64,000 nucleotides of DNA, from the NCBI RefSeq assembly GCF_900187105.1, contig NZ_LT906482.1:1922001-1986000 (forward strand). Reading direction: 5' to 3'. Source of the stretch: Eikenella corrodens (GTDB lineage Bacteria > Pseudomonadota > Gammaproteobacteria > Burkholderiales > Neisseriaceae). Positions 1 to 64,000 of the stretch are shown here, one piece after another. The translations under genes were made by a program, and so were the position numbers. Within the stretch, counting starts at the first letter, position 1, and every line of letters begins with the position of its first letter. The notes under the pieces are model-generated. The model was not told the DNA's origin. It ran no database searches and worked only from the letters and a program-made list of their open reading frames with translations.

Positions 1-1811
1 TCGGTGTCGCCATCTTGAGTGAATTGGGCGCAGACTTCAAGAATACCGCTGCCGAATTTTTGGATTTTGGCTTCGCCCAAGCCGTAGATGTTTTGCAGTT
101 CGGTGAGGCTAGCGGGGCGTTGTTGCACGATGTCTTGCAGGGTGCGGTCGCCACACACAATGTAGGCGGGCACATTGTCGGCACGGGCGCGTTCGGTGCG
201 CCATTGGCGCAGGGCTTGCCAGAGGCGTTCTTCGCGCTCGGTGCGCAGCCATTGTTCGCGCGGGGTGCGGGTGGCGGATTTTTCGCGTTTGAGCGGGCGC
301 AGCATCACGGTCTGCTTGCCTTGCAGCACGGGGCGGGCGGCTTGGGTGAGCATGAGGGCGTGGTAGTTGTGCGGGTCGGTGGCGAGCAGGCCTTGGCCGA
401 TGCATTGGCGGATGATGCCGCGCCATTCTTTGTCGGACAGGGCGGCGCCGATGCCGTAGGTGGAGAGCTGGTCGTGGCGGTTTTGCCGAATCCAGTCGTC
501 GGCTTTGCCGCGCAATACGTGGATGACGTAGCCGGCGGCAAAGCGCTGGCCGACGCGGTAAACGCAGCTGAGGAGTTTCTGCACGTTTTCGGTGGCGTTG
601 AAGAGGACGGGCGGGTGCAGGCAGTTGTCGCAGTGGCCGCAGGGGGGGATTTCTTCGCCGAAGTGGCGCAATAGGGCGGCGCGGCGGCAGCTGGAGGTTT
701 CGCACACGGCAAACATGGCTTCGAGTTTTTGCTGTTCGATTTGCTTTTGGAAGTCGCTGCTGTTGCCGGTTTGGATACGTTCGCGCAGCAGGGAGTAGTC
801 GTTGAGGCCGTAGCACAGCCAACTAGCGGCGGGCTGGCCGTCGCGCCCGGCGCGGCCGCTTTCCTGGTAGAAGTGTTCGATGCTTTGCGGCATGTCGAGG
901 TGGGCGACGAAGCGCACGTCGGGTTTGTCGATGCCCATGCCGAAGGCAACGGTGGCTACGATGATGAGGCCTTCTTCGCGGGTGAAGCGGTGCTGGTTTT
1001 CGTTGCGCTCGGTCATGGTGAGGCCGGCGTGATAAGGCAGGGCGCGGTAGCCGTGTTCGTTTAAAAAGGCGGCGGTGTCTTCCACTTTTTTGCGGCTTAA
1101 GCAGTAAACGATGCCGCTTTCGCCGTGGGGGCGGCTGTGCAGAAAATCGAGCAGCTGCTTTTTGCCGTTGTTTTTTTCGATGATTTGGTAGTAGATGTTG
1201 GGGCGGTCGAAGCTGGCGATGTATTCGGCGGCGTTTTCCAGCTTGAGGTAGTGTTTGATGTCGGCACGGGTTTCAGCGTCGGCGGTGGCGGTGAGGGCGA
1301 TGCGGGGGATGGTGGGGTAGCGGTCGGCCAGGAGGCCGAGCTGGCGGTATTCGGGGCGGAAGTCGTGCCCCCATTGGCTCACGCAGTGGGCTTCGTCGAT
1401 GGCGAACAGGCTGATTTCGGTGTGGTCGAGAAAGCGCAGGAAGCGTTCGCTTACCAAACGCTCGGGGGAAACGTAGAGCAGTTTCAGGTAGCCTGCCTCG
1501 ATGGTGTCGGCAATCTGCTGCACCTGACTGCTGCCAATGCCACTGTGCACGCTGGCGGCGGCCACGCCTGCGGCCTGCAGGGCGGCCACTTGGTCGTCCA
1601 TCAGGGCAATCAGCGGCGACACTACCACGGCCAGCCCGCGCCTCATCAGGGCGGGAATTTGATAACACAGGGATTTGCCGCCGCCGGTAGGCATCAGCAC
1701 CAGCAGATTTTGCCCCTCTGCCAGCGCGTTCACAATTTCTTCCTGCCGCCCACGGAAGGCGTGATAGCCGAAAACTTCGCGCAGGATGCTGAGGGCGGAG
1801 GGTTGTGGCAT
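1..1811 (-). CDS. recQ: ATP-dependent DNA helicase RecQ (3' end cut by window edge)
   Basis: 3'-5' SF2 DNA helicase of recombinational repair (RecF pathway). The translation from the ATG at 1811 shows the Walker A PTGGGKS near residues 41-47, the DEAH box in IDEAHC near residue 140, and motif [13 protein letters not shown] zinc-binding RQC domain follows (CETSSC, then CGHCDNC), and an HRDC domain reaches the left edge. About 603 codons are present, so only the extreme C-terminus is missing. An eikDUS copy lies inside the gene near 1482-1496. The family assignment is certain from the complete helicase core. The neighbouring lipoprotein gene is divergent. Confidence 0.96.
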
Positions 1812-1842
1812 GAGTGGTTTTCCGTTTGCGGGATTTGTTGGA

Positions 1843-1848
1843 TATAAT
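1843..1848 (+). promoter_or_regulatory. -10 box TATAAT upstream of the lipoprotein gene
   Basis: A perfect TATAAT lies 45 bp before the lipoprotein start codon, in the divergent gap after recQ. No good -35 is visible 17 bp upstream, so the assignment rests on the -10 and its position. An eikDUS copy follows in the presumed 5' leader. Confidence 0.4.
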
Positions 1849-1892
1849 GGCGCGGATTTTATAGCGTTTGAAGGCTACCTGAAAGGATTTTT

Positions 1893-2327
1893 ATGCAACT
1901 GAAGAGATGGGCCGGGCTGTGTGCGGTGTTGGTGTTGGCGGGTTGTCCGAGTATGAGCAGCGGGCCGAGCCTGGGCGGCAGCTGGAGAGAAGTGGGCGTG
2001 AGCCAGAACGGCAATATGCGTTACGAAATAGACACTTCCAGCATTCGGAAAGAAGGCAGCCGGGTTAGTTTCCGCGAGCGGATTACCGTGTCGGATGCGG
2101 GGCGCGAGCATTATGTGAACACGCCGCATTTCAAAACGGCGGTCAACCAATGGCAGTTCGATTGCCAGGCGCGCACCCGCCGTTTGGCTGCGGTGGATAT
2201 GTGGGATGCTTCAGGCAACAAACTGGCTACCAACCAATATGAAACAGCCAGGCGGCCTGCCCAGCCGGTGGTGAAAGGTTCGGCCGGCGGTAAACAGTTT
2301 GAAATTGCCTGTGGCAAAACTTTGTGA
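1893..2327 (+). CDS. Lipoprotein, surface-adhesin E-like
   Basis: A 144-residue exported lipoprotein. A short basic N-terminus, a hydrophobic stretch and the lipobox LAGC put the lipidated cysteine at residue 18. The mature part has the pattern W..V......YEID..SI.....V.F, which resembles the adhesin-E-like family known from Haemophilus protein E and from many betaproteobacterial lipoproteins of unknown role. Two further cysteines, in FDC and IAC, could form a disulfide. The start follows AAAGGATTTTT and directly abuts an eikDUS. Lipidation is well supported. The adhesin-E relationship is inferred from pattern only, and no function can be claimed. Confidence 0.75.
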   Translation: MQLKRWAGLCAVLVLAGCPSMSSGPSLGGSWREVGVSQNGNMRYEIDTSSIRKEGSRVSFRERITVSDAGREHYVNTPHFKTAVNQWQFDCQARTRRLAAVDMWDASGNKLATNQYETARRPAQPVVKGSAGGKQFEIACGKTL

Positions 2328-2353
2328 TTTTTGCAGAATTAAGGAGAGAAAAT

Positions 2354-2689
2354 ATGCGGATCAAGGGAATTGTGGCCGGTCTGTGCCTGCTGGTCGCTGC
2401 TGCGCCAGCTTGGGCGGATGATGCGGCGCAAACCGAGCTTTTGAGTGCACAGATGGCGTATCAGGAAGCATTAAAGGCGCAAACCGATAACGGCAGCCGT
2501 GTGAACACGCTGCGCACCCGTTTGGAAGCGGCGCAAACTGCTTTGCAGCAGAAACAGGCGGAAATCACGCAGTTGCAAACGCAATTGAATGAGGCGGATG
2601 TGGCCGCGCAGCAATCAAATACCACGCTGGAAGAAGCCGGCCGCCGGTTGGACGCGGCTTGGACGGCAGTACGCGGACAGCAGCCTTAG
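2354..2689 (+). CDS. Small periplasmic coiled-coil protein
   Basis: 111 residues. The ATG at 2354 is chosen because AAGGAGAG lies 7 bp upstream, although the frame is open further back. Residues 1-21 form a signal peptide ending in APAWA, so the mature product is periplasmic. The rest is rich in Ala, Gln, Glu and Leu with heptad-like spacing (about residues 30-100) and should form a long coiled coil. It has no cysteines or catalytic motif. It follows the lipoprotein gene by 26 bp and is probably co-transcribed, suggesting a joint envelope role. I do not recognise a named family. Confidence 0.75.
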   Translation: MRIKGIVAGLCLLVAAAPAWADDAAQTELLSAQMAYQEALKAQTDNGSRVNTLRTRLEAAQTALQQKQAEITQLQTQLNEADVAAQQSNTTLEEAGRRLDAAWTAVRGQQP

Positions 2690-2916
2690 TCGAAGATTAG
2701 TAGCAGCAGATTTTTAGCTTTGCAGAAACTGGTTTTGACTGGTTAAAGCTGCGCTTTCAGGTAGCCTTTCCGTACGGAGAGGCTACCTGAAAGTTTATGT
2801 GAAAGTTTTGATGTTGGAGTTTGTATGGGAGAGGCTACCTGAAAGCACGGCGCAGCAGGGTTTCTGCGCAGTTAAAATTTCAGGTAGCCTTTGCTTGCCC
2901 AGCTATATCGGCATAT
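2690..2916. repeat. Intergenic cluster of eikDUS and TTTCTGC-type repeats
   Basis: There is no gene here. The stretch holds four eikDUS copies in alternating orientation and two copies of a second motif, related to AGTTTCTGCRAAGCTAAAA: at 2711-2730 (minus strand) and 2858-2877 (plus strand). The same motif is the core of the tandem array at 49.02-49.22 kb. Confidence 0.6.
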
Positions 2917-2921
2917 AAAAA

Positions 2922-2945
2922 ACCGGCCTGATTATTCAGGCCGGT
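2922..2945 (-). terminator. Rho-independent terminator of the lysine decarboxylase gene
   Basis: Ten-base stem ACCGGCCTGA / TCAGGCCGGT with loop TTAT. Read on the minus strand it is followed by a T-run (A6 at 2917-2922), 42 bp after the decarboxylase stop codon. Confidence 0.85.
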
Positions 2946-2986
2946 TGGTTTATGCTGCGAGGGCATGAAGCCCCGTACCGCGTGGG

Positions 2987-5116
2987 TTAAGCTTTAACAA
3001 TCTTAACTTTGTAGCGGCCGTCTTCTTGACGGTAAGCACCGTGGATGTCGGTTTCGAAGCCGGGGAAGTGGGCGCCGATTTCGCACAGCATCATCAGGAA
3101 TTCCAAGATGGGCTTGCTTTCTTCGGTAATCATTTCACCAGGCATTACCAACGGTACGCCGGGAGGATAGGGCAGAATCATGTTGGCGTTGATCTTGCCT
3201 ACCATGTCTTCCAAGTAGCAGTCTTCAATCTGACCTTTCAGCTCAAGCTGGAAGGCTTTGTGCGGGTTCATCACCATAGTCGGCAACACTTCGAATGCGC
3301 TGAACATGAGTTCAGGCAGGTTGTGTTTGCAGATCAGGCTGTGGATGCCTTGTGCCAATTCTTGAATCCGCATGTCTTGGTAGAAAGAGGGAGATTCGTT
3401 GAATACGCGCGGCAATACTTCTTCTACGGTGGCGTTGGCATCGTACAGGGACTTGAACTCGTTCAATGCGTGCAGCAGGCTGAGGGCTTTGGTGTCGTCC
3501 ACGCCGATGCTGAAGAGCACGAGGATGTTGTAGGGACCAGTTTTCTCCACGATGATGCCGCGGTCTTCCAAGAATTTGGAAACAAGGTTGGCGGGGATAC
3601 CGGTTTTTTCCAGCTCGCCGTTTTTATCCAAGCCCGGGGTAAGCAGAGTTACCTTAATCGGGTCGAGGTACATGTGTTGGGCGTCGATGTCTTTGAAGCC
3701 GTGCCATTTGTCGGTTTGATGCAATTCCCAGCATTCGATGTTGTCAACATTTTCAGGTTGCCATACATCGAAATACCATGAGTCGGCATGGGCTTTGTGT
3801 TTCTTGATTTCCTTACGGAATTTAACGGCGCGTTCCAGTGAATCCTGCATCAGGCGTTTACCGGAGTTGCCGCGCATCATGGCTGCTGCCACTTCAGTAG
3901 AGGCTACCATGGGGTAGAACGGAGAAGTGGAGGTGTGCATCATGTAGGCTTCGCCGAAGGTGGCGGTGTTCAGGTTACCCTTAACGTGAATCATGGAAGC
4001 CTGTGAGAATGCAGCCAGCAGTTTGTGGGTAGAGTGGGTTTCAAAGATTACCTTGTCTTTAACCTGCTTACCGCCCATACCGGTTTTGCCGTTGTAGATC
4101 GGGCTGAAGTTGGTGTAGGGAACCCAAGCAGAGTCGAAGTGGATGGATTTCACATCCAGGGTGTCTTTGATCTTGTCGGTGTTGTAGAACAGGCCGTCAT
4201 AAGTGGAGTTGGTAATCACGGCATGTACCGGCCAAGTGGCGCCCGGAACTTTGGTAAGTTTTTCGGTAATAACTTCTTTGGTGAATTCTTTTTGCGGAAT
4301 ACCACCCAAGATACCGTAGGCGTTACGGGTCGGTTTCAGATACACCGGAGTAATGTCGCTCATCATCAACAGGTGGGTTAATGATTTGTGGCAGTTACGG
4401 TCGATCAGTACGGTGCTGCCGGCCGGAACGGAGTACATACCCACGATTTTGTTGGCGGTGGAAGTACCGTTGGTTACGATGTAGCTGTGGTCGGCATTGA
4501 AGGTTTCGGCGATGTATTCTTCGGCCTCTTTGTGCGGGCCGGAGTGGTCGAGCAGAGAGCCCAATTCGCCCATAGAAACTGAAATATCTGATTTGAATGT
4601 GTTTTCACCGTAGAAGTCGTAGAACAGGCTACCTACGGGAGATTTCAAGAAAGCGGTACCGCTCATGTGGCCCGGAGTACAGAATGTGTATTTGTTTTTA
4701 TCAACGTAGTCAAACAGGGCTTTAGTGAAGGGCGGGGTGATATTGTCGATATAGTGACAGATTGCTTTTTCAATTTTATCAACGACGTCTTCGTTGCTGA
4801 ACAGATGGCAATCGATGAAGGTGGCATGGTCGCCTACAGCGCCGAAGTCCACGGGTTTGTCGCAGTCGGTGGGCTTCAGAATGAATACGGGTAGCTCATC
4901 GTTGAGTGCAATAATTTGTTCGTCTAATTCTCGGTTGAAAATATCCAGTGTACAAAGCACTGAGCCTATTCTGGCGTCATGTTTCAGGAACGTCAGGATT
5001 TCTTGCGGGTCATGGGCTATTCGGATGGTGTGACCACCCTTTTCCAAAGTTTCAATCAAGCTCTTCAGATAGTCACCAAGTTCCTTATGACCACAGCCTA
5101 ATAAGATGTTCTTCAT
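2987..5116 (-). CDS. cadA: Inducible-type lysine decarboxylase (CadA/LdcC family)
   Basis: PLP-dependent fold-III decarboxylase converting lysine to cadaverine and CO2; this consumes protons and protects against acid. At 709 residues it is close to E. coli CadA (715). It has an N-terminal wing domain (about 1-128), the conserved FCTPGHMSGTAF, LDHSGPHKEAE and VTNGTSTANKIV blocks, and the PLP lysine at 365 in STHKLLAAFSQ (K367 in CadA). The tail PGFETDIHGAYRQ is also conserved. Fine similarity is to lysine rather than ornithine or arginine decarboxylases, and Eikenella corrodens is known to be lysine-decarboxylase positive. No cadB antiporter or cadC is adjacent. A terminator lies just downstream. 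Confidence 0.93.
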   Translation of the reverse strand: MKNILLGCGHKELGDYLKSLIETLEKGGHTIRIAHDPQEILTFLKHDARIGSVLCTLDIFNRELDEQIIALNDELPVFILKPTDCDKPVDFGAVGDHATFIDCHLFSNEDVVDKIEKAICHYIDNITPPFTKALFDYVDKNKYTFCTPGHMSGTAFLKSPVGSLFYDFYGENTFKSDISVSMGELGSLLDHSGPHKEAEEYIAETFNADHSYIVTNGTSTANKIVGMYSVPAGSTVLIDRNCHKSLTHLLMMSDITPVYLKPTRNAYGILGGIPQKEFTKEVITEKLTKVPGATWPVHAVITNSTYDGLFYNTDKIKDTLDVKSIHFDSAWVPYTNFSPIYNGKTGMGGKQVKDKVIFETHSTHKLLAAFSQASMIHVKGNLNTATFGEAYMMHTSTSPFYPMVASTEVAAAMMRGNSGKRLMQDSLERAVKFRKEIKKHKAHADSWYFDVWQPENVDNIECWELHQTDKWHGFKDIDAQHMYLDPIKVTLLTPGLDKNGELEKTGIPANLVSKFLEDRGIIVEKTGPYNILVLFSIGVDDTKALSLLHALNEFKSLYDANATVEEVLPRVFNESPSFYQDMRIQELAQGIHSLICKHNLPELMFSAFEVLPTMVMNPHKAFQLELKGQIEDCYLEDMVGKINANMILPYPPGVPLVMPGEMITEESKPILEFLMMLCEIGAHFPGFETDIHGAYRQEDGRYKVKIVKA

Positions 5117-5699
5117 GATCTAAATCCTTTAAGTAAATAAAAAAAACAACTGCTTTTGCCAGCAGGTAAGCTGGCTTTTTGCTACCGCCGCTGTTGTGCC
5201 ATTTTGGCGCAACAACAGTAGTGGCAACCTGTGTTTTGCCGCTTGCGGATACAAGGGCAAAAATAAACCTGCATATGGGGTATGCAGGCAAGTGATTGAT
5301 AGGGTATTAATGATATTCTTGGCTGTGTGGCCTGGCATTAGATAGAGAATCGTGGCAGCCGAGGCTGGCGGCGGGTAGAATATCGGATTACAGTTAAGGA
5401 CTGATAAGAAAATGTAACAGTTCTTTAGCTGTTGCGTTCAAGTGGGCAAATATTAGAATTATTTGCATACCTTGCCTGCATTTAAAGCTGGTTGATTTTA
5501 AAGAACAATATCTTGATATGTGGCTGAGTTGGCAGTTTATTTGAATGCCTATCTATTTATTGATACATCATATCATAAAACATGGCGCCTTGGGTTGACC
5601 TTAGTCAGAAATTTTTAGAGTAAAGCTGTAGGATAGGGTGTGGAAAAGAAGTGGAAGAGCTATGCCGGCAAGGGATTAGCGTGAGTTTATAAAAATAGA
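5117..5699. other. Long AT-rich intergenic region upstream of cadA
   Basis: This stretch of about 580 bp has no convincing gene and no eikDUS. It should contain the cadA promoter and a long leader. An imperfect hairpin (CTGTTGTGCC ... GGCGCAACAACAG, about 5190-5222) sits in the putative leader on the minus strand. No strong -35/-10 pair stands out. The short open frames on the minus strand lack ribosome-binding sites and recognisable sequence. Confidence 0.4.
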
Positions 5700-5729
5700 A
5701 ACGGTAGGCTTGGGGAAGCACCTACCGTT
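5700..5729 (-). terminator. Terminator after the LOG-family gene
   Basis: Nine-base stem AACGGTAGG / CCTACCGTT with a 12-base loop. On the minus strand it is followed by a T-rich tract (TTTCTATTTTTATA), 45 bp after the stop codon at 5775. Confidence 0.75.
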
Positions 5730-5774
5730 GGAGAAGCGAGTTTGTTGCCGAATAATAAGGAGGAAGCAGTATTT

Positions 5775-6383
5775 TCAGGTAGCCTCTGCCTGCTCTTGCC
5801 AGGCGGGACGTTTCCATTTAGGGGCGTCTTGGAAACGATAGGCGGCCATTTTGTTCAGCAGGGCGGGGATGCTGCTGTCTGTACACACTAAGCCGGTATT
5901 GGCGGCTGGCATGAAACCTTGGCTGGCGGTGTGTTGCAACAGGGTGGTGATAGGATTGAAAAAGCCGTTGATGTTGAGCAAGCCGATGGGTTTGCTGTGC
6001 AGTTTGAGCTGGGCGGCCGAGAGCACTTCAAACAGCTCTTCGTAGGTACCCAACCCGCCGGGCAAGGCGATGAAGGCGTCGGCCTGTTCAATCATTTTGG
6101 TACGCCGATCGGCCATATTATCGGTGATGATGAGCTCGGTGAGGCGGCCGTGCGCCATTTCTTCGTGGCGCAGGAAGGTGGGGATGATGCCGGTTACTTT
6201 GCCGCCGGCAGCCAGGGCGGCAGAAGCCACTTCACCCATCAGGCCGATGCCGCCACCGCCGTACACCAGCCGGCTGCCGCGTTCGGCAATGGCACGCCCC
6301 AGCTCGCGGGCAGCTTGGCTGTAGCTCGGGTCTTCGCCGAGGTTGGAGCCGCAATAGACGACAATATTGTTCATAGCGTTCAT
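5775..6383 (-). CDS. LOG family nucleotide 5'-monophosphate phosphoribohydrolase
   Basis: 202 residues with the signature motifs of the LOG (lonely guy) / YgdH-like Rossmann fold: VYCGSN at the N-terminus, GGGGIGLMG, and the family hallmark PGGLGTYEE with the catalytic Arg/Glu region. The family hydrolyses cytokinin-type or purine nucleoside monophosphates to base and ribose-5-phosphate. The role in this bacterium is unknown. The ATG at 6383 is preferred. The frame is open 240 bp further upstream, but that extension crosses an eikDUS (about 6393-6405) and lacks family similarity. The gene is annotated 'lysine decarboxylase' in older records, which is a misnomer. Confidence 0.88.
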   Translation of the reverse strand: MNAMNNIVVYCGSNLGEDPSYSQAARELGRAIAERGSRLVYGGGGIGLMGEVASAALAAGGKVTGIIPTFLRHEEMAHGRLTELIITDNMADRRTKMIEQADAFIALPGGLGTYEELFEVLSAAQLKLHSKPIGLLNINGFFNPITTLLQHTASQGFMPAANTGLVCTDSSIPALLNKMAAYRFQDAPKWKRPAWQEQAEAT

Positions 6384-6600
6384 ATTTATTCTTTCAGGTA
6401 GCCCGAGGCCTTGGCTAAATACTGCCCACGGCATATTTCTGTGTTGCATGTGCACGCCGTAAACTGCATCTATATTCGACAGCTTGGTGCAGGCCTCATC
6501 CTCTTGGAAGGTAGTGGTTTCGGCAATTAGCCGGTAAAAGTGAAAAGGTGGATTATAGCGAAATAGGAATTTTTGCGCACAGGCCGGAGGGTAGGGCGGC

Positions 6601-6646
6601 CAAAGGCTACCTGAAAATGCCACAACAGCTTTTCAGGTAGCCTTTG
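6601..6646. terminator. Inverted eikDUS pair
   Basis: Two eikDUS copies face each other with 17-base arms (CAAAGGCTACCTGAAAA and its complement) and a 12-base loop. It forms a stable hairpin between the LOG gene and lipA. This is the usual DUS-terminator arrangement in Neisseriaceae, though only short T-runs follow on either strand. Confidence 0.55.
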
Positions 6647-6700
6647 GCTTTAGGTGGAACTGATGCGTTCAGGTAGCCTGAAACCTGTATGGTGCAAAAA

Positions 6701-6731
6701 AACAGGCTGCCGATTGCTCCGGCAGCCTGTT
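6701..6731 (-). terminator. Rho-independent terminator of lipA
   Basis: Twelve-base perfect stem AACAGGCTGCCG / CGGCAGCCTGTT with a seven-base loop. It is followed on the minus strand by T7 and lies 13 bp after the lipA stop codon. Confidence 0.88.
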
Positions 6732-6743
6732 TGGCGTGTATCG

Positions 6744-7733
6744 TTAATGCCCGTGGTGGCAGCCGCCGCCGGCTGAGGCCATGGCTTCGGCAGCCTGGGC
6801 ATCGGCGTGGTAGCTGGAGCGCACCATGGCGCCGATGGCGGCGTTGGTGAAGCCCATGGCATAGGCTTCGTGCTCGAACTGTTTGAACATTTCGGGGGTA
6901 ACGTAGCGCAATACGGGCAGGTGGCTGTTGCTGGGCTGCAGGTATTGGCCCACGGTAATCATTTCGATGTTGTTGGCACGCATATCGCGCATGATTTCGC
7001 GCACTTCGTCGTCGGTTTCGCCCAAGCCAACCATGATGCCAGATTTGGTGGGGATATGCGGCATCATTTCTTTGTAGCGGCGCAGCAGTTCGAGCGAATG
7101 CTGGTAGTTGGCGCCGGGGCGGGCTTGTTTGTAGAGGCGCGGGTGGGTTTCCAGATTGTGGTTCATCACATCGGGCGGGGTTTTGGCCAGGATTTCGAGG
7201 GCGATGTCCATACGGCCGCGGAAATCGGGCACGAGGATTTCGATTTTAGTGTTGGGGCTGCGCTCGCGGATGGCGGTGATGCAATCGGCAAAGTGCTGGG
7301 CGCCGCCGTCGCGCAAATCGTCGCGGTCTACCGAGGTGATAACAACATAGCGCAAATTCATGGCGGCCACGCTGGAGGCGAGATGTTGCGGCTCTTCGGG
7401 ATCGAGCGCGTTGGGGCGGCCGTGGCCGACGTCGCAGAAGGGGCAGCGGCGGGTGCAGATGTCGCCCATAATCATGAAGGTGGCGGTGCCGCGGCTGAAG
7501 CATTCGCCGATATTGGGGCAGCTGGCCTCTTCACACACGGTGTGCATTTTCTGATCGCGCAGGATGTTCTTAATTTCAAAAAACTTTTTGCCGGTGGGCA
7601 GCTGGGCGCGAATCCATTCGGGCTTTTTCAGCTTCTGCTCCAGCGGCACAACCTTAATCGGGATACGGGCAACTTTGGCCGCGCCTTTGTGTTTGACGCC
7701 CCGGCTGTTGTCTTGTTTGTTTTCTGTGGTCAT
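6744..7733 (-). CDS. lipA: Lipoyl synthase LipA
   Basis: Radical-SAM enzyme that inserts two sulfurs into protein-bound octanoyl groups to make lipoate on 2-oxo-acid dehydrogenases and GcvH. 329 residues. It has the auxiliary-cluster motif [12 protein letters not shown] and the radical-SAM motif CTRRCPFC, both complete, and GGGCHHGH at the C-terminus. It lies 61 bp downstream of lipB on the same strand; lipB in turn overlaps ybeD, giving a ybeD-lipB-lipA unit for lipoate biosynthesis. The gap between lipB and lipA holds one eikDUS. Confidence 0.97.
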
Positions 7734-7794
7734 GGTTTATACCTTTGCTGTGTTTTTAATGTGGTGTGTACTTTTCAGGTAGCCTGTGGGTGAT

Positions 7795-8418
7795 CTAATC
7801 GGCCTGTTTTTCAGGTAGCCCCAACTGCTGCTGCAAATGGGCAGTCAGCTTGGTGGCCACGTCGGCTACGGATGGGGTGGGCTGCACCAAGTCGGCAATT
7901 TGGGTCATTTCCAGCCCGGCGTAGCCGCAGGGGTTGATTTGGCGGAAGGGGCTCAAATCCATGTTTACGTTTAATGCCAAGCCGTGATACACCGCGCCGC
8001 GTTTGATGCGGAGGCCGAGCGAGGCGATTTTTTTGCCTTCCACATACACGCCGGGGCGCTTCGGGTCGGCTGCGGCGGCGATGCCGTATTCGGCCAAGGT
8101 GGCGATGATGCTGTTTTCCAAGCGGCTCACCAATTCGCGCACGCTGATTTTGCGGCGTTTGAAGTCGATTAGGGTATATACCACCAGCTGACCGGGGCCG
8201 TGGTAGGTAATTTGGCCGCCGCGGTCGATTTGCACCACGGGGATATTGCTGCGGGACAACAGGTGCTCGGCTTTGCCGGCCATGCCTTGAGTGAACACGG
8301 GCGGATGTTCCACCACCCAAAGCTCGTCTTCCGTGCTATCGTTTCGGGCGTCGGTGAAGGCTTCCATGGCGTGGAAAATCGGGCTGTATTCGGCTAGGCC
8401 AAGCTGGATGACTTTCAT
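7795..8418 (-). CDS. lipB: Octanoyl-[ACP]:protein N-octanoyltransferase LipB
   Basis: Transfers octanoate from acyl carrier protein to lipoyl domains, the step before LipA. 207 residues. It shows the family blocks [49 protein letters not shown] (acyl-binding lysine region) and [13 protein letters not shown] with the catalytic Cys. The ATG at 8418 overlaps the ybeD stop codon (TGATG), which argues for translational coupling. A GTG one codon earlier is possible. An eikDUS lies inside the 3' end of the gene. Confidence 0.95.
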
Positions 8419-8690
8419 CACAGCACCACTTTCACCATCGGGTGCGAGGTGAGCGCGCGGTAGATATCATCGAGCTGCTCTTTGTTTTCGGCGTTGATGG
8501 TAACGGTTACGCCTTGGTAGTTGCCCTGGCTGCTTTCGCGGTGCTGCAAATCGTGCTCGGCGGTATCCGGCGCGTGCTGCTGCACGGTTTCGAGCACTTT
8601 GGCGGCAAATTGGGGGTGCTTGGCGCCCATGATTTTGATGGAGAAGCGGCAGGGGAATTCCAGCAGGGTTTCTTGGTTGGTTTCGCTCAT
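8418..8690 (-). CDS. ybeD: YbeD/UPF0250 family protein (DUF493)
   Basis: 90 residues of the small DUF493 family, an ACT-like fold that commonly lies next to lipB. Conserved features include the N-terminal [14 protein letters not shown], the middle [14 protein letters not shown] and the C-terminal SHPMVKVVL. No enzymatic role is established. An allosteric or regulatory role in lipoate metabolism is only a guess from context. It is the first gene of the ybeD-lipB-lipA unit. Confidence 0.88.
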
Positions 8691-8971
8691 GATGGTCTTT
8701 CAAGCGGCCGCCGTTCGGGGTGGCGGCGCGGTATAATCAGGGTGGCATTTTACTGGAAAACCGATGGCTTGAACAACACGCCGCCGTGTGGCGGAAATAG
8801 GGTTTCAGGTAGCCTTTGGCGCCGGATAAAGGCGACCTGAAAAGATTAACTGCCTGATTTTTATAGCTGCTTAAAATAAGAATAAGACGGCTTTGGTTTG
8901 CCGCTTTGTGTTATTTCAACAGAGAAACCGCTATAGTGTGTCAGAAAACCGCTGCCTGCTCCGTCTAAGCT

Positions 8972-10600
8972 ATGTCTTCCATTTTTCCGAAAGCCCGAAT
9001 CATGCTGCGTAAAATATTGTTGCTCTTAGCCGCCGTCATTCCCGCCGTTCTTATTCTCGGCTTGTTTGCCCCTAAGTTCATCGCTCAAGCCAAACCCGGA
9101 GCCCATACCATGCCCAATAATCCCGCCTTTGCCCAACGCCTCGTTTCCCTGCACACCCCTGATGGCCGGTCGGTGCAAACCCTGCTCAAGCCCGGCCGAC
9201 CCACGCTGGTTAAATTCTGGGCCAGCTGGTGCCCCTTGTGCCTAAGCGAGCTGCAAACTACTGCCGAGTGGCAGCAGTCTGCCGAATTTTCCGGCGGAAA
9301 CGCCCGTGCCAACCTGATTGCCGTGGCCTCGCCCGGATTTCTCGGCGAAAAGCCGGAAGCCGAATTTAAAGAATGGTTTGGCAAGCTCGATTATCCCGGT
9401 TTTCAGGTAGCCCTCGATGACGGCAGCCTGGCCAAAGCCGCCGGTATTGGCGTGTATCCCAGCTGGGTGTTGCTTTCTGCCGACGGAGAAATCTTGCGCG
9501 TGCACAAGGGCAGCCTGCAGCACGAACAAGCCCTTGCCCTGCTCGACAACCCCAATGCCGATCTCGCCGCCGTGCCCGTGCAGCAACACTACACCGCCGC
9601 CGACGGCAGCAGCCGCACCGCGCACACCAAAACCATCTATCTGGCCGGCGGCTGCTTCTGGGGTGTGGAAGCCTATATGCAGCGCCTGCCCGGCGTGGTG
9701 GATGCCGTATCCGGCTATGCCAACGGCCAAACCGCCCATCCCAGCTATGAAGACGTGATTCACGGCAGCGGCCATGCCGAAACCGTGAAGGTGGAGTACG
9801 ACCCCGAGCGCATCAGCCTAACCGACCTGCTGCGCTACTACTTCCGTGTAATCGACCCCACCTCACTTAATCAGCAAGGCAACGACCGCGGCCGCCAATA
9901 CCGCACCGGCATCTACTACACCGACCCGGCCGAAGCCCAAACCGTGCGCGCCGCCCTGGCGGCCGAACAGCGCAAATATAGCCGCCCCATTGTGGTGGAA
10001 GCCCTGCCGCTACAACACTTCTATCCCGCCGAGGCCTACCATCAAGACTACCTCGCCAAAAACCCCAACGGCTATTGCCACATCGACATCGGCCTGGCCG
10101 ATAAGCCGCTCGAGCCGGCCGAGGGCGGCAGTGCTCCCGCCAAAGGCTTCAATCCCGCCACCTATCGCAAGCCCGACGACGCCACCCTGCGCCGCACCCT
10201 CACCGACGAGCAATACCGCGTTACCCAAAAAGGCGACACCGAACGCGCCTTCAGCCACCAATACGACAACCTGTTCGAGCCCGGCCTGTATGTCGATATC
10301 GTCAGCGGGCAGCCCCTGTTCAGCAGCCGCGACAAATTCAACTCCCATTGCGGCTGGCCCAGCTTCACCCGCCCCATCAGCCCCGATGCCGTGACCGAAC
10401 ACGACGACTACAGCTACCATATGCACCGCACCGAAGTGCGCAGCAGCGCCGCCCACTCCCACCTCGGCCACGTTTTCCCCGACGGCCCCCAAGATCGCGG
10501 CGGTCTGCGCTACTGCATCAACGGTGCCAGCCTGCGCTTCATCCCCGAAAACCAAATGCAGCAGCAAGGCTACGGCGGCTATCTGAAAGATTTGCATTAA
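8972..10600 (+). CDS. msrAB: Trifunctional thioredoxin-MsrA-MsrB methionine sulfoxide reductase (PilB-like)
   Basis: Repairs oxidised methionines outside the cytoplasm. 542 residues in three parts: an N-terminal membrane or signal segment (about 11-33), a TlpA-like thioredoxin domain with CPLC at 87-90, and MsrA with the catalytic Cys228 in GGCFWG. The last part is MsrB, with HCGWPSF and the catalytic Cys in RYCINGAS near the C-terminus. The order and the CPLC variant match Neisseria MsrAB/PilB. The start is ambiguous: ATG 8972 or ATG 9002 ([11 protein letters not shown]). Neither has a clear ribosome-binding site, and the second gives a more typical signal. One eikDUS is embedded near 9404. 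Confidence 0.95.
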
Positions 10601-10666
10601 GCACGGATCAATACAGAAAAAGGCTACCAGAATGTTCAGGTAGCCTTTGTTTTGAGATGGCTGATC

Positions 10667-10768
10667 TAGCCAATCCAATTACAATTGATACAAGGTGGCG
10701 AGCCGCAGACTGTACAGGTGTATGGTAAGGATAGCTAGCACCGTATCAGCAGTTGAGTTGATTGGCTA
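10667..10768. repeat. MITE-like element 1 (Correia-like)
   Basis: 102 bp with imperfect terminal inverted repeats of about 25 bp. The outer arms are TAGCCAATC and GATTGGCTA, and the inner ones GATAC / GTATC. The core GGCGAGCCGCAGACTGTACA is shared, with one substitution, with the element at 60,928-61,037. There is no coding capacity. It lies between msrAB and the substrate-binding protein gene and is bounded by eikDUS copies. Confidence 0.55.
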
Positions 10769-10810
10769 AAGGCTACCTGAAAAGGAATAACGAGCTTTCA
10801 GGTAGCCTTT
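10768..10810. repeat. Inverted eikDUS pair
   Basis: Fifteen-base arms AAAGGCTACCTGAAA / TTTCAGGTAGCCTTT with a 13-base loop, lying between the MITE-like element and the terminator of the substrate-binding protein gene. Confidence 0.6.
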
Positions 10811-10824
10811 CCCGCATAAAAAAA

Positions 10825-10849
10825 CTGCCTGCATATTGTTTGCAGGCAG
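10825..10849 (-). terminator. Terminator of the ABC substrate-binding protein gene
   Basis: Nine-base stem CTGCCTGCA / TGCAGGCAG. On the minus strand it is followed by T7, 27 bp after the stop codon. Confidence 0.85.
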
Positions 10850-10875
10850 GTTGGCGCGAAATTGGCAGAGCCGGC

Positions 10876-11706
10876 TTATTTGGCAGCGGCGGTACCGAAG
10901 TATTGCTGGTGGATGCGGTCGTATTCACCGCTGGCTTTGATGGCGGCCAGGGCTTTATTGAGGGTGTCGCGCAGTTCAGTGTCGTCTTGGCGCAGGGCGA
11001 TACCGTAGTGTTCGGCTTCGAAATCGGGCACTTTAATCATGGTGAAGCCTTTGTCGCCGTTGTGTTTGATGAATTCCATCACCACGGAGCTGTCGCTCAC
11101 GGCTGCGTCCACGCCGCCGTTTTGCAATTCTTTCAGCAAGAGGGGCAGGCTTTCGAAGCGGGTTACTTTAGGATTGGTGGCGCCCAAGAGTTTGGAAGCA
11201 GCCAAATCGCCGGTATTGCCGGTTACCACGCCTACGCGGTTGAGGTTTTTTAAATCTTCCACAGAAGCCACTTGTTTGCCTTCGGGCACGGCCACTACTT
11301 GGGTGATTTCAAAGTAGGGGTCGGTGAAGAGCATGCTTTGTTGGCGTTCGGGGGTGATGGTTACGGCAGCTACCACTACGTCGGCATCGCCGTTGCGCAG
11401 GCTATTGAAGAGGCTGTCCCAAGATTGATCTTTAAATTCCACGCGGTAGCCGGCTTCTTTGGCTAAGGCGTTGATGAGGTCGATGTCGAAGCCGCTGAGG
11501 CTGCCATCGGGGTTTTTAGATTCGAAGGGGGCGAATTCGGCATTGGTGGCCACGCGCAATACTTTTTCGCTGCTGGGGGCGGAAGCGCCGGAAGCATTGG
11601 CATCGGCAGGCTGTGAAGCTTGCTGGGTGCCGCCGGAATTGCCACAGCCGCTGAGGGCGATGGCGGAGCAGGCCAGGGCGGTGGCCAGCCATTTTTTCAT
11701 GTTCAT
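10876..11706 (-). CDS. Polar amino-acid ABC transporter substrate-binding lipoprotein
   Basis: 276 residues. The signal peptide ends in the lipobox LSGC, so the protein is a lipid-anchored periplasmic binding protein of the SBP_bac_3 family. After a low-complexity Ser/Ala/Gln linker it shows the family pattern LRVATNAEFAPFE, GFDIDLINALA, DADVVVAAVTITPER and FTDPYFE. This is typical of receptors for amino acids such as glutamine, arginine or cystine; the ligand cannot be read from sequence. The ATG at 11706 follows AGGAG with a 10-bp spacer. No permease or ATPase genes are adjacent, so the transporter must be encoded elsewhere. Confidence 0.9.
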   Translation of the reverse strand: MNMKKWLATALACSAIALSGCGNSGGTQQASQPADANASGASAPSSEKVLRVATNAEFAPFESKNPDGSLSGFDIDLINALAKEAGYRVEFKDQSWDSLFNSLRNGDADVVVAAVTITPERQQSMLFTDPYFEITQVVAVPEGKQVASVEDLKNLNRVGVVTGNTGDLAASKLLGATNPKVTRFESLPLLLKELQNGGVDAAVSDSSVVMEFIKHNGDKGFTMIKVPDFEAEHYGIALRQDDTELRDTLNKALAAIKASGEYDRIHQQYFGTAAAK

Positions 11707-11776
11707 TGTTTGGTTCTCCTGGATTGGTTTGGATATTAATTAATGATTGCGCTCCGTGCGCATCATTCGGGAACAC

Positions 11777-11805
11777 ATCATACAACCATATGCGGAAATT
11801 CTAAA
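11777..11805 (-). promoter_or_regulatory. Putative promoter of the substrate-binding protein gene
   Basis: On the minus strand, -35 TTTAGA (11800-11805) and -10 TATGAT (11777-11782) are separated by exactly 17 bp, with the start codon 70 bp downstream. The rest of the gap (11,806-12,086) shows only one eikDUS (about 11935) and the promoter region of the next gene. Confidence 0.4.
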
Positions 11806-12057
11806 GGTTTATTGCAGAATATAGCCCAAGCACCTTATTTCTACTGGGGCAGTGGGCGCACTTTGTTGCCTTATTCATGCTGTCTGTAGGCTGCATTGTG
11901 GGAAGAAGTAATCGCTTCAACGATATCAGGTAAGGCTACCTGAAAGCATCGGCTGCTGCGAATCTAAAATGCCATTTCATTGTTCGACCTGTATCGATGA
12001 TAGCCAGCTTCGGTGCAGCAAACAGACTCAAGCTACGCCGTGTGGGCGAAACTCCAC

Positions 12058-12063
12058 TATAAT
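12058..12063 (+). promoter_or_regulatory. -10 box TATAAT before the lytic transglycosylase gene
   Basis: A perfect TATAAT lies 23 bp before the first possible ATG and 38 bp before the preferred one. The -35 is weak. Confidence 0.4.
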
Positions 12064-12101
12064 AGCGGCTGTTATCATCTTAATCGGTGCACTTTAAAAC
12101 C

Positions 12102-12731
12102 ATGCCGTATCCGTCTGCCCCCGAACAGCCCGAGCGGCGGCGCCTGCTCGCTTCGTTTGCTGCTGTTTCCGCCGTTGCCTGCCTGCCTCAAGCCGCCCGT
12201 GCCGGGGCGCAGCGCGAGGAGACGCTGTCGGACGATGTCACTTCGGTGATGCGCCATTCGGTGAATAATGTGAACCCGCCGCGCCTGGTGTTTGAAAACC
12301 CGTATAACGCGCCGCGCTGGCTCAATGATATGTCGCTGCGGCTGGCACGTTTTGTGCCCGACCCGCTGGAGCGCCGCCGCCTGCTTATCAATATTCAATA
12401 CGAAACCACCCGTGCCGGGCTGGATACGCAGCTGATTTTGGGGCTGATTACGGTGGAGAGTGCGTTTCGGCAGTATGCCATCAGCAGCGTAGGTGCGCGC
12501 GGGCTGATGCAGGTGATGCCGTTTTGGCAGCGCTACATCGGCAAACCGGAGCACAACCTGTTCGACATCCGCACCAACCTGCGCTACGGCTGCACCATCC
12601 TGCGCCACTACAGCAATCTGGAAAACGGCAATATGGAACGTGCATTGGCGCGTTACAACGGCAGCCTCGGTAGCCGGCGCTATCCCGACGCGGTAATCGG
12701 CGCGTGGCAGAACCGCTGGCAGTGGTCATAG
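12102..12731 (+). CDS. Lytic transglycosylase, SLT domain
   Basis: Murein-cleaving exolytic or endolytic transglycosylase of the goose-type-lysozyme-like SLT family. Counting from an upstream ATG at 12087, the catalytic glutamate is E124 in LITVESAFRQYA. The conserved GARGLMQVMPFW and a C-terminal RYNGS block follow. The N-terminus has RRRLLASF followed by a hydrophobic stretch and AARA, a signal peptide that could be Tat-like. The ATG at 12102 is preferred by family-like length, but 12087 is equally open. The mature enzyme should act in the periplasm. The gene ends 24 bp before an IS insertion. Confidence 0.88.
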   Translation: MPYPSAPEQPERRRLLASFAAVSAVACLPQAARAGAQREETLSDDVTSVMRHSVNNVNPPRLVFENPYNAPRWLNDMSLRLARFVPDPLERRRLLINIQYETTRAGLDTQLILGLITVESAFRQYAISSVGARGLMQVMPFWQRYIGKPEHNLFDIRTNLRYGCTILRHYSNLENGNMERALARYNGSLGSRRYPDAVIGAWQNRWQWS

Positions 12732-12754
12732 TTAGGCTACCTGAAAGTCCATAT

Positions 12755-13982
12755 GAGACCTTTGCAAAATTCCCCAAAATCCCCTAAATTTCCACCCAAG
12801 ACATTTAGGGGATTTCTCATGAGCACCTTCTTCCAGCAAACCGCACAAGCCATGATTGCCAAACACATCGACCGCTTCCCACTATTGAAGTTGGATCAAG
12901 TGATTGATTGGCAACCGATCGAACAGTACCTGAATCGTCAAAGAACCCGTTACCTTCGAGACCACCGCGGCCGTCCCGCCTATTCCCTGTTATCCATGTT
13001 CAAAGCCGTCCTGCTCGGACAATGGCACAGCCTCTCCGATCCCGAACTCGAACACAGTCTCATCACCCGCATCGATTTCAACCTATTTTGCCGTTTTGAC
13101 GAGTTGAGCATCCCCGATTACAGCACCTTATGCCGCTACCGCAACTGGCTGGCGCAAGACGACACCCTGTCCGAATTGCTGGAACTGATTAACCGCCAAC
13201 TGACCGAAAAAAACCTAAAAGTAGAGAAAGCATCCGCCGCCGTCATTGACGCCACCATTATTCAGACCGCCGGCAGCAAACAGCGTCAGGCCATAGAAGT
13301 CGATGAAGAAGGACAAGTCAGCGGCCAAACCACACCGAGTAAAGATAAAGATGCCCGTTGGACAAAGAAAAACGGCCTCTACAAACTCGGTTACAAACAA
13401 CATACCCGTACCGATGAGGAAGGCTATATCGAGAAACTGCACATTACCCCCGCCAATACCCATGAGTGCAACCACCTGTTGCCTTTGCTGGAAGGAATAG
13501 CCAAAGACACAACCGTCTATGCCGATAAAGGCTACGACAGTGCGGAAAACCGGCAACATCTGGAAGAGCGTCGACTGCAGGATGGCATTATGCGCAAAGC
13601 CCACCGCAACCGCCCGCTGACGGAAGCGCAAACCAAACGCAACCGATATTTGTCGAAGACCCGTTATGTGGTCGAACAAAGCTTCGGTACGTTGCACCGT
13701 AAATTCCGCTACGCGCGGGCAGCCTATTTCGGACTGATTAAAGTGAGTGCGCAAAGCCATCTGAAGGCGATGTGTTTGAACCTGTTGAAAGCGGCTAACA
13801 GGCTAAGTGTGCCTGTTGCCGCCTAAAAGGCGGCCCGGATGCCTGATTATCGGGTATCCGGGGAGGATTAAGGGGGTATTTGGGTAAAACAGGAGGTATT
13901 GGGGGAGGGAAATAGCCGAAAACCTGTGTTTGGGTTCTGGCTGTCAGCGAAAAGGTGAAGAGAGGTATTTTGCAAAGGTCTC
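12755..13982 (+). mobile_element. IS1106-like insertion sequence (IS5 family), apparently intact
   Basis: 1,228 bp bounded by perfect 15-bp terminal inverted repeats GAGACCTTTGCAAAA / TTTTGCAAAGGTCTC. It is flanked on both sides by CATAT (12750-12754 and 13983-13987), a probable 5-bp target duplication. One full-length transposase gene lies inside. A hairpin (CCCCTAAAT 12781-12789 with ATTTAGGGG 12803-12811) sits just before the transposase start and may block impinging transcription. A truncated relative of the left end occurs at 28,602. Confidence 0.93.
12819..13826 (+). CDS. IS1106-like transposase (IS5 family, DDE)
   Basis: 335 residues from the ATG at 12819; the frame is open to 12753, but that extension lies in the inverted repeat. 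The N-terminal DUF772-type domain (SLLSMFKAVLLGQW) is followed by a DDE core: the first Asp in VIDATIIQTAG, the second in VYADKGYDS, and the Glu in YVVEQSFGTLHR. All are present with no frameshift, so the element may be active. Sequence and length are characteristic of IS1106-type transposases of Neisseria. Confidence 0.95.
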   Translation: MSTFFQQTAQAMIAKHIDRFPLLKLDQVIDWQPIEQYLNRQRTRYLRDHRGRPAYSLLSMFKAVLLGQWHSLSDPELEHSLITRIDFNLFCRFDELSIPDYSTLCRYRNWLAQDDTLSELLELINRQLTEKNLKVEKASAAVIDATIIQTAGSKQRQAIEVDEEGQVSGQTTPSKDKDARWTKKNGLYKLGYKQHTRTDEEGYIEKLHITPANTHECNHLLPLLEGIAKDTTVYADKGYDSAENRQHLEERRLQDGIMRKAHRNRPLTEAQTKRNRYLSKTRYVVEQSFGTLHRKFRYARAAYFGLIKVSAQSHLKAMCLNLLKAANRLSVPVAA

Positions 13983-14021
13983 CATATTTCGATTTTCAGC
14001 ATAGCCGAAGTGCCTTTTCTA

Positions 14022-14063
14022 TTTTTCAGGTAGCCTCCAGCGCGAAGCAGGCTACCTGAAAAA
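14022..14063. repeat. Inverted eikDUS pair
   Basis: Fifteen-base arms TTTTTCAGGTAGCCT / AGGCTACCTGAAAAA, 12-base loop, between the IS and the DUF4304 gene. A second pair with one degenerate arm (GGCTACCAGAAA) lies at about 14,837-14,873. Confidence 0.6.
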
Positions 14064-14089
14064 ATATAATCTGAGATCAACTGCAAAAT

Positions 14090-14815
14090 ATGGAATATTT
14101 CACTGCCGAACAAGCCTTCAGCCAAACCATCAAGAATCTGCATATCCTACTCAAACCGCTTGGCTTCAAGAAAAAAGGCAACCATTTCTACCGCTGTACC
14201 GAACACGGCGTTGGTCAGCTTATTCACACGCAAAAAAGCCGGTGGAGCAACAAAAGCCGCATCAGCTTTACTTTCAATATTGGCATCGCCTGCCCGCTGT
14301 TGCAACACGACCCGCGGTTCCAAGAAATCGGGCAGGCTCTGCCTGATTTTCCGAGCATACACGATTGCCTGGCACAGGAACGCATTGGCTTCCTGCTGCC
14401 CGAACCGGAGCAGCAAGATATTTGGTTTGAAGTAGCAGATGGTGCAAATAACACTGCCGTTTTGCAAGAAGTGCAAACCATAGTGGAAACATTTGTGCTG
14501 CCACACTTTGCTGCACACAACCTGCCGCAGCAGCTTTATCCGCTTATCGATAACCGGCACGCCATGCGGCTGGCCGCCAAATTGGGTGAGCCGGAACAGG
14601 CGCAACGGTTTTATTGGGCAGAGCAAGAGTGGGCGCAACAGCGCTATCGTGAAGAATGCCAAGCCGCCGAGCATTTCCAACCCGGGGATGATGAATATTA
14701 CGAAGACGAAGATGGCTGCATCGTGTTTGGCGGCGAGCAGCCCGATCCGCAAGTTTGGCTGGATTATTTGTCGGAGTTAGAGCGGGATGCCGCCCGGTGG
14801 GGTGTGCTGACGTGA
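14090..14815 (+). CDS. DUF4304 domain protein
   Basis: 241 residues. The N-terminal half matches the DUF4304 pattern: LLKPLGFKKKGNHFYRCTEHGVGQLIHTQ, then FTFNIGI and a conserved aromatic region WFEV. The C-terminal part is acidic (DDEYYEDEDG) and has no recognised fold. DUF4304 proteins often occur as immunity-like or orphan cytoplasmic proteins; no function is assigned. The gene stands alone between two DUS clusters, with no signal peptide or membrane segment. Confidence 0.72.
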   Translation: MEYFTAEQAFSQTIKNLHILLKPLGFKKKGNHFYRCTEHGVGQLIHTQKSRWSNKSRISFTFNIGIACPLLQHDPRFQEIGQALPDFPSIHDCLAQERIGFLLPEPEQQDIWFEVADGANNTAVLQEVQTIVETFVLPHFAAHNLPQQLYPLIDNRHAMRLAAKLGEPEQAQRFYWAEQEWAQQRYREECQAAEHFQPGDDEYYEDEDGCIVFGGEQPDPQVWLDYLSELERDAARWGVLT

Positions 14816-14926
14816 GCTTTATTACACATATATCCTTTCAGGTAGCCTCGAGCGCGAAGCAGGCTACCAGAAAACTAATCCGGCCTTGCCAGCGTTAAAA
14901 GCCCACCGACGGAGCAAGGCTTCGGG

Positions 14927-14932
14927 TATAAT
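14927..14932 (+). promoter_or_regulatory. -10 box TATAAT upstream of the MFS transporter gene
   Basis: Perfect TATAAT 37 bp before the start codon at 14969; no clear -35. Confidence 0.4.
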
Positions 14933-14968
14933 CTGCGGCGTTTTTCCCCAACTCTTTCGGTTAAAACT

Positions 14969-16357
14969 ATGTCTCGAGCTCCCCGCACAGCCTTATTACC
15001 CGCAGAATGGCGTGCCAGCGCATCGCTTTCCGGCGTGTATGCGCTGCGTATGTTGGGCATGTTTTTGGTGTTGCCCGTGTTAGCGCTGTATGCCAAAGAG
15101 CTGCCGGGCAGCACGCCTGGGTCGGGCGGCTTAGCGATTGCGGTGTATGGCTTGACGCAGGCGCTGTTTCAGTTGCCGCTCGGTATGCTTTCCGACAAGC
15201 TGGGGCGCAAAAAGGTAATTTACCTCGGCCTGGTGGTGTTTGCTTTGGGCAGTTTTATTGCCGCTGCGGCAGATAGCGTTACCTGGCTGCTCATCGGCCG
15301 GGCGATTCAGGGTGCCGGTGCAGTGAGTGCGGCAGTTACCGCGCTTTTGGCGGACTTAACGCGTGAAGAAGTGCGCACCCGTGCCATGGCTTCGGTGGGG
15401 CTTACCATCGGCCTCACTTTTGCTGTCAGTATGGTGGTTTCGCCACTGCTTACCCGCTATATCAATGTTTCCGGCCTATTTGCGCTCACCGGCGCGTTGT
15501 GTGTGCTGGCTATAGGTGTGGTGGCTTGGATTACGCCCAATCCGCAGCGAGGGAAGTTCCACGAAGATACGGAAATGCAAACTTCGCGGATCAGCGAGGT
15601 GTTGCGTAATAAACGCTTGATGCAGCTTAATTTCGGTATTTTCGCCTTGCAGGCGGTGATGATGGCGATTTTTGCCAGCCTGCCGATTGTGATGCGCGGC
15701 CTGGGGCTGCCCAAAGAGCAGCATTGGCAGCTTTATCTGCCGGCGGTATTGCTGGGATTGCTGTTGATGGTGCCGGCGATTGTGGTGGGCGAAACGCGCA
15801 ATAAGCTTAAGCAAGTGTTTGTTGCTGGTATCGCGTTGATTGCGGCGGCTTTATGCGGTATTTATGCCGGCCAGGCTTCGCTTTTGGCCATCGGCATATC
15901 GCTGGTGGTGTATTTTGTCGGGTTCAATATTTTGGAAGCCAGCCTGCCGTCTATCGTGTCGAAAGTGGCGCCGACGGATTTAAAAGGCACCGCCATGGGC
16001 ATGTATAACACGGCGCAATCCATCGGCGTGTTTGTGGGTGGCGCGGCCGGCGGGCGTTTGTTTGAACATTTCGGCTTGATCGGCGTGTTTGCCTTTTCTA
16101 TGGTGCTTACGCTGGCCTGGTTGCTGATGGCCGCAGCGGCGCCCGCACCGGCTGCCGTACGCAATTTAGCACTGAGCATCTCGCCCATATGGCAGGGTTG
16201 CGAAGAGCGGCTCTTAGTCGTGTTGCAGCAGTTTGAAGGCGTGGAGGCAGCCAGCCTCAGCGCTGACCGTTCAACCGTTTATATCAAGGCGCGGCAGCAG
16301 GGTTTCGATGAAGCTGCAGCCAAACAGATTATTTTAGGAGGAAATCATGTTGAATAA
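14969..16357 (+). CDS. MFS transporter, YajR-like with C-terminal ferredoxin-like domain
   Basis: 462 residues, 12 predicted transmembrane helices, and a soluble C-terminal domain (about 400-462) with a ferredoxin-like pattern, as in E. coli YajR. MFS motif A ([13 protein letters not shown]) lies between helices 2 and 3, and a motif-B-like [12 protein letters not shown] follows. It is probably a proton-driven drug or metabolite exporter in the inner membrane; the substrate is unknown. The stop codon overlaps the ssb start region by 11 bp, so both genes may be co-transcribed. Confidence 0.88.
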
Positions 16358-16859
16358 AGTGATACTTATCGGCAACTTGGGGCGTGATCCCGAAGTGCGC
16401 TACCTGCCCAGCGGCGATGCTGTAGCCAATTTTTCTATTGCCACCAGCGAAAACTGGAAAGACCGCAACGGGCAGCGCCAGGAGCGTACCGAATGGCACA
16501 ACATCAGTATGTTCGGCCGCTTGGCAGAAATTGCCGGCCAATATCTGAAAAAAGGCAGCAAGGTATATATTGAAGGCCGCATCCAAAGCCGCAAATACAC
16601 CGGCAAAGACGGCATCGAGCGCACCGCCTACGACATCGTGGCCAACGAAATGAAAATGCTTGATGGGCGTAACAGCGGAAGCAGCCCCTACGAAGGCAGC
16701 GACCAATACGCAGCCGCACCCAGCAGCCCGCGTCAGCAATCCGCCCAAAGCTATAATGAACCGGCTTACGCTGCCGAGCCACCCGCTCCGCCTCGTCGCC
16801 AAGCTGTCGCACCTGCCCCGGCACCGATTGACGATATCGATGACGATATTCCCTTCTGA
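16347..16859 (+). CDS. ssb: Single-stranded DNA-binding protein
   Basis: 170 residues. The N-terminal OB fold begins [18 protein letters not shown], with the typical [30 protein letters not shown] Gly/Pro/Gln-rich linker follows, ending in the acidic tip DDDIPF that recruits replication and repair proteins. The start is fixed by AGGAGG 7 bp upstream. It is translated from within the end of the MFS gene. Directly downstream the base composition drops sharply where the recombinase cassette begins. Confidence 0.97.
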
Positions 16860-16904
16860 GTTACATATAAGAGAAATATGTAAAATATAACTCAAATATA
16901 TTAT

Positions 16905-16940
16905 ATAGAGGCCTTTTAAAACAAGGCTTCTATTTTTTTT
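16905..16940 (+). terminator. Terminator of ssb
   Basis: Eleven-base stem ATAGAGGCCTT / AAGGCTTCTAT with one mismatch, followed by T8. Confidence 0.82.
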
Positions 16941-17010
16941 ACATTAATCTTTACAAGTTACATTGAATTCGTTAGTATTTATATATATTGATTTTGTAAA
17001 TTTAAGCATT

Positions 17011-18285
17011 ATGTATAAATTAGAGACAGTCCTTTTCCCAAATGGAGAACGTTTTCCCCTTTTGGTTAACAAAGAAACAGGGATACCTGATTTCTATTCG
17101 ACTTTATGGGTTACAGTAGAGCTACGTTACCGCTTTGCTGTGAATACGATTAGGAATAGATTAGGAGTTATACAATGGCTAATGGATTGGGAGCAAAATA
17201 ATAAATTAACCATTAGTGATTTACTTCATAAAGAAGTCGCTCTAAACGAAGGTAAATTAGAGTCTCTCATTAGGCATATGAAGCTAAATGCAGTGAAACA
17301 AAAAAAAGCCGATTGTACGAAAAGAAAAGTTTTAACAAAAGGCCAAACTCAATTTATTGATATATCCTCATCTGTTTCTTTAAGCCATCAATATAATCGG
17401 TTAGCAGTACTTTCAAAGTATATTTTATTTTTGTCTAAAGTAATTAGCATTTCCGATAAATACCAGAAGAATTTAGCTAAATCGCTTTTGTCAATTAAAG
17501 CTGCAGAACCAAAGTATCATAAAAATTTATCTATAAGAACAGAGAGCGAATTACCTGATGGATTATTAGATGAATTTATGCTCATTGCTAATTTTTCTAA
17601 TCCTAATAATCCATTTAAAGATATAGGTATAAAAAAAAGAAATCATCTGATGTTTATCTTGTTAAAGGAATTAGGAATAAGGAGAGGGGAGCTTTTATCA
17701 ATACAAATCCCATTTATTGAGATAGGGACAGTTAGGCCATCTATTTTAATTAGACGGACTCATGATGATAAGTTTGATACAAGGAAAATACAGGCAGTTA
17801 GTAAAACTAAAGAAAGACGTCTTCCTATTTCGCAGAAAACAGCTCATTATATTGATGACTATATCATGAATTATCGTTCTAAAATTCCACACGCAAATAG
17901 TCATCCGTATTTGTTTGTAACACATCGGAAAGGGAAAACCCAAGGAAGCCCTATCAGTACGAGTTCATTTGATAATATCATTGTTCCAACAATGAAAAAG
18001 GTTGATACAAAATTTTCTATCATTCATCCACATATTTTCCGCCACGAATGGAACTTGGATTTTTCAAAAAAAGTAGATAGAAATAATCAAACTATAAATA
18101 ATAATTTCTCCCATAAAGATTTTATTTCATCTGAGAAAGAAGCAAAAATAAGGCAACATATTATGGGACATACATCAGAAAAATCTGGGGATATTTATAA
18201 TCAACGGTATATCCGAGAAAAAGCTAATAAAATATTATTAGAACTTCAAGCTGAGTTTCAGAAGAAGATTGATAATTATGGATAA
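17011..18285 (+). CDS. Tyrosine recombinase A of the trio
   Basis: 424 residues from the ATG at 17011 (an earlier ATG at 16963 is possible). The catalytic pattern of the integrase family is intact: Arg in LGIRRGELLS (about residue 225), HxxR in HIFRHEWN (about 340-345), a His in HIMGHTS and the nucleophile Tyr in GDIYNQRY (about 395). It would cut and rejoin DNA at element ends. It overlaps the next gene by 8 bp (ATGGATAA). It is AT-rich with codon use unlike the core genes. Confidence 0.88.
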   Translation: MYKLETVLFPNGERFPLLVNKETGIPDFYSTLWVTVELRYRFAVNTIRNRLGVIQWLMDWEQNNKLTISDLLHKEVALNEGKLESLIRHMKLNAVKQKKADCTKRKVLTKGQTQFIDISSSVSLSHQYNRLAVLSKYILFLSKVISISDKYQKNLAKSLLSIKAAEPKYHKNLSIRTESELPDGLLDEFMLIANFSNPNNPFKDIGIKKRNHLMFILLKELGIRRGELLSIQIPFIEIGTVRPSILIRRTHDDKFDTRKIQAVSKTKERRLPISQKTAHYIDDYIMNYRSKIPHANSHPYLFVTHRKGKTQGSPISTSSFDNIIVPTMKKVDTKFSIIHPHIFRHEWNLDFSKKVDRNNQTINNNFSHKDFISSEKEAKIRQHIMGHTSEKSGDIYNQRYIREKANKILLELQAEFQKKIDNYG

Positions 18286-19798
18286 AAATAAAAGTATTAG
18301 ATGTTCAAGAGATGGATATGAGTTTGATGAAAATAAAAACTCTTGGCATATAAGTAAAGATATAAAAATTAATTTCTATAATGCTATATTGAGTATAGAT
18401 AAGAAAACTTTAAATGGGTTTAGAAAGGCACTAGCAGTCTATGCTGAGAAATATTCTAGCTATCATACTATTAATATGTACAATAGATTTCATGAGTTGG
18501 TAGTTAATACGCAGCTAAAAACTATTGACACTCACACACTATTAAATTGGAAAACTAACTTAGGAAAAGAACGTGAATGGCATTTAGGTGCATTAAAAGG
18601 TTTTTTGCTCTCATGGAACGAGTACGGTTATTATGGAGTTGATAAAGCTGTTGTATCTTTACTTGAAAGCTTTACCTTGATTGGAAATGATAAAGGTAAA
18701 TCGGTATTAATGAGATGCCCTTATACAGGGGCATTTACAGAAAATGAAATTTTGGCTTTAATGACAGAGCTGGCTAGACTTTGGAAAGAAGATCTTATTT
18801 CATTTGAAACATATGCATATATTCAATTACTTCAAGCTACCGCGAGAAGACCTATTCAAATTCGCCATTTAAAATTTGAAGACCTGAAAAAGGAAGCTTC
18901 TCAAGGAACATGGAATTATTTCCTAAACATCCCTAGTGCTAAAAAGAGAGGTGGGTTATTTAGAAAAACATTTAAAAAACTTGCCATCACAGAGGATTTG
19001 TATTTAGTTATATTAAATTTTGTAGAATATCAGTACAAAAAATTACTTAGTTTGATTGATGAATCAGTTATATCAGTTTACAAAATGAAATTACCAATTT
19101 TTATCGATTGGAAGACTCTTAATAATAATATAAGAAATAGGCATTTTGATCTTTCATTATTAGAAAAAGATATTTTTCATTACTCTGCTTCTTCATTAGA
19201 ACAGAATGTATTATGAAAATTCTGTATACATCAAAAAGCTGTTTCAGAGCGGACAGGTGAAATTATTCATGTTAATGCAAGACGTTTTCGTCATACAAGG
19301 GGAACTAACCTAGGGAGAAAAGGAGTTGGTGCAGCGATTATAGCAGAACTACTAGATCACTCAGATACACAAAATGTGAAAGTATATACTGAAAATACAG
19401 CGGATACAGTTCAATATATTGATCGTGTTATGGGTGCTGAAATGGGAAAACTGGCCCAAGCATTTGTTGGTAGAATTATTTCTAATTTAAATGAAAGTGA
19501 AAGAGGATTTGATCCAACATCTTTAATAACTAATAACGGAGTAGATACTATAGGAGCATGTGGGACGAATGATTTTTGTATAACTGGCTATGAGACATGT
19601 TATTTATGCCCTAAATTTAGACCTTTGGTTGATGGTCCACATCAACAAATATTAAATAAACTATATAAAGAGAAAGAAGAACGTTTAAGAAGAACTAAAA
19701 GTATAGATTATGCATCTTCTAAGGATCGTATTATATTGGCTGTTGAATATGTTGTTCAAGCATGTAATGAAATGAAAAAAAATATGGATGCTCATTAA
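18278..19798 (+). pseudogene. Tyrosine recombinase B of the trio, interrupted by an in-frame TGA
   Basis: One continuous 506-codon frame from the ATG at 18278 to 19798, with a single TGA at 19214-19216 (codon 313). The first catalytic Arg (TARRPIQIRHLKFED, about residue 190) lies before the stop. The HxxR-type block (ARRFRHTRG), LLDHSD and the Tyr in VKVYTENT lie after it, so neither half alone could be active. The C-terminus is Cys-rich (GACGTNDFC, CYLCPKF). The simplest reading is a nonsense mutation; stop-codon readthrough is possible but unsupported. The next gene starts 3 bp after the final stop. Confidence 0.8.
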
Positions 19799-19800
19799 TT

Positions 19801-21843
19801 ATGAATAATACAATTTTTTTCCAAGTACATGAGAATCCAAAATCCAGTTTAGAAAATTTTATCACTTTCTGTAAAAACAAACTTACAGCTTTCGGAAGTA
19901 ATTGTTGGGACAATAATCAATGGAGAGATACCTTTAATCTTCACAACATTCAAGTTCGTTTTTCCACAGATAGGGTTAAATCTACATCCTATCAATATGA
20001 GCCGTTATCTGAACCATTTATTGATTTTGCTAAAGCATACATTCGTTATGTTTATTCTCAGCAGCCAATTCGTCAATTATCACGGCATATGGAATCATTA
20101 CGTATGGTTGAAATGGCTTTATACAATGTAAAAGGTAATTGCGATATATTACAACTCGATAATTTAGTCATTAATGAAGTTGAAACCATTGTATTGAAAA
20201 AATATAAAAAAGATACTAAATCAGTCAATAAATTAGGATATCAACTTGAGAAGTTGTTTGATTTTTGTCGTGAAAATGGTATTACTCCAAATTTGTCTTT
20301 ATGGAATAACCCATATAAACGTCCTAGAGATTTAACGATATTGCTTGATGAAAGAGGAAAAGAATACCGTTCAAGTAAGATGCCAACAGATGAAGAAATG
20401 ATGTTGGTTGCTAAACTCTTTCATGATGCACCAAATTTAGATAAAGAAACTGAGTATTATACAGCAGTTATGGCTCTACTTATGGTTGCTCCATCTCGTT
20501 GTTCTGAGTTGATGTCTTTATCTGTTAATTGCTTAGAATGGGAAGAAGATAGCTTAGGAAATAAGCAATTAGGTATTCGATGGATACCTGCAAAAAACGG
20601 AAAAGAGGGTTTGAAATGGGTTCCTAGTAGTATGCAAGATGTGATTATTGAAGCAGTCAAACGTTTAACAGATATAGGAGCTTTAGCAAGAAAAGCAGCA
20701 AAGTTTGCGGAAGAAAATCCTAACACGGTAATGATATCACCAGATCAAGGTATGCAAGTATCCCATTATTTATCTCAAAAACCTTTAACTGAAATAGAAA
20801 TAGGTAAGGTTTTAGAAATTAATGGAAAGCATGGGATTAAAACTAAGTGGTTTAAAAAGTTAATGAAAGAAAATAGTGGCGTTATAACTCCTAATGTTTT
20901 AGGAAAATACTTATACGAAAAATATACCTCAAAATTCAATTACTGGCCATATATTGATAAAAATAAAAACGTTAAAGCTTCTGAAGTCTTATTATTATTC
21001 AGAGAAAATGAATTTCATAATGCTTTTCTCCCTAAAAAGTTCTCTTTTTTATTACCGACAGTAAATCTTATTAATGATAGATTCTGCTATTCTGATACAC
21101 GTCCTAAAACATCATTATGGGAAAAGCATTGTATAACAACTTCGAAAGGGGAGTTTGTTAGATTACTATCACACAATGCAAGGCATTGGTTAAGTACAAA
21201 AGCTGAGAGAGGTGGAATGGATGAATTAACTTTAGCGAACTGGGCAGGGAGGGCTAGAATTGCAGATAATAAAGCTTATGATCACAGGACAGAAGAAGAA
21301 AAAAGTGAGGCAGTCCGGGATTTGTTAATTCCTGAGGATATCTCAATATTAGATAAAATACATTTAAATCTTCCAGTTACATATGAGGACGTAGGGAAAG
21401 ATGGAGTGGGAATCACAACAATAACAGAAATAGGCATTTGTGAGCATGATTATGCAATGTCGCCATGTTCTCGCCATGGGGATTGTGAAACATGTAAAGA
21501 ACTTATTTGTATTAAAGGATTAGAATCATCTTTAGAAATATTAAAACATAGAGAAATTCAGCTTACAGAGCAAATTAATAAAGCAAAAGAACACCATAAA
21601 TTAGGAGCTTTTGGTGCAGATCGTTGGATAAGTAACCTAGGGTGGAGATTGGCGCATATAAGAACCAAAATTGCATTCTTGGAGAATAGTGAAATTTCAA
21701 ATGGTACACTATTACGAGTACCTGACGAATATGATCCTTCACCAGTTAAGCTGACTTTATTGGAAAAAGGAATGAATATAGATGTTAAAAAGGCAGAAAC
21801 GGCTAAACTAGATGATGATTTATATAGGTTAATGGAGATGTAG
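19801..21843 (+). CDS. Tyrosine recombinase C of the trio (TnpB-like)
   Basis: 680 residues, the size of Tn554 TnpB-type recombinases. The C-terminal catalytic part has Arg in SRCSELMSL (about residue 232), HNARHWLS (about 457-464) and Tyr in NKAYDHRT (about 492). Where the second catalytic His is usual, the motif reads NWAGRARIAD. A cysteine cluster (CEHDYAMSPCSRHGDCETC) follows and may bind zinc. A long coiled-coil-like helix ends the protein. It lies 1 bp before the small fourth gene. Confidence 0.85.
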   Translation: MNNTIFFQVHENPKSSLENFITFCKNKLTAFGSNCWDNNQWRDTFNLHNIQVRFSTDRVKSTSYQYEPLSEPFIDFAKAYIRYVYSQQPIRQLSRHMESLRMVEMALYNVKGNCDILQLDNLVINEVETIVLKKYKKDTKSVNKLGYQLEKLFDFCRENGITPNLSLWNNPYKRPRDLTILLDERGKEYRSSKMPTDEEMMLVAKLFHDAPNLDKETEYYTAVMALLMVAPSRCSELMSLSVNCLEWEEDSLGNKQLGIRWIPAKNGKEGLKWVPSSMQDVIIEAVKRLTDIGALARKAAKFAEENPNTVMISPDQGMQVSHYLSQKPLTEIEIGKVLEINGKHGIKTKWFKKLMKENSGVITPNVLGKYLYEKYTSKFNYWPYIDKNKNVKASEVLLLFRENEFHNAFLPKKFSFLLPTVNLINDRFCYSDTRPKTSLWEKHCITTSKGEFVRLLSHNARHWLSTKAERGGMDELTLANWAGRARIADNKAYDHRTEEEKSEAVRDLLIPEDISILDKIHLNLPVTYEDVGKDGVGITTITEIGICEHDYAMSPCSRHGDCETCKELICIKGLESSLEILKHREIQLTEQINKAKEHHKLGAFGADRWISNLGWRLAHIRTKIAFLENSEISNGTLLRVPDEYDPSPVKLTLLEKGMNIDVKKAETAKLDDDLYRLMEM

Positions 21844-21844
21844 T

Positions 21845-22255
21845 ATGCCTAAAATTCTTATTACAGAAGAAAATTTGGAAGATATCATCATGTTAATTAA
21901 GACCTGGGAGGGGAAGTTAACATGGAATTTATTTTGCTCTAAAGTTGCAGAGTTATTGAATATTAAGAGTATTGAGAGGCAGTCACTGGCTAATTATCCT
22001 GATATACAAAAAGCCTTTAGCCAACAGAAGCAAAAAATAAAAGAAGATGCAAAAAAAGAACCAGTACCAAATGTAACGATGGATTATTTGCTAAAACAAG
22101 TTAATAATTTGAAGGCTCAGGTACAACTCTTGGAAGAAATTAATGAGCGATATAAACAGCAATTTATTGTATGGCAATATAATGCATATATGCATGGAAT
22201 GACACAAGATACACTAAATAAACCTCTTATTGCTGTTAACCGGCAGCATAGATAA
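21845..22255 (+). CDS. Small coiled-coil protein (TnpC-like position)
   Basis: 136 residues, Lys/Gln-rich. It has an N-terminal helix-turn-helix-like region (LTWNLFCSKVAELLNIKSIERQS) and a coiled coil (about 75-115: DYLLKQVNNLKAQVQLLEEINE). Its size, position after a TnpB-like recombinase and coiled coil parallel Tn554 TnpC, an accessory factor that orients insertion. Function here is inferred from context only. Confidence 0.65.
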   Translation: MPKILITEENLEDIIMLIKTWEGKLTWNLFCSKVAELLNIKSIERQSLANYPDIQKAFSQQKQKIKEDAKKEPVPNVTMDYLLKQVNNLKAQVQLLEEINERYKQQFIVWQYNAYMHGMTQDTLNKPLIAVNRQHR

Positions 22256-22258
22256 AGA

Positions 22259-22288
22259 GGCTGACGTAGATTAGCCCTAAATTCCACA
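22259..22288 (-). pseudogene. Remnant of an IS1016-type end
   Basis: GGCTGACGTAGATTAGCCC followed by TAAATTCCACA matches the right terminus of the IS at 29,323-30,035 in reverse orientation, including the last transposase codons, with two differences. It marks the junction between the recombinase cassette and the next block. The 22,289-22,434 stretch shows nothing else. Confidence 0.7.
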
Positions 22289-22434
22289 TGATCTCTCGGT
22301 AACCTTCAAAAGCTATATCGGCAAGGTTGCTGGTAAAAAAGCAGAATGAGTGATTATTATCTGGTTAATATCAAAAATATTTGAGCCACCAAAGGATTAC
22401 CTAAATACGGATTTTATTGAATAAATTTCCTGAT

Positions 22435-23673
22435 TTATTTTATGATTTTAGGAACAATTTTTCCAGTTGTATTATTCATACGGTACTGATTGATTGTGCC
22501 GTTAATAATATATTCTGCAGCTTTTTCTATTACATCCAATTCGACATCGAACCATTCGTGCGGGATGTAGATTTTTCCATTCTTTCCAATCAAACGAATA
22601 TTCACTCTTTGCGCAGCAAAGAAAGCATGTAATAAACGCTCGAATGTATGAGGATTGATGTTGCGGCATTCAAACGACAATACGGGTACCACTTTGCTTT
22701 CTAAAAAAGCTGTATCGTTTTCGGCATCAGCAATTCGCGCCTCCACAGTCCCTGTGGTAAAACCGATTTTGTACAAATTTCTATATGTGGCAAATTCCGG
22801 TTTAGGTTGAAGCAGGCGGACGACATAAAGTTGTCCTGTCACCAAGTCCTGTGGGGAGTTGGCAGTCAGGATATCAGGTAATAATTCTGCACTACTCAGC
22901 ATAATTTTTTTACCATTTCCATCTTTATAGACAGCGCGGGCGAGTGAACGGGTCAGGATGTTGGATTCCGTCCCGTTTTCATAAATAACGCGCAACCGTC
23001 TGTTTCCTCTTGTACTTTTCCTGTCTTCCGTCTCTGCAAAATCAGCGACGTAACACAAAGCTCCGTGTAGTAGGAACACATCGCCCGGCTGCAGGAAGGT
23101 TTCCGTTTTTAGGCGTTCGAAGTGGGCTTCGCCGTGTTTGAGCATATGGTGGATCTGCTTAAACCAAGCTTCAAACCGCCAAAAATCTGTACACGGTTTT
23201 CGTACTGCATTGTTTTCATCCTCATAGGGAGATCCATTTGCTGCCCGCTGCGGGATATGTTCCATCCGGAAAATATCCGTATTGCCCACGTCGAGCAGGT
23301 TTAAATCGTCATTGTTGAAGATGTCTTCCAGCGTAACCACATTTTCAGCTTTGCAGCATTCCGTTTTTTCAGACGGCCTTAGCAAATTGAGCGTATCGTA
23401 TTGTCGGAGGGTTTCACAATGCTGTTTGTTGTTCAGCAAGGCTTGCCATTTCCTATCTAAAATTTTCTCATCCAAATTTCCATCATTGTTCGGCAAACGT
23501 CCATGTCGTCTGAAAAACGATTCGACTTCTTTGAATGTTTGCAAAACCATTGCATTTTCATCGGCTTTGGGTGCAATCGGTTTGACATCGGCAAGCAGGC
23601 CTAAATCATCGTGATTGAAAATATCGTCCAAGCTGATGATTATGGAATCAACGCGCATACCTTTTAGCAACAT
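22435..23673 (-). CDS. GIY-YIG (T5orf172-type) nuclease partner of the SF2 helicase
   Basis: 412 residues. The C-terminal domain (about 265-385) has GIY-YIG-like features: LYVVRL, YKIGFTTGTVEARI with the conserved Arg, and Glu in HTFERLLHAFF. It resembles T5orf172/MUG113 nucleases. The N-terminus contains SLDDIFNHDDLGLL and again TLEDIFNNDDLNLL about 100 residues later, an internal repeat. Between them, FFRRHGRLPNNDGNLDEK resembles a motif at the C-terminus of the helicase. The gene starts 2 bp after the helicase stop, so the two form one operon, probably a restriction or defence pair. Confidence 0.78.
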   Translation of the reverse strand: MLLKGMRVDSIIISLDDIFNHDDLGLLADVKPIAPKADENAMVLQTFKEVESFFRRHGRLPNNDGNLDEKILDRKWQALLNNKQHCETLRQYDTLNLLRPSEKTECCKAENVVTLEDIFNNDDLNLLDVGNTDIFRMEHIPQRAANGSPYEDENNAVRKPCTDFWRFEAWFKQIHHMLKHGEAHFERLKTETFLQPGDVFLLHGALCYVADFAETEDRKSTRGNRRLRVIYENGTESNILTRSLARAVYKDGNGKKIMLSSAELLPDILTANSPQDLVTGQLYVVRLLQPKPEFATYRNLYKIGFTTGTVEARIADAENDTAFLESKVVPVLSFECRNINPHTFERLLHAFFAAQRVNIRLIGKNGKIYIPHEWFDVELDVIEKAAEYIINGTINQYRMNNTTGKIVPKIIK

Positions 23674-23675
23674 AT

Positions 23676-25814
23676 TCAGCCCCTTGCCATACGTTCCGCT
23701 TTTTGGCGGCGGATATAGATTAAGGCCTCGCCCATGCGTTTTTCCAAGGGGTCGTCTGAATCTTTGTCAGGCATCCGATTGTTGTTGCGGACAAATTCAT
23801 TGATACGCGGCCACAGCATAGCGGCTTCATCTTCCGTCATTTGAATGCGGTCTGCCTGTACATAATCCTGAATCGCTTTCAACAGCGGCGCGTCCACATT
23901 TTTGGACAAGACTTCATATGCGTCTCTGAAAGGATTGACTTCGCGGATTAAATCCACATTCAACCTGTCTACATTGATAAATTTTTCGCCGACTTTGATA
24001 AAACGGTTGTCAGCAGTTTTGACTTCACCTGTTTGCGGGTTTTTGATTTGCGCATTGTCAGGTAAATCACGTTCCCTGACGGTTTCTTCGACGGAATAAC
24101 TCTGTCCAGCTTCTTGCAACTTAACCGTATCGACAAAAAAATCTCCTTGTCTGATATAGGTTTTTTCGCCTTCGATAAGCGCGTTGTCGGGCAAATCCTT
24201 GCCGTCTTTGATGCCGCCGCCCTGGGTTACCGCCATTTTGGTCAGTGTCCCTTGCACGATTTGGTCTTGCTCTTCTGCCGACAGCTCGGGATAACGGCAG
24301 GCAACAATTTTCGGCAGGGCGGTTTCATTGACGGCAGAGGCAGGCGTGTCTTCCTGAATATAGCGTTTGGCATTTTGCGTATCCTGTACCAACGCAGCGA
24401 TAAGGTCGTCTGAATCCTTATTCAGAATATCGACGACTTTTTTAGAGGCGGGCAGCGTCGTATCGTCGATAAGCACATCCCCCGGATTGGGTGTTTCTCC
24501 TGGTTTCATGTCCGAACGTCGGCGGAACGTGATATTGGGTGCCAATACCTGCTCCATCAGCAACGACAGCGTAATCGCCTTCAAAAGATTATTGACCGAC
24601 ACTTGGACATCTTCATCTGCCGCATCGGGCTGCGCAATCAGATTGGTAAATTGAGCATGGGTTTTGCCCTCGCAATCCCGGGTGGCGCGACCGATAATTT
24701 GGACGACTTCCGTCATCGAGCTGCGGTAGCCTATGGTCAGTACATGCTCGCAATAAGGCCAGTCGAACCCCTCCTTCGCCATACCCAGCGCAACAATAAT
24801 ATCCATATCATCGCGTGATTTGATATTGCGTAAATATGCCTGGATTAAAGAACGGTCGGATGTTTTACGGTCGTCCACCAAGTCCGCCAGTTTCAGCAGC
24901 CTGCCGTCATGGGCTTTGACCGTGATGATGCCTGTTTCGCGGTCTTTGTCCACAAATTCGCCCAAGGTGTCGATGATGTGGTCGACAGCCGAATACTTAT
25001 CGACCGCCGCTTCGCCCGAATTGACGTTGGGAATATGGATAATCGTCTTTTTCGACGGATCGAGCACTTCACCCAAAGCATCGAGATAGCGGCCTTGGTA
25101 GAAGTGGTAGCCCAATCCCAGAGATTTCAAATATCGGTAGCCGTTGAGTTGTTCGTAGTAGGTGTAAGTTACTTTTTCAAACTTGGCTTCGTCTTCTTCA
25201 CTCAAAATCGGCACGGCGTCGCCTCGGAAGTAAGAGCCGGTCATGGCGATAATATGAGCTGAGGAGTTGTTCATGATTTCGTCCAAGACTGCGCCCAAGC
25301 GGTTGTTTACTTCCGCAGAAACATGATGAAACTCGTCAATTGCCACCAGCGTATCATTAAATGCCCCGACATCTGCGAGTTTGTCGAAAGCAAAGCGGAA
25401 AGTCGCATGGGTGCAGACCAAAACTTGGTCGTTGCCGCGCATAAAGCGGATAAAGGCATCCACTTTGCCTTGGTCTTTATCGTCGCCGCTGCCGGTGCAG
25501 AGATTGTTTTCCGGCTTGACGCGCCAATCGGCAAAAAAGCCGTGTTTCGCCAATTCGGTATCGGCAAACGAGCCGCCGATGGACATTTCGGGTACGGCGA
25601 TAATCGCTTTTTTGATGCCTTGATGGGCCAGCTTGTCTAAAGCCAAAAACATCAGCGCGCGGGATTTGCCTGAGGCGGGCGGCGCTTTGAGCAGCAGATA
25701 TTGCGCGTCGCGTTTGGCAAACGCTTTGGCCTGCATTTCGCGCATGCCCATATTGTTTGGTTTGGTGCTGTTGCCGGTTTGTCCGTATTCGACGTGGAGC
25801 AGGGGGATAGTCAA
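23676..25814 (-). CDS. SF2 DEAD/DEAH-like helicase, restriction-type
   Basis: 712 residues. Walker A APPASGKS at 44-51, DExH-type motif II IDEFHH (about 165), motif III MTGSYF and motif VI QIIGRATR indicate a functional SF2 motor. After the motor comes a duplicated segment: DLPDNALIEG...FVDTVKL, then DLPDNAQIKN...FINVDRL. The last 60 residues contain EFVRNNNRMPDKDSDD, similar to the partner nuclease. Neisserial uptake sequences (AGGTCGTCTGAA at 24,403-24,414) lie inside the gene, indicating descent from a Neisseria-type donor. It is followed without gap by the GIY-YIG gene and preceded by a methylase remnant. Confidence 0.82.
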   Translation of the reverse strand: MTIPLLHVEYGQTGNSTKPNNMGMREMQAKAFAKRDAQYLLLKAPPASGKSRALMFLALDKLAHQGIKKAIIAVPEMSIGGSFADTELAKHGFFADWRVKPENNLCTGSGDDKDQGKVDAFIRFMRGNDQVLVCTHATFRFAFDKLADVGAFNDTLVAIDEFHHVSAEVNNRLGAVLDEIMNNSSAHIIAMTGSYFRGDAVPILSEEDEAKFEKVTYTYYEQLNGYRYLKSLGLGYHFYQGRYLDALGEVLDPSKKTIIHIPNVNSGEAAVDKYSAVDHIIDTLGEFVDKDRETGIITVKAHDGRLLKLADLVDDRKTSDRSLIQAYLRNIKSRDDMDIIVALGMAKEGFDWPYCEHVLTIGYRSSMTEVVQIIGRATRDCEGKTHAQFTNLIAQPDAADEDVQVSVNNLLKAITLSLLMEQVLAPNITFRRRSDMKPGETPNPGDVLIDDTTLPASKKVVDILNKDSDDLIAALVQDTQNAKRYIQEDTPASAVNETALPKIVACRYPELSAEEQDQIVQGTLTKMAVTQGGGIKDGKDLPDNALIEGEKTYIRQGDFFVDTVKLQEAGQSYSVEETVRERDLPDNAQIKNPQTGEVKTADNRFIKVGEKFINVDRLNVDLIREVNPFRDAYEVLSKNVDAPLLKAIQDYVQADRIQMTEDEAAMLWPRINEFVRNNNRMPDKDSDDPLEKRMGEALIYIRRQKAERMARG

Positions 25815-25860
25815 GATATTTTCCTTTTAAAGACGGTGATGTCGGGGCAAAGATGCCGTT

Positions 25861-26105
25861 TTACGGCGTTGTTTGGCCGTTGACGGCTTTTTCGTATAAG
25901 TCAAACAAAAATTCTACGCGCTCCATGCCGTCTGAAAAGGGTTTGGCGCGGTAGAGGCGGTCAACGGCGGCATCGAGGCGGAGATGGGCTTCTTTGAGTG
26001 GCGGCGGCATTTTGTCGGGGTCGTAGAGTTGTGCGAGGGTTTGGTCGGGGGAGTCGGCGCGGATAAGCAGGATGTCTTCGGCAAGCGCGGCTATGTGAGA
26101 TTTTT
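25861..26105 (-). pseudogene. C-terminal remnant of an MmeI-like DNA methyltransferase
   Basis: About 80 codons remain, ending 46 bp upstream of the helicase. The pattern IAALAEDILLIR, TLAQLYDPDKMPPPLKEAHLRLD, AVDRLYR and ERVEFLFDLYEK is that of the C-terminal domain of MmeI-type/type IIL methyltransferases. The frame runs on to 26145 but loses similarity near 26,105, where another sequence is joined. A perfect AT-DUS (ATGCCGTCTGAA) is at 25,925-25,936. The helicase-nuclease pair was therefore probably once a methylase-containing system. Confidence 0.65.
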
Positions 26106-26109
26106 CAGC

Positions 26110-26313
26110 ATCGTCGGCTTGCCGATTGTGCATACGCCAGGACAAGACAATGCCCCTGCCGTATTGGAAGCCGACATCGCCAAACTACCGTTTTACACCT
26201 ATTGGCACACCGCCTGCGCTTCCGATGTACACCGGTTAGCAGACGGCTCACACGCCGTGAACCTTGCAGACTGGGAAGCTTTCTGCCAACGGTTGGTATT
26301 GACCGGCAGATAG
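26110..26313 (+). pseudogene. 3' fragment of an unidentified gene
   Basis: A plus-strand frame with coding character (HTPGQDNAPAVLEADIAKLP, then FYTYWHTACASDVHRLADGS) ends at 26313 without any plausible start of its own. It abuts the methylase remnant head to head. I do not recognise the family. It is probably the tail of a gene truncated by the same rearrangement. Confidence 0.4.
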
Positions 26314-26357
26314 GCAGGCAAAAAGTGCAGGCTGTTTTTTTATCATCACAACCCTGT

Positions 26358-26384
26358 TTCAGACGGCCTAAAAAGCAGCCTGCA
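26358..26384. repeat. Two foreign uptake-sequence dialects side by side
   Basis: TTCAGACGGCCT (complement of AGGCCGTCTGAA, Neisseria AG-DUS) at 26,358-26,369 and AAGCAGCCTGCA (the Kingella-type king3 dialect) at 26,373-26,384. Neither is the Eikenella dialect. Confidence 0.8.
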
Positions 26385-26425
26385 CCTTGTTTTTTATTGT
26401 CAGATCACCAGAAACCGAGTATCCC

Positions 26426-27085
26426 ATGCCCCAAACCTATTTCACCGCCGACTGGCACTTCTCCCATCCCAACATCGCCCGATACTGCCCGCAATTCCGC
26501 CTGCAAAGCGATAAAGCCGACGAGCTGAACGAATACCTGATCGACTGCTGGAACCGCGTCGTTACCCCGCAAGACACTGTGTACAACCTCGGCGATGTCT
26601 GCTTTGCCAAAAAGCCCGCACACATCGAAGCCGTGCTGCAACGGCTCAACGGGCAGCATCATTTGATCTACGGTAACCACGACTACCTGATTCGGCAAAA
26701 CGAAGCACATTTCCTCAACACGCGCAAAGCCGACGGCCATCCATTGCTCTCGTCCGCCAGCCATTACCTACGGCTCAAACTGCCCGAAATCGGCAATACC
26801 GCGATTTTGTGCCACTATCCCTTATACGAATGGGACGGCATCCACCACGGCCTATACCACCTCTACGGCCATCTGCACGACCGCATGGCTGCCGTCAAAG
26901 GACGCGCCCTCAATGTCGGCTGGGATATGCACGGCCGTTTCCTGACCGCACAAGATATTGACGGCTTCCTGCGCGACCTCCCTGCCGTGCAGTATTTCGA
27001 CGACAAACAAAACGTTATTGTCGGCAACAGCACGGAAGATGCGGCTGCAAAAGTTCGGGCGAGATTGGCAGCATTGAATGAATGA
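26426..27085 (+). CDS. Metallophosphoesterase
   Basis: 219 residues of the calcineurin-like phosphoesterase superfamily. The metal-binding motifs are in order: DWHFSH (D-x-H), LGDVCF (GDxx), GNHDYL (GNHD), CHYPLYEW and YGHLHD (GHxH). The family hydrolyses phosphomono- or diesters using two metal ions; the substrate is unknown. The start at 26426 is chosen at MPQTYFTADWHF, because the upstream open frame overlaps uptake sequences. The gene stands alone in a block of foreign uptake sequences and was probably acquired from another Neisseriaceae species. Confidence 0.85.
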   Translation: MPQTYFTADWHFSHPNIARYCPQFRLQSDKADELNEYLIDCWNRVVTPQDTVYNLGDVCFAKKPAHIEAVLQRLNGQHHLIYGNHDYLIRQNEAHFLNTRKADGHPLLSSASHYLRLKLPEIGNTAILCHYPLYEWDGIHHGLYHLYGHLHDRMAAVKGRALNVGWDMHGRFLTAQDIDGFLRDLPAVQYFDDKQNVIVGNSTEDAAAKVRARLAALNE

Positions 27086-27127
27086 GCTTTTTTTAGAAAT
27101 GAATTTTCAAGTAGCCTTGAATGGTGC

Positions 27128-27166
27128 AGGCTGCCTGAAAAACAGTCAGCAAATTTCAGACGACCT
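27128..27166. repeat. Simonsiella-type and N. mucosa-type uptake sequences
   Basis: AGGCTGCCTGAA (AG-simDUS) at 27,128-27,139 and TTCAGACGACCT (complement of AG-mucDUS) at 27,155-27,166, facing each other after the metallophosphoesterase gene as a hybrid terminator-like pair. Confidence 0.75.
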
Positions 27167-27264
27167 TTTTGCTGCGTGTAGCAAATTAGGCATAACTTAG
27201 CTTGCACATACCCGTTTAAAAATAAGGTCATCCCATCCTTTTGAGCCGCATGGTTGCAAACCGT

Positions 27265-27291
27265 TTGACAAAATTATCTTAAAGCTATAAT
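27265..27291 (+). promoter_or_regulatory. Promoter of the DUF2892-rhodanese-ArsR operon
   Basis: Consensus -35 TTGACA (27,265-27,270) and consensus -10 TATAAT (27,286-27,291) with a short 15-bp spacer. An AT-rich leader containing ATATATAAT / ATTATATAT precedes the first gene. The short spacer may make the promoter regulator-dependent, perhaps on the ArsR-type protein encoded downstream. Confidence 0.6.
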
Positions 27292-27362
27292 ATTTGTTAT
27301 ATATAATTTTTATTATATATTTTTATTTTTAGATGAATCACTCTCAAACAAGGAGCAATTAA

Positions 27363-27557
27363 ATGAAACGGAACTTAGGTACTTTGGATCGCGCTCTCCG
27401 CATTGTCATTGGGGTAGCCTTAATTGCCGCCGCTGCGACCGGTCAAATCGGCTGGTGGGGTTGGTTGGGCATCATCCCGCTGGCTACCGCTTTGATAGGA
27501 AGCTGCGCGTTGTACAGCTTATTGGGCATCAATACCTGCCACATCAACAAAAAATAA
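27363..27557 (+). CDS. DUF2892 small membrane protein
   Basis: 64 residues, the whole length of a DUF2892 domain: NLGTLDRALRIVIGVALI, a Trp-rich turn and GSCALYSLLGINTC at the end. Two transmembrane helices are predicted. Such proteins accompany rhodanese or sulfur-handling genes. The ending with two cysteines in C..Y..LGINTC is typical and may carry or sense sulfane sulfur. It is the first gene of a three-gene operon; the rhodanese gene starts 12 bp later. Confidence 0.85.
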   Translation: MKRNLGTLDRALRIVIGVALIAAAATGQIGWWGWLGIIPLATALIGSCALYSLLGINTCHINKK

Positions 27558-27569
27558 AGAAAGCAAAAC

Positions 27570-28091
27570 ATGAGTAAAGAAGGACAACTTCCACGGATTA
27601 CTCCTGAGGAAGCGGCAGCGAAAATTCGTGAGGGTGCGTTGGCAGTGGACATTCGCAGCCAAGCAGAATATCGGGGCGGGCATATTGGCGGCGCATTGTC
27701 CCTGCCACCGGAGCGACATCGTGAAAAACTGCCCGACAACACCGCGCCCTGTCTGATTTTTTATTGCTTAGGCGGCAAGCGCACGGCGCAGGCGGAAGCA
27801 GCATTGGCGGAACTTGGTCGGGGACGCGAGTGCTACATTCTTGAAGGCGGTTTGCAGGCATGGAAAGCCGCAGGTCTCCCCATAATCGCCGAACATGCCG
27901 CGCCGGACATCATGCGGCAGGTGCAAACCATCGCGGGCGGGTTGGTTCTGTTCGGCGTGTTGGTAGGTTGGCTGGTGTCGCCTTGGTTTTATCTGATAGA
28001 TGCGCTAGTCGGCGCAGGCCTGTTGACAGCCGGTTTAACCGGATTCTGCGGCATGGCACGACTACTGGCCAAAATGCCATGGAACCGCTAA
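27570..28091 (+). CDS. Membrane-anchored rhodanese (YgaP-like)
   Basis: 173 residues: an N-terminal rhodanese domain (about 1-105) with the catalytic Cys in FYCLGGKR, then a C-terminal DUF2892-type two-helix membrane domain (about 115-165). This is the layout of E. coli YgaP, a membrane-bound sulfurtransferase on the cytoplasmic face. It would move sulfane sulfur or detoxify persulfides. It lies between the DUF2892 gene and an ArsR-family regulator whose cysteine spacing matches persulfide sensors. Confidence 0.88.
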   Translation: MSKEGQLPRITPEEAAAKIREGALAVDIRSQAEYRGGHIGGALSLPPERHREKLPDNTAPCLIFYCLGGKRTAQAEAALAELGRGRECYILEGGLQAWKAAGLPIIAEHAAPDIMRQVQTIAGGLVLFGVLVGWLVSPWFYLIDALVGAGLLTAGLTGFCGMARLLAKMPWNR

Positions 28092-28170
28092 ACAGAGGTC
28101 GTCCGAAAGTTGCCGCTGCGGCAGTTATGACTGATAATGCGACCTTCACATTTGCCGAAAAGGGCAAACC

Positions 28171-28473
28171 ATGACCACTGCCGATAATCAACCGCCCTAC
28201 GAAGAAGCCGCTGCCTTTCTTAAACTTCTGGCAAACCCCCATCGCCTCGCCGTACTATGTAAGCTGCACGAAAGACCGCACAATGTAACCGAACTGGCTG
28301 AATCATCCGGCCTGCCTCAAGCGGCGATGTCCAGCCAATTAGCCCTGTTGCGCGAGGCCGGATTGGTGTCTTTTGAAGTGAACCACCGAGAGCGGCAATA
28401 TTACATTGCCGATTCACGAGTCAACGAGATGATACAGCTGCTGTATTCCTTTTTCTGTGCAGGAAAAGATTGA
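28171..28473 (+). CDS. ArsR-family persulfide-type regulator (YgaV/BigR/SqrR-like)
   Basis: 100 residues with a winged helix (NVTELAESSGLPQAAMSSQLALL as recognition region). It has exactly two cysteines, C30 and C96. Their 66-residue spacing equals that of the reactive pair in SqrR/BigR, which form a tetrasulfide bridge on exposure to sulfide or persulfide. Metal-binding CVC motifs of arsenic sensors are absent. The most likely target is the operon's own promoter at 27.27 kb. The gene follows the rhodanese gene by 79 bp. Confidence 0.85.
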   Translation: MTTADNQPPYEEAAAFLKLLANPHRLAVLCKLHERPHNVTELAESSGLPQAAMSSQLALLREAGLVSFEVNHRERQYYIADSRVNEMIQLLYSFFCAGKD

Positions 28474-28522
28474 AATGTGGTTGTACTGCCTTGGACAGAC
28501 TATCCGGAAAAATTAGCCTAAA

Positions 28523-28551
28523 AGGTCGTCTGAAAATTTTTCAGACGACCT
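28523..28551 (+). terminator. Terminator built from an inverted AG-mucDUS pair
   Basis: AGGTCGTCTGAA at 28,523-28,534 and its complement at 28,540-28,551 form a near-perfect hairpin followed by T5. It ends the rhodanese-ArsR operon. The dialect is that of the Neisseria mucosa group, not Eikenella. Confidence 0.82.
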
Positions 28552-28601
28552 TTTTGTTGTGTTTAGTAATCTACCCTTTGCACTATTGCCTAATGAACCT
28601 G

Positions 28602-28755
28602 AGACCTTTGCAAAATTCTCCAAATCCCCTAAATTCCCACCAAGACATTTAGGGGATTTTCTATGAGCATCTTCTTCCGGCAAACCGCACAAGCCATGAT
28701 TGCCCAACATATCGACTGCTTCCCGCTGTTGAAGTTGGAGCAGATGATTGATTGG
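28602..28755 (+). mobile_element. Truncated left end of an IS1106-like element
   Basis: It starts with the inverted repeat GAGACCTTTGCAAAA. It keeps the CCCCTAAAT hairpin and the first 31 transposase codons, then switches abruptly to an unrelated lysR-type sequence. No right end is present. Confidence 0.85.
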
Positions 28756-29223
28756 TTCGGCAACCGTTTGGATGAAGGTATGGTTGCCCGAAAGCTGCTG
28801 AACGGCACGCAGGAAGGGCTGTACGCCAGCCAAAGCTACGCCGCGCAACACGGCACGCCGAAAACGCCCAAGGATTTGCCCGCCCACAAACTCATTGGCT
28901 ACCGTTTTATCTCGTCCAACAAAATCGAGCCGCTGGTGATTGTGCAAAACGGGCAGGAAACCGCCGTGGAAATGGATACGCCACTTATCTGCAACGACCC
29001 TGAAATCTTATTGGATGCCACCCGCCAAGGCTTGGGTATTGGACGGGCGTTTACCCACAATATGCAGCAACAGCCCGACCGCACGGATTTTGTGCCCGTG
29101 CTGCAAAAGTATTGGCGGCAGTATCCGCCGTTGTATCTTTATTATCTGCAACACAGCCAGCGGACGAAAAAGGTGCAGGCGGTGATTGAGTTTTTGCTGG
29201 AGAAAACGGCGCAATACCGTTGA
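28663..29223 (+). pseudogene. Chimeric frame: IS transposase N-terminus joined in frame to a LysR effector domain
   Basis: 186 codons. Residues 1-31 equal the IS1106-type transposase start (MSIFFRQTAQAMIAQHID). Residue 32 onwards is the effector-binding half of a LysR-family regulator (GNRLDEGMVARKLLN, GTPKTPKDLPAHKLIGYRF, GLGIGRAF, LYLYYLQHSQR). The DNA-binding domain of the regulator and the catalytic part of the transposase are both gone. The frame is intact, so a stable ligand-binding fragment could be made, but most likely this is a dead fusion. Confidence 0.8.
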
Positions 29224-29276
29224 AGTTGGGCAGACTGAAAACGGACGAAGCGGGAAGCGGCAAAGCCAAATTTCAA

Positions 29277-29320
29277 AAGCAGCCTGCACTTTGTTGATGG
29301 AAGTGCAGACTGCTTTTTAT
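29277..29320. terminator. King3-dialect uptake sequence in a terminator-like hairpin
   Basis: AAGCAGCCTGCA at 29,277-29,288, with the near-complement AAGTGCAGACTGCTTTTT ending at about 29,318. It is a terminator after the lysR fragment in the Kingella-type dialect. Confidence 0.6.
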
Positions 29321-29322
29321 TT

Positions 29323-30035
29323 GGGGCTGTACTAGATTAGCAGATATGTTACCCTCGAAATATGAAGATAACACACTGCAAATTAAGGAAGAAAGTACAG
29401 AAAGAACTGCTCCGCTTTTTTGTACTCGAAGTTACCGCCCGTTCTGCCGCCGATATTTTGGGTATCCATCCCAATTCGGCAGCCCTGTTCTACCGCAAAA
29501 TCCGTATGGTCATCAGCCATCATTTGGCCTTGGCTGCCGATGAGGTTTTCGATGGCTCTGTCGAATTGGACGAAAGCTATTTCGGCGGACGGCGTAAAGG
29601 CAGACGTGGTCGCGGTGCGGCAGGAAAAGTGGTTGTCTTTGGCATTCTGAAACGCAACGGACGGGTCTATACCGTTGTGGTGGATAATGCCAAGTCCGAT
29701 ACTTTGATGCCTGTTATCAAACAGAAAATCATGCCGGACAGTATTGTTTATACCGATAGTCTGAGCAGTTACGACAAGTTGGACGTGAGCGGTTTTATCC
29801 ATTACCGCATCAACCATTCCAAGGAATTTGCAGACCGCCAGAACCACATCAACGGCATTGAGAACTTTTGGAATCAGGCAAAACGCGTCTTACGCAAGTA
29901 CAACGGAATCGATCGCAAATCTTTCCCGCTGTTCTTGAAAGAATGCGAATTTCGATTTAACTTCGGCACACCATCCCGGCAGCTTAAAATCTTGCGGGAG
30001 TGGTGTGGAATTTAGGGCTAATCTAGTACAGCCCC
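29323..30035 (+). mobile_element. IS1016-type insertion sequence (IS1595 family), intact
   Basis: 713 bp with perfect 19-bp terminal inverted repeats (GGGGCTGTACTAGATTAGC and its complement). An 8-bp direct repeat TTTTATTT lies on both sides (29,315-29,322 and 30,036-30,043), the duplication length expected for the IS1595 family. It contains one full transposase gene. Degraded relatives occur at 22,259 and 38,584. Confidence 0.95.
29362..30015 (+). CDS. IS1016-type transposase (IS1595 family)
   Basis: 217 residues with the ISXO2-like DDE domain: the first Asp in VELDESYFGG, the second in IVYTDSLSSY, and the terminal acidic residue in HINGIENFWNQAKR. An Arg/Gly-rich patch (GRRKGRRGRG) follows the first Asp. 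No zinc-ribbon N-terminus is present, as usual for the IS1016 group. The frame is complete and the ends are perfect, so mobility is plausible. Confidence 0.94.
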   Translation: MKITHCKLRKKVQKELLRFFVLEVTARSAADILGIHPNSAALFYRKIRMVISHHLALAADEVFDGSVELDESYFGGRRKGRRGRGAAGKVVVFGILKRNGRVYTVVVDNAKSDTLMPVIKQKIMPDSIVYTDSLSSYDKLDVSGFIHYRINHSKEFADRQNHINGIENFWNQAKRVLRKYNGIDRKSFPLFLKECEFRFNFGTPSRQLKILREWCGI

Positions 30036-30057
30036 TTTTATTTTTCAGGTAGCCTTT

Positions 30058-30948
30058 TCAGACGACCTCTACCCGCAGCGCATCCACAATCAACTTAAAC
30101 ACATTCGAATGCCCGCGGCGGCTGGGGTAATAGAGGTAAAGCGGTTCGTAAGTCATCGCATACTCAGGCAACAGCTCGACCAGGTGCCCCGAATTGAGTG
30201 CATCTGCCACGCTCATATGTGCCACCCATGCAATGCCGAGGCCGTCTGAAACGGCTTGCAGGCGTAGATGGTTGTTGATGGAAAACTGCGATTTGGGCGT
30301 GAATGTAATCAGCTCTTTTTTGTATTTGAATTCCCACTGCATCACCGTGCCGTGTTCGGCGGAGAGCTTCGTGCCGATAAGGCGGTGCTGCTGCAAATCG
30401 TCAATATTTTTCGGCGAACCGTGTTGCGCCAAATAATCGGGCGAGGCGACCAACGCCATTTTGAGCGGTGCGGAAATTGGCACCGCAATCATCTCTTTCG
30501 CTACATCGTTGCCTAACCGTACGCCCATATCAAACCCTTCTTTCACAATATCTGCCCAACGATCGTCCACCACGATTTCCAAGCGGATTTTCGGGTATTG
30601 GTTCAAAATCGGCTTTAATTTCGGGTATAACACCGCTTCCGCCGCCAGCGTCGGAGCATTGATACGAATCAGCCCCGATGGTGTATTCAAAAAGTCATTT
30701 AACGCATCGACTTCTTGGTTTATGGCTTGATAAAGTGGAGAAAGTTGGTCGAAAAGCTGCTGCCCCGCTTCGGTCAGCGACACATTGCGCGTAGTGCGGT
30801 TGAGCAGGAGCAGGTTCAGCCGCGTTTCTAGATTTTTCATGCTGTGGCTCAACGCCGAAGAAGAAATCCCCAAAAGCTGCCCCGCTTTCACAAAACTCTG
30901 CGTTTGCGCCAGCGTCAAAAAATAATTCAGCTCGTTAAAGTTCTGCAT
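30058..30948 (-). CDS. LysR-family transcriptional regulator
   Basis: 296 residues. The N-terminal winged helix (FNELNYFLTLAQTQSFVKAG, SSSALSHSMKNLE) and a full effector domain identify a complete LysR regulator. It is divergent from an aldo/keto-reductase gene across a 128-bp gap, which makes that reductase operon its likely target. An AG-DUS-type uptake sequence (AGGCCGTCTGAA, 30,239-30,250) lies inside the gene, and an AG-mucDUS covers the stop codon region. Both point to a Neisseria-like origin. Confidence 0.93.
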   Translation of the reverse strand: MQNFNELNYFLTLAQTQSFVKAGQLLGISSSALSHSMKNLETRLNLLLLNRTTRNVSLTEAGQQLFDQLSPLYQAINQEVDALNDFLNTPSGLIRINAPTLAAEAVLYPKLKPILNQYPKIRLEIVVDDRWADIVKEGFDMGVRLGNDVAKEMIAVPISAPLKMALVASPDYLAQHGSPKNIDDLQQHRLIGTKLSAEHGTVMQWEFKYKKELITFTPKSQFSINNHLRLQAVSDGLGIAWVAHMSVADALNSGHLVELLPEYAMTYEPLYLYYPSRRGHSNVFKLIVDALRVEVV

Positions 30949-30973
30949 TTTCCTACCCCGTTTTAGGTGATTA

Positions 30974-30988
30974 GTGAATTTAATTCAC
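30974..30988. promoter_or_regulatory. Palindromic site between lysR and the aldo/keto reductase gene
   Basis: GTGAATTTAATTCAC has seven-base perfect arms around one base. It lies 25 bp upstream of the LysR start codon and 88 bp upstream of the reductase start. Position and symmetry suit a LysR autoregulatory site. Confidence 0.5.
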
Positions 30989-31076
30989 GACATCATAAAA
31001 CCAAACCTAATTTATCTCAATAAAAACACGGGCTAAAATGGCTACACTTTCATGAGAACAAACAGGAGACAATATC

Positions 31077-31925
31077 ATGCAAAACATCAAATTAAACAAA
31101 GGCGTACAAATTCCTGCACTTGGTTTCGGCGTATTCCAAATTCCGCCTGCAGAAACCGAACAGGCCGTGATTGCCGCCATCAAGGCAGGCTATCGCCACG
31201 TCGACACGGCACAGATTTATATGAATGAAACCGAAGTCGGTTTGGGGATTAAAAACAGCGGCGTGGCACGCGAAGAATTGTTTGTTACCACCAAAATTTG
31301 GGTGGAAAATTTCGGCTACGAAGCCGCCAAAGCCTCGTTGGATCGTTCATTGGGCCGTCTGAATTTGGATTACATCGATATGGTGCTGATTCATCAGCCT
31401 TACGGTGACAGCTACGGCACATGGCGCGCGCTGGAAGAATATCAGGCAGCCGGCAAAATCTGCGCCATCGGCGTGAGCAATTTTTCGCTCGTACGCGCGG
31501 TGGATTTGGGACTATTCAATAAAGTGATGCCGCAAGCCAATCAGATTGAAATCAATCCGTTCCAACAAAAAACCGAAGCCGTTGCCGCTTTGCAGGCTGA
31601 AGGCATCGCCGTGGAAGCATGGGCACCGTTTGCTGAAGGCAAAAACGATATTTTCCACAATCCCGTGTTAAGCAAAATCGGTGCGAAATACGGCAAATCT
31701 GTGGCACAAGTGATTACCCGCTGGCTGGTGGAACGTGGCATCATTGTATTGGCAAAATCCACCAAACCCGAACGCATGGCGGAAAACCTGAATGTCTTTG
31801 ATTTTGCTCTCAGTGATGAAGACAAAGCCGAAATTGCCAAACTGGACGGCACGTTCGACGCTATCGTCAATCACGACACGGTGGATAATTTGAAACGTAT
31901 CGCCGCGTGGAAAATGGACGTGTAA
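31077..31925 (+). CDS. Aldo/keto reductase
   Basis: 282 residues of the AKR superfamily (2,5-diketo-D-gluconate-reductase-like). The catalytic tetrad is visible: Asp and Tyr in YRHVDTAQIYMNE, Lys in VTTKIWV and His in VLIHQPYG. The NADPH-binding end WLVERGIIVLAKSTKPERM is also present. It probably reduces toxic or sugar-derived aldehydes and ketones; the substrate is unknown. It is first in a run with the OsmC-like and thioredoxin-like genes under the divergent LysR, suggesting a stress-response operon. Confidence 0.92.
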   Translation: MQNIKLNKGVQIPALGFGVFQIPPAETEQAVIAAIKAGYRHVDTAQIYMNETEVGLGIKNSGVAREELFVTTKIWVENFGYEAAKASLDRSLGRLNLDYIDMVLIHQPYGDSYGTWRALEEYQAAGKICAIGVSNFSLVRAVDLGLFNKVMPQANQIEINPFQQKTEAVAALQAEGIAVEAWAPFAEGKNDIFHNPVLSKIGAKYGKSVAQVITRWLVERGIIVLAKSTKPERMAENLNVFDFALSDEDKAEIAKLDGTFDAIVNHDTVDNLKRIAAWKMDV

Positions 31926-31971
31926 GTGTAGCGAAAAACCATCTGCAATTCATCATATGAAAGGACAAAAC

Positions 31972-32472
31972 ATGATTAACGGGTTAGATATCGAACGTTT
32001 CCGAACTACCATGGCAGCGATTGAAAACGACCATACAAAAGGCAAGGCAGCATTGCGCGCCGATTCGCGCTGGGTATCCGGCACGAAGAACGAAATCTCC
32101 GTGCGCCGCTTCCCTGCCTTTACCACAGACGAACCGAAAAACATGGGCGGTGAAAACGCCGCCCCAAGTCCGATGGAATACCTGATCGGTGCTGCTGCAG
32201 GCTGCTGCGCCATAGGTTTCGAGTTGCAAGCAGCACAAGCAGGCGTGGAACTGGAACAGTTTGAAATATCCGCAAGCGGCGGTATCGACATGGCCAAACT
32301 GTGCGGCATGGAAGATGGCTACGGCGGACTGGATAATCTGGTGCTAACCGTAAAAGTAAAAGCCGATGCCGACCTTCCTACCCTGCAAAATTTCGCCGAC
32401 CGCTCCGCCGCCACCTCGCCAGTGTTGAACAGCCTGAAAGCGCGGGCAAAAGTGGTTGTGGAAAAAATCTAG
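31972..32472 (+). CDS. OsmC/Ohr-family peroxiredoxin-like protein
   Basis: 166 residues. It has the OsmC pattern with PMEYLIGAAAGCCAIGFELQ (first redox Cys region) and a second Cys in MAKLCGMEDGYGG. The ending SPVLNSLKA is typical. Family members reduce organic hydroperoxides with a Cys pair. The ATG at 31972 is chosen because AAAGGA precedes it; the alternative ATG at 31957 overlaps this ribosome-binding site. It follows the reductase gene by 46 bp. Confidence 0.85.
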   Translation: MINGLDIERFRTTMAAIENDHTKGKAALRADSRWVSGTKNEISVRRFPAFTTDEPKNMGGENAAPSPMEYLIGAAAGCCAIGFELQAAQAGVELEQFEISASGGIDMAKLCGMEDGYGGLDNLVLTVKVKADADLPTLQNFADRSAATSPVLNSLKARAKVVVEKI

Positions 32473-32506
32473 ACGACTCAAAACGTTTTCTTGTTTTCAT
32501 TTCGTT

Positions 32507-32541
32507 AAAAGCCCCTTTTCTGGACAACTAGAAAAGGGCTT
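32507..32541 (+). terminator. Hairpin between the osmC-like and thioredoxin-like genes
   Basis: Perfect stem AGCCCCTTTTCT / AGAAAAGGGCT, loop of about nine bases, no T-run downstream. It is more likely an attenuating or RNA-stabilising hairpin than a strong terminator. Confidence 0.5.
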
Positions 32542-32564
32542 AATCGCTCAAAGGAGGACATGAC

Positions 32565-32900
32565 ATGCAACAACTGCACACTTTGAAAGACATCGAACAG
32601 GCCATCGCCACACACCCTTTAGTATCACTGTACATCAAAGCCCCAATCTGCGGTGTTTGTACGGTCGTGGCCGCCCAGCTTGACTCAGCTTTGGCGGAGG
32701 AAGGAAATGTGTATGCCGTAAAAGCCGATATTGCTGAAATACCCGAAATGGCCGGACGTTTCCACGTGCTGACCGCACCTGCATGGCTGCTGTTTTATCA
32801 AGGCAAGGAAGTAGAACGGATGGCCCGCTTCATCCCTCAGGCACAAATGAAGCAGACATTGGCAAAATGGACAAAAGTAGCAGAAAGCGGACATCAGTAA
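32565..32900 (+). CDS. Thioredoxin-like protein with CGVC site
   Basis: 111 residues with a thioredoxin fold and the active-site motif CGVC in IKAPICGVCTVVAAQL. A conserved cis-Pro follows in VLTAPAWLLF. There is no signal peptide, so it should act in the cytoplasm as a reductant, possibly for the OsmC-like protein upstream. AAAGGAGG lies 7 bp before the start codon. Confidence 0.87.
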   Translation: MQQLHTLKDIEQAIATHPLVSLYIKAPICGVCTVVAAQLDSALAEEGNVYAVKADIAEIPEMAGRFHVLTAPAWLLFYQGKEVERMARFIPQAQMKQTLAKWTKVAESGHQ

Positions 32901-32951
32901 CTGGTCTATCAATGTTTCAGACGCCCTATCAGGCTACCTGAACCCTCAAAA

Positions 32952-33135
32952 TCACCCCCCGTTCTGCTTCCCTTCCAGCATCTCCCACCGTTCCAATTTC
33001 TCCAGCAGCAGCGTTTCGATTTCCTCCGCGCGCGCTTGCAGGCTGCCGGCTTTTTCGTAGTCTTTGAAGATTTCGGGGTCGGAAAGTTGGGCGTTTAAAT
33101 CGGCCTGTTCGGCTTCCAGCGCGGCGATTACATCT
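32952..33135 (-). pseudogene. C-terminal remnant of an ABC-F ATPase (Uup-like)
   Basis: About 60 codons remain: IAALEAEQADLNAQLSDPEI, KDYEKAGSLQARAEEIE and LLEKLERWEML. This is the coiled-coil C-terminal domain of Uup-type ABC-F proteins. The ATPase domains are missing and the homology stops near 33,135. A degenerate eikDUS (AGGCTACCTGAACC) lies at the 3' side. Confidence 0.7.
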
Positions 33136-33139
33136 CGGC

Positions 33140-33285
33140 AGACAACCCGCACTGGGCATCACAGCGGTGGATTGAGCGCATCCATATGGCGCAAGCCTTC
33201 GCCGACTGTGTCAACCGCCATGGCGGCGATGCCAGCGTCGTGCGGTTTCATGACATAGACATACACAGTAATAGCCACTTTGCCT
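33140..33285 (+). pseudogene. 3' fragment resembling an alpha/beta hydrolase
   Basis: The plus-strand frame DNPHWASQRWIERIHMAQAF, VNRHGGDASVVRFHDIDIHS, SHF resembles the end of a family with HGGDA...LPDIGI.GNTHF. There is no start and no complete end. It runs into the next fragment in another frame. The identification is tentative. Confidence 0.35.
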
Positions 33286-33525
33286 TATGCCAACCTGTTG
33301 CTGATGCACCGCCGCAGCCGCTATGATGCGGCCAGCTTCATCAGCAACGGTGAGCGGCGCCAAGACAAACAATACACCGCTGTTGTCGCGCTGGGCTTTC
33401 CGCGCTGGCAGTGGCACGGCATTTACCCCGAACTGCGCTTCAAGCACACCGTAAACCGCAGCAATGCCGACTACTACCGCTATCGGCAAAACGAAGTGCT
33501 CGTGAACCTGCGTTATCGGTTTTAA
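33271..33525 (+). pseudogene. C-terminal beta-barrel fragment of a Slam-like outer-membrane protein
   Basis: About 84 codons: RRSRYDAASFISNGERRQDK, YTAVVALGFPRWQWHGIYP, ELRFKHTVNRSNADYYRY and a terminal ...LVNLRYRF ending in an aromatic residue. This matches the last strands of surface lipoprotein assembly modulators (Slam, DUF560). The TPR domain and most of the barrel are absent. Confidence 0.6.
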
Positions 33526-33683
33526 TTGTTTAATGGTTCTTTAATCGAAAAAAATCCATCATTGGTGAAACCCAGTGAAATAAATATAAGGGGTCTGTGA
33601 GATAAATGGGATTAAGTTGGATGAGGATGGATGAAGGGGGATAGGAAATTTGTAACAACGTTGCACTGGGTGCAACAAAACGG

Positions 33684-33708
33684 AGCGGGCGAATTTGCCC
33701 GCTTTTTT
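33684..33708 (+). terminator. Rho-independent terminator
   Basis: AGCGGGC / GCCCGCT stem followed by T6 on the plus strand, in the gap after the Slam fragment. A separate perfect inverted repeat GTTGCAC-TGG-GTGCAAC lies just upstream (33,660-33,676). The rest of 33,526-33,712 shows no gene. Confidence 0.65.
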
Positions 33709-33712
33709 ATTT

Positions 33713-34198
33713 TCAGACACCCCGTACCAAAGCATCGAGGGTGACATCCAGCAGGCGGGATTCGGCACCGGCCTGAAGTGTACCGCCTTTGCTCATTGGC
33801 AGGTAGGGGCGTGCCGGGATTTTGACCTGTTTGACCCTGCGGAAGCCGTCGCCGACTTTGAATACCAGATAGGGTTTGTTTTTGGCTTTGACCGTGCCGC
33901 CGAACTGGTGGATGGCGGCGTAGGGTTTGTTGGTGCCGAAGCGGGCGAAGTTGCTGCCGGAGGCGGTGTGGATGCTGGCGGCCAGTTGTCCGCTCTTTTG
34001 CAGGATTTTGCCGCCGCGCGTATTGGCCGGCCATTTTTGACCGCCCCAACTTTCGGATTCGAAGTTGTCTTCGGTGATGCTGAGCAGTTCGGCGGCAATG
34101 GCTCGCATCATCGGGCGCGGGTGGCGGGCGTTGCGCAACAGCTGTCCGAGGCCGCGTTGCAGGTCGCTGTCGTCCAGGCTGATTTCCAGCATCGTCAT
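33713..34198 (-). CDS. Mu-like phage virion morphogenesis protein (gpG family)
   Basis: 161 residues matching the phage virion-morphogenesis family: LGQLLRNARHPRPMMRAIAA, LLSITEDNFESE, WPANTRGGKILQKSGQLAASI, YAAIHQFGG and IPARPYLPMS. It is a tail-completion type protein of Mu-like phages. The gene appears complete, with AAAGG before the ATG, but no other phage gene is recognisable on either side, so it is an orphan of a decayed prophage. It lies in a region without eikDUS. Confidence 0.8.
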   Translation of the reverse strand: MTMLEISLDDSDLQRGLGQLLRNARHPRPMMRAIAAELLSITEDNFESESWGGQKWPANTRGGKILQKSGQLAASIHTASGSNFARFGTNKPYAAIHQFGGTVKAKNKPYLVFKVGDGFRRVKQVKIPARPYLPMSKGGTLQAGAESRLLDVTLDALVRGV

Positions 34199-34426
34199 CC
34201 TTTCAATAGATTAATTACCCAAGCCAGCTGGGCGGCATTGAGTGATGGAAACAAAACGCGGAGACGGCGGCGCGTCGAAATATTTTAGCAACAAACAGCA
34301 AATTATTTTTTATTTCCCTCTTCGGTGCCGAGCATCGAACTAATCTACGCCGGCTTGCACGAGAAAAGTTCCCTGAGATGACATTCTCGACACTAGATCG
34401 CTCTGAGTGATCTGCATTATGAAATC
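34199..34426. other. Gap between phage remnant and recombinase element
   Basis: There is no gene I can support. A 25-codon minus-strand frame at 34,340-34,417 (ending TFLVQAGVD) looks protein-like and may be the end of another phage gene, but it has no identifiable family. Confidence 0.3.
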
Positions 34427-34461
34427 AAAACAGGCATATCCTTCAGGAGATGCCTGTTTTA
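34427..34461 (-). terminator. Terminator of the small HTH gene
   Basis: AAACAGGCAT / ATGCCTGTTT stem, with T-rich sequence on the minus strand after the HTH gene's stop; it may work in both directions. Confidence 0.7.
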
Positions 34462-34467
34462 CTAGTA

Positions 34468-34809
34468 TCAGTCTCTCAGATATGCTTCTGATGAAGCAAG
34501 AAACTTTTTGAATTCACACACGAACATTGCCGCATTCAAGTTTTCGCTTAAACAGATCTGAGTGAGTACGATTTGACGGACAAAGCTTGAATGCTGCATC
34601 AACCTGATCATAGCCAAGCTGTCAGGCATAAACCTTTTTCCCAACCAGTTTTTGACTGTTCGCTCTGATACACCTGTCCAATGTGCAAGGTTTTTGACAT
34701 TGACATGATTTTTCTGCAATTCTTTGTATAAAGCGCTTGAGAGTAACTCTTTCCACATATCTTCATTGATATTCTTCAAGGGAAGTTTTTTTCCATTTGA
34801 GTGCAACAT
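34468..34809 (-). CDS. Small HTH regulator of the serine-recombinase element
   Basis: 113 residues. A helix-turn-helix is visible at about 37-60 (VKNLAHWTGVSERTVKNWLG), followed by SLAMIRLMQHS. There is no enzymatic motif. It is transcribed divergently from the serine recombinase across a 55-bp gap. A 13-bp inverted repeat brackets that gap, and this protein is the obvious candidate to bind it and control excision. AGGA precedes the ATG. Confidence 0.75.
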   Translation of the reverse strand: MLHSNGKKLPLKNINEDMWKELLSSALYKELQKNHVNVKNLAHWTGVSERTVKNWLGKRFMPDSLAMIRLMQHSSFVRQIVLTQICLSENLNAAMFVCEFKKFLASSEAYLRD

Positions 34810-34815
34810 TTTTCC

Positions 34816-34885
34816 TAACTGTTCCTTTATATTTTGTTAATCAATAAATTACCTACCATTTGTTATGGATCCAAAGGAACAGTTA
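34816..34885. promoter_or_regulatory. 13-bp inverted repeat around the divergent promoter
   Basis: TAACTGTTCCTTT (34,816-34,828) and AAAGGAACAGTTA (34,873-34,885) are perfect complements 44 bp apart. Each covers the 5' end region of one of the two divergent genes: the left arm the HTH gene's ribosome-binding site, the right arm the recombinase's first codons. It looks like a paired operator. Confidence 0.65.
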
Positions 34886-36430
34886 TCAAAACAGCAAAAA
34901 GCGGTTCTGTATATCCGTATGTCCACGGATCATCAGAAATATTCGCCTGATAACCAGAAAGCTTTTTTGCTGGAATATGCCAATAAGAACGGACTGGCCG
35001 TTGTTGGTGAATTTATTGACGAAGGCATCAGCGGAGTCGTGACGCAAAAACGGTATCAGTTCTTGAACTTAATTGATTTGGTCAGAAGCGGCAAAGCAGA
35101 TTTCGGTCATATTTTGGTTTATGACGCGAGTCGCTGGGGACGCTTTATTGACCCGCAAGAATCTAGTTATTACCAATACCTCTGTCAGCAGCAAAACATC
35201 ATTCTGCACAAATGTGCGGAACCGATTCCAGTGGCAACAGAAGAGTTGGATCCAGTAGTAACAGGTATCATAGATGTATTCCAGCAAACTTCCGCCGGTC
35301 TCTTTAGCAAGGGACTATCAAAGAAGGTTTTTCTCGGACAGGAAAACTTGATCAGGCTCGGTTTTCGACAAGGCGGCTCTGCAGGGTACGGATTGCGCCG
35401 TTTGTTGGTAGACGAGAACAGGCAGCCAAAATTTGAGCTTAAGGCCGGGGAACATAAGAGTATCCAAACCGACAGGGTAATTCTGGTTCCCGGCCCGGAA
35501 CATGAACAGGCCGTTATCCGGAAAATTTACGAGGACTTCATTTACCAAAAAATGAGCGAACAGGCGATAGCTGATGATTTAAACAGACAGCACATTTTGA
35601 CCGACCGTGGCACCTCTTGGACTAGAGGTGTTGTGCATCAAATCCTGATTAACGAAAAATACATCGGCAATAATGTCTGGAACAAAAGCAGCTATTCGCC
35701 CTTCAAACCACATAAAGGCAAGAATGCCTCCGAACAATGGGTACGGGCCAATTCAGTCTTTCAACCCATTGTTTCCACCGTACTGTTCAATGCCGCCCAA
35801 AGCATTATCCATCAAAGAAGCCGGCATTGGAGCAATGAAGAAATGCTGGATAAATTAAAGGAGCTACTCAGAATTAACGGCAAGCTGTCTGGCTTGATCA
35901 TTGATGAAGCCGCAGATTGCCCTTCCAGCAGTATGTTTCGTAGCCGCTTCGGAAGCCTACTTAAGAGCTATCAGGAAGTAGGTTATACACCCAGCCGAGA
36001 CTATCGCTATCTGAAAATCAATCGTGCCTTGAGACGGACTCATGCAGATCTGGTTGAGCAGACGATTGCAGAAATTGAGCGGCTGGGGGGAGCGGTATCC
36101 CGCATTCCGGAAAACGATTTACTCCATATTAATCAGGAGTTTTTTGTTTCTCTAGTGCTGGCACGCTGTCGGATAACCGATGCTGGTACCAAACGCTGGT
36201 TTATACGTTTTGACAGTAGCCTTGCTCCTGATTTGACCATAGCTGTGCGGCTGGATGAAACGGCGGAAAAAATAGTAGATTACTATCTACTTCCTTCCGA
36301 AAAAACCCATTGTGCCAAAGTGAGATTGACGGAACAAAACCCGATTGACTGGGATTGTTATCGCCATAAAGATTTGAGTCGTTTTTTTGCCATGAGTAAA
36401 CGGGTATTGATTAAGGAGGCAATTTTATGA
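34865..36430 (+). CDS. Large serine recombinase
   Basis: 521 residues. The resolvase domain (about 10-160) has the catalytic Ser20 in YIRMSTDHQ, EGISG, and DASRWGR with conserved arginines. A Recombinase domain follows, with EQAIADDLNRQHILTDRG and WTRGVVHQILINEKYIGNNVWNK. The C-terminus is long, but no CxxC zinc-ribbon pair is evident, unlike many phage integrases. It would integrate or excise the element, or act as a transposase. Its last codon overlaps the next gene (ATGA), giving tight coupling to two ParB-like genes. Confidence 0.92.
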   Translation: MDPKEQLSKQQKAVLYIRMSTDHQKYSPDNQKAFLLEYANKNGLAVVGEFIDEGISGVVTQKRYQFLNLIDLVRSGKADFGHILVYDASRWGRFIDPQESSYYQYLCQQQNIILHKCAEPIPVATEELDPVVTGIIDVFQQTSAGLFSKGLSKKVFLGQENLIRLGFRQGGSAGYGLRRLLVDENRQPKFELKAGEHKSIQTDRVILVPGPEHEQAVIRKIYEDFIYQKMSEQAIADDLNRQHILTDRGTSWTRGVVHQILINEKYIGNNVWNKSSYSPFKPHKGKNASEQWVRANSVFQPIVSTVLFNAAQSIIHQRSRHWSNEEMLDKLKELLRINGKLSGLIIDEAADCPSSSMFRSRFGSLLKSYQEVGYTPSRDYRYLKINRALRRTHADLVEQTIAEIERLGGAVSRIPENDLLHINQEFFVSLVLARCRITDAGTKRWFIRFDSSLAPDLTIAVRLDETAEKIVDYYLLPSEKTHCAKVRLTEQNPIDWDCYRHKDLSRFFAMSKRVLIKEAIL

Positions 36431-37320
36431 GGATGGTGATTCAAACACTACCGATCAATCGAATCAAGGTCCTGAATCCACGCAGTAGGAACCCTAAAGT
36501 GTTTAACCAATTGGTCGCCAGCATCGCGGCAGTCGGTCTAAAGCGTCCGATTACCGTTACCAAATCGGAAATATTGGATGGAGAACAATGGTATGGCCTA
36601 TTATGCGGCGAAGGAAGATTGACCGCCTGCCAAGAGCTAGGTGAAGAGTACATACCGTGTCACATTGTGGAGGTTAGTGGTGACGAAGGATTTTTAATCA
36701 GCCTGGCTGAAAATATTGCTAGACGTAAGCACACCAATTTGGAAATACTGTCTGCCATTCGGGTGTTGTATGAACGTGGATATTCCGAAAAAGATATTTC
36801 ACGAAAAATCGGCCTTCATCAAGCATACATACGGGGAATTTTACATTTGTTGCGAGAAGGTGAGGTACGCCTGATTGCAGGCGTAGAAAAAGGCTATTTG
36901 CCGATTGACGTTGCTGTCGATATTTCCCGTGCAAAAGAAAAAGAAGTTCAAACGGCTTTATCCGATCTTTACCAACAACAGAAGCTAAAGCGCGGAGATA
37001 TTGCCAAAATCAGGAGACTGATCCAACAGAGAAAGCGTGATGGTAAAACTTACCACTTCACTCCGAGGCGTAATACACCTATCAATAAGGAGAAGCTACT
37101 TCAAATGTATGAGAATGAGATTAAGCGAAGACAGTTGATGGCAACACAGGCTGAATTTTGCCAACAACAGCTGCTGATCATTCTTTCTGGGTTAAATCGT
37201 TTGTTTGAGGATAATCATTTCAAAACACTGCTTCGGGCAGAGAGAATCGTAGATATGCCTGAGAACCTCAGTAAATGTCTGAGCCATTATAGGGAAACAT
37301 ATATCAATGAATCAGCCTAA
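36427..37320 (+). CDS. ParB/RepB-like protein 1 of the recombinase operon
   Basis: 297 residues. The N-terminal ParB/Srx-type domain has ILDGEQWYGLLCGEGRLTAC, the IPCHIVE strand and SLAENIARRKHTNLE. It is followed by the ParB-type HTH GYSEKDISRKIGLHQAYIRG, and a basic C-terminal region. ParB folds act as CTPase clamps or site-specific DNA binders in plasmid partition. No ParA is encoded nearby. AAGGAGG lies 7 bp before the ATG, which overlaps the recombinase stop. Its role in the element is unknown. Confidence 0.85.
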   Translation: MRMVIQTLPINRIKVLNPRSRNPKVFNQLVASIAAVGLKRPITVTKSEILDGEQWYGLLCGEGRLTACQELGEEYIPCHIVEVSGDEGFLISLAENIARRKHTNLEILSAIRVLYERGYSEKDISRKIGLHQAYIRGILHLLREGEVRLIAGVEKGYLPIDVAVDISRAKEKEVQTALSDLYQQQKLKRGDIAKIRRLIQQRKRDGKTYHFTPRRNTPINKEKLLQMYENEIKRRQLMATQAEFCQQQLLIILSGLNRLFEDNHFKTLLRAERIVDMPENLSKCLSHYRETYINESA

Positions 37321-38206
37321 ACACATCGCTTATGCTTTCCAAGCATCATTGAAGAACATCGCGCTCAAAGATATTCAAACCATGCACCCCTTCCCCGCAG
37401 GGATACGGGAAAGCGTGAAGTTCAAAAGCATCTTGGCCTCAGTAGAGGAAATTGGTGTTATTGAGCCGCTGGCTGTTTATGAAGAAAACGGTAAGTACCT
37501 CTTACTGGACGGTCATCTCCGTCTGCTTGCCTTACAAGAACTAGGAATCGACACGGTAGTATGTCTGCTGTCCACAGACGATGAAGGATTTACCTATAAC
37601 CGGCAAATTAACCGGTTAAGCCCAATTCAGGAATACCGGATGATCAGCCGTGCAATTGGCAAAGGCATATCAAGGGAGAAAATTGCCAAAACCCTGAATA
37701 TCAACTTATCCGGAATCGAAAGCAAGTTGAATTTGCTGAATGATATCGCGCCCGAAGTAGCCGCGAAACTCGCAGACAAGCATCTGGCACAAGATACGTT
37801 TCGGATTCTCCGAAAAATGAAACCCATCCGACAGATGGAAGCTGCAGATATGATGATTGCAGCCAACAAGTTCACCAAGTCCTATGCGGAGATGATCTTG
37901 GTGGCCTCCTCCCAGGAAGACTTGGTTGATCATGCTCAGAAAAAGAAAAAGCACTCGGATAGTCTAGAAAAACTTTCACTGTTGGAACAAGAAATGGACA
38001 GGTTGAAGGAGGACTATACCCGGACAGAGAAAGAAATTAGTGATACCAATCTGTCTTTGATTGTGGCTGGCGGTTATTTAAAAAGATTGTTAGATAACTC
38101 TGCTGTGAAAGAGTTCATCAGCTTGTATTATGCGGACATCCTAACCGCATTAGATACGGTTTCCCAGCAATTACAACAAGCCCCGATGTCTCTTGAGAAA
38201 GAGTAA
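37307..38206 (+). CDS. ParB/RepB-like protein 2 of the recombinase operon
   Basis: 299 residues, homologous in layout to the preceding protein but clearly diverged. It has an N-terminal ParB-type domain (YLLLDGHLRLLALQELG) and an HTH (GISREKIAKTLNINLSGIES). A RepB-like helical C-terminus with a coiled coil follows (about 215-245). In place of ENIAR it reads NRQINRLSPIQEYRM. It overlaps gene 1 by 14 bp, so the three genes form one translationally coupled operon. The pair may form a heterodimer; this is inference. Confidence 0.85.
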   Translation: MNQPKHIAYAFQASLKNIALKDIQTMHPFPAGIRESVKFKSILASVEEIGVIEPLAVYEENGKYLLLDGHLRLLALQELGIDTVVCLLSTDDEGFTYNRQINRLSPIQEYRMISRAIGKGISREKIAKTLNINLSGIESKLNLLNDIAPEVAAKLADKHLAQDTFRILRKMKPIRQMEAADMMIAANKFTKSYAEMILVASSQEDLVDHAQKKKKHSDSLEKLSLLEQEMDRLKEDYTRTEKEISDTNLSLIVAGGYLKRLLDNSAVKEFISLYYADILTALDTVSQQLQQAPMSLEKE

Positions 38207-38212
38207 AGTATC

Positions 38213-38248
38213 AAAAAAGCTGCCTCATTTCTGAAAGGTGGCTTTTTT
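38213..38248 (+). terminator. Terminator of the recombinase-ParB operon
   Basis: AAAAAAGCTGCCT / AGGTGGCTTTTTT stem with one G-T mismatch, ending in T6, seven bases after the last stop codon. Confidence 0.85.
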
Positions 38249-38324
38249 AGCTTTGTTACTCCAATCACAAAAAGTACGCCACCCTCCGAAAAAGTAGTGG
38301 CTAATGAAAACACACTAGAAAATC

Positions 38325-38524
38325 AATCTTCTGTGTGAAACCCAGAACCGGGTGCTGGGAGACATAGCTGAAAAAATGGGAATGTCTCCTAGCAGCTATG
38401 CCAAGATTGAACGGGGAAGCACAAATCGCAAGATTTGATTGTTGAAGTAGAAAAATTGAAGGCGAGCTTGCTGCATAAGTTGGAACTGCTTGTGGTTGAC
38501 GGAGGTGTTGTGGGAAATGTATAG
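38325..38524 (+). pseudogene. Decayed XRE-type HTH gene
   Basis: The frame CETQNRVLGDIAEKMGMSPS, SYAKIERGSTNRK is the core of an XRE helix-turn-helix and stops at 38,438. A second short frame to 38,524 (VEKLKASLLHKLELLVVDG) may be its shifted continuation. There is no intact start. It is debris of a regulator or antitoxin. Confidence 0.5.
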
Positions 38525-38583
38525 AGGGGCAGACTAAGCGTTTCTTTTGTTTTGCATAATGAAGATATTGGTTTTGTGCAAAT

Positions 38584-38686
38584 TTGAATTTAACTTCGAT
38601 ACACTGTCTCGTCGATACACTGTCTCGGCAGCTTAAAATTTTGCTGGATTGATGTGTTGTATTCTAGGGTTCTCTATGTCAGCCCC
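38584..38686 (+). pseudogene. Degraded IS1016-type 3' end with an internal tandem duplication
   Basis: The sequence follows the last 35 codons and right end of the IS at 29.3-30.0 kb with many substitutions (GAATTTAACTTCG, GGCAGCTTAAAAT, ending in CAGCCCC). A 16-bp block TCGATACACTGTCTCG is duplicated in tandem (38,596-38,627). Confidence 0.7.
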
Positions 38687-38971
38687 AAGGTTTAATTAAA
38701 ACCCTATGTTAATTTTGTAAAATATAATGCTATTATTACTCTATTCTTGGCGTTATTTTTACGTATTTTGAAGAATTATACTAATTTTCAGAAATAATAA
38801 ATTGAAATCATTGTGATTTTATTTTTACGATTTCTATTATATAGAAACAACCGTTTTAGTGTCATCCAGGGGATAGAAATGGATAAATCATGGGGTTGGT
38901 ACGCTTTGGAAGAAGTGCGTAAATTACTAGGAAAAATTAGGGCACAGTAACAAGGCCGACTGATTTGTATG
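38687..38971. other. AT-rich gap with a possible 23-codon peptide
   Basis: There is no recognisable gene. A short frame at 38,879-38,950 (starting MDKSWGWYALEEV) has AGGGGATAG just upstream and could be a small peptide or the start of a lost gene. Confidence 0.3.
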
Positions 38972-38997
38972 GGCTACCTGAAAATTTTCAGGTAGCC
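38972..38997. repeat. Inverted eikDUS pair
   Basis: GGCTACCTGAAAA directly facing TTTTCAGGTAGCC. This is the first eikDUS after a 6-kb stretch without any and marks the return to core chromosome. Confidence 0.65.
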
Positions 38998-39134
38998 TTT
39001 ATGCCAAATTTAAGAGTTCAATCTACTGCGTTCAGGTAGCCTGCTGTGTGGGGGTAGGCCGGAACAGACAGAGCATATATATGTTATTTGCTTAGTAAAG
39101 CCAAAATTGGCTGAGCTTGATAGCACGTTGCAAT

Positions 39135-39165
39135 AAAAAAGCTACCTGAAAATTTCAGGTAGCCC
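39135..39165 (-). terminator. DUS-type terminator of ftsK
   Basis: GCTACCTGAAA / TTTCAGGTAGC stem followed on the minus strand by T6, 20 bp after the ftsK stop. Confidence 0.8.
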
Positions 39166-39184
39166 TTTTCCAGCTTATCCGCTC

Positions 39185-42100
39185 CTATGCACCATCGTCC
39201 AAATGATCCGGCCGGGCGAGGATGGTACGTTTGCCGTTGTTGTCGGCGGGGGAAACGATGCCTTCGGCTTCCATTTGATCCACCAGGGTGGCGGCTTTGT
39301 TGTAGCCGATGCGCAGGTGGCGCTGGATGGAGGATATGGTGGCTTTTTGCGTGCGCAAAACGATGGCGACTGCTTCGTCAAACAGGGGGTCTTGGCCGCT
39401 GTTGCTGCCGCCGATGCCGCTGTTGGCATTGCTGAACAAATCGTCGCTACCCACGCCGGAGGTGAGGATGTCTTCCACATAGTCGGGTGCGCCGAAGCCT
39501 TTGAGGTATTCGGCCACGCGCTGCACTTCGCTGTCGTCCACGAAGGCGCCGTGTACGCGCTGCGGGTAGCCGGTGCCGGGCGGCAGGAAGAGCATATCGC
39601 CTTGGCCGAGCAGGTTTTCCGCGCCCATTTGGTCGATGATGGTGCGGCTGTCCACTTTGGAGGCTACCTGAAAGGCGATGCGTGTGGGGATGTTGGCTTT
39701 AATCAGGCCGGTAATCACGTCCACGCTGGGGCGCTGGGTGGCGAGAATGAGGTGGATGCCTGCGGCGCGGGCTTTTTGGGCGAGGCGGGCAATCAGCTCT
39801 TCGATTTTTTTGCCAGACGTCATCATCAGATCGGCAAATTCGTCCACGATCACCACGATGTGCGGCAGATTGATGAGCGGCTCGGGATTGTCGGGGGTGA
39901 GGCTGAAGGGGTTGGCCAGCCGCTCGCCGCGGGCGGCGGCATCTTTGATTTTTTGGTTGTAACCGGCGAGGTTGCGCACGCCGACATGGCTCATCAGGCG
40001 GTAGCGTTTTTCCATCTCGTTCACGCACCAGGTGAGCGCGTTGGCGGCAAGTTTCATGTCGGTTACCACCGGCGCGAGCAGGTGCGGGATGCCTTCATAC
40101 ACGGAGAGCTCGAGCATTTTCGGGTCGATCATGATCATGCGCACTTCGTCGGGCGTGGCCTTGAACAGCAGCGACAAAATCATGGCGTTCACGCCCACGG
40201 ATTTGCCCGAGCCGGTAGTACCGGCCACCAAAAGATGCGGGGCTTTGGCGAGGTCGGTTACCACCGGCTGGCCGGTGATGTCCTGGCCCAGCGCGAGGGT
40301 GAGCTTGGACTTGCTTTCGGCAAACACCGGCGAATTGAACACTTCGCTCAGGCGGATCATCTGCCGCTTGGGATTGGGCAGCTCCAAGCCCATGCAGGTT
40401 TTGCCCGGAATGGTTTCCACCACGCGGATGGCGGCCACGCCGAGCGAGCGGGCAAGGTCTTTTTCCAGGTTAATCACTGAGTTGCCGCGCACGCCTACAT
40501 CGGGCTCGATTTCATAGCGGGTAATCACCGGGCCGGCATAAGCATCCACCACGTTTACTTTCACGCGGAACTCGGCCAGTTTTTCTTCGATTTTGATGCT
40601 GTTGTCCAGCAGCTGCTCTTCGCTGAGGGTGGCTTCGTTGTCGTATTGCGGCGGCAGGAGCAGCTCGTTCATCGGCACATGGTAGTGGCCGAAATCGGCA
40701 AACGATACGGCGGAAACGGCCGAAACTGGCGCGGGCTGCGTCGGCAGGTCGGGCAGGGGAGGGATGCCGGGCGCGGCAGTGGGCGCGGGGCTTGTCCACG
40801 CAGCTTGCGCCTGGGCTTCGGCTGCGCCTTGCTCCAAGGCTTGCTGCCATTCGTTGCCGTTGTCGAATTCGATGGCGGGTTCGGTAGCCGGTGCTTGCTC
40901 GGTGAGCGAGAGGTCGGGACGGAAGTGATATTGGGCACCGGCTTGGTCGGCGGTGTCTGAATACGTTTCAGCGGTATCGTCGCTCACAGTTTCAGCCAAG
41001 CTCCAAGGCGGACTGTCTTCAACGGTGCTTTGCGGGAAAAAAATCGGTGGCTGTTCGGCGGGCAGCGCCGACTCCTCCTCAGTGGGCTGGGCGTCGGGGC
41101 TTTCGGGCGCAGTGCCATGATTGAAGGGGGTAAAGCGGGTGGAAATCGGCAGCGGTTGGGCTTGCTGGAGCGGCATAGCCGTCGGCACTTGTGCGCCCTG
41201 GCTGTGGTTCACGCGCGCAGCGGCTGGAATCACGCTCTCACGCACGGTTTGGCGTTTGAAGCGGCTGCGCTGGCGATTGGCCGGGGCATCGGTTTTGGCC
41301 AGATTAGCCAAGATTTCGTCTTCATTGATTACCGGCAAATCGGGCTGCTGTGGGGCAATGGTTGGTTGGGGCGCGGGCTGGGGTTGCCGGCGTGCACGCA
41401 GGCGCTGGCGCAGGAGGTTGTTGCGGATGTCGTCGGGGCTGATGGTGTGCCGCTCTTCGGCAGGCTCTTCAGGCACAGGCTCGGCTGCAGGCGGCAGGTG
41501 GGCTTGAATTTTTTCGCGCACATACTGCACGGCGGGATCGGCTGATGTGATTTCTTCGCGCGGTTCAGCGGCGGGGGAGGGGGCTTTAATCGGCCAGTTC
41601 AGCACCACAGGTTCCAGTGGCTTGGCTTCGGCTGCTTCGTTTTTATGCAGCATACGGGTGGCTTCGGAAAGGGAAATGATGCTCGGCTCAGGCTGGTTTT
41701 CTTCGTTTTCGATGTTTTCAGGTAGCCTGTGGCGGGTGGCTTCGGCTTCGGTGATCACCGGCAAATCGGCATCGGGAGCGGATAAATCGTGGATTTCCGG
41801 CTCGGCGGCGGTATTGGTTTCGGTTTCGGCTGTATGAGAGCTATCAGTGTTGTCAACCTGTTCAGGAGTCGCATCAACGGCAGTTTCTGCCAGCAGGGCA
41901 GCTTCCGCGGCGGCTGTTTCTTCTTCGGTGGGACTGAAAATCGGCAGCTCTTCTTGGTTTTCGCTCACGTTGCGACGGCGGGCTTTTTTCTTTACGCCAC
42001 CGGCAAGCAACTCGATTTTGCGCTGCAATTCGTCCTGCACTTTTTGATAGTGCAGCTTCACTTGGGTTTGCGCGCGCTGCGGCAGCACATTGGGGCGGGC

Positions 42101-42271
42101 AGGTTGTTGCTGCGGTGTATTTTCCGCTTCGATATCAGTGGATTGCTTATTGTTTTGGTGCCGGTTGAGATAGGTAAACTCCAGCAGCCATTCGCGCTCT
42201 TCGCGTGCGCGCCACCACAAGAGCACGGCGATGCCGGCCAACAACAGAATCAGCAGAAAAACTAAAAACAT
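39185..42271 (-). CDS. ftsK: DNA translocase FtsK
   Basis: Septal DNA pump that clears the chromosome terminus and activates XerCD. 1028 residues from the ATG at 42271, which follows GGGAG; a TTG at 42298 is possible. It has a single N-terminal membrane segment ([19 protein letters not shown]) instead of the usual four. A linker of about 530 residues rich in Glu, Pro, Ala and Gln follows. The motor has Walker [10 protein letters not shown] (about 680) and Walker [13 protein letters not shown]. The gamma winged helix at the end ([20 protein letters not shown]) reads KOPS/XerD sites. The short membrane part may indicate the second neisserial-type FtsK. Confidence 0.93.
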
Positions 42272-42478
42272 AAACAGCGGCTCCCGAATTTGGCGCAAAG
42301 GCTGGTATTTTAACGTGTTTCCCGTCGAAATTAAACCTTGTGGCCTGGGTAAAAACTCGACTTTGGCGCATTTCTGCGTGATGTGCTTCCCGATGGTCTG
42401 CCTATCTGTATGATATGTTTGCGCGTTCTGTGATGCTGGCGCTTTGATTGTTGCTCAAATCTAAGGCTTTACAAAGAT

Positions 42479-42502
42479 CTCCGCCCGCATATTGCGGGCG
42501 GA
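42479..42502 (-). terminator. Terminator-like hairpin after panC
   Basis: CTCCGCCCGC / GCGGGCGGAG stem with a short loop, 35 bp beyond the panC stop; only a weak T tract follows. The remaining gap to ftsK shows nothing else. Confidence 0.55.
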
Positions 42503-42536
42503 GGGGGATAGCCAAACGGTTTACTTCTTTGGAATA

Positions 42537-43370
42537 TCAAAGGTGAATTTCGACATTGTCGATGAGGCGCGTATTGCCCAAACGGGCGGCGGCCAACACC
42601 ACCAGTTCGCCGTCGCCGACATGGGCTACCTGAAGATTGCCCGCGTGGCGGATTTCCACATAGTCCACCTGCCAGCCGGCCTGTTTCAGGTTTGCTGCCG
42701 CCTGTTGCTCCAGCGCGGCATAGTCGCGGTTGCCGTTTTCCACTGCGCGGGCAACGGCTTGCAATTCGCGGTAGAGCTGCGGGGCTTGTTTGCGCTCGGC
42801 TTCGCTCAGGTATTGGTTGCGGCTGGAGAGCGCCAGGCCGTCGGCGGCGCGGCCGATGTCTACCGGCACGATTTCCACGCGGAAATTCAAATCGGCAGCC
42901 ATGCCTTGCAGGATGGCCAGCTGTTGGTAGTCTTTTTTGCCGAAGCAGGCGTAATCGGGCTCAACAATGTTGAACAGCTTGGCCACCACGGTGGCCACGC
43001 CGCGGAAATGCCCCGGGCGGAACGCGCCGCACAGTTCGTTTTGTAGATTGGGCGGCTCCACGTTGTATTGCTGAGCCACGTGCGGATACAGCTCTTGCTC
43101 GCTCGGTGCGAAGAGTACGGCTACACCTTCGCCAGCCAGTTTGGCGGCATCCTGCTCCAGCGTGCGCGGGTAGCGGTCGAAATCCTCGCCTTGGCCGAAT
43201 TGCAGGCGGTTGACAAAAATGCTCACCACCACATTGTCTGCCCGTTTGGCCGCTTCACGCACCAAGGCCAGGTGCCCTTCGTGCAGGTTGCCCATGGTGG
43301 GCACGAATGCCACGCTGCCAGCTTCGCGGCGCCAGTCGCGCAGTTCTTTAATGGTATGGATAATTTTCAT
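42537..43370 (-). CDS. panC: Pantothenate synthetase (pantoate-beta-alanine ligase)
   Basis: Condenses pantoate and beta-alanine with ATP to pantothenate, the CoA precursor. 277 residues with [16 protein letters not shown] (nucleotide-binding HIGH-like motif), [20 protein letters not shown] and SSRNQYLS (KMSKS-like). Length and motifs are fully typical. One eikDUS is near the 3' end (about 42,625). No panB or panD is adjacent; the gene stands alone, downstream of a DUS-rich gap. Confidence 0.97.
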
Positions 43371-43425
43371 GGCTGGTTTGCCCTATCAATAAAATGCGGC
43401 GCAGTATACTCCGCCGTGCTGGGAG

Positions 43426-43466
43426 AGGCTACCTGAAAAAACAGATGATGGAGTTTCAGGTAGCCT
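43426..43466. repeat. Inverted eikDUS pair
   Basis: AGGCTACCTGAAA / TTTCAGGTAGCCT, loop 15 bases, in the gap upstream of panC. A third, single copy lies at about 43,541. Confidence 0.6.
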
Positions 43467-43561
43467 TCATTGTTGGGTCACAGCATGGAGCGTGGATGGC
43501 TTGTTTGCATTTATGTGATGCGGTTTATGCGTTTCAAAGTTTCAGGTAGCCCGAGTATGAG

Positions 43562-43605
43562 AAAGGCTACCTGAAAATACTCAATCGGGTTTTCAGGTAG
43601 CCTTT
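43562..43605 (-). terminator. DUS terminator after the DUF1232 gene
   Basis: Sixteen-base arms AAAGGCTACCTGAAAA / TTTTCAGGTAGCCTTT, loop 12, 16 bp after the stop codon at 43622. Confidence 0.65.
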
Positions 43606-43621
43606 CCGGGTATAGGCAAGC

Positions 43622-43996
43622 CTATTTCCGCACTAATCGTTCCGCCGCGGCACGGGCGCGGATTTTGATTTCCTCTGTCAGATAATCCTTCATTTGTGCG
43701 TATACCAGCGTGACCACGGCAATGTCGTCGCTGAAGCCCAGCGGGCCGAGCAGGTCGGGGATGCTGTCTATGGGGCTGACGAAATACACCAGCGCGCCCA
43801 CGATAATCAGCTTGGCGCGTTTGGGCACGGCGGGCGATTGAAACAGGAAATACAGCGCATACAGCTGTTCCACCACCGGCCGCCCCAGCCGCAACGCGAA
43901 ACGGCGCAGTTTGCGCAAAAAGCCGTCCGGCTCAAAACGGCGACGGCGGAATTCCGGCACGAAATCTTCGGGGCGGACAGGGTTGTCTTGATTCAT
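43622..43996 (-). CDS. DUF1232 (YkvA-like) membrane protein
   Basis: 124 residues. The DUF1232 signature is in the middle: AKLIIVGALVYFVSPIDSIPDLLGPLGFSDD. It corresponds to one or two membrane-associated helices with the conserved SPIDxIPD turn. The ATG at 43996 follows AAGGAG; longer open sequence upstream lacks a signal and is rejected. The function of the family is unknown. The N-terminus is rich in Arg. Confidence 0.85.
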   Translation of the reverse strand: MNQDNPVRPEDFVPEFRRRRFEPDGFLRKLRRFALRLGRPVVEQLYALYFLFQSPAVPKRAKLIIVGALVYFVSPIDSIPDLLGPLGFSDDIAVVTLVYAQMKDYLTEEIKIRARAAAERLVRK

Positions 43997-44058
43997 AGCA
44001 AACTCCTTGCATTGGATGGGGCACAAATGGGCGCGGCAGCGACAGGTTTCAAGTGGAT

Positions 44059-44424
44059 TTATGTTCCGGATGTCGGTTCGGAGCAATGCGTTTGCGGCTT
44101 GCTACAAAAAATTTCAATATCCTCTAACGCATCTTCAGCCCTGCCCCGCAATTCGCTTACGGGCGAGTTTCGGAAAGCCTCCAATAGCGCAACAACCCGC
44201 CTGTGGTCGCCCATATATCCGTGTAGCCTAGCCAAATGCCCGAAACAGGTTAAAGCCAGGCCGCTCACGGTCGGGTTGGTATTTTCGCTCAGTTTTACCA
44301 AATAGTCGGAAACCCAATCCACTTCTTCGCGATCGGCGTTAAAAACCATCTCTAAAATGGCATGGGTACATACCTCTGCATCAATAGAGAAGATTTTTTC
44401 CTCAATCTCGGCTTTGTTGAGCAT
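44059..44424 (-). CDS. Hypothetical helical protein, HEAT-repeat-like
   Basis: 121 residues, acidic. Two or three helical pairs are visible (VDWVSDYLVKLSENTNPTVS, GLALTCFGHLARLHG, RRVVALLEAFRNSPVSELRG, RAEDALEDIE). The pattern suggests HEAT-like repeats as in small immunity-type proteins. There is no signal peptide and no catalytic motif. It starts 3 bp after the stop codon of sixA on the same strand, so it is probably co-transcribed. Function unknown. Confidence 0.65.
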   Translation of the reverse strand: MLNKAEIEEKIFSIDAEVCTHAILEMVFNADREEVDWVSDYLVKLSENTNPTVSGLALTCFGHLARLHGYMGDHRRVVALLEAFRNSPVSELRGRAEDALEDIEIFCSKPQTHCSEPTSGT

Positions 44425-44427
44425 CTT

Positions 44428-44904
44428 TTAATCTTCCGGCAATAGCAGCTGCGGGGTCATGGCGGCTTTCAGCTTGGCGTAGAGCCTGCCGCCTTCACCG
44501 CTTTTCACACCAAACCACCAAATACCGGATTTTTTCACCGTCCAATATTGTCCGGCCAGCCAGCCGCCGTTGAGCAGATAGCTGCAAAATTGCCCCAGCC
44601 AGGGCTGGTGCCCCACCAGTATCAAATAATCCGACCCTTTATGCGCGGCAATCAGCGCGGGCAGCTCTTCCACGTGGTTAATCGGATTAAGCTCGGGTTT
44701 CACGGCATAGGGCAGGCCGAGCGCTTCGGCAGTTTGCTGACTGCGCAATGCTTGCGAAGCCCACACGTCTACTTGGTCGTTCAGATACGGCCGCAGCCAC
44801 CGGGCAGCCGCATCGGCCTGCCGCCGGCCTTTGTCGGTGAGGCCGCGTTCTAAATCGGGTACGCCATCTTCAGCTTCGGCGTGCCGCCATAAAATCAGGT
44901 TCAT
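44428..44904 (-). CDS. sixA: Phosphohistidine phosphatase SixA
   Basis: 158 residues of the histidine-phosphatase superfamily with the RHG-type motif WRHAEAED at the N-terminus and the second catalytic His in LVGHQPWLGQF. SixA removes phosphate from phosphohistidine of Hpr/NPr or histidine-kinase proteins. A link to the nearby nitrogen-PTS genes (ptsN, hprK) is attractive but unproven. The ATG at 44904 (MNLILWRHAE) follows GGAAGG; an upstream in-frame ATG lacks this support. Confidence 0.88.
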   Translation of the reverse strand: MNLILWRHAEAEDGVPDLERGLTDKGRRQADAAARWLRPYLNDQVDVWASQALRSQQTAEALGLPYAVKPELNPINHVEELPALIAAHKGSDYLILVGHQPWLGQFCSYLLNGGWLAGQYWTVKKSGIWWFGVKSGEGGRLYAKLKAAMTPQLLLPED

Positions 44905-44996
44905 CTTGCCTTCCTTATTCTCTGATACAATTCGCATCTTAATGCTTGGCAGCCGCAGAGGCTACCTGAAAAGCATGGTTTCAATAACACAAACAA

Positions 44997-45506
44997 ATGA
45001 CAGCCTTTCCACACACCCTGCCGCCGCTGATTTGGCAGCCCGAACCGCCCACCGTTTCCGCCGCTCTGCGCCGCCTGATACAGGCAACCTCGCTCACCCT
45101 GGCCTTGCAGGCCACCGGCGCAGATTTTCGCGTTCAGGTAGCCTTTCAGGGTGAAAGGGCGCAACGATGGCCGGGCGAAGAGGTGGGGAGCAATGCGTTT
45201 CATGTGCGCCAGGTGTGGCTGCTGCTGAATGATACGCCGGTGGTGTGGGCGCGCAGCGTGTGCCCTTTAGCGGGGGCGTGGCCAAGCATCCTAGCTTGCG
45301 GCACGCAGCCTTTGGGCAAACGCCTGTTTGATGGCCGCCTGGCCGCCGAACGCAGCCCGCTCGCCTTCGCCGCCGTGCCGTCCGCGCAACAAGAACAAGC
45401 CGCCCGAGCCGTTTGCCTGCGCCGTTCGGCATTCGATTTGAACGGCGAAAAGATGGTGCTGACAGAAGGGTTTATGCCCGAGCTGGCAAGGTTTTTAGAA
45501 GAGTAG
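44997..45506 (+). CDS. ubiC: Chorismate lyase UbiC
   Basis: Converts chorismate to 4-hydroxybenzoate and pyruvate, the first step of ubiquinone synthesis. 169 residues with LLLNDTPVVWARSV, GTQPLGKRLF, a conserved Arg-Arg-Ser (CLRRSAFDL) and LTEGFMPEL with the catalytic Glu. It lies 190 bp before ubiA, the next enzyme of the pathway, separated by a DUS cluster. Confidence 0.92.
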   Translation: MTAFPHTLPPLIWQPEPPTVSAALRRLIQATSLTLALQATGADFRVQVAFQGERAQRWPGEEVGSNAFHVRQVWLLLNDTPVVWARSVCPLAGAWPSILACGTQPLGKRLFDGRLAAERSPLAFAAVPSAQQEQAARAVCLRRSAFDLNGEKMVLTEGFMPELARFLEE

Positions 45507-45531
45507 GGCGGTATTTTGCAGCAGACAGTAT

Positions 45532-45677
45532 TTCAGGTAGCCTCTTGCCACCACATGCAGGCTACCTGAAAGCGATAATTTTCAGGTAGCCTAAACCATC
45601 AGCTTCCACCAGGCTGTTTTATTGTGTAACACTCTTTTTCAGGTAGCCTTTGCCGCAGCCTCGAGGCTACCTGAAAC
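45532..45677. repeat. Cluster of five eikDUS copies between ubiC and ubiA
   Basis: Copies in alternating orientation at about 45,531, 45,560, 45,581, 45,640 and 45,664 form two facing pairs plus one single. No other feature is visible in this gap. Confidence 0.75.
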
Positions 45678-45695
45678 CACACCCCGAGAACTCCC

Positions 45696-46583
45696 GTGCC
45701 TTTTCTTTCTTTCCTCTCCCCGAAGCAAGCCGAGCGTCTGGCCGTGTACCTGCAACTGATGCGCGCCGACAAGCCCATCGGCACGCTGCTTTTGCTGTGG
45801 CCCACCCTGTGGGCGCTGTGGATGGCTGCCGGTGGGCTGCCCGATTTCGGCATCTTGTTTGCCTTTGTGCTAGGCACCTTTCTGATGCGCAGTGCCGGCT
45901 GCGTGGTCAATGATTTTGCCGACCGCAATTTCGACGGTGCGGTGGCGCGCACCAAAAGTCGCCCGTTTGCCACCGGCAAAGTGAGCACGCGAGAGGCGAT
46001 GCTTTTGCTGTTGGCGTTGTGTGCCGCTGCCTGCCTATGCCTGCTGCCGTTGAATGCGCTTACCAAGCTGATGAGCTTGCCCGCGCTGTTTCTGGCCTTG
46101 AGCTATCCCTTCACCAAACGCTTTTTCCCGTTGCCGCAGCTGTATTTGGGGCTGGCTTTTTCCTTCGGCATTCCGATGGCCTTTGCTGCCGTGCAAAACC
46201 ATGTGCCGCCGCTGGCTTGGCTGCTGTTTGCCGCCAATGCCTGCTGGACGCTGGCTTACGACACCATCTACGCCATGGCCGATAAGGAAGACGACCTGAA
46301 AATCGGCATTCAAACCTCGGCCATCACTTTCGGTCGCCGCGATGCTGAAGCCGCCATGTTGTGCCACGCACTGTTTGTGTTGCTGATGGCCGCTGCCGGC
46401 TGCACCATTCACGCCCGCTGGCCGTATTGGCTCGCACTGGTGTACGCAGTATGGCACCAATTCGGCCAATACCGTGCCATCCGCAGCCGCAACCGGGAAG
46501 CCTGTTTTAAAGTGTTCTTATCCAACAACCGCATCGGCTGGGCTTTATGGCTCGGCTTGCTGGCGCATTACAGCGGCGGCTGA
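45696..46583 (+). CDS. ubiA: 4-hydroxybenzoate polyprenyltransferase UbiA
   Basis: Inner-membrane enzyme that prenylates 4-hydroxybenzoate in ubiquinone synthesis. 295 residues, eight to nine transmembrane helices. The two Asp-rich motifs that bind Mg-diphosphate are [19 protein letters not shown] and [23 protein letters not shown] near the N-terminus reads [15 protein letters not shown]. Placement after ubiC supports the pathway. Confidence 0.96.
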
Positions 46584-46618
46584 TTAGGCTACCTGAAAGC
46601 TGGCCGCCGGGCACAAAA

Positions 46619-46647
46619 TTGCCCTTCGGCGGCGGCACAGGTACAAT
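46619..46647 (+). promoter_or_regulatory. Promoter of ptsN-hprK-rapZ
   Basis: -35 TTGCCC (46,619-46,624), 17-bp spacer, -10 TACAAT (46,642-46,647), 38 bp before the ptsN start codon. Confidence 0.6.
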
Positions 46648-46684
46648 CCTATCCTTAATGAATTTTTACGCAAGAGAAGTAACC

Positions 46685-47131
46685 ATGAGCCTGATCGGCA
46701 ATATCCTGCCCGTATCGCATATTGTGCTGGATTTGGAAGTGAGCAGCAAAAAACGCCTGTTTGAAGAAGCCGGCCTGCTGCTGGAAAGCGAATCCGGCCT
46801 GAGCCGCGCCGCTGTGTTTGAATGCCTGTTTGCGCGCGAAAAGCTCGGCACCACCGCGCTGGGGCACGGCGTGGCCATCCCGCATGGCCGGCATGCCGAA
46901 GTGCAAGCGGCCACCGGCGCGTTTATCCGCTTGAAAGAAGCCGTGGATTTTGATGCGCCCGACGGTGAGCCGGTATCGCTGGTGTTTGTGCTGCTGGTGC
47001 CGGAAAATGCTTCCGGCGAGCATTTAGAAGTGCTATCTGCCTTGGCCATCAAGCTTTCAGATAAAGCCGTGCGCGAGCAGCTTTTGGTTGCCGAAAGCGC
47101 TGAAGCCGCCCACCGCATCCTCACCGCATAA
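46685..47131 (+). CDS. ptsN: Nitrogen-regulatory PTS enzyme IIA (EIIA-Ntr)
   Basis: 148 residues of the PTS EIIA type-2 fold. The phosphorylated His lies in [12 protein letters not shown]. It receives phosphate from NPr and regulates potassium, nitrogen and stress functions rather than sugar uptake. The ATG at 46685 ([10 protein letters not shown]) is chosen by family alignment; GAGAAG upstream is a weak ribosome-binding site. It is followed after 14 bp by hprK and then rapZ, the usual betaproteobacterial arrangement. Confidence 0.93.
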
Positions 47132-47145
47132 CCAACAGGACGCCC

Positions 47146-48108
47146 ATGCCCAGCATCTCCGTGCGCAAGCTCTATCAAGACAACCAGGCCAAGTTGAGTT
47201 TGGCTTGGTCGGCCGGCACGGCGGGCGCAGACAACCGCATCAGCGTGGATGCCGACAAACCTGTGTTGGCGCTGGTGGGGCATTTGAATTTTATCCATCC
47301 CAACCAAGTGCAGGTGTTGGGCGTGGCCGAAGTGGCTTATTTAGATAAGATGGCCGCCGGGGAAGTGAAGGCGAGTCTGGACGAACTCTTCGATTTGAGC
47401 ATCGCCCTGGTGATTGTGGCCAACGATCTGCCCGTGCCTTTCATGCTGCGCGATTATTGCCACACCCATAACGTGCCGCTGCTCACCTCCAAAACCGAAA
47501 GCCCGTTTTTGATGGACGTGCTGCGGATTTACCTGCAGCGCGTGCTGGCCGCCTCCACTGTGAAGCACGGCGTGTTTTTGGACGTGTTTGAAATCGGCGT
47601 GCTGCTGATGGGCGCGTCCGGCTTGGGCAAGAGTGAGTTGGCCTTGGAGCTGATTTCGCGCGGACACGGCTTGGTGGCCGACGACGCGGTGGAACTCTAC
47701 CGCACCGGTCCGGAAACGCTAGAAGGGCGCTGCCCGGCCGTATTGCGTGATTTTCTCGAAGTGCGCGGCCTGGGCGTGCTCAATATCCGCACCATTTTCG
47801 GCGAAACCGCCGTGCTGCCCTCCAAGCAGCTTAAACTCATCATCAACCTGACGCTGGCCGACGACAACTACATGAAAACGCTCGACCGCCTTTCCATCCA
47901 GAGCGAAACCGAAACCATCCTCAACGTGGCCGTACGCTCGGTGACGCTGCCGGTGGCCGTTGGCCGCAACCTCGCCGTGCTGGTGGAAGCAGCGGTGCGC
48001 AACTATATTCTGCAGGCGCGTGGCAAAGACAGTACCAAAGAATTTTTAGAACGCCATACCGCCATGCTGAGGGAAGACGAACGCAGCCATGAGGATAGTG
48101 CTGATTAG
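47146..48108 (+). CDS. hprK: HPr kinase/phosphorylase
   Basis: Serine kinase/phosphorylase of the HPr protein. 320 residues: an N-terminal domain (about 1-130) and a C-terminal kinase with Walker [15 protein letters not shown] and the overlapping capping motif [13 protein letters not shown]. The signature [16 protein letters not shown] is also present. In proteobacteria it works with EIIA-Ntr and NPr. It overlaps rapZ by 20 bp. Confidence 0.96.
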
Positions 48109-48946
48109 CGGGCTGACCGGCTCGGGAAAAACAGTTGCCTTAAAACTGCTCGGTGATATGGGCTTCACTTGCGTGGACAATATTCCGCCCGCGCTCCTGC
48201 CACAATTGGTGGCTCAATCTGCTGCCAGTAAAATCAGCAAGCTGGCCATCAGCCTCGATATCCGCCTGCTGTATCCCCAAGACACCATCCAAAACTGCCT
48301 GCGTGCCATCCGCCGCCAAGGCCACCCACTGCGCTTGTTGTTTCTTGATGCCGACACCGCTACCCTTATCCGCCGGCTCGACCGCCACGGCCGCCGCCAT
48401 CCCCTCGCAGCCACCACCCTTACCTTGGCCGAAAGCATAGCCGCCGAGCGGCAAATGCTCCAACCGTGGCAGAGTTTCGCTTTTTGCATCAACAACTCCC
48501 ACGACAGCATCGGCGATTTGAAATTCCGCATCCAGGAGTGGTTAGCTCTCAGCCACGGCGGTTTGCAGGTGGTGATCGAATCATTCGGCTTCAAATACGG
48601 CGCACCGTTGGATTTGGATTTCCTGTTTGACACCCGTGCCTTGCCCAACCCGTATTACGATGAAAACTTGCGCGAACTCACCGGCCGAGACGAAGCCGTG
48701 CGCGCCTATTTCGCCCAATTTAAAATCGTGCAGCAGATGGTAGCCGACATCAGCGGCTACCTAAACCGCTGGCTATCCGAATATGCCCGCCAAACCCGCG
48801 TACACATGCTCGTGGTCGGCATCGGCTGCGCCGGCGGTCAGCACCGCTCCGTATTCGTGGCCGAAGCCGTGGCCGAACGCCTGCGTGACTACCCCGTGTG
48901 GGTGCGCCACCGCCAGCTTCCCGCCACCGCCGCCCACCGCGCGTGA
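48089..48946 (+). CDS. rapZ: RNase adapter protein RapZ
   Basis: 285 residues of the YvcJ/RapZ family. The N-terminal Walker [15 protein letters not shown] is followed by [13 protein letters not shown]. The C-terminal domain has [26 protein letters not shown] and [17 protein letters not shown]. RapZ binds small RNAs and guides RNase E in enterics to control GlmS; nucleotide and amino-sugar sensing is likely here. The start lies within the end of hprK, indicating translational coupling. Confidence 0.95.
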
Positions 48947-49020
48947 GTGCCAAGCATATTTGCTTTGGTTGAAGTTTGAGTTTCAGGTAACCTCAACACC
49001 ACAGGCTACCTGAAAACGAG

Positions 49021-49217
49021 GTCTCCAAAGGAGGGCGAGTTTCTGCGAAGCTAAAACGGGCTTCCGAAGGAGGGCGAGTTTCTGCGGAGCTAAAACGGAA
49101 TTCTGAAGGAGGACGAGTTTCTGTGGAGCTAAAACGATGCTTCCGAAGGAGGATGAGTTTCTGCGGAGCGAACTGAGACTTCCGAAGGAAGGCAGGCAGG
49201 GTTCTGCAGCGCTAAAA
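49021..49217. repeat. 39-bp tandem repeat array (minisatellite), about five units
   Basis: Units begin near 49,021, 49,060, 49,099, 49,139 and 49,178. The consensus core is CCGAAGGAGGGCGAGTTTCT followed by GCGGAGCTAAAACGG. The fifth unit is diverged. The period is 13 codons and stays open on both strands, but no start or ribosome-binding site makes a gene convincing. Related single motifs lie at 2.7 and 2.86 kb. Confidence 0.85.
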
Positions 49218-49254
49218 AAATCAGTTTCAACACCGCCAACCTGTATCCCCAACA

Positions 49255-49291
49255 TTTTCAGGTAGCCTTCTCCGCCAAAGGCTACCTGAAA
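49255..49291. repeat. Inverted eikDUS pair before ylqF
   Basis: TTTTCAGGTAGCCTT / AAGGCTACCTGAAA, loop eight bases, 20 bp upstream of the ylqF start codon. Confidence 0.6.
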
Positions 49292-49310
49292 CCAATAGAA
49301 AGAAAACATC

Positions 49311-50240
49311 ATGAGCATCCAATGGTTTCCCGGCCATATGCACAAAACCAAAAAAGCCCTCATCGAGCGGCTGAAAAGCACCGATATGGTCATCGAAATG
49401 CTGGATGCCCGCCTGCCCGCCTCCAGCCAAAATCCCCTGCTGGCCCAGCTATCACGCGGCAAGCCCAAGCTCTACTTGCTGAACAAACAAGACCTTGCCG
49501 ATCCCGAGCTCACCCGCGTGTGGCTGACCGAACTGCAAAACCGGCCCAACACCAGCGCCTTGGCCCTTGATGCTTCCGAACGCCAGGCCGCCCAAAAAAT
49601 CACCGCTGCCTGCCGCGCGCTGGTTCCTCATAGGCAAGGCATCGACCGCCCCCTGCGCGTGCTCATCTGCGGCATCCCGAACGTAGGTAAATCCACCCTG
49701 ATCAACGGCATGATCGGCAAAAAATCCGCCAAAACCGGCAACGAACCCGGCATCACCAAAACCGAACAGCGCTTGCTGCTTGCCGATGACTTCTGGCTCT
49801 ACGACACTCCTGGCATGCTTTGGCCGAAAATCATCGTTCCGCAAAGCGGCTACAACCTCGCCGCCAGCGGCGCTGTAGGCCGCAATGCGCTGGATGAAGA
49901 AACCGTCGCCCTCGAGCTGCTCAACTATCTGCGCCAGCACTACCTGCCCCAGCTGCAAGCGCGCTACCAAGCCGACCCGGAAGAAAGCCAAAGCTGGCAA
50001 GACACCGACTGGCTCGAATGGATCGGCCGCCGGCGCGGTGCCCTGCTTGGCGGTGGCCGCATCAACTACCAAAAAGCCGCCGAAAACACCCTCACCGATT
50101 TCCGCGACGGCCAAATCGGCCGCATTACCCTCGAAACCCCTGAGCAATGGCAAATCTGGCTTGCTGCCGCCCGCGAAGAAGAAGCCCGCCTACAAGCCAA
50201 ACGTGCCGAGCGGCAGGCTGAACGGCGTAAGGGTAAATAG
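49311..50240 (+). CDS. ylqF: Ribosome biogenesis GTPase YlqF/RbgA family
   Basis: 309 residues of the circularly permuted GTPases. G4 NKQD comes first (LYLLNKQDLADP), then G1 GIPNVGKST, G2 region and G3 DTPG (LYDTPGMLWPK). The N-terminus MSIQWFPGHMHKTKKAL is the family signature. These proteins help late assembly of the 50S subunit. The C-terminal tail is Arg/Lys-rich, suitable for rRNA contact. Confidence 0.93.
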   Translation: MSIQWFPGHMHKTKKALIERLKSTDMVIEMLDARLPASSQNPLLAQLSRGKPKLYLLNKQDLADPELTRVWLTELQNRPNTSALALDASERQAAQKITAACRALVPHRQGIDRPLRVLICGIPNVGKSTLINGMIGKKSAKTGNEPGITKTEQRLLLADDFWLYDTPGMLWPKIIVPQSGYNLAASGAVGRNALDEETVALELLNYLRQHYLPQLQARYQADPEESQSWQDTDWLEWIGRRRGALLGGGRINYQKAAENTLTDFRDGQIGRITLETPEQWQIWLAAAREEEARLQAKRAERQAERRKGK

Positions 50241-50254
50241 GCGATATATGCCAA

Positions 50255-50301
50255 AGGCTACCTGAAAGCATACAAGCTGCTTTTCAGGTAGCCTTTGTTT
50301 T
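50255..50301 (+). terminator. DUS terminator of ylqF and left copy of a 47-bp flanking repeat
   Basis: An eikDUS pair around GCATACAAGCTGC, followed by a T-rich tract. The same 47 bp recur at 56,145-56,191 with one substitution, on the far side of the Dnd-like module. Confidence 0.8.
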
Positions 50302-50326
50302 CTTTGTTTATCGCTTTACCATGTTG

Positions 50327-50803
50327 CTACAGAATCTCAAACAACCTTGCCAATAATACATCCTGCAGTACCAGGCGCGTTTCGGGTTGTAGCAGCAGCC
50401 GCGCGAGCGGCAAATCAAGCTCTACACCTGAAACGGTTTGACGCAGGCTGGATAAAGTCTTCATGCGATTCTTTTGTTCAAATATGTCCGCCATATCGGG
50501 TTTGATGTGGAAATGCCAAAACGGCTCGGTCTTCATATGGTAAAGCGGCATATCGAATTTTTCCTGATGGTAGTCATTCGCTACCCACAGCTGCCATTGT
50601 TTCCGAAACACCATCTGCCATTCAATTAACAATCCGTCAGAAAATTTAATCTGCTCTGTTCTCAAGCTACCTGATGCATATAGAAGACACAGGCTGTACA
50701 GCAAAATAAATTTGTGCGGTGACTGATTTTGCGCATAAGTAAAACTGGTATGCAACCCTCGGAGTTGTTCTGCATATTTCAACAAGACCGGTAAATCTAT
50801 CAT
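50327..50803 (-). CDS. Stand-alone domain similar to the N-terminus of COG3440-type HNH endonucleases
   Basis: 158 residues from the ATG at 50803, which follows GGAGGG and overlaps the regulator's stop (ATGA). The pattern SPHKFILLYSLCLLYASG, FSDGLLIEWQ, MPLYHMKTEPFWHFHIKP, SSLRQTVSGVELDLPLARLL and PETRLVLQDVLLARLF follows the N-terminal recognition domain of HNH restriction-type proteins. The HNH catalytic domain is absent. It may be a DNA-recognition or regulatory subunit of the adjacent Dnd-like module; this role is inferred only. Alternatively it is a truncated nuclease. Confidence 0.6.
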   Translation of the reverse strand: MIDLPVLLKYAEQLRGLHTSFTYAQNQSPHKFILLYSLCLLYASGSLRTEQIKFSDGLLIEWQMVFRKQWQLWVANDYHQEKFDMPLYHMKTEPFWHFHIKPDMADIFEQKNRMKTLSSLRQTVSGVELDLPLARLLLQPETRLVLQDVLLARLFEIL

Positions 50804-51075
50804 ACCGAGCCCTCCTGCAAACCCCGAACTACCTCTGATGCATCCCAATCCAAAGCCCGACAGTATTCGATAAATTCAAATATATCCATCCGTCTGTCAC
50901 CTGTTTCCACTTTTCCTACGAACGAATGCACCACATCCATCCGTTCCGCCAACGCACGTTGTGACAACCCCAAATCCAGGCGTCGCCGGATAAGGAGCTG
51001 TCGCAATTTCGTATGTTCCTTGGAATGAACCGACAGCCGGATGTTCTTCATTGCACCGATTTTAGGTACAATCAT
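50800..51075 (-). CDS. XRE-family HTH regulator of the Dnd-like module
   Basis: 91 residues (or 83 from the ATG at 51051, MKNIRLSVHS). The XRE helix-turn-helix is clear: LIRRRLDLGLSQRALAERMD, then VHSFVGKVETGDRRMDIFEF. It is divergent from dndC and overlaps the next gene by ATGA. Two TGCACC-N7-GGTRCA palindromes lie at its 5' end and in the gap before dndC, so it probably represses both directions. Starting at 51075 would put one palindrome inside the coding region. The start is therefore uncertain. Confidence 0.85.
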   Translation of the reverse strand: MIVPKIGAMKNIRLSVHSKEHTKLRQLLIRRRLDLGLSQRALAERMDVVHSFVGKVETGDRRMDIFEFIEYCRALDWDASEVVRGLQEGSV

Positions 51076-51097
51076 GGATGCACCTGTTTTCGGTGCA
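51052..51097. promoter_or_regulatory. Tandem operator: two TGCACC-N7-GGTRCA palindromes
   Basis: TGCACC-GATTTTA-GGTACA at 51,052-51,070 and TGCACC-TGTTTTC-GGTGCA at 51,079-51,097 have identical spacing and start 27 bp apart. They lie between the divergent XRE regulator and dndC and are probably its binding sites. Confidence 0.75.
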
Positions 51098-51110
51098 AAT
51101 GAGAAAATGT

Positions 51111-52223
51111 ATGAAGGTTATCCCCATAAATACAGCTGATCCGTTTGAGGCTATACGCCAAAATATCACTGAAGAATATTTGAGCGAAACACAGCACTAC
51201 CCTTGGATTGTTACCTTTTCAGGCGGCAAGGACAGTACCCTTGTCGCCCATTTGGTGTTTGACATGCTGCTTTCGCTGCCGCCGATGCTTCGGATGCGGC
51301 AGGTATTTTTCGTGTCCAACGACACGCTGGTGGAAAGTCCGCTGGTGGTGAAACACATGCGCCAATCTTTGGCAGAAATCCTGCGCGCCGCTGAAATTTT
51401 CAGGCTGCCCGTTAGCGGCGAAATTACCGTGCCGAAATTGCAGGACACCTTTTGGACTCTACTCATAGGCAAAGGCTACCCCACGCCTAACCGCTCAATG
51501 CGCTGGTGTACCGATCGCCTGAAAATTCAGCCTACTAGCGGCTACATCCTGCAAAAAGTAAACGAAAATGGCAAAGCCATCATCGTGCTGGGTGTGCGTA
51601 AAGACGAATCCGTCACCCGAAAGGCCAGTATCGAAAACCACCAAAACTTGGAAAACAGCAACCTGACTCCGCACAGCGATCTGAAAAATGCGTTGGTGTA
51701 CCGACCAATTGCCGATTTGAGTACCGACGACGTGTGGGAATTCCTTGCTGCCAACGACCCGCCCTGGGGCGGCACGCACAACGGTTTAATCAAGCTCTAC
51801 CGCGAAGCCGCCGGCGGCGAATGCCCGATTGTGCTGTCGCAGGAAGAAGCCCCCGGTTGCGGCACCAATTCCAGCCGCTTCGGCTGCTGGACGTGCACGG
51901 TGGTCAATAAGGACAAAAGCCTGCAAGGTTTTGTGGATGCGGGGAAAACTGAATTCACACCGTTAATCGAATACCGCGACTGGCTGGTGGACATCCGCAA
52001 CAAACCCGAATACCGCCAGGCCGAACGGCGCAACGGAAAACTCACGTTCAAAGGCGGAAAACACATCCCCGGCCCGTTCACCATCACGGCGCGGCAGGAA
52101 ATGCTGGCGAAGCTGCTGGACGTGCAGGCTGCTTTCGGCGAAGAACTGATTTCGCAGGAAGAAATCGACCTAATCAAGCAGATTTGGACGGAAGATATTT
52201 TGAAACAAGGAGACAGACGATGA
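51111..52223 (+). CDS. dndC: DNA phosphorothioation protein DndC
   Basis: 370 residues of the PAPS-reductase-like ATP-pyrophosphatase family. It has SGGKDST at 37-43 (P-loop), RWCTDRLKI with Cys133, GVRKDES, and Cys250, Cys259 and Cys262 in PGCGTNSSRFGCWTC. The C-x8-C-x2-C spacing plus an earlier Cys is that of the 4Fe-4S site in DndC, which activates DNA for sulfur incorporation. It is shorter than typical DndC. ATG 51111 is chosen; ATG 51078 would run through the second operator. Coupled by ATGA to the next gene. No dndA is present; a chromosomal IscS could supply sulfur. Confidence 0.87.
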   Translation: MKVIPINTADPFEAIRQNITEEYLSETQHYPWIVTFSGGKDSTLVAHLVFDMLLSLPPMLRMRQVFFVSNDTLVESPLVVKHMRQSLAEILRAAEIFRLPVSGEITVPKLQDTFWTLLIGKGYPTPNRSMRWCTDRLKIQPTSGYILQKVNENGKAIIVLGVRKDESVTRKASIENHQNLENSNLTPHSDLKNALVYRPIADLSTDDVWEFLAANDPPWGGTHNGLIKLYREAAGGECPIVLSQEEAPGCGTNSSRFGCWTCTVVNKDKSLQGFVDAGKTEFTPLIEYRDWLVDIRNKPEYRQAERRNGKLTFKGGKHIPGPFTITARQEMLAKLLDVQAAFGEELISQEEIDLIKQIWTEDILKQGDRR

Positions 52224-52444
52224 ACCCGGAAACCAAAGCACAAATTGCCGACCTGCTGCTGTGGCGCGACCCCGACGCGCGCTATTTGCTGGAAGCGGCC
52301 GCCAAAAAACACAATATCAAAATAGAAGCGGCGGCGGAACTTCTTGCTTGGGCGCGCCAGGTGCGGCGCAAGGGTGACAAATACGGCGGCATGAAGCAGA
52401 AGCTGGACAAAATCTTCGAACAACAGGATTTATGGGGGAAATAA
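52220..52444 (+). CDS. Small protein between dndC and dndD
   Basis: 74 residues, starting at an ATG that overlaps the dndC stop (ATGA) with AAGGAG upstream. It is highly charged and helical: KAQIADLLLWRDPDARYLLE, AAAKKHNIKIEAAAELLAWA. No motif is recognised. Its fixed place and tight spacing (dndD starts 1 bp after its stop) make it a genuine member of the module, perhaps a DndC or DndD partner. Confidence 0.7.
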   Translation: MNPETKAQIADLLLWRDPDARYLLEAAAKKHNIKIEAAAELLAWARQVRRKGDKYGGMKQKLDKIFEQQDLWGK

Positions 52445-52445
52445 G

Positions 52446-54497
52446 GTGTATATCAAACGGATAAAACTGAAAAATTTCAAATCCTACGCCGAAGCCGAAT
52501 TTGAATTTCCCCCGCCAGAAAAAGGGCGAAACCTGATTTTGGTCGGGGCGGAAAACGGGCACGGCAAAACCACGCTGCTGGAAGCGATTTACCTGTGCCT
52601 GTACGACAAAGACGCGATTGCCAATTTCCAACGCGCCGGACTGGGTGACAGCAAATTCAAATACCATGACTTCATCAGCCAGTCGCTGTACAAGGAGGCC
52701 GCCACCCAAATGGCCAGATCCTACGAAATGGTGCTGGAAATGGATTTAATGAAAACCGGCGCATTCGACGAACAGGGCATCCGCATCGTCCGCAAATGGC
52801 ATTTCGACCATCACGGCCGTTATCGGGAAGAACATAACGAACTGATGCTGTATTCGTCCGACAAAGGCAGCCTGCAACCCGTTTCGGGCGAAGAAATCCA
52901 AGATTATTTAGAAGATTACGGCCTGCCGTCCGAATATTCCACGTTTTTCTTTTTTGACGGGGAACAGCTAGTCAATATCGCCAAACAGTTCGGCGCAGGC
53001 GGCTGGATGAGCGGTGCGCTGAACAAACTTTTAGGCATCGACCTGCTTAAAGCCTTGCAGGCAGACGTGAAGAAATACGGGCAGGAACTATACAGCGAAA
53101 AGGCGGGTGGCCGGCAGAAAGAGCAGCTTGCCGAAGCCGAACGCCGTTTTCAGACGGCCTCCGAAGAATTGGCGCGCCACACCGAAACCCTGCAACAGTG
53201 GCAGCGGCAGAAGCAGGAAGCTGAAGCCAGGCAGGACAATTTGCAGACGCGGTTGCGGGGCGCGGGCAGCACGCAGCATTCCAAAGAGCTGATTGCCCAA
53301 ATCGAACAGTGTGAAGCCGAAACCGCCCGACTGAACCAAAGCATTCAGGCAGCCTTGTTGGCCTTGCCGCTTGCCCTGCTACCTGAAAGCGATATCGCCG
53401 CCCTGAAAACGCAGCTTCACGGTGATTACCGCCGCCTGCTGCACGAGCAGGGCAAAGAGCAGAACGCGCACCGGTTGGAAGAATTCTGGCAGGCGTTTTC
53501 CACCAATCCCAACACGCTGGAACTACTGACGCCGAAAATCCTGAAAGACGAACTGCTCAAACGTGCTCTGAACGAATCATGGAACGTTCTGTTCGACAAA
53601 CTGCCGCCAGATGCGTCTGACCCCATGCAGCACAATTACTTGGACGATGCAGGCTTTCAGGCGGCCTCCGACAACATTGCCCGCATCACATCGCCCGACA
53701 ACGACCTCGGCAGCCTGAACAAAGAGAAAAACCGTCAGGAAACCAAACTGGCCGAGCTGAAACGCCGCTATGAACAGCAGGAAGACAGCCTTGCCGATTC
53801 CGACCGTCTGCGCGAAGAATTGGAGCGCGTTCAGAAAGAGCTGGCCGAAGCTAACCAAAAACTCGGTGGTGCGCAAAACAGCATCGAGCGCAGCCAAACC
53901 GAAGCCAACCGCTTGAAAACCGACTGGGAAACCCTGCAACAGGCACTGATAGACAGCCTGCCCAAACAGCAAAAAGCCGAACGCGCCGAAGCCGTGTGCC
54001 GCATGATAGACGACTTGGCCGTGCAACTGCGCCGCAGCAAACTGGACGCATTTCGTAAAACCGTAAGCAGCCTGCACAAGAAAATCGCCCATGACAAACA
54101 AATCGGCGACATCGAAATCGGCGAAGACGGCAGCCTGTCTCTGTACAGCCAAAACGGCACGGCCATCAACTTCCAGCCGCTTTCGCACGGAGAAAAGAAA
54201 ATACTGGTGCTGACCCTGATTGCCGCGCTGGCCGAAATCACCGACTACCAAGTCCCCTTCGTGGTCGATACCCCGCTCACATCGTTGGACACGCGCCATT
54301 GCAACAATCTGGTGCAATACTGGATGAATTTGAACCGCCAAGTGATTATTCTGGTGCAAAGTGCCGAAATCGGATCCGAAGCCTATCAAAAGCTCAACGC
54401 ACAGGGGCGTATCGGCAAAAGCTACCTTATCCGTTCGCAAAGCCTGCAAGGTGGCGGAAAACGTGCCACCGTTACCCCGCACGCCTATTTTGAATAA
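52446..54497 (+). CDS. dndD: DNA phosphorothioation protein DndD (SMC-like ATPase)
   Basis: 683 residues, GTG start. Walker A GAENGHGKT at 34-42. Long coiled coils follow (about 215-310 and 420-500, e.g. EELARHTETLQQWQRQKQEA). The ABC signature is LSHGEKK at about 577-583, and Walker B is VPFVVDTPLTSLD at about 602-614. This is the Rad50/SMC-like layout of DndD, which provides ATPase and DNA-nicking functions in phosphorothioation. No zinc-hook CxxC is seen at the hinge. The gene follows the 74-aa gene immediately and precedes the DndE-FtsK fusion by 11 bp. Confidence 0.88.
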   Translation: MYIKRIKLKNFKSYAEAEFEFPPPEKGRNLILVGAENGHGKTTLLEAIYLCLYDKDAIANFQRAGLGDSKFKYHDFISQSLYKEAATQMARSYEMVLEMDLMKTGAFDEQGIRIVRKWHFDHHGRYREEHNELMLYSSDKGSLQPVSGEEIQDYLEDYGLPSEYSTFFFFDGEQLVNIAKQFGAGGWMSGALNKLLGIDLLKALQADVKKYGQELYSEKAGGRQKEQLAEAERRFQTASEELARHTETLQQWQRQKQEAEARQDNLQTRLRGAGSTQHSKELIAQIEQCEAETARLNQSIQAALLALPLALLPESDIAALKTQLHGDYRRLLHEQGKEQNAHRLEEFWQAFSTNPNTLELLTPKILKDELLKRALNESWNVLFDKLPPDASDPMQHNYLDDAGFQAASDNIARITSPDNDLGSLNKEKNRQETKLAELKRRYEQQEDSLADSDRLREELERVQKELAEANQKLGGAQNSIERSQTEANRLKTDWETLQQALIDSLPKQQKAERAEAVCRMIDDLAVQLRRSKLDAFRKTVSSLHKKIAHDKQIGDIEIGEDGSLSLYSQNGTAINFQPLSHGEKKILVLTLIAALAEITDYQVPFVVDTPLTSLDTRHCNNLVQYWMNLNRQVIILVQSAEIGSEAYQKLNAQGRIGKSYLIRSQSLQGGGKRATVTPHAYFE

Positions 54498-54508
54498 AGG
54501 GAAACGCC

Positions 54509-56128
54509 ATGTACGAATTGGACGACGACAAAATCTGCAATGACAAATACTGGGTAACGTTGACTGAAAACACCCACATCAAATCCAGCGGCGAAGCGGC
54601 CAAAATTCTGAAACGGCTCGAAAGCGACGGCGTGCTGCCTAAAATGCAGAACCATGAATGGGCACGGCTGTGCATCGCCTTCTGCTTTGCCAAAACCAAA
54701 AATATCAAAGATTGGGAACAGAAACCCGGCATGGACGGTGGTTTGGAAATCGCATCGTTCAACACCTGCTTTAATCAAAACGGCAAAAAAGGCGAAGAAA
54801 AATTTTGGCTAGCCTACATCAGCCAGCGCATGTTTGACGAAGCGCCAGAACGGAAATTCACCAAAAAACACTTGTTTGCCTATATCCAACTGGCGTGGCA
54901 CAACGGCGCGAAACTGTTGGAAGGGCGTTACCGGAAAGCCTTGGACTACTGCGACGGCAGCATCGTGGAAGCCAAAAAGATATTCTTTGACGAACTGGCC
55001 GGCCTGGCGGCGCAACACAGGGGCAGTGGTTCAGACGGTGCTGCCCCGGCCGTTTCAGGCAGTCTGCACTCCCCAAATCCTGTTTCAAACGGCATCGATT
55101 TGAGATCCTCTCCCGCCGCCAATCGGGAAATGGGCGAGAAAATCGTTGCCGCATTGCAGGGTATGGGCAAAGGAGTGAAAACCATAACATTTTTGGGACA
55201 GGGTGTGCGCTACGATAGCTATCTCATCCAATTTACCGACTATGCCGACTGGGACAAACTATACGACAGATTTTGTTCGGCAATGGGAATTCCCAAAGAC
55301 AGCAGCACCGTACGCACGGAACAGTATGCGGGACTACCGCACGCCCATGAAATCAAAATACTCCGCCATGAAAATACCTGGCACAAACTGGAAAAGAATG
55401 ATTTTGAATCGGCACTGAAACAATATCGCGGCGATTTCCTGATACCGTGTTGTATCGGTGCTGATGAGGACGGCAAGGCTGTTTTTGCCGATTTATATGA
55501 AGCGCCGCATATATTGGTGGGTGGCACGACGAGGATGGGCAAATCCGTGCTGGTTTCATCCATCATGAAAAGCCTTTTTGAGCTCAACCGTCAGGATAGT
55601 TTTGAAGCGGCGATATTTGATCCTGCTGCCAACTATTCCGTATTCAAAACCGCACCCAACCTGTGGCAGAGCGAAATACACGGGGAACGCAGTCGGTTTT
55701 TGTCTTTGCTGGAAAACCTTGTAGATGAAATGAACGGGCGGTTGGCACTTTTGCGTGAACACGATGCTGAAAAAATACAGCATCTGCCCGAAGAATATCG
55801 GCCAAAACTCCTCATTGTTTTGCTGGAGGAATTGGCGGCCTTGTTGGACACAGACAAAAATGCCGAAAAACCGATTATCCAAATGCTTCAAGAAGGTGCA
55901 AAAACCGGCATTCATATGCTTTTAGTAACGCAAGAACCCAATTCGCAAACATTCTCGTCCAAACTACTTGCCAATTTGCCCAGTCGGATTGCATTGCGCG
56001 TTGTTAAACCTGGCTCTTCACGCATGATTTTAGGCGAAGGCGGAGCGGAGTATTTAACCAGTAAAGGTGACCACTTAGTCAAATGGAATGGTGGCGCAGC
56101 ACAGTTTTTACACGGGTATAATGTGTAG
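54509..56128 (+). CDS. DndE-like domain fused to an FtsK/HerA-type ATPase
   Basis: 539 residues in two parts. Residues about 15-165 look like DndE: HIKSSGEAAKILKRLES, WARLCIAFCFA, DGGLEIASFNTCF, WLAYISQRMF, LAWHNGAKLLEGR. After a Ser/Gly/Pro linker (about 170-205) comes an FtsK/HerA-like motor with Walker A GGTTRMGKS at 338-346. Walker B LLIVLLEEL is at 434-442 (Glu-Glu instead of Asp-Glu), followed by LLVTQEPNSQ and a substrate-facing SRIALRVVKPGSSRMILG. DndE binds nicked DNA in phosphorothioation; a motor fused to it could scan or translocate DNA. The DndE assignment is by pattern, the motor is clear. Confidence 0.78.
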   Translation: MYELDDDKICNDKYWVTLTENTHIKSSGEAAKILKRLESDGVLPKMQNHEWARLCIAFCFAKTKNIKDWEQKPGMDGGLEIASFNTCFNQNGKKGEEKFWLAYISQRMFDEAPERKFTKKHLFAYIQLAWHNGAKLLEGRYRKALDYCDGSIVEAKKIFFDELAGLAAQHRGSGSDGAAPAVSGSLHSPNPVSNGIDLRSSPAANREMGEKIVAALQGMGKGVKTITFLGQGVRYDSYLIQFTDYADWDKLYDRFCSAMGIPKDSSTVRTEQYAGLPHAHEIKILRHENTWHKLEKNDFESALKQYRGDFLIPCCIGADEDGKAVFADLYEAPHILVGGTTRMGKSVLVSSIMKSLFELNRQDSFEAAIFDPAANYSVFKTAPNLWQSEIHGERSRFLSLLENLVDEMNGRLALLREHDAEKIQHLPEEYRPKLLIVLLEELAALLDTDKNAEKPIIQMLQEGAKTGIHMLLVTQEPNSQTFSSKLLANLPSRIALRVVKPGSSRMILGEGGAEYLTSKGDHLVKWNGGAAQFLHGYNV

Positions 56129-56144
56129 TTAAAGAGATATTAAG

Positions 56145-56191
56145 AGGCTACCTGAAAGCATACAAACTGCTTTTCAGGTAGCCTTTGTTTT
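56145..56191. terminator. DUS terminator and right copy of the 47-bp flanking repeat
   Basis: Same 47 bp as at 50,255-50,301 with one substitution. It ends the Dnd-like operon and lies 15 bp beyond the sspB stop codon on the other strand, so it may terminate both. Confidence 0.8.
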
Positions 56192-56205
56192 GGTTGTGCC
56201 AAGGG

Positions 56206-56610
56206 TTATTTCACCAGCTTCAGGCCTTTGTGTTTGCCGGCGGGTTTGCTGTCTTTGCCGCTGTTTCCCGCTTCGGGTTGGGGCGGGGTGCTGGGTTCGT
56301 AGGGTGTGATATCAAAGTTCATGCCTTCGCCGGTTTCGCGGGCATAGATGGCGCCGATGTGGCCGACCGGAATCCAAATCTCGTGCGCCACGCCGCCGAA
56401 GCGGGCGGTGAAGTTGACCCAGTCGTTATCGATGTGCAGGCCGGCGCAGGCGGTGGCGCCGATATTGAGGATAATTTGGTTGTCTTTCACAAACTGCATG
56501 GGCACGCGGGTATGTTCGTTTACCCATACTTGGATATAGGGAGTGTGGCCTTGGTCGCTGCACCATTCGTGCAAGGCGCGGATGAGGTAGGGTTTAAGGG
56601 TGGGATTCAT
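56206..56610 (-). CDS. sspB: ClpXP protease adaptor SspB
   Basis: 134 residues. SspB binds ssrA-tagged proteins and delivers them to ClpXP. The N-terminal beta domain carries PTLKPYLIRALHEWCSDQGH, TPYIQVWVN and HEIWIPVGHIGAIYARE. A disordered Pro/Lys-rich linker ends in the short ClpX-binding tail GLKLVK. The ATG at 56610 follows AGGA. It is second in the sspA-sspB operon. Confidence 0.93.
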   Translation of the reverse strand: MNPTLKPYLIRALHEWCSDQGHTPYIQVWVNEHTRVPMQFVKDNQIILNIGATACAGLHIDNDWVNFTARFGGVAHEIWIPVGHIGAIYARETGEGMNFDITPYEPSTPPQPEAGNSGKDSKPAGKHKGLKLVK

Positions 56611-56774
56611 GGGCAAGATTCCTGTGTGGCGAAAGGCTACCTGAAAGCATATCGCTAAAATACTTCACTTCCTACGGCGTTGGATAGCCGCCTAGAATGA
56701 AAAATCATGATTTCAGCTAAAAGCCGCTTGTTTAGACAACGCGGAAGCGGTTTCCAAACAAACGGCCTATATGC

Positions 56775-57380
56775 TTAGCGGCGCATGGCTTTTTCGGCGG
56801 CGGTGAGCGCGGCGATAAAGGATTCGCGTTGGAAAATGCGCTCGGCGTATTTCAGGATGGGCGCGGCAGATTTGCCCAGTTTGATGCCGTAGTGGTCGAG
56901 TCGCCACAGCAGGGGGGCGATGGCCACGTCGATCATGGAGAAGTCGTCGCCCAGCACGTATTTGTTTTTGGAGAATGCGGGGGCGAGCAGGGTGAGGCCT
57001 TGGCTGATGGCTTCGCGCGCTTTGGCCTGCTCTTTGGCTGAGGTGTCGGGGCTTTCAAGTTTTTGCACGTGGCTGAACAGCTCTTTTTCCATCCGGAATA
57101 AAACCAGGCGGCCGCGACCGCGCATAACAGGGTCGCCGGGCATGAGCTGCGGGTGTGGGAAGCGTTCGTCGATGTATTCGTTGATGATGTTGGACTCAAA
57201 CAAGATGAGGTCGCGTTCAACCAATACGGGAACTTGGTTGTAGGGGTTCATCACGGAGAGATCTTCGGGTTTGTTGAAGATGTCTACATCTTTGATTTCG
57301 AAATCCATGCCTTTCTCGTATAGCACGAAGCGGCAGCGGTGGCTGAAGGGGCAGGTAATGCCTGAGTATAAAACCATCAT
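56775..57380 (-). CDS. sspA: Stringent starvation protein A (GST-fold)
   Basis: 201 residues with a glutathione-S-transferase fold but, as in other SspA, no catalytic residue for glutathione: LYSGITCPFSHRCRFVLYEK, NPYNQVPVLVERD, NIINEYIDERFPHPQLMP, and a helical C-terminal domain. SspA associates with RNA polymerase in stationary phase and stress. sspB follows after 164 bp. Confidence 0.95.
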   Translation of the reverse strand: MMVLYSGITCPFSHRCRFVLYEKGMDFEIKDVDIFNKPEDLSVMNPYNQVPVLVERDLILFESNIINEYIDERFPHPQLMPGDPVMRGRGRLVLFRMEKELFSHVQKLESPDTSAKEQAKAREAISQGLTLLAPAFSKNKYVLGDDFSMIDVAIAPLLWRLDHYGIKLGKSAAPILKYAERIFQRESFIAALTAAEKAMRR

Positions 57381-57443
57381 AACTGTATTCTCCCTAAACG
57401 GTGTCGCCGGCTTGGCAAGACTGCCGGCGTATGCCAGCCGTGT

Positions 57444-57449
57444 ATTATA
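57444..57449 (-). promoter_or_regulatory. -10 box of the sspA-sspB operon
   Basis: TATAAT on the minus strand, 64 bp before the sspA start. TAGCCA lies 17 bp upstream as a partial -35. Confidence 0.45.
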
Positions 57450-57531
57450 GCCTGCCGGTGGTTTTATGGCTAGAAAATAGGTGTAACTTAATGATGTTTA
57501 TATGATTAATTTAAATTTGAGATGGAAGGAG

Positions 57532-57568
57532 AGGCTACCTGAAAAGCAAGTAATGTTTCAGGTAGCCT
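57532..57568 (-). terminator. DUS terminator after the PA14-like gene
   Basis: AGGCTACCTGAAA / TTTCAGGTAGCCT with an 11-base loop, 21 bp beyond the stop codon at 57589. Confidence 0.6.
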
Positions 57569-57588
57569 TTGTTGCCGGATGCGGTGGG

Positions 57589-58860
57589 TTAGCGCTGCAT
57601 CATATCTTCAAATCCGGCATTGTTCCGTTTGGCACAAGCTTGGCGGGCCTGTTCGATTTCTTGCAGTTGGCGGGCATTGTTTGCAATGCTGGCAGAATTA
57701 ACTATGGTTTGCGGGATGGGCAGGTAGTTGGTTCTGTATTCGCCGCTGAAGCCTTGCAGCGGGAAACCGGTTAGCTGCCGGATGTCGGCAGCAAGCTCCT
57801 TCAAGCTGGTTCTGCTGTTGTTACAGTGGAAGTCATGTACCGTGCAATGGCAAGAGGAGACTTCTTGGTTGGTGATATCGTAAGGTATCCTATTTTTCCA
57901 GGCAATTTGCGGCACCTGGCCGGCTGTGTGCACGGTACTGCCGCTGCTTGCGTTGTTGTAGATAACCAGTTCCGGGGCACGGCCTTGGATGTCCCATTGC
58001 ACGGCATTAGAACTACTTAGAATCAGGATGTATGGGGTGTTGCCGGTCGGCATCTGCAGGATGAGGCTGTTATTCCTGTTGCTGCTCTCATTTACACTGA
58101 CTGCATAGGCCACAGTTCGCGCTGGCAGCTGTCTGGCGGCCACAGCGGCAGGTAGGTCGGAGCTATCCATCTCTTCGATTACCGGGGCAACAGTAAGCTG
58201 GAAGCCGGTAGTGTGCCAATTATTGATGAATTCTACTTCGAGCAGGTAGTCGCCAGGCTCGAGCCATACCATTTGGTTTTCACTTGAGTTTTCTGATTCG
58301 GCAATGATGTGCCGATTCAGCATCACGCGCATTTTTGCCCAGCTGATGTCTGCTGAAATGCGGTAAGCACCGCGTTGCGGAACATGCAATCGGCCGGCCC
58401 AGTAGGCGCCAAAGTCTTCAGACGGAATCTTGAGGAATTGGTCGAAAGGATAGTTGATGGCAATGCTGTTTACCGTTTCGCGGCCAATGACCTGTTTAGG
58501 CTGGTTGGTGTTGATATACCAGGCAAAATAGCCTTGCGAAGGCGTAGACTTCTGCGGATTGAAGGTATCTCCCCAGCTATGATCGGCAAGTGGATAGCTG
58601 CTGAGCGCAGCAGGCTGCTGTTTGTCGTCTCGAGGTGGTTCGGTTTCCAAGGGCGGGATAGCGGAAATGGATTCCGGTTCTTTTTCTAAGTTAATACCAG
58701 AGGTATCGGAGGCGGTAATAGGAGGATTGTTTTCTTGAGCATGCCCGCCGGATGATGCCCGCAGATCAGGAAAGGCAAACCACAAACCCATACCTAGGGC
58801 GGCAAAAATCAGAATAGGCAGTAATATCTGTGTAGCCGGAGGTTTTTCGTTTGTTTTCAT
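57589..58860 (-). CDS. Membrane-anchored periplasmic protein with PA14-like domain
   Basis: 423 residues. One N-terminal transmembrane segment (ILLPILIFAALGMGLWFAF, about 12-30) leaves the rest in the periplasm. A Pro/Glu/Ser-rich spacer (about 35-95) leads to a beta-rich region, AGRLHVPQRGAYRISADISW, then MLNRHIIAES and WLEPGDYLLEVEF. This fits the carbohydrate-binding-type PA14 fold. The C-terminal half has cysteines in SSCHCTVHDFHC and an ending helix. It is flanked by sspA and parE but separated by its own terminator. No function is assigned; cell-surface or glycan binding is possible. Confidence 0.7.
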   Translation of the reverse strand: MKTNEKPPATQILLPILIFAALGMGLWFAFPDLRASSGGHAQENNPPITASDTSGINLEKEPESISAIPPLETEPPRDDKQQPAALSSYPLADHSWGDTFNPQKSTPSQGYFAWYINTNQPKQVIGRETVNSIAINYPFDQFLKIPSEDFGAYWAGRLHVPQRGAYRISADISWAKMRVMLNRHIIAESENSSENQMVWLEPGDYLLEVEFINNWHTTGFQLTVAPVIEEMDSSDLPAAVAARQLPARTVAYAVSVNESSNRNNSLILQMPTGNTPYILILSSSNAVQWDIQGRAPELVIYNNASSGSTVHTAGQVPQIAWKNRIPYDITNQEVSSCHCTVHDFHCNNSRTSLKELAADIRQLTGFPLQGFSGEYRTNYLPIPQTIVNSASIANNARQLQEIEQARQACAKRNNAGFEDMMQR

Positions 58861-58927
58861 CGCGCAATTCCTGGGATAAAGGGAATGGGCAGTTGGGGCT
58901 GACTGATTCAGTTGAATGGAAAGTAGC

Positions 58928-60901
58928 CTAAATATCCAGCTCGGCTTTGTCGCCTTCGGCTTCCATCCAGCTGCGGCGCTGGGCAGATTCGCCCTTGCCC
59001 ATGAGCTTCACAAATACGTTGTGGGTGGGCTCGCTGCTGTGTTCAGGGATATGCACGCGCAGCAGGCGGCGGGTGTCGGGGTGCATGGTGGTGTCTTTGA
59101 GCTGGTCGGGATTCATTTCACCCAGGCCTTTGAAGCGGCTGATAGAATATTGGTTTTCGCGCAGGCCTTCTTTGCGCAGTTTTTCCAGGATGCCTTCAAG
59201 CTCGGTTTGGTCGAGGGCGTAGAATTTGCGGGCGGTTTTTTTCCTGCCTTGGGCGGCGACGTCCACGCGGAACAGCGGCGGCTGGGCAACGTAGATGTGG
59301 CCGCGGCGGATGAGCTCGGGGAAGTGGCGGTAGAAGAGGGTGAGTAGCAGCACTTGGATGTGCGAGCCGTCGACGTCGGCATCGGAGAGGATGGCGATTT
59401 TGCCGTAGCGCAGGCCGGAGAGGTCGGGGCTGTCGCCTTCGCCGTGCGGGTCTACGCCGATGGCCACGGAAATATCGTGGATTTCGGTGTTGGCGAAGAG
59501 TTGGTCGCGGTGTACTTCGAAGCTGTTGAGCACTTTGCCGCGCAGGGGCAGGATGGCTTGGGTGTTGCGGTCGCGGGCGAGTTTGGCGGAGCCGCCGGCA
59601 GAGTCGCCTTCCACCAGGAACAGCTCGTTTTCGCGGATGTCTTCGCTTTCGCAGTCGGTGAGCTTGCCGGGCAGCACGGAAATGCCGCTGCCCTTGCGTT
59701 TTTCGATTTTCTTCACCGAACGCATGCGCTCTTGGGCTTGTTTGATGGCGAGCTCGGCAATTTTCTTGCCGGCTTCGAGGTTTTGGTTGAGCCACAGTTC
59801 GACGGGGTCGCCGGCGAGGGAGGCCACGAGTTTGAGCGCGTCGCGGTTGGTGAGTTTGTCTTTGGTTTGACCTTGGAATTGCGGGTCGAGCATGCGCACG
59901 GAAAGCACGAAGGCGACGCGGTTGAATACGTCGTCGCTTTGGATTTTCACGCCGCGCGGCAAAAGGTTGTGGTGGGTGATGAAGTTGGATACGGCGTTGA
60001 ACAGGGCTTGTTTGAGCCCGGCTTCGTGGGTGCCGCCGGCGGGGGTGGGGATGAGGTTAACATAGCTTTCGGTGGTGATGCGGCCTTCTTCCAGCCAGGT
60101 GAGGGCACAGGATACACCTTCGCCATCGGCAAAATCGCCGTGGTGGCTACCTGAAACGTGGTTTTGCAGCGTAAGCAGGGGCAGGGTGTTTTCTTGCTCG
60201 GCCAGCAGGGTTTTCAGGTAGCCTTCCAGGCCGTCGGGGTAGTGCCAGGTTTGGGTTTCGGGCAGGCCGTTGTGCCATCGGGTGAGGGTAACGGTTACGC
60301 CGGGCAGTAGCACGGCTTTGGCGCGCAGCAGGCGTTCGATTTCGGCGATGTCGTAGTTGGGGCTTTCGAAGTAGCGGGCATCTGGCCAGATGCGCAGGGT
60401 GGTGCCGCTGTCTTTGGCGGGGCATTTGCCGGTTTCGGTCAAAGGCTCAACCACGTCGCCGCCGACAAAGGCGATGCGGTATTCGCACCCTTCGCGGCGC
60501 ACGGCCACTTCGAGGCGGCGGGAGAGGGCGTTGGTTACGGATACGCCCACGCCGTGCAGGCCGCCGGAGAAGGCATAAGCGCCGTCGCCGCTGGTTTTAT
60601 TGAATTTGCCGCCGGCATGCAGGCGGGTGAACACCAGCTCGACCACGGGCACGTTTTCTTCGGGATGCAGCCCCACGGGGATGCCGCGCCCGTTGTCGGA
60701 CACGGAAAGCGAGCCGTCTTCATGGATTTCCACATCGATGCGGCTGGCGAAGCCGCCCAGTGCTTCGTCGGCAGCATTGTCGATGGCTTCCTGGCAGATG
60801 TGGGTGGGGCTGTCGGTACGGGTGTACATGCCGGGTCGTTCTTTCACCGGCTCCAGGCCTTTGAGGACTTTGATGCTGCTTTCTGAGTATTGCTTGGTCA
60901 T
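58928..60901 (-). CDS. parE: DNA topoisomerase IV subunit B
   Basis: ATPase subunit of the enzyme that decatenates daughter chromosomes. 657 residues from the ATG at 60901; a GTG at 60913 is also possible, neither with a strong ribosome-binding site. GHKL motifs are EAIDNAADEALGG, VSDNGRGIPVG and SGGLHGVGVSVTNAL. The TOPRIM part has LFLVEGDSAGGSAK and DADVDGSHIQ, and the terminal SRFKGLGEMNPDQL is also present. The length without a GyrB-type insertion and the motif variants favour ParE over GyrB. The gene's upstream region carries a MITE-like repeat. Confidence 0.93.
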   Translation of the reverse strand: MTKQYSESSIKVLKGLEPVKERPGMYTRTDSPTHICQEAIDNAADEALGGFASRIDVEIHEDGSLSVSDNGRGIPVGLHPEENVPVVELVFTRLHAGGKFNKTSGDGAYAFSGGLHGVGVSVTNALSRRLEVAVRREGCEYRIAFVGGDVVEPLTETGKCPAKDSGTTLRIWPDARYFESPNYDIAEIERLLRAKAVLLPGVTVTLTRWHNGLPETQTWHYPDGLEGYLKTLLAEQENTLPLLTLQNHVSGSHHGDFADGEGVSCALTWLEEGRITTESYVNLIPTPAGGTHEAGLKQALFNAVSNFITHHNLLPRGVKIQSDDVFNRVAFVLSVRMLDPQFQGQTKDKLTNRDALKLVASLAGDPVELWLNQNLEAGKKIAELAIKQAQERMRSVKKIEKRKGSGISVLPGKLTDCESEDIRENELFLVEGDSAGGSAKLARDRNTQAILPLRGKVLNSFEVHRDQLFANTEIHDISVAIGVDPHGEGDSPDLSGLRYGKIAILSDADVDGSHIQVLLLTLFYRHFPELIRRGHIYVAQPPLFRVDVAAQGRKKTARKFYALDQTELEGILEKLRKEGLRENQYSISRFKGLGEMNPDQLKDTTMHPDTRRLLRVHIPEHSSEPTHNVFVKLMGKGESAQRRSWMEAEGDKAELDI

Positions 60902-60927
60902 GGGTGTGTTCACGTTTCAATTAGGCT

Positions 60928-61037
60928 TATAGCTGAAGCAATTATTTTTTTCCTACCAGGCGGCGAGCCGCAGACAGTACAGAGTAGTACGGCAAGGCGA
61001 GCCAACGCGGTAGGAAGGAATAAGTGCTGCAGCTATA
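60928..61037. repeat. MITE-like element 2 (Correia-like) upstream of parE
   Basis: 110 bp with imperfect terminal inverted repeats of about 28 bp (TATAGCTGAAGCAATTATT... and ...AATAAGTGCTGCAGCTATA). The core is GGCGAGCCGCAGACAGTACA, then GTACGGCAAGGCGAGCCAAC. Core and TATAG ends recall the Neisseria Correia-type repeats. No coding capacity. It begins 27 bp upstream of the parE start codon, so it may carry or disturb its promoter. Confidence 0.65.
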
Positions 61038-61097
61038 TTTTAACATATTGGGATTGGTGCTTTATGGCTATCCAAGCTGTGCCTGGTCTACAAGAAA

Positions 61098-61140
61098 CAG
61101 GCTACCTGAAAGTGAGTGGGACAAAATTTCAGGTAGCCTG
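61098..61140 (-). terminator. DUS terminator of hldE1
   Basis: CAGGCTACCTGAAA / TTTCAGGTAGCCTG, 15-base loop, 22 bp beyond the hldE1 stop codon. Confidence 0.6.
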
Positions 61141-61161
61141 TGTTGGGAATGGGGTTGGGCT

Positions 61162-62130
61162 TTAGCCTGCTTCGACATCTTGCTGCAAAGCAGCGAGCAG
61201 TTCGGCCTGGCTGCACACGGCGGTGCCGAGTTTGGCCACCACCACACCGGCGGCGGCATTGGCGATGTGCATGGCTTGGCGCAAATCCAGCCCGGCGGCC
61301 AGGCCGAGGCCTACGGTGGCGATAACGGTATCACCCGCGCCGGATACGTCAAACACTTCCTGCGCGCGGGTGGGCTGGTGGCTGATGTGGTTGGGCTCAT
61401 ACAGGCTCATGCCTTCTTCGCTGCGGGTGAGCAGGATGGCGTTTAATTGCAGGTGGCGGCGCAGGGCTTCGGCTTTTTCAGTGAGATCGGCTTCATTTTC
61501 CCACGAGCCGACCACTTGGCGCAGTTCGTTGCGGTTGGGGGTGATTAGGCTGGCACCGGCATATTTTTCGTAGTCGTCGCCTTTGGGATCGATCAGCACG
61601 GGTTTATTGTGATCGCGGGCGAAATCAATCATATCGGCTACCTGAAACAGGCAGCCTTTGCGGTAGTCGGAAAGGATAACCGCATCGTAGTCCGGTAGCA
61701 GGCTGCGGAAACGGCGGTTGAGCCGATCCAGCACGTCTTGGCTGGGCTTCTCTTCAAAATCAATGCGCAAAAGCTGCTGGTTACGCGACAGCACACGCAG
61801 TTTGACGGTGGTGTCGATGGTTTCATCGCGTTCTAAAAAGGTTTGTACGCCATTGCTTTGAACGATTTTTTCCAGTTCGTTGGCAGCCTCGTCTTGGCCA
61901 ACCACCGACAACAGGGCTGTCTGCCCACCCAGGGCCGCGATGTTGCGCGCCACGTTGCCGGCGCCGCCGGCACGCTGATCTATACGTTCGATTTTGGCCA
62001 CAGGCACAGGGGCTTCGGGGGAAATACGCTCCACTTCGCCAAACCAGTAGCGGTCGAGCATGGTGTCACCCACCACCAGCACACGGGCGGATTGTAGGAG
62101 CGAAATTAGGTTGGCAGGCAATGTTGGCAT
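61162..62130 (-). CDS. rfaE1: D-glycero-beta-D-manno-heptose-7-phosphate kinase
   Basis: PfkB/ribokinase-type sugar kinase of the LPS heptose pathway. 322 residues with the N-terminal VLVVGDTMLDRYWFGEV, AGGAGNVARNIAALGG, LIDPKGDDYEKYAGA and the kinase signature VFDVSGAGDTVIATVG with the catalytic Asp. It is only the kinase half; the cytidylyltransferase domain found in fused HldE is absent and must be encoded elsewhere. An eikDUS is inside the gene (about 61,638). Confidence 0.94.
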   Translation of the reverse strand: MPTLPANLISLLQSARVLVVGDTMLDRYWFGEVERISPEAPVPVAKIERIDQRAGGAGNVARNIAALGGQTALLSVVGQDEAANELEKIVQSNGVQTFLERDETIDTTVKLRVLSRNQQLLRIDFEEKPSQDVLDRLNRRFRSLLPDYDAVILSDYRKGCLFQVADMIDFARDHNKPVLIDPKGDDYEKYAGASLITPNRNELRQVVGSWENEADLTEKAEALRRHLQLNAILLTRSEEGMSLYEPNHISHQPTRAQEVFDVSGAGDTVIATVGLGLAAGLDLRQAMHIANAAAGVVVAKLGTAVCSQAELLAALQQDVEAG

Positions 62131-62175
62131 AATGGCTAACCTCTTAATGAATGGGGTGGGCAGGCTACCTGAAAA

Positions 62176-62883
62176 TCATGATCTATGTTGGGCAGGCTGC
62201 AAAATGAACTCAGCAGCGGCCTGCACGTGGATTTCCGTGGTGTCGAACAGCGGCGCGGCAGTATCTTCGGGGCGCACTAGCAGGCCGATTTCGGTGCAGC
62301 CGAGGATGATGCCTTGTGCGCCTTGGGCAGCCAGCCGTTCGATGGCTTGCACATAGAAACGGCGGCTGTTTTCGGTAAAGTTGCCCACGCAGAGCTCTTC
62401 GAAAATGATGCGGTGGATTTCGGCCTGCACGCATTCATCCGGCACGATGGCTTGGATGCCGCGTGCGGCCAGACCCTCGCGGTAGAACGCGTCCTGCATG
62501 GTAAAGCGTGTGCCGAGCAGGCCGACGGTGCGGATGCCTTGTGCGCGGATGCGTTCGGCCACGCTGTCTAAAATATGCAGAAAGGGCACGCCGATGACGG
62601 CCTGTATCGGGGCGGCAACTTTGTGCATGGTGTTGGTGGCCAGAAGGACGGCGTCTGCGCCGGCCTGCTCCAGAGTACGGGCGGCTTGGGCAAGGATTTC
62701 GCCGGCTTTGTGCCAATCGCCGCGCTGCTGGCAATCCACGATTTCTTGAAATTCAACGCTGGCGAGCAGGATGGGCGCGCTGTGGTTGCCGCCTTTTTGC
62801 CGGTTGATGAGGCGGTTGATTTGAGTGTAGTAGGCGGCGGTACTTTCGGGCGACATGCCGCCGATGATGCCGAGTGTGTTCAT
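62176..62883 (-). CDS. Aspartate/glutamate racemase family protein (YgeA-like) lacking one catalytic Cys
   Basis: 235 residues closely following E. coli YgeA: TLGIIGGMSPESTAAYY, EIVDCQQRGDWHKAGEIL, LLGTRFTMQDAFYR, IIFEELCVGNFTE and ILGCTEIGLLV with the second catalytic Cys. At the place of the first (CTNTMH in YgeA) the sequence reads ATNTMH, so one of the two acid/base cysteines is Ala. True two-base racemisation is therefore unlikely unless another residue substitutes. An alternative is an isomerase-like or binding function. The start is ATG 62883 with GAAAGA upstream. Confidence 0.85.
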   Translation of the reverse strand: MNTLGIIGGMSPESTAAYYTQINRLINRQKGGNHSAPILLASVEFQEIVDCQQRGDWHKAGEILAQAARTLEQAGADAVLLATNTMHKVAAPIQAVIGVPFLHILDSVAERIRAQGIRTVGLLGTRFTMQDAFYREGLAARGIQAIVPDECVQAEIHRIIFEELCVGNFTENSRRFYVQAIERLAAQGAQGIILGCTEIGLLVRPEDTAAPLFDTTEIHVQAAAEFILQPAQHRS

Positions 62884-62964
62884 GCGGTCTTTCTTTCGGA
62901 TGGGTTTCAGGTAGCCTGTGGGCAGTACGGGCTACCTGAAAATGCAATCCGGCAGCGTTAAAAC

Positions 62965-64000
62965 TTATTCGCCCATCGCGGCCAGGAGTTCGGCCTGGTG
63001 TTCGGCAATCAGGGCGTTGGTGATTTCTTCCATATCGCCGTCCATCACGAAGTCGAGCTTATGCAGGGTGAGGTTGATGCGGTGGTCGGTAACGCGGCCT
63101 TGCGGGTAGTTGTAGGTGCGGATGCGTTCGCTGCGGTCGCCGCTGCCGATGAGGGATTTGCGTTCGGCGGCTTCTTTGGCCTGGGCTTCGCGCTTTTGTT
63201 TGTCGTTCAGGCGGGCGGCGAGCACCTTCATGGCTTGGGCTTTGTTGGCGTGCTGGCTGCGGCCGTCTTGGCATTCCACCACCATGCCGGTGGGCAGGTG
63301 GGTGATGCGGATGGCGGAGTCGGTTTTGTTGATGTGTTGGCCGCCGGCGCCGGATGCGCGGAAGGTGTCGATGCGCAGTTCGGCGGGGTTGAGCTGGATT
63401 TCTTCGAGCTCGTCGGCTTCGGGCATCACGGCCACGGTGCAGGCGGAGGTGTGGATGCGGCCTTGGCTTTCGGTGGCGGGCACGCGCTGCACACGGTGAC
63501 CGCCACTTTCAAATTTGAGTCGGCCGTAGGCACCGATGCCGGCGATGCGGGCGATGACTTCTTTGTAGCCGCCCAAATCGCTTTCGTTGGCGGAAACGAT
63601 TTCGACCTGCCAGCGGTTGCGCTCGGCATAGCGGGTGTACATGCGCAGCAAATCGGCGGCAAACAGGGCGGCTTCATCGCCGCCGGTGCCAGCACGGACT
63701 TCAAGGAAGATATTTTTGCCGTCGTCTTCGTCTTTGGGCAACAGGAGTTTTTGCAGCTCGGTGTCCAGCGTTTCGATTTTGGCTTTGGCGGCCTCGATTT
63801 CTTCGGCGGCGAAGTCTTTCATTTCGGGGTCGGCAAGCATGTCTTCAGCGTCGGCAAGGTCGCTTTCGGCTTGGCGGTATTGGCGGTAGGCTTCTACCAC
63901 GGGGGTGAGCTCGGCATGCTCTTGGTTGAGCTGGCGGAAGCGGTTGATGTCGACAGTGGCCTCGGGGGTGCTGAGCAGGGCGGTTACTTCTTCGAGCCGC
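62965..64000 (-). CDS. prfA: Peptide chain release factor 1 (5' end cut by window edge)
   Basis: RF1 releases peptides at UAA and UAG. About 345 codons are present; roughly the first dozen lie beyond the right edge. The reading begins [18 protein letters not shown] at the edge. The catalytic GGQ is in [16 protein letters not shown]. The stop-reading region ([20 protein letters not shown]) follows GGHRVQRVP. The ending [20 protein letters not shown] is typical. RF1 rather than RF2 is supported by the PAT-like motif region and overall similarity. Confidence 0.96.

Follow-up and report, generated by a model that had tools for sequence, protein, structure and literature searches.

We predict that positions 50327–56128 of a 64,000-nucleotide stretch of the Eikenella corrodens genome (hereafter the window) encode a Dnd-type DNA phosphorothioate (PT) writer that has a DndE–FtsK fusion and lacks DndB. 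The reading we favour, with a probability of roughly 0.6, is that of a horizontally acquired PT writer of the DndE–FtsK-fusion type, serving epigenetic or defence modification without a recognised nuclease in the locus.

Organisation of the locus

The six predicted genes lie within 50327–56128, where an initial annotation of the window had placed them. A divergent pair, encoding an XRE-type regulator and a stand-alone sulfur-binding domain (SBD), faces dndC, the Sp-DndD gene, dndD and the gene for a 539-aa fusion protein. The complete unit is wider than the genes themselves and takes in two predicted operators (51051–51098) as well as flanking direct repeats (50255–50307 and 56145–56197). Estimates of dN/dS indicated purifying selection on the SBD, XRE, DndC, DndD, DndE and FtsK, with weaker selection on Sp.

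The 53-bp repeat bounds the unit, with its left copy at 50255–50307 and its right copy, 94% identical, at 56145–56197. No other direct repeat in the region reaches 24 bases. Within the repeat, two DNA uptake sequences (AGGCTACCTGAA) in inverted orientation make up a hairpin whose loop differs from the other hairpin loops of the window. This uptake-sequence dialect is that of Eikenella corrodens (PMC12061091). It occurs in 53 copies in the window and in none inside the unit, where about 8 would be expected (P about 3e-4, assuming a Poisson distribution). It is plausible that the locus is self-contained and was acquired horizontally, with transformation as the route. None of the relatives checked carries the locus at the upstream GTPase gene, and no clean empty site was obtained because the neighbouring genes differ in these relatives.

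Predicted writer genes and sulfur supply

DndC, a PAPS-reductase-like sulfurtransferase (51111–52223, forward strand; longest open reading frame from 51078), was recognised by TIGR03183 (369 bits; cut-off 290) and by PADLOC as DndC (4e-123). In the 370-aa form starting at 51111, the SGGKDST motif is located at residue 37 and the C-x8-C-x2-C cysteines at residue 250, both of which the initial annotation had read correctly. The 74-aa protein that it had placed between DndC and DndD (52220–52444, forward strand) is identified as Sp-DndD by Pfam family PF20306, scoring 43.5 bits against a cut-off of 27.2; the probable start, ATG 52220, overlaps dndC in an ATGA. The following gene, dndD (52446–54497, forward strand, GTG start), encodes a DndD-related ABC ATPase. 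Here the original gene call stands, with PADLOC matches to DndD (5e-81) and PbeC (5e-104) and a TIGR03185 score of 238.2 bits, slightly under the cut-off of 245.85. A motif check of the protein did not find a CxC motif.

The absence of DndA and DndB had also been noted, and was borne out. DndA was not found within the locus; instead, the cysteine desulfurase IscS is encoded elsewhere in the genome (TIGR02006, 770 bits) and is a candidate that can supply the sulfur from its chromosomal position. DndB is missing from the locus, and PF14072 gave no match in the whole genome in a search in which the control profiles matched. DndB is often present in Dnd systems but is dispensable for modification.

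A DndE fold fused to an FtsK-type motor

The 539-aa protein (54509–56128, forward strand) had been proposed to join a DndE-like domain, at residues 15–165, to an FtsK/HerA motor. Sequence libraries recognised the FtsK half alone (PF01580), and a profile search of the PDB sequences with the DndE half returned no match. In Foldseek searches with a model of the whole protein, the FtsK motor was found at E about 2e-21. Because this motor dominates the fold search and masks the DndE half, the N-terminal 175 aa were modelled separately with AlphaFold, using 12 relatives (pLDDT 85.8). The nine best Foldseek matches of this model in the PDB were all DndE structures, 7x4e, 4lrv and 5wtu among them, with probabilities of 0.95–1.00 but weak E-values of 0.01–0.24; the match to 7x4e had a probability of 1.00 and a TMt of 0.77. 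A profile comparison with hhalign paired the N-terminus with that of a rhizobial fusion protein at 95.7%, and the rhizobial N-terminus itself matches the DndE model TIGR03184.

AlphaFold and Foldseek agree on the proposed architecture, and at the level of predicted structure they confirm residues 1–170 (54509–55018) as a DndE fold and the remainder as an FtsK motor. A flexible linker (residues 171–204; 55019–55120), disordered in the model as indicated by its low pLDDT, leads into the motor domain (residues 205–539; 55121–56128). The motor has the Walker A sequence GTTRMGKS. Its activity in the window copy is uncertain, since the Walker B position holds E instead of D and TQEPN stands in place of TQRPD.

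Among 369 genomes sampled from the class, we found FtsK or large HerA/FtsK proteins only and no further DndE–FtsK fusion, which suggests that the fusion is rare in this class. Broad surveys reached few distant fusions, and no relatives were found among viral contigs.

Exchange of modules among relatives

To our knowledge, the way in which Dnd systems select the sequences that they modify is not yet settled. We analysed exchange across 11 Neisseriaceae loci, with one genome per species among the relatives. Between the window and genome G027, protein identity is 95% for DndC, 90% for DndD, 98% for DndE and 44% for FtsK. Between G027 and G040, the corresponding values are 97, 38, 35 and 98%. Aligned as DNA, G027 and G040 share 98–100% identity across SBD–XRE–DndC to about position 51800 and 100% across FtsK, with only about 50% across Sp–DndD–DndE; their flanks are about 94% identical. 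The identity steps between these two genomes fall at about 52190, the end of dndC (with a smaller step near 51800), and at about 55130, the end of the linker. The step between the window and G027 lies at about 55070–55090, where the model is disordered. At this end, exchange breakpoints in the relatives are located in or close to the linker, at 55070–55130.

For groupings that were chosen after the identities had been seen, the AU test rejected the window with G027 for FtsK (6.5e-8), and G027 with G040 and G058 for DndD (4e-94) and DndE (5e-36). Across the 11 loci, pairwise identities of DndD and DndE were tightly correlated (r=0.97, Mantel p 0.0002); those of DndE and FtsK gave r=0.25 (p 0.05), despite their fusion. 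As judged from alignments and trees, these patterns show Sp, DndD and DndE to be inherited and exchanged as one set, and the FtsK motor to be an exchangeable part that is no fixed partner of its DndE. The SBD is 66–70% identical between the window and G027, against 90% and more for DndC, and seems to move independently.

According to the main text of PMC10853773, co-evolving DndD–DndE pairs have been proposed to set the PT target, and the exchange pattern that we predict from these loci fits this proposal. Compared with that text and the literature found, the natural exchange of aiming parts and motor parts among related bacteria appears to be new. G027 and G040 represent a natural exchange experiment, having a near-identical DndC (5′ part) and FtsK and a different Sp–DndD–DndE. 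Comparing their PT motifs would directly probe DndD–DndE as the target setter.

XRE regulator and twin operators

The regulator gene (50800–51051, reverse strand; the longest open reading frame reaches 51075) encodes a protein matching HTH_31/HTH_3. Between this gene and dndC, two 21-bp sequences 27 bp apart conform to the pattern TTGCACCNNTTTTAGGTNCAA with at most two mismatches: predicted operator 1, TTGCACCGATTTTAGGTACAA, at 51051–51071, and predicted operator 2, ATGCACCTGTTTTCGGTGCAA, at 51078–51098, both given on the forward strand. They are the sole two matches in the 2.19-Mb genome. Operator-like sequences recur at the equivalent position in relatives that carry XRE; L031 has a single visible copy, and the copies of L024 are diverged. 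When the window was shuffled 100 times, no such sequence arose; because the pattern was defined after the copies had been seen, genome uniqueness and recurrence are the evidence for the operators. The putative twin operators support control by XRE. Scanning the locus for sigma-70 promoters was uninformative, as the result fell below chance.

A sulfur-binding domain without a nuclease

The initial annotation had likened a stand-alone domain to the N-terminus of HNH restriction proteins and paired it with an XRE regulator; both parts of this description were upheld. The gene (50327–50803, reverse strand) probably starts at ATG 50803, which gives 158 aa and an ATGA overlap with the stop of the XRE gene; a start at TTG 50848 would give 173 aa. 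The protein matches the SBD of PDB entry 8h0l (SBDHga1) at 5e-8 as a single sequence and at 3e-24 with a seven-member profile. It carries P-H-K and P-F-W motifs, which correspond, by motif match and not by structural superposition, to H116-R117(K) and P165-F166-W167 of ScoMcrA. These ScoMcrA residues either make up the sulfur pocket or support it (PMC6224610). SBDs nearly always come with an HNH domain (PMC7470945). In the window protein this domain is absent, the sequence stopping right after the SBD, and a profile search with matching controls did not find PF01844 HNH anywhere in the genome.

With a dN/dS of 0.05–0.10, the SBD looks selected as a protein, though dS is large and near saturation. 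The gene is intact and of similar length in four related loci (the window, L021, L023 and L071), broken as a pseudogene in L025 and absent from several other related loci. The SBD is therefore not essential; it is an accessory component. A nuclease-free SBD next to a PT writer appears to be new when set against the main text of PMC10853773 and the literature found, and it makes this protein a candidate PT reader other than a restriction enzyme. We infer that the predicted domain reads PT for feedback, or acts as a shield.

SBD proteins without HNH and with no adjoining dnd genes were also observed in other Neisseria-family genomes: L072 (8049–8642), L073 (8430–9002), L074 (8600–9070), L075 (8384–8935) and L076 (7505–7855). 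Those of L072 and L076 apparently share a site flanked by transporter permease genes.

Restriction, mechanism and alternative readings

A check of families and neighbours recognised no nuclease in the locus, either in the window or in the Neisseriaceae relatives inspected. No DndF, DndG or DndH genes were recognised at the locus, in agreement with the earlier statement that the usual DndFGH restriction set is missing; TIGR03238 (DndF) was silent in the genome, in a search that produced no control match. According to the main text of PMC10853773, dnd modification loci often lack DndFGH. The initial annotation had further suggested that the fused motor and the HNH-like protein replace the restriction genes. 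This reading as a compact restriction system is only partly supported: the writer–motor fusion and the XRE-paired domain stand, but the HNH-like protein is an SBD only, with no nuclease part and no PF01844 in the genome. A nuclease may act from another part of the genome.

The best support is for nuclease-free writing in which DndE is tethered to a motor. From the motifs and known Dnd biochemistry, IscS would pass sulfur to DndC. Sp, DndD and the DndE domain would form the DNA-scanning, target-choosing unit and would probably set the target, and the FtsK-type motor, flexibly tethered to DndE, would move the writer along duplex DNA or pull DNA through. XRE would bind the twin operators between the divergent transcripts and set expression of the writer. 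The SBD would most likely be a PT reader, not a cutter, which senses or occupies the cell's own PT sites for regulatory feedback or protection. The functions of the SBD and XRE are deduced only from their neighbours and homologues. As a whole, the system would then modify DNA for epigenetic or defence purposes, with no nuclease recognised in the locus.

A fuller version of this scheme is tentative. In it, the PT writer would have a reader built in and aiming parts that can be exchanged: Sp–DndD–DndE would be a portable specificity cassette swapped by natural transformation, and FtsK a second exchangeable part. The SBD, coupled to XRE, would read PT to control the writer, which would close an epigenetic feedback loop based on backbone sulfur.

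The main rival makes the fused motor itself the effector. DndE–FtsK would sense unmodified sites on incoming DNA and block replication, transfer or packaging without cutting. The covalent tie between the motor and a target-recognising domain is consistent with this, as are the PADLOC results for the motor half, in which SspH scores best, and the recurrence of HerA/FtsK domains in defence systems noted in the main text of PMC10853773. An exchangeable motor is also what an arms race would be expected to produce. However, the DndE fused to the motor is part of the writer complex, the Walker B motif is divergent in the window copy and no in-locus nuclease was recognised. We regard an effector motor as possible but doubtful.

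It is unlikely that the lone SBD, instead of regulating the writer, shields PT sites or counters type IV enzymes (SBD-HNH) with which other cells target PT. Its ATGA overlap with XRE and its place in the regulator transcript favour a regulatory link, and the neighbourhoods of the other SBD hosts show no PT writer adjoining the SBD to protect. Yet a pocket motif in a protein without a nuclease would suit a shield, as would the nuclease-free SBDs found in Neisseria genomes without adjacent dnd genes. A decaying remnant, in which the SBD is left over from an SBD-HNH enzyme, the motor is dead and the locus no longer works, is very improbable: the SBD pseudogene in L025, its absence in other loci and the Walker B change in the window motor would agree with decay, but SBD frames are intact and similar in length in four loci, the low SBD dN/dS (with dS near saturation) points to constraint, and the remaining genes except Sp are likewise constrained.

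Relation to known systems

The DndE–FtsK fusion and the dnd genes of this group are already known: the main text of PMC10853773, citing its ref. 24, describes a subset of Dnd modification systems with a DndE–HerA/FtsK fusion (‘clade-3’ HerA/FtsK); plasmid records of Rhizobium phaseoli and Aureimonas annotate dndC-Sp-dndD-‘FtsK’ operons; and a human-microbiome survey of PT genes includes Eikenella corrodens and Neisseria (PMC7464106). As described in the main text of PMC10853773, the fusion subset resembles the window in having one polypeptide that adjoins a DndD-related ABC ATPase. The window differs from that description in adding XRE, the twin operators and a nuclease-free SBD, and in the separate exchange of its DndE and FtsK halves. 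The R. phaseoli and Aureimonas operons share the gene order of the window, and the N-terminus of their ‘FtsK’ matches DndE TIGR03184; unlike the window, they carry DGQHR (DndB-like) and TusA genes. In R. phaseoli, an HNH endonuclease gene occupies the divergent slot that holds XRE–SBD in the window. This gene was considered as an SBD-HNH candidate; HNH alone, and no SBD, was recognised in the protein.

The canonical DndABCDE and DndFGH systems have DndC, DndD, DndE and a cysteine desulfurase in common with the window, which differs in lacking DndB and recognised DndFGH, in the fusion of DndE to a motor and in the position of the desulfurase outside the locus. In C-protein controlled restriction–modification, a small HTH regulator acts with paired operators, and in type I specificity-subunit exchange the specificity part is swapped as a unit and the chemistry part stays. 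The window differs from both in its PT chemistry and in having Sp–DndD–DndE as the exchanged unit; we draw these comparisons as analogies and claim no homology. The SBD-HNH type IV enzymes ScoMcrA, SprMcrA and EcoWI (PMC6224610, PMC7470945) share the P-H-K and P-F-W pocket motifs with the window SBD, which differs in having no HNH nuclease and in adjoining a PT writer with an XRE regulator.

Three further observations concern related operons. The alphaproteobacterial operons end with a TusA-family sulfurtransferase gene (L078, 10200–10436; L079, 10200–10439), the product of which is a possible dedicated sulfur carrier for DndC. L036, a contig labelled as a Bacteroidota MAG, carries a dndC-Sp-dndD-dndE-FtsK operon with a DndC 67% identical to that of the window; it is perhaps mis-binned, or reflects a long transfer. 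A Moraxella osloensis plasmid (L077, 8141–12239) holds a broken copy of the operon, in which dndD is partial and apparent transposase genes interrupt the fusion gene.

Other elements in the window

Adjoining the locus, 56206–57380 encodes SspB and a GST-like protein that is probably SspA. The pair was considered as a PT Ssp system and rejected, PF04386 showing that this SspB is stringent starvation protein B. Further upstream, an island of about 30% GC in the 55–60% GC chromosome adjoins ssb (16963–22255). It encodes a phage-integrase-family recombinase (440 aa) together with unassigned proteins of 315, 680 and 136 aa, and is possibly a multi-recombinase integrative element. At 22435–25814, a 712-aa DEAD/ResIII-type helicase lies next to a 412-aa T5orf172/MUG113 (GIY-YIG-like) protein; PADLOC matches were weak, and the two form a possible unrecognised defence pair. 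A lower-GC stretch at 34865–38206 encodes a large serine recombinase and, after it, two RepB/ParB-like proteins.
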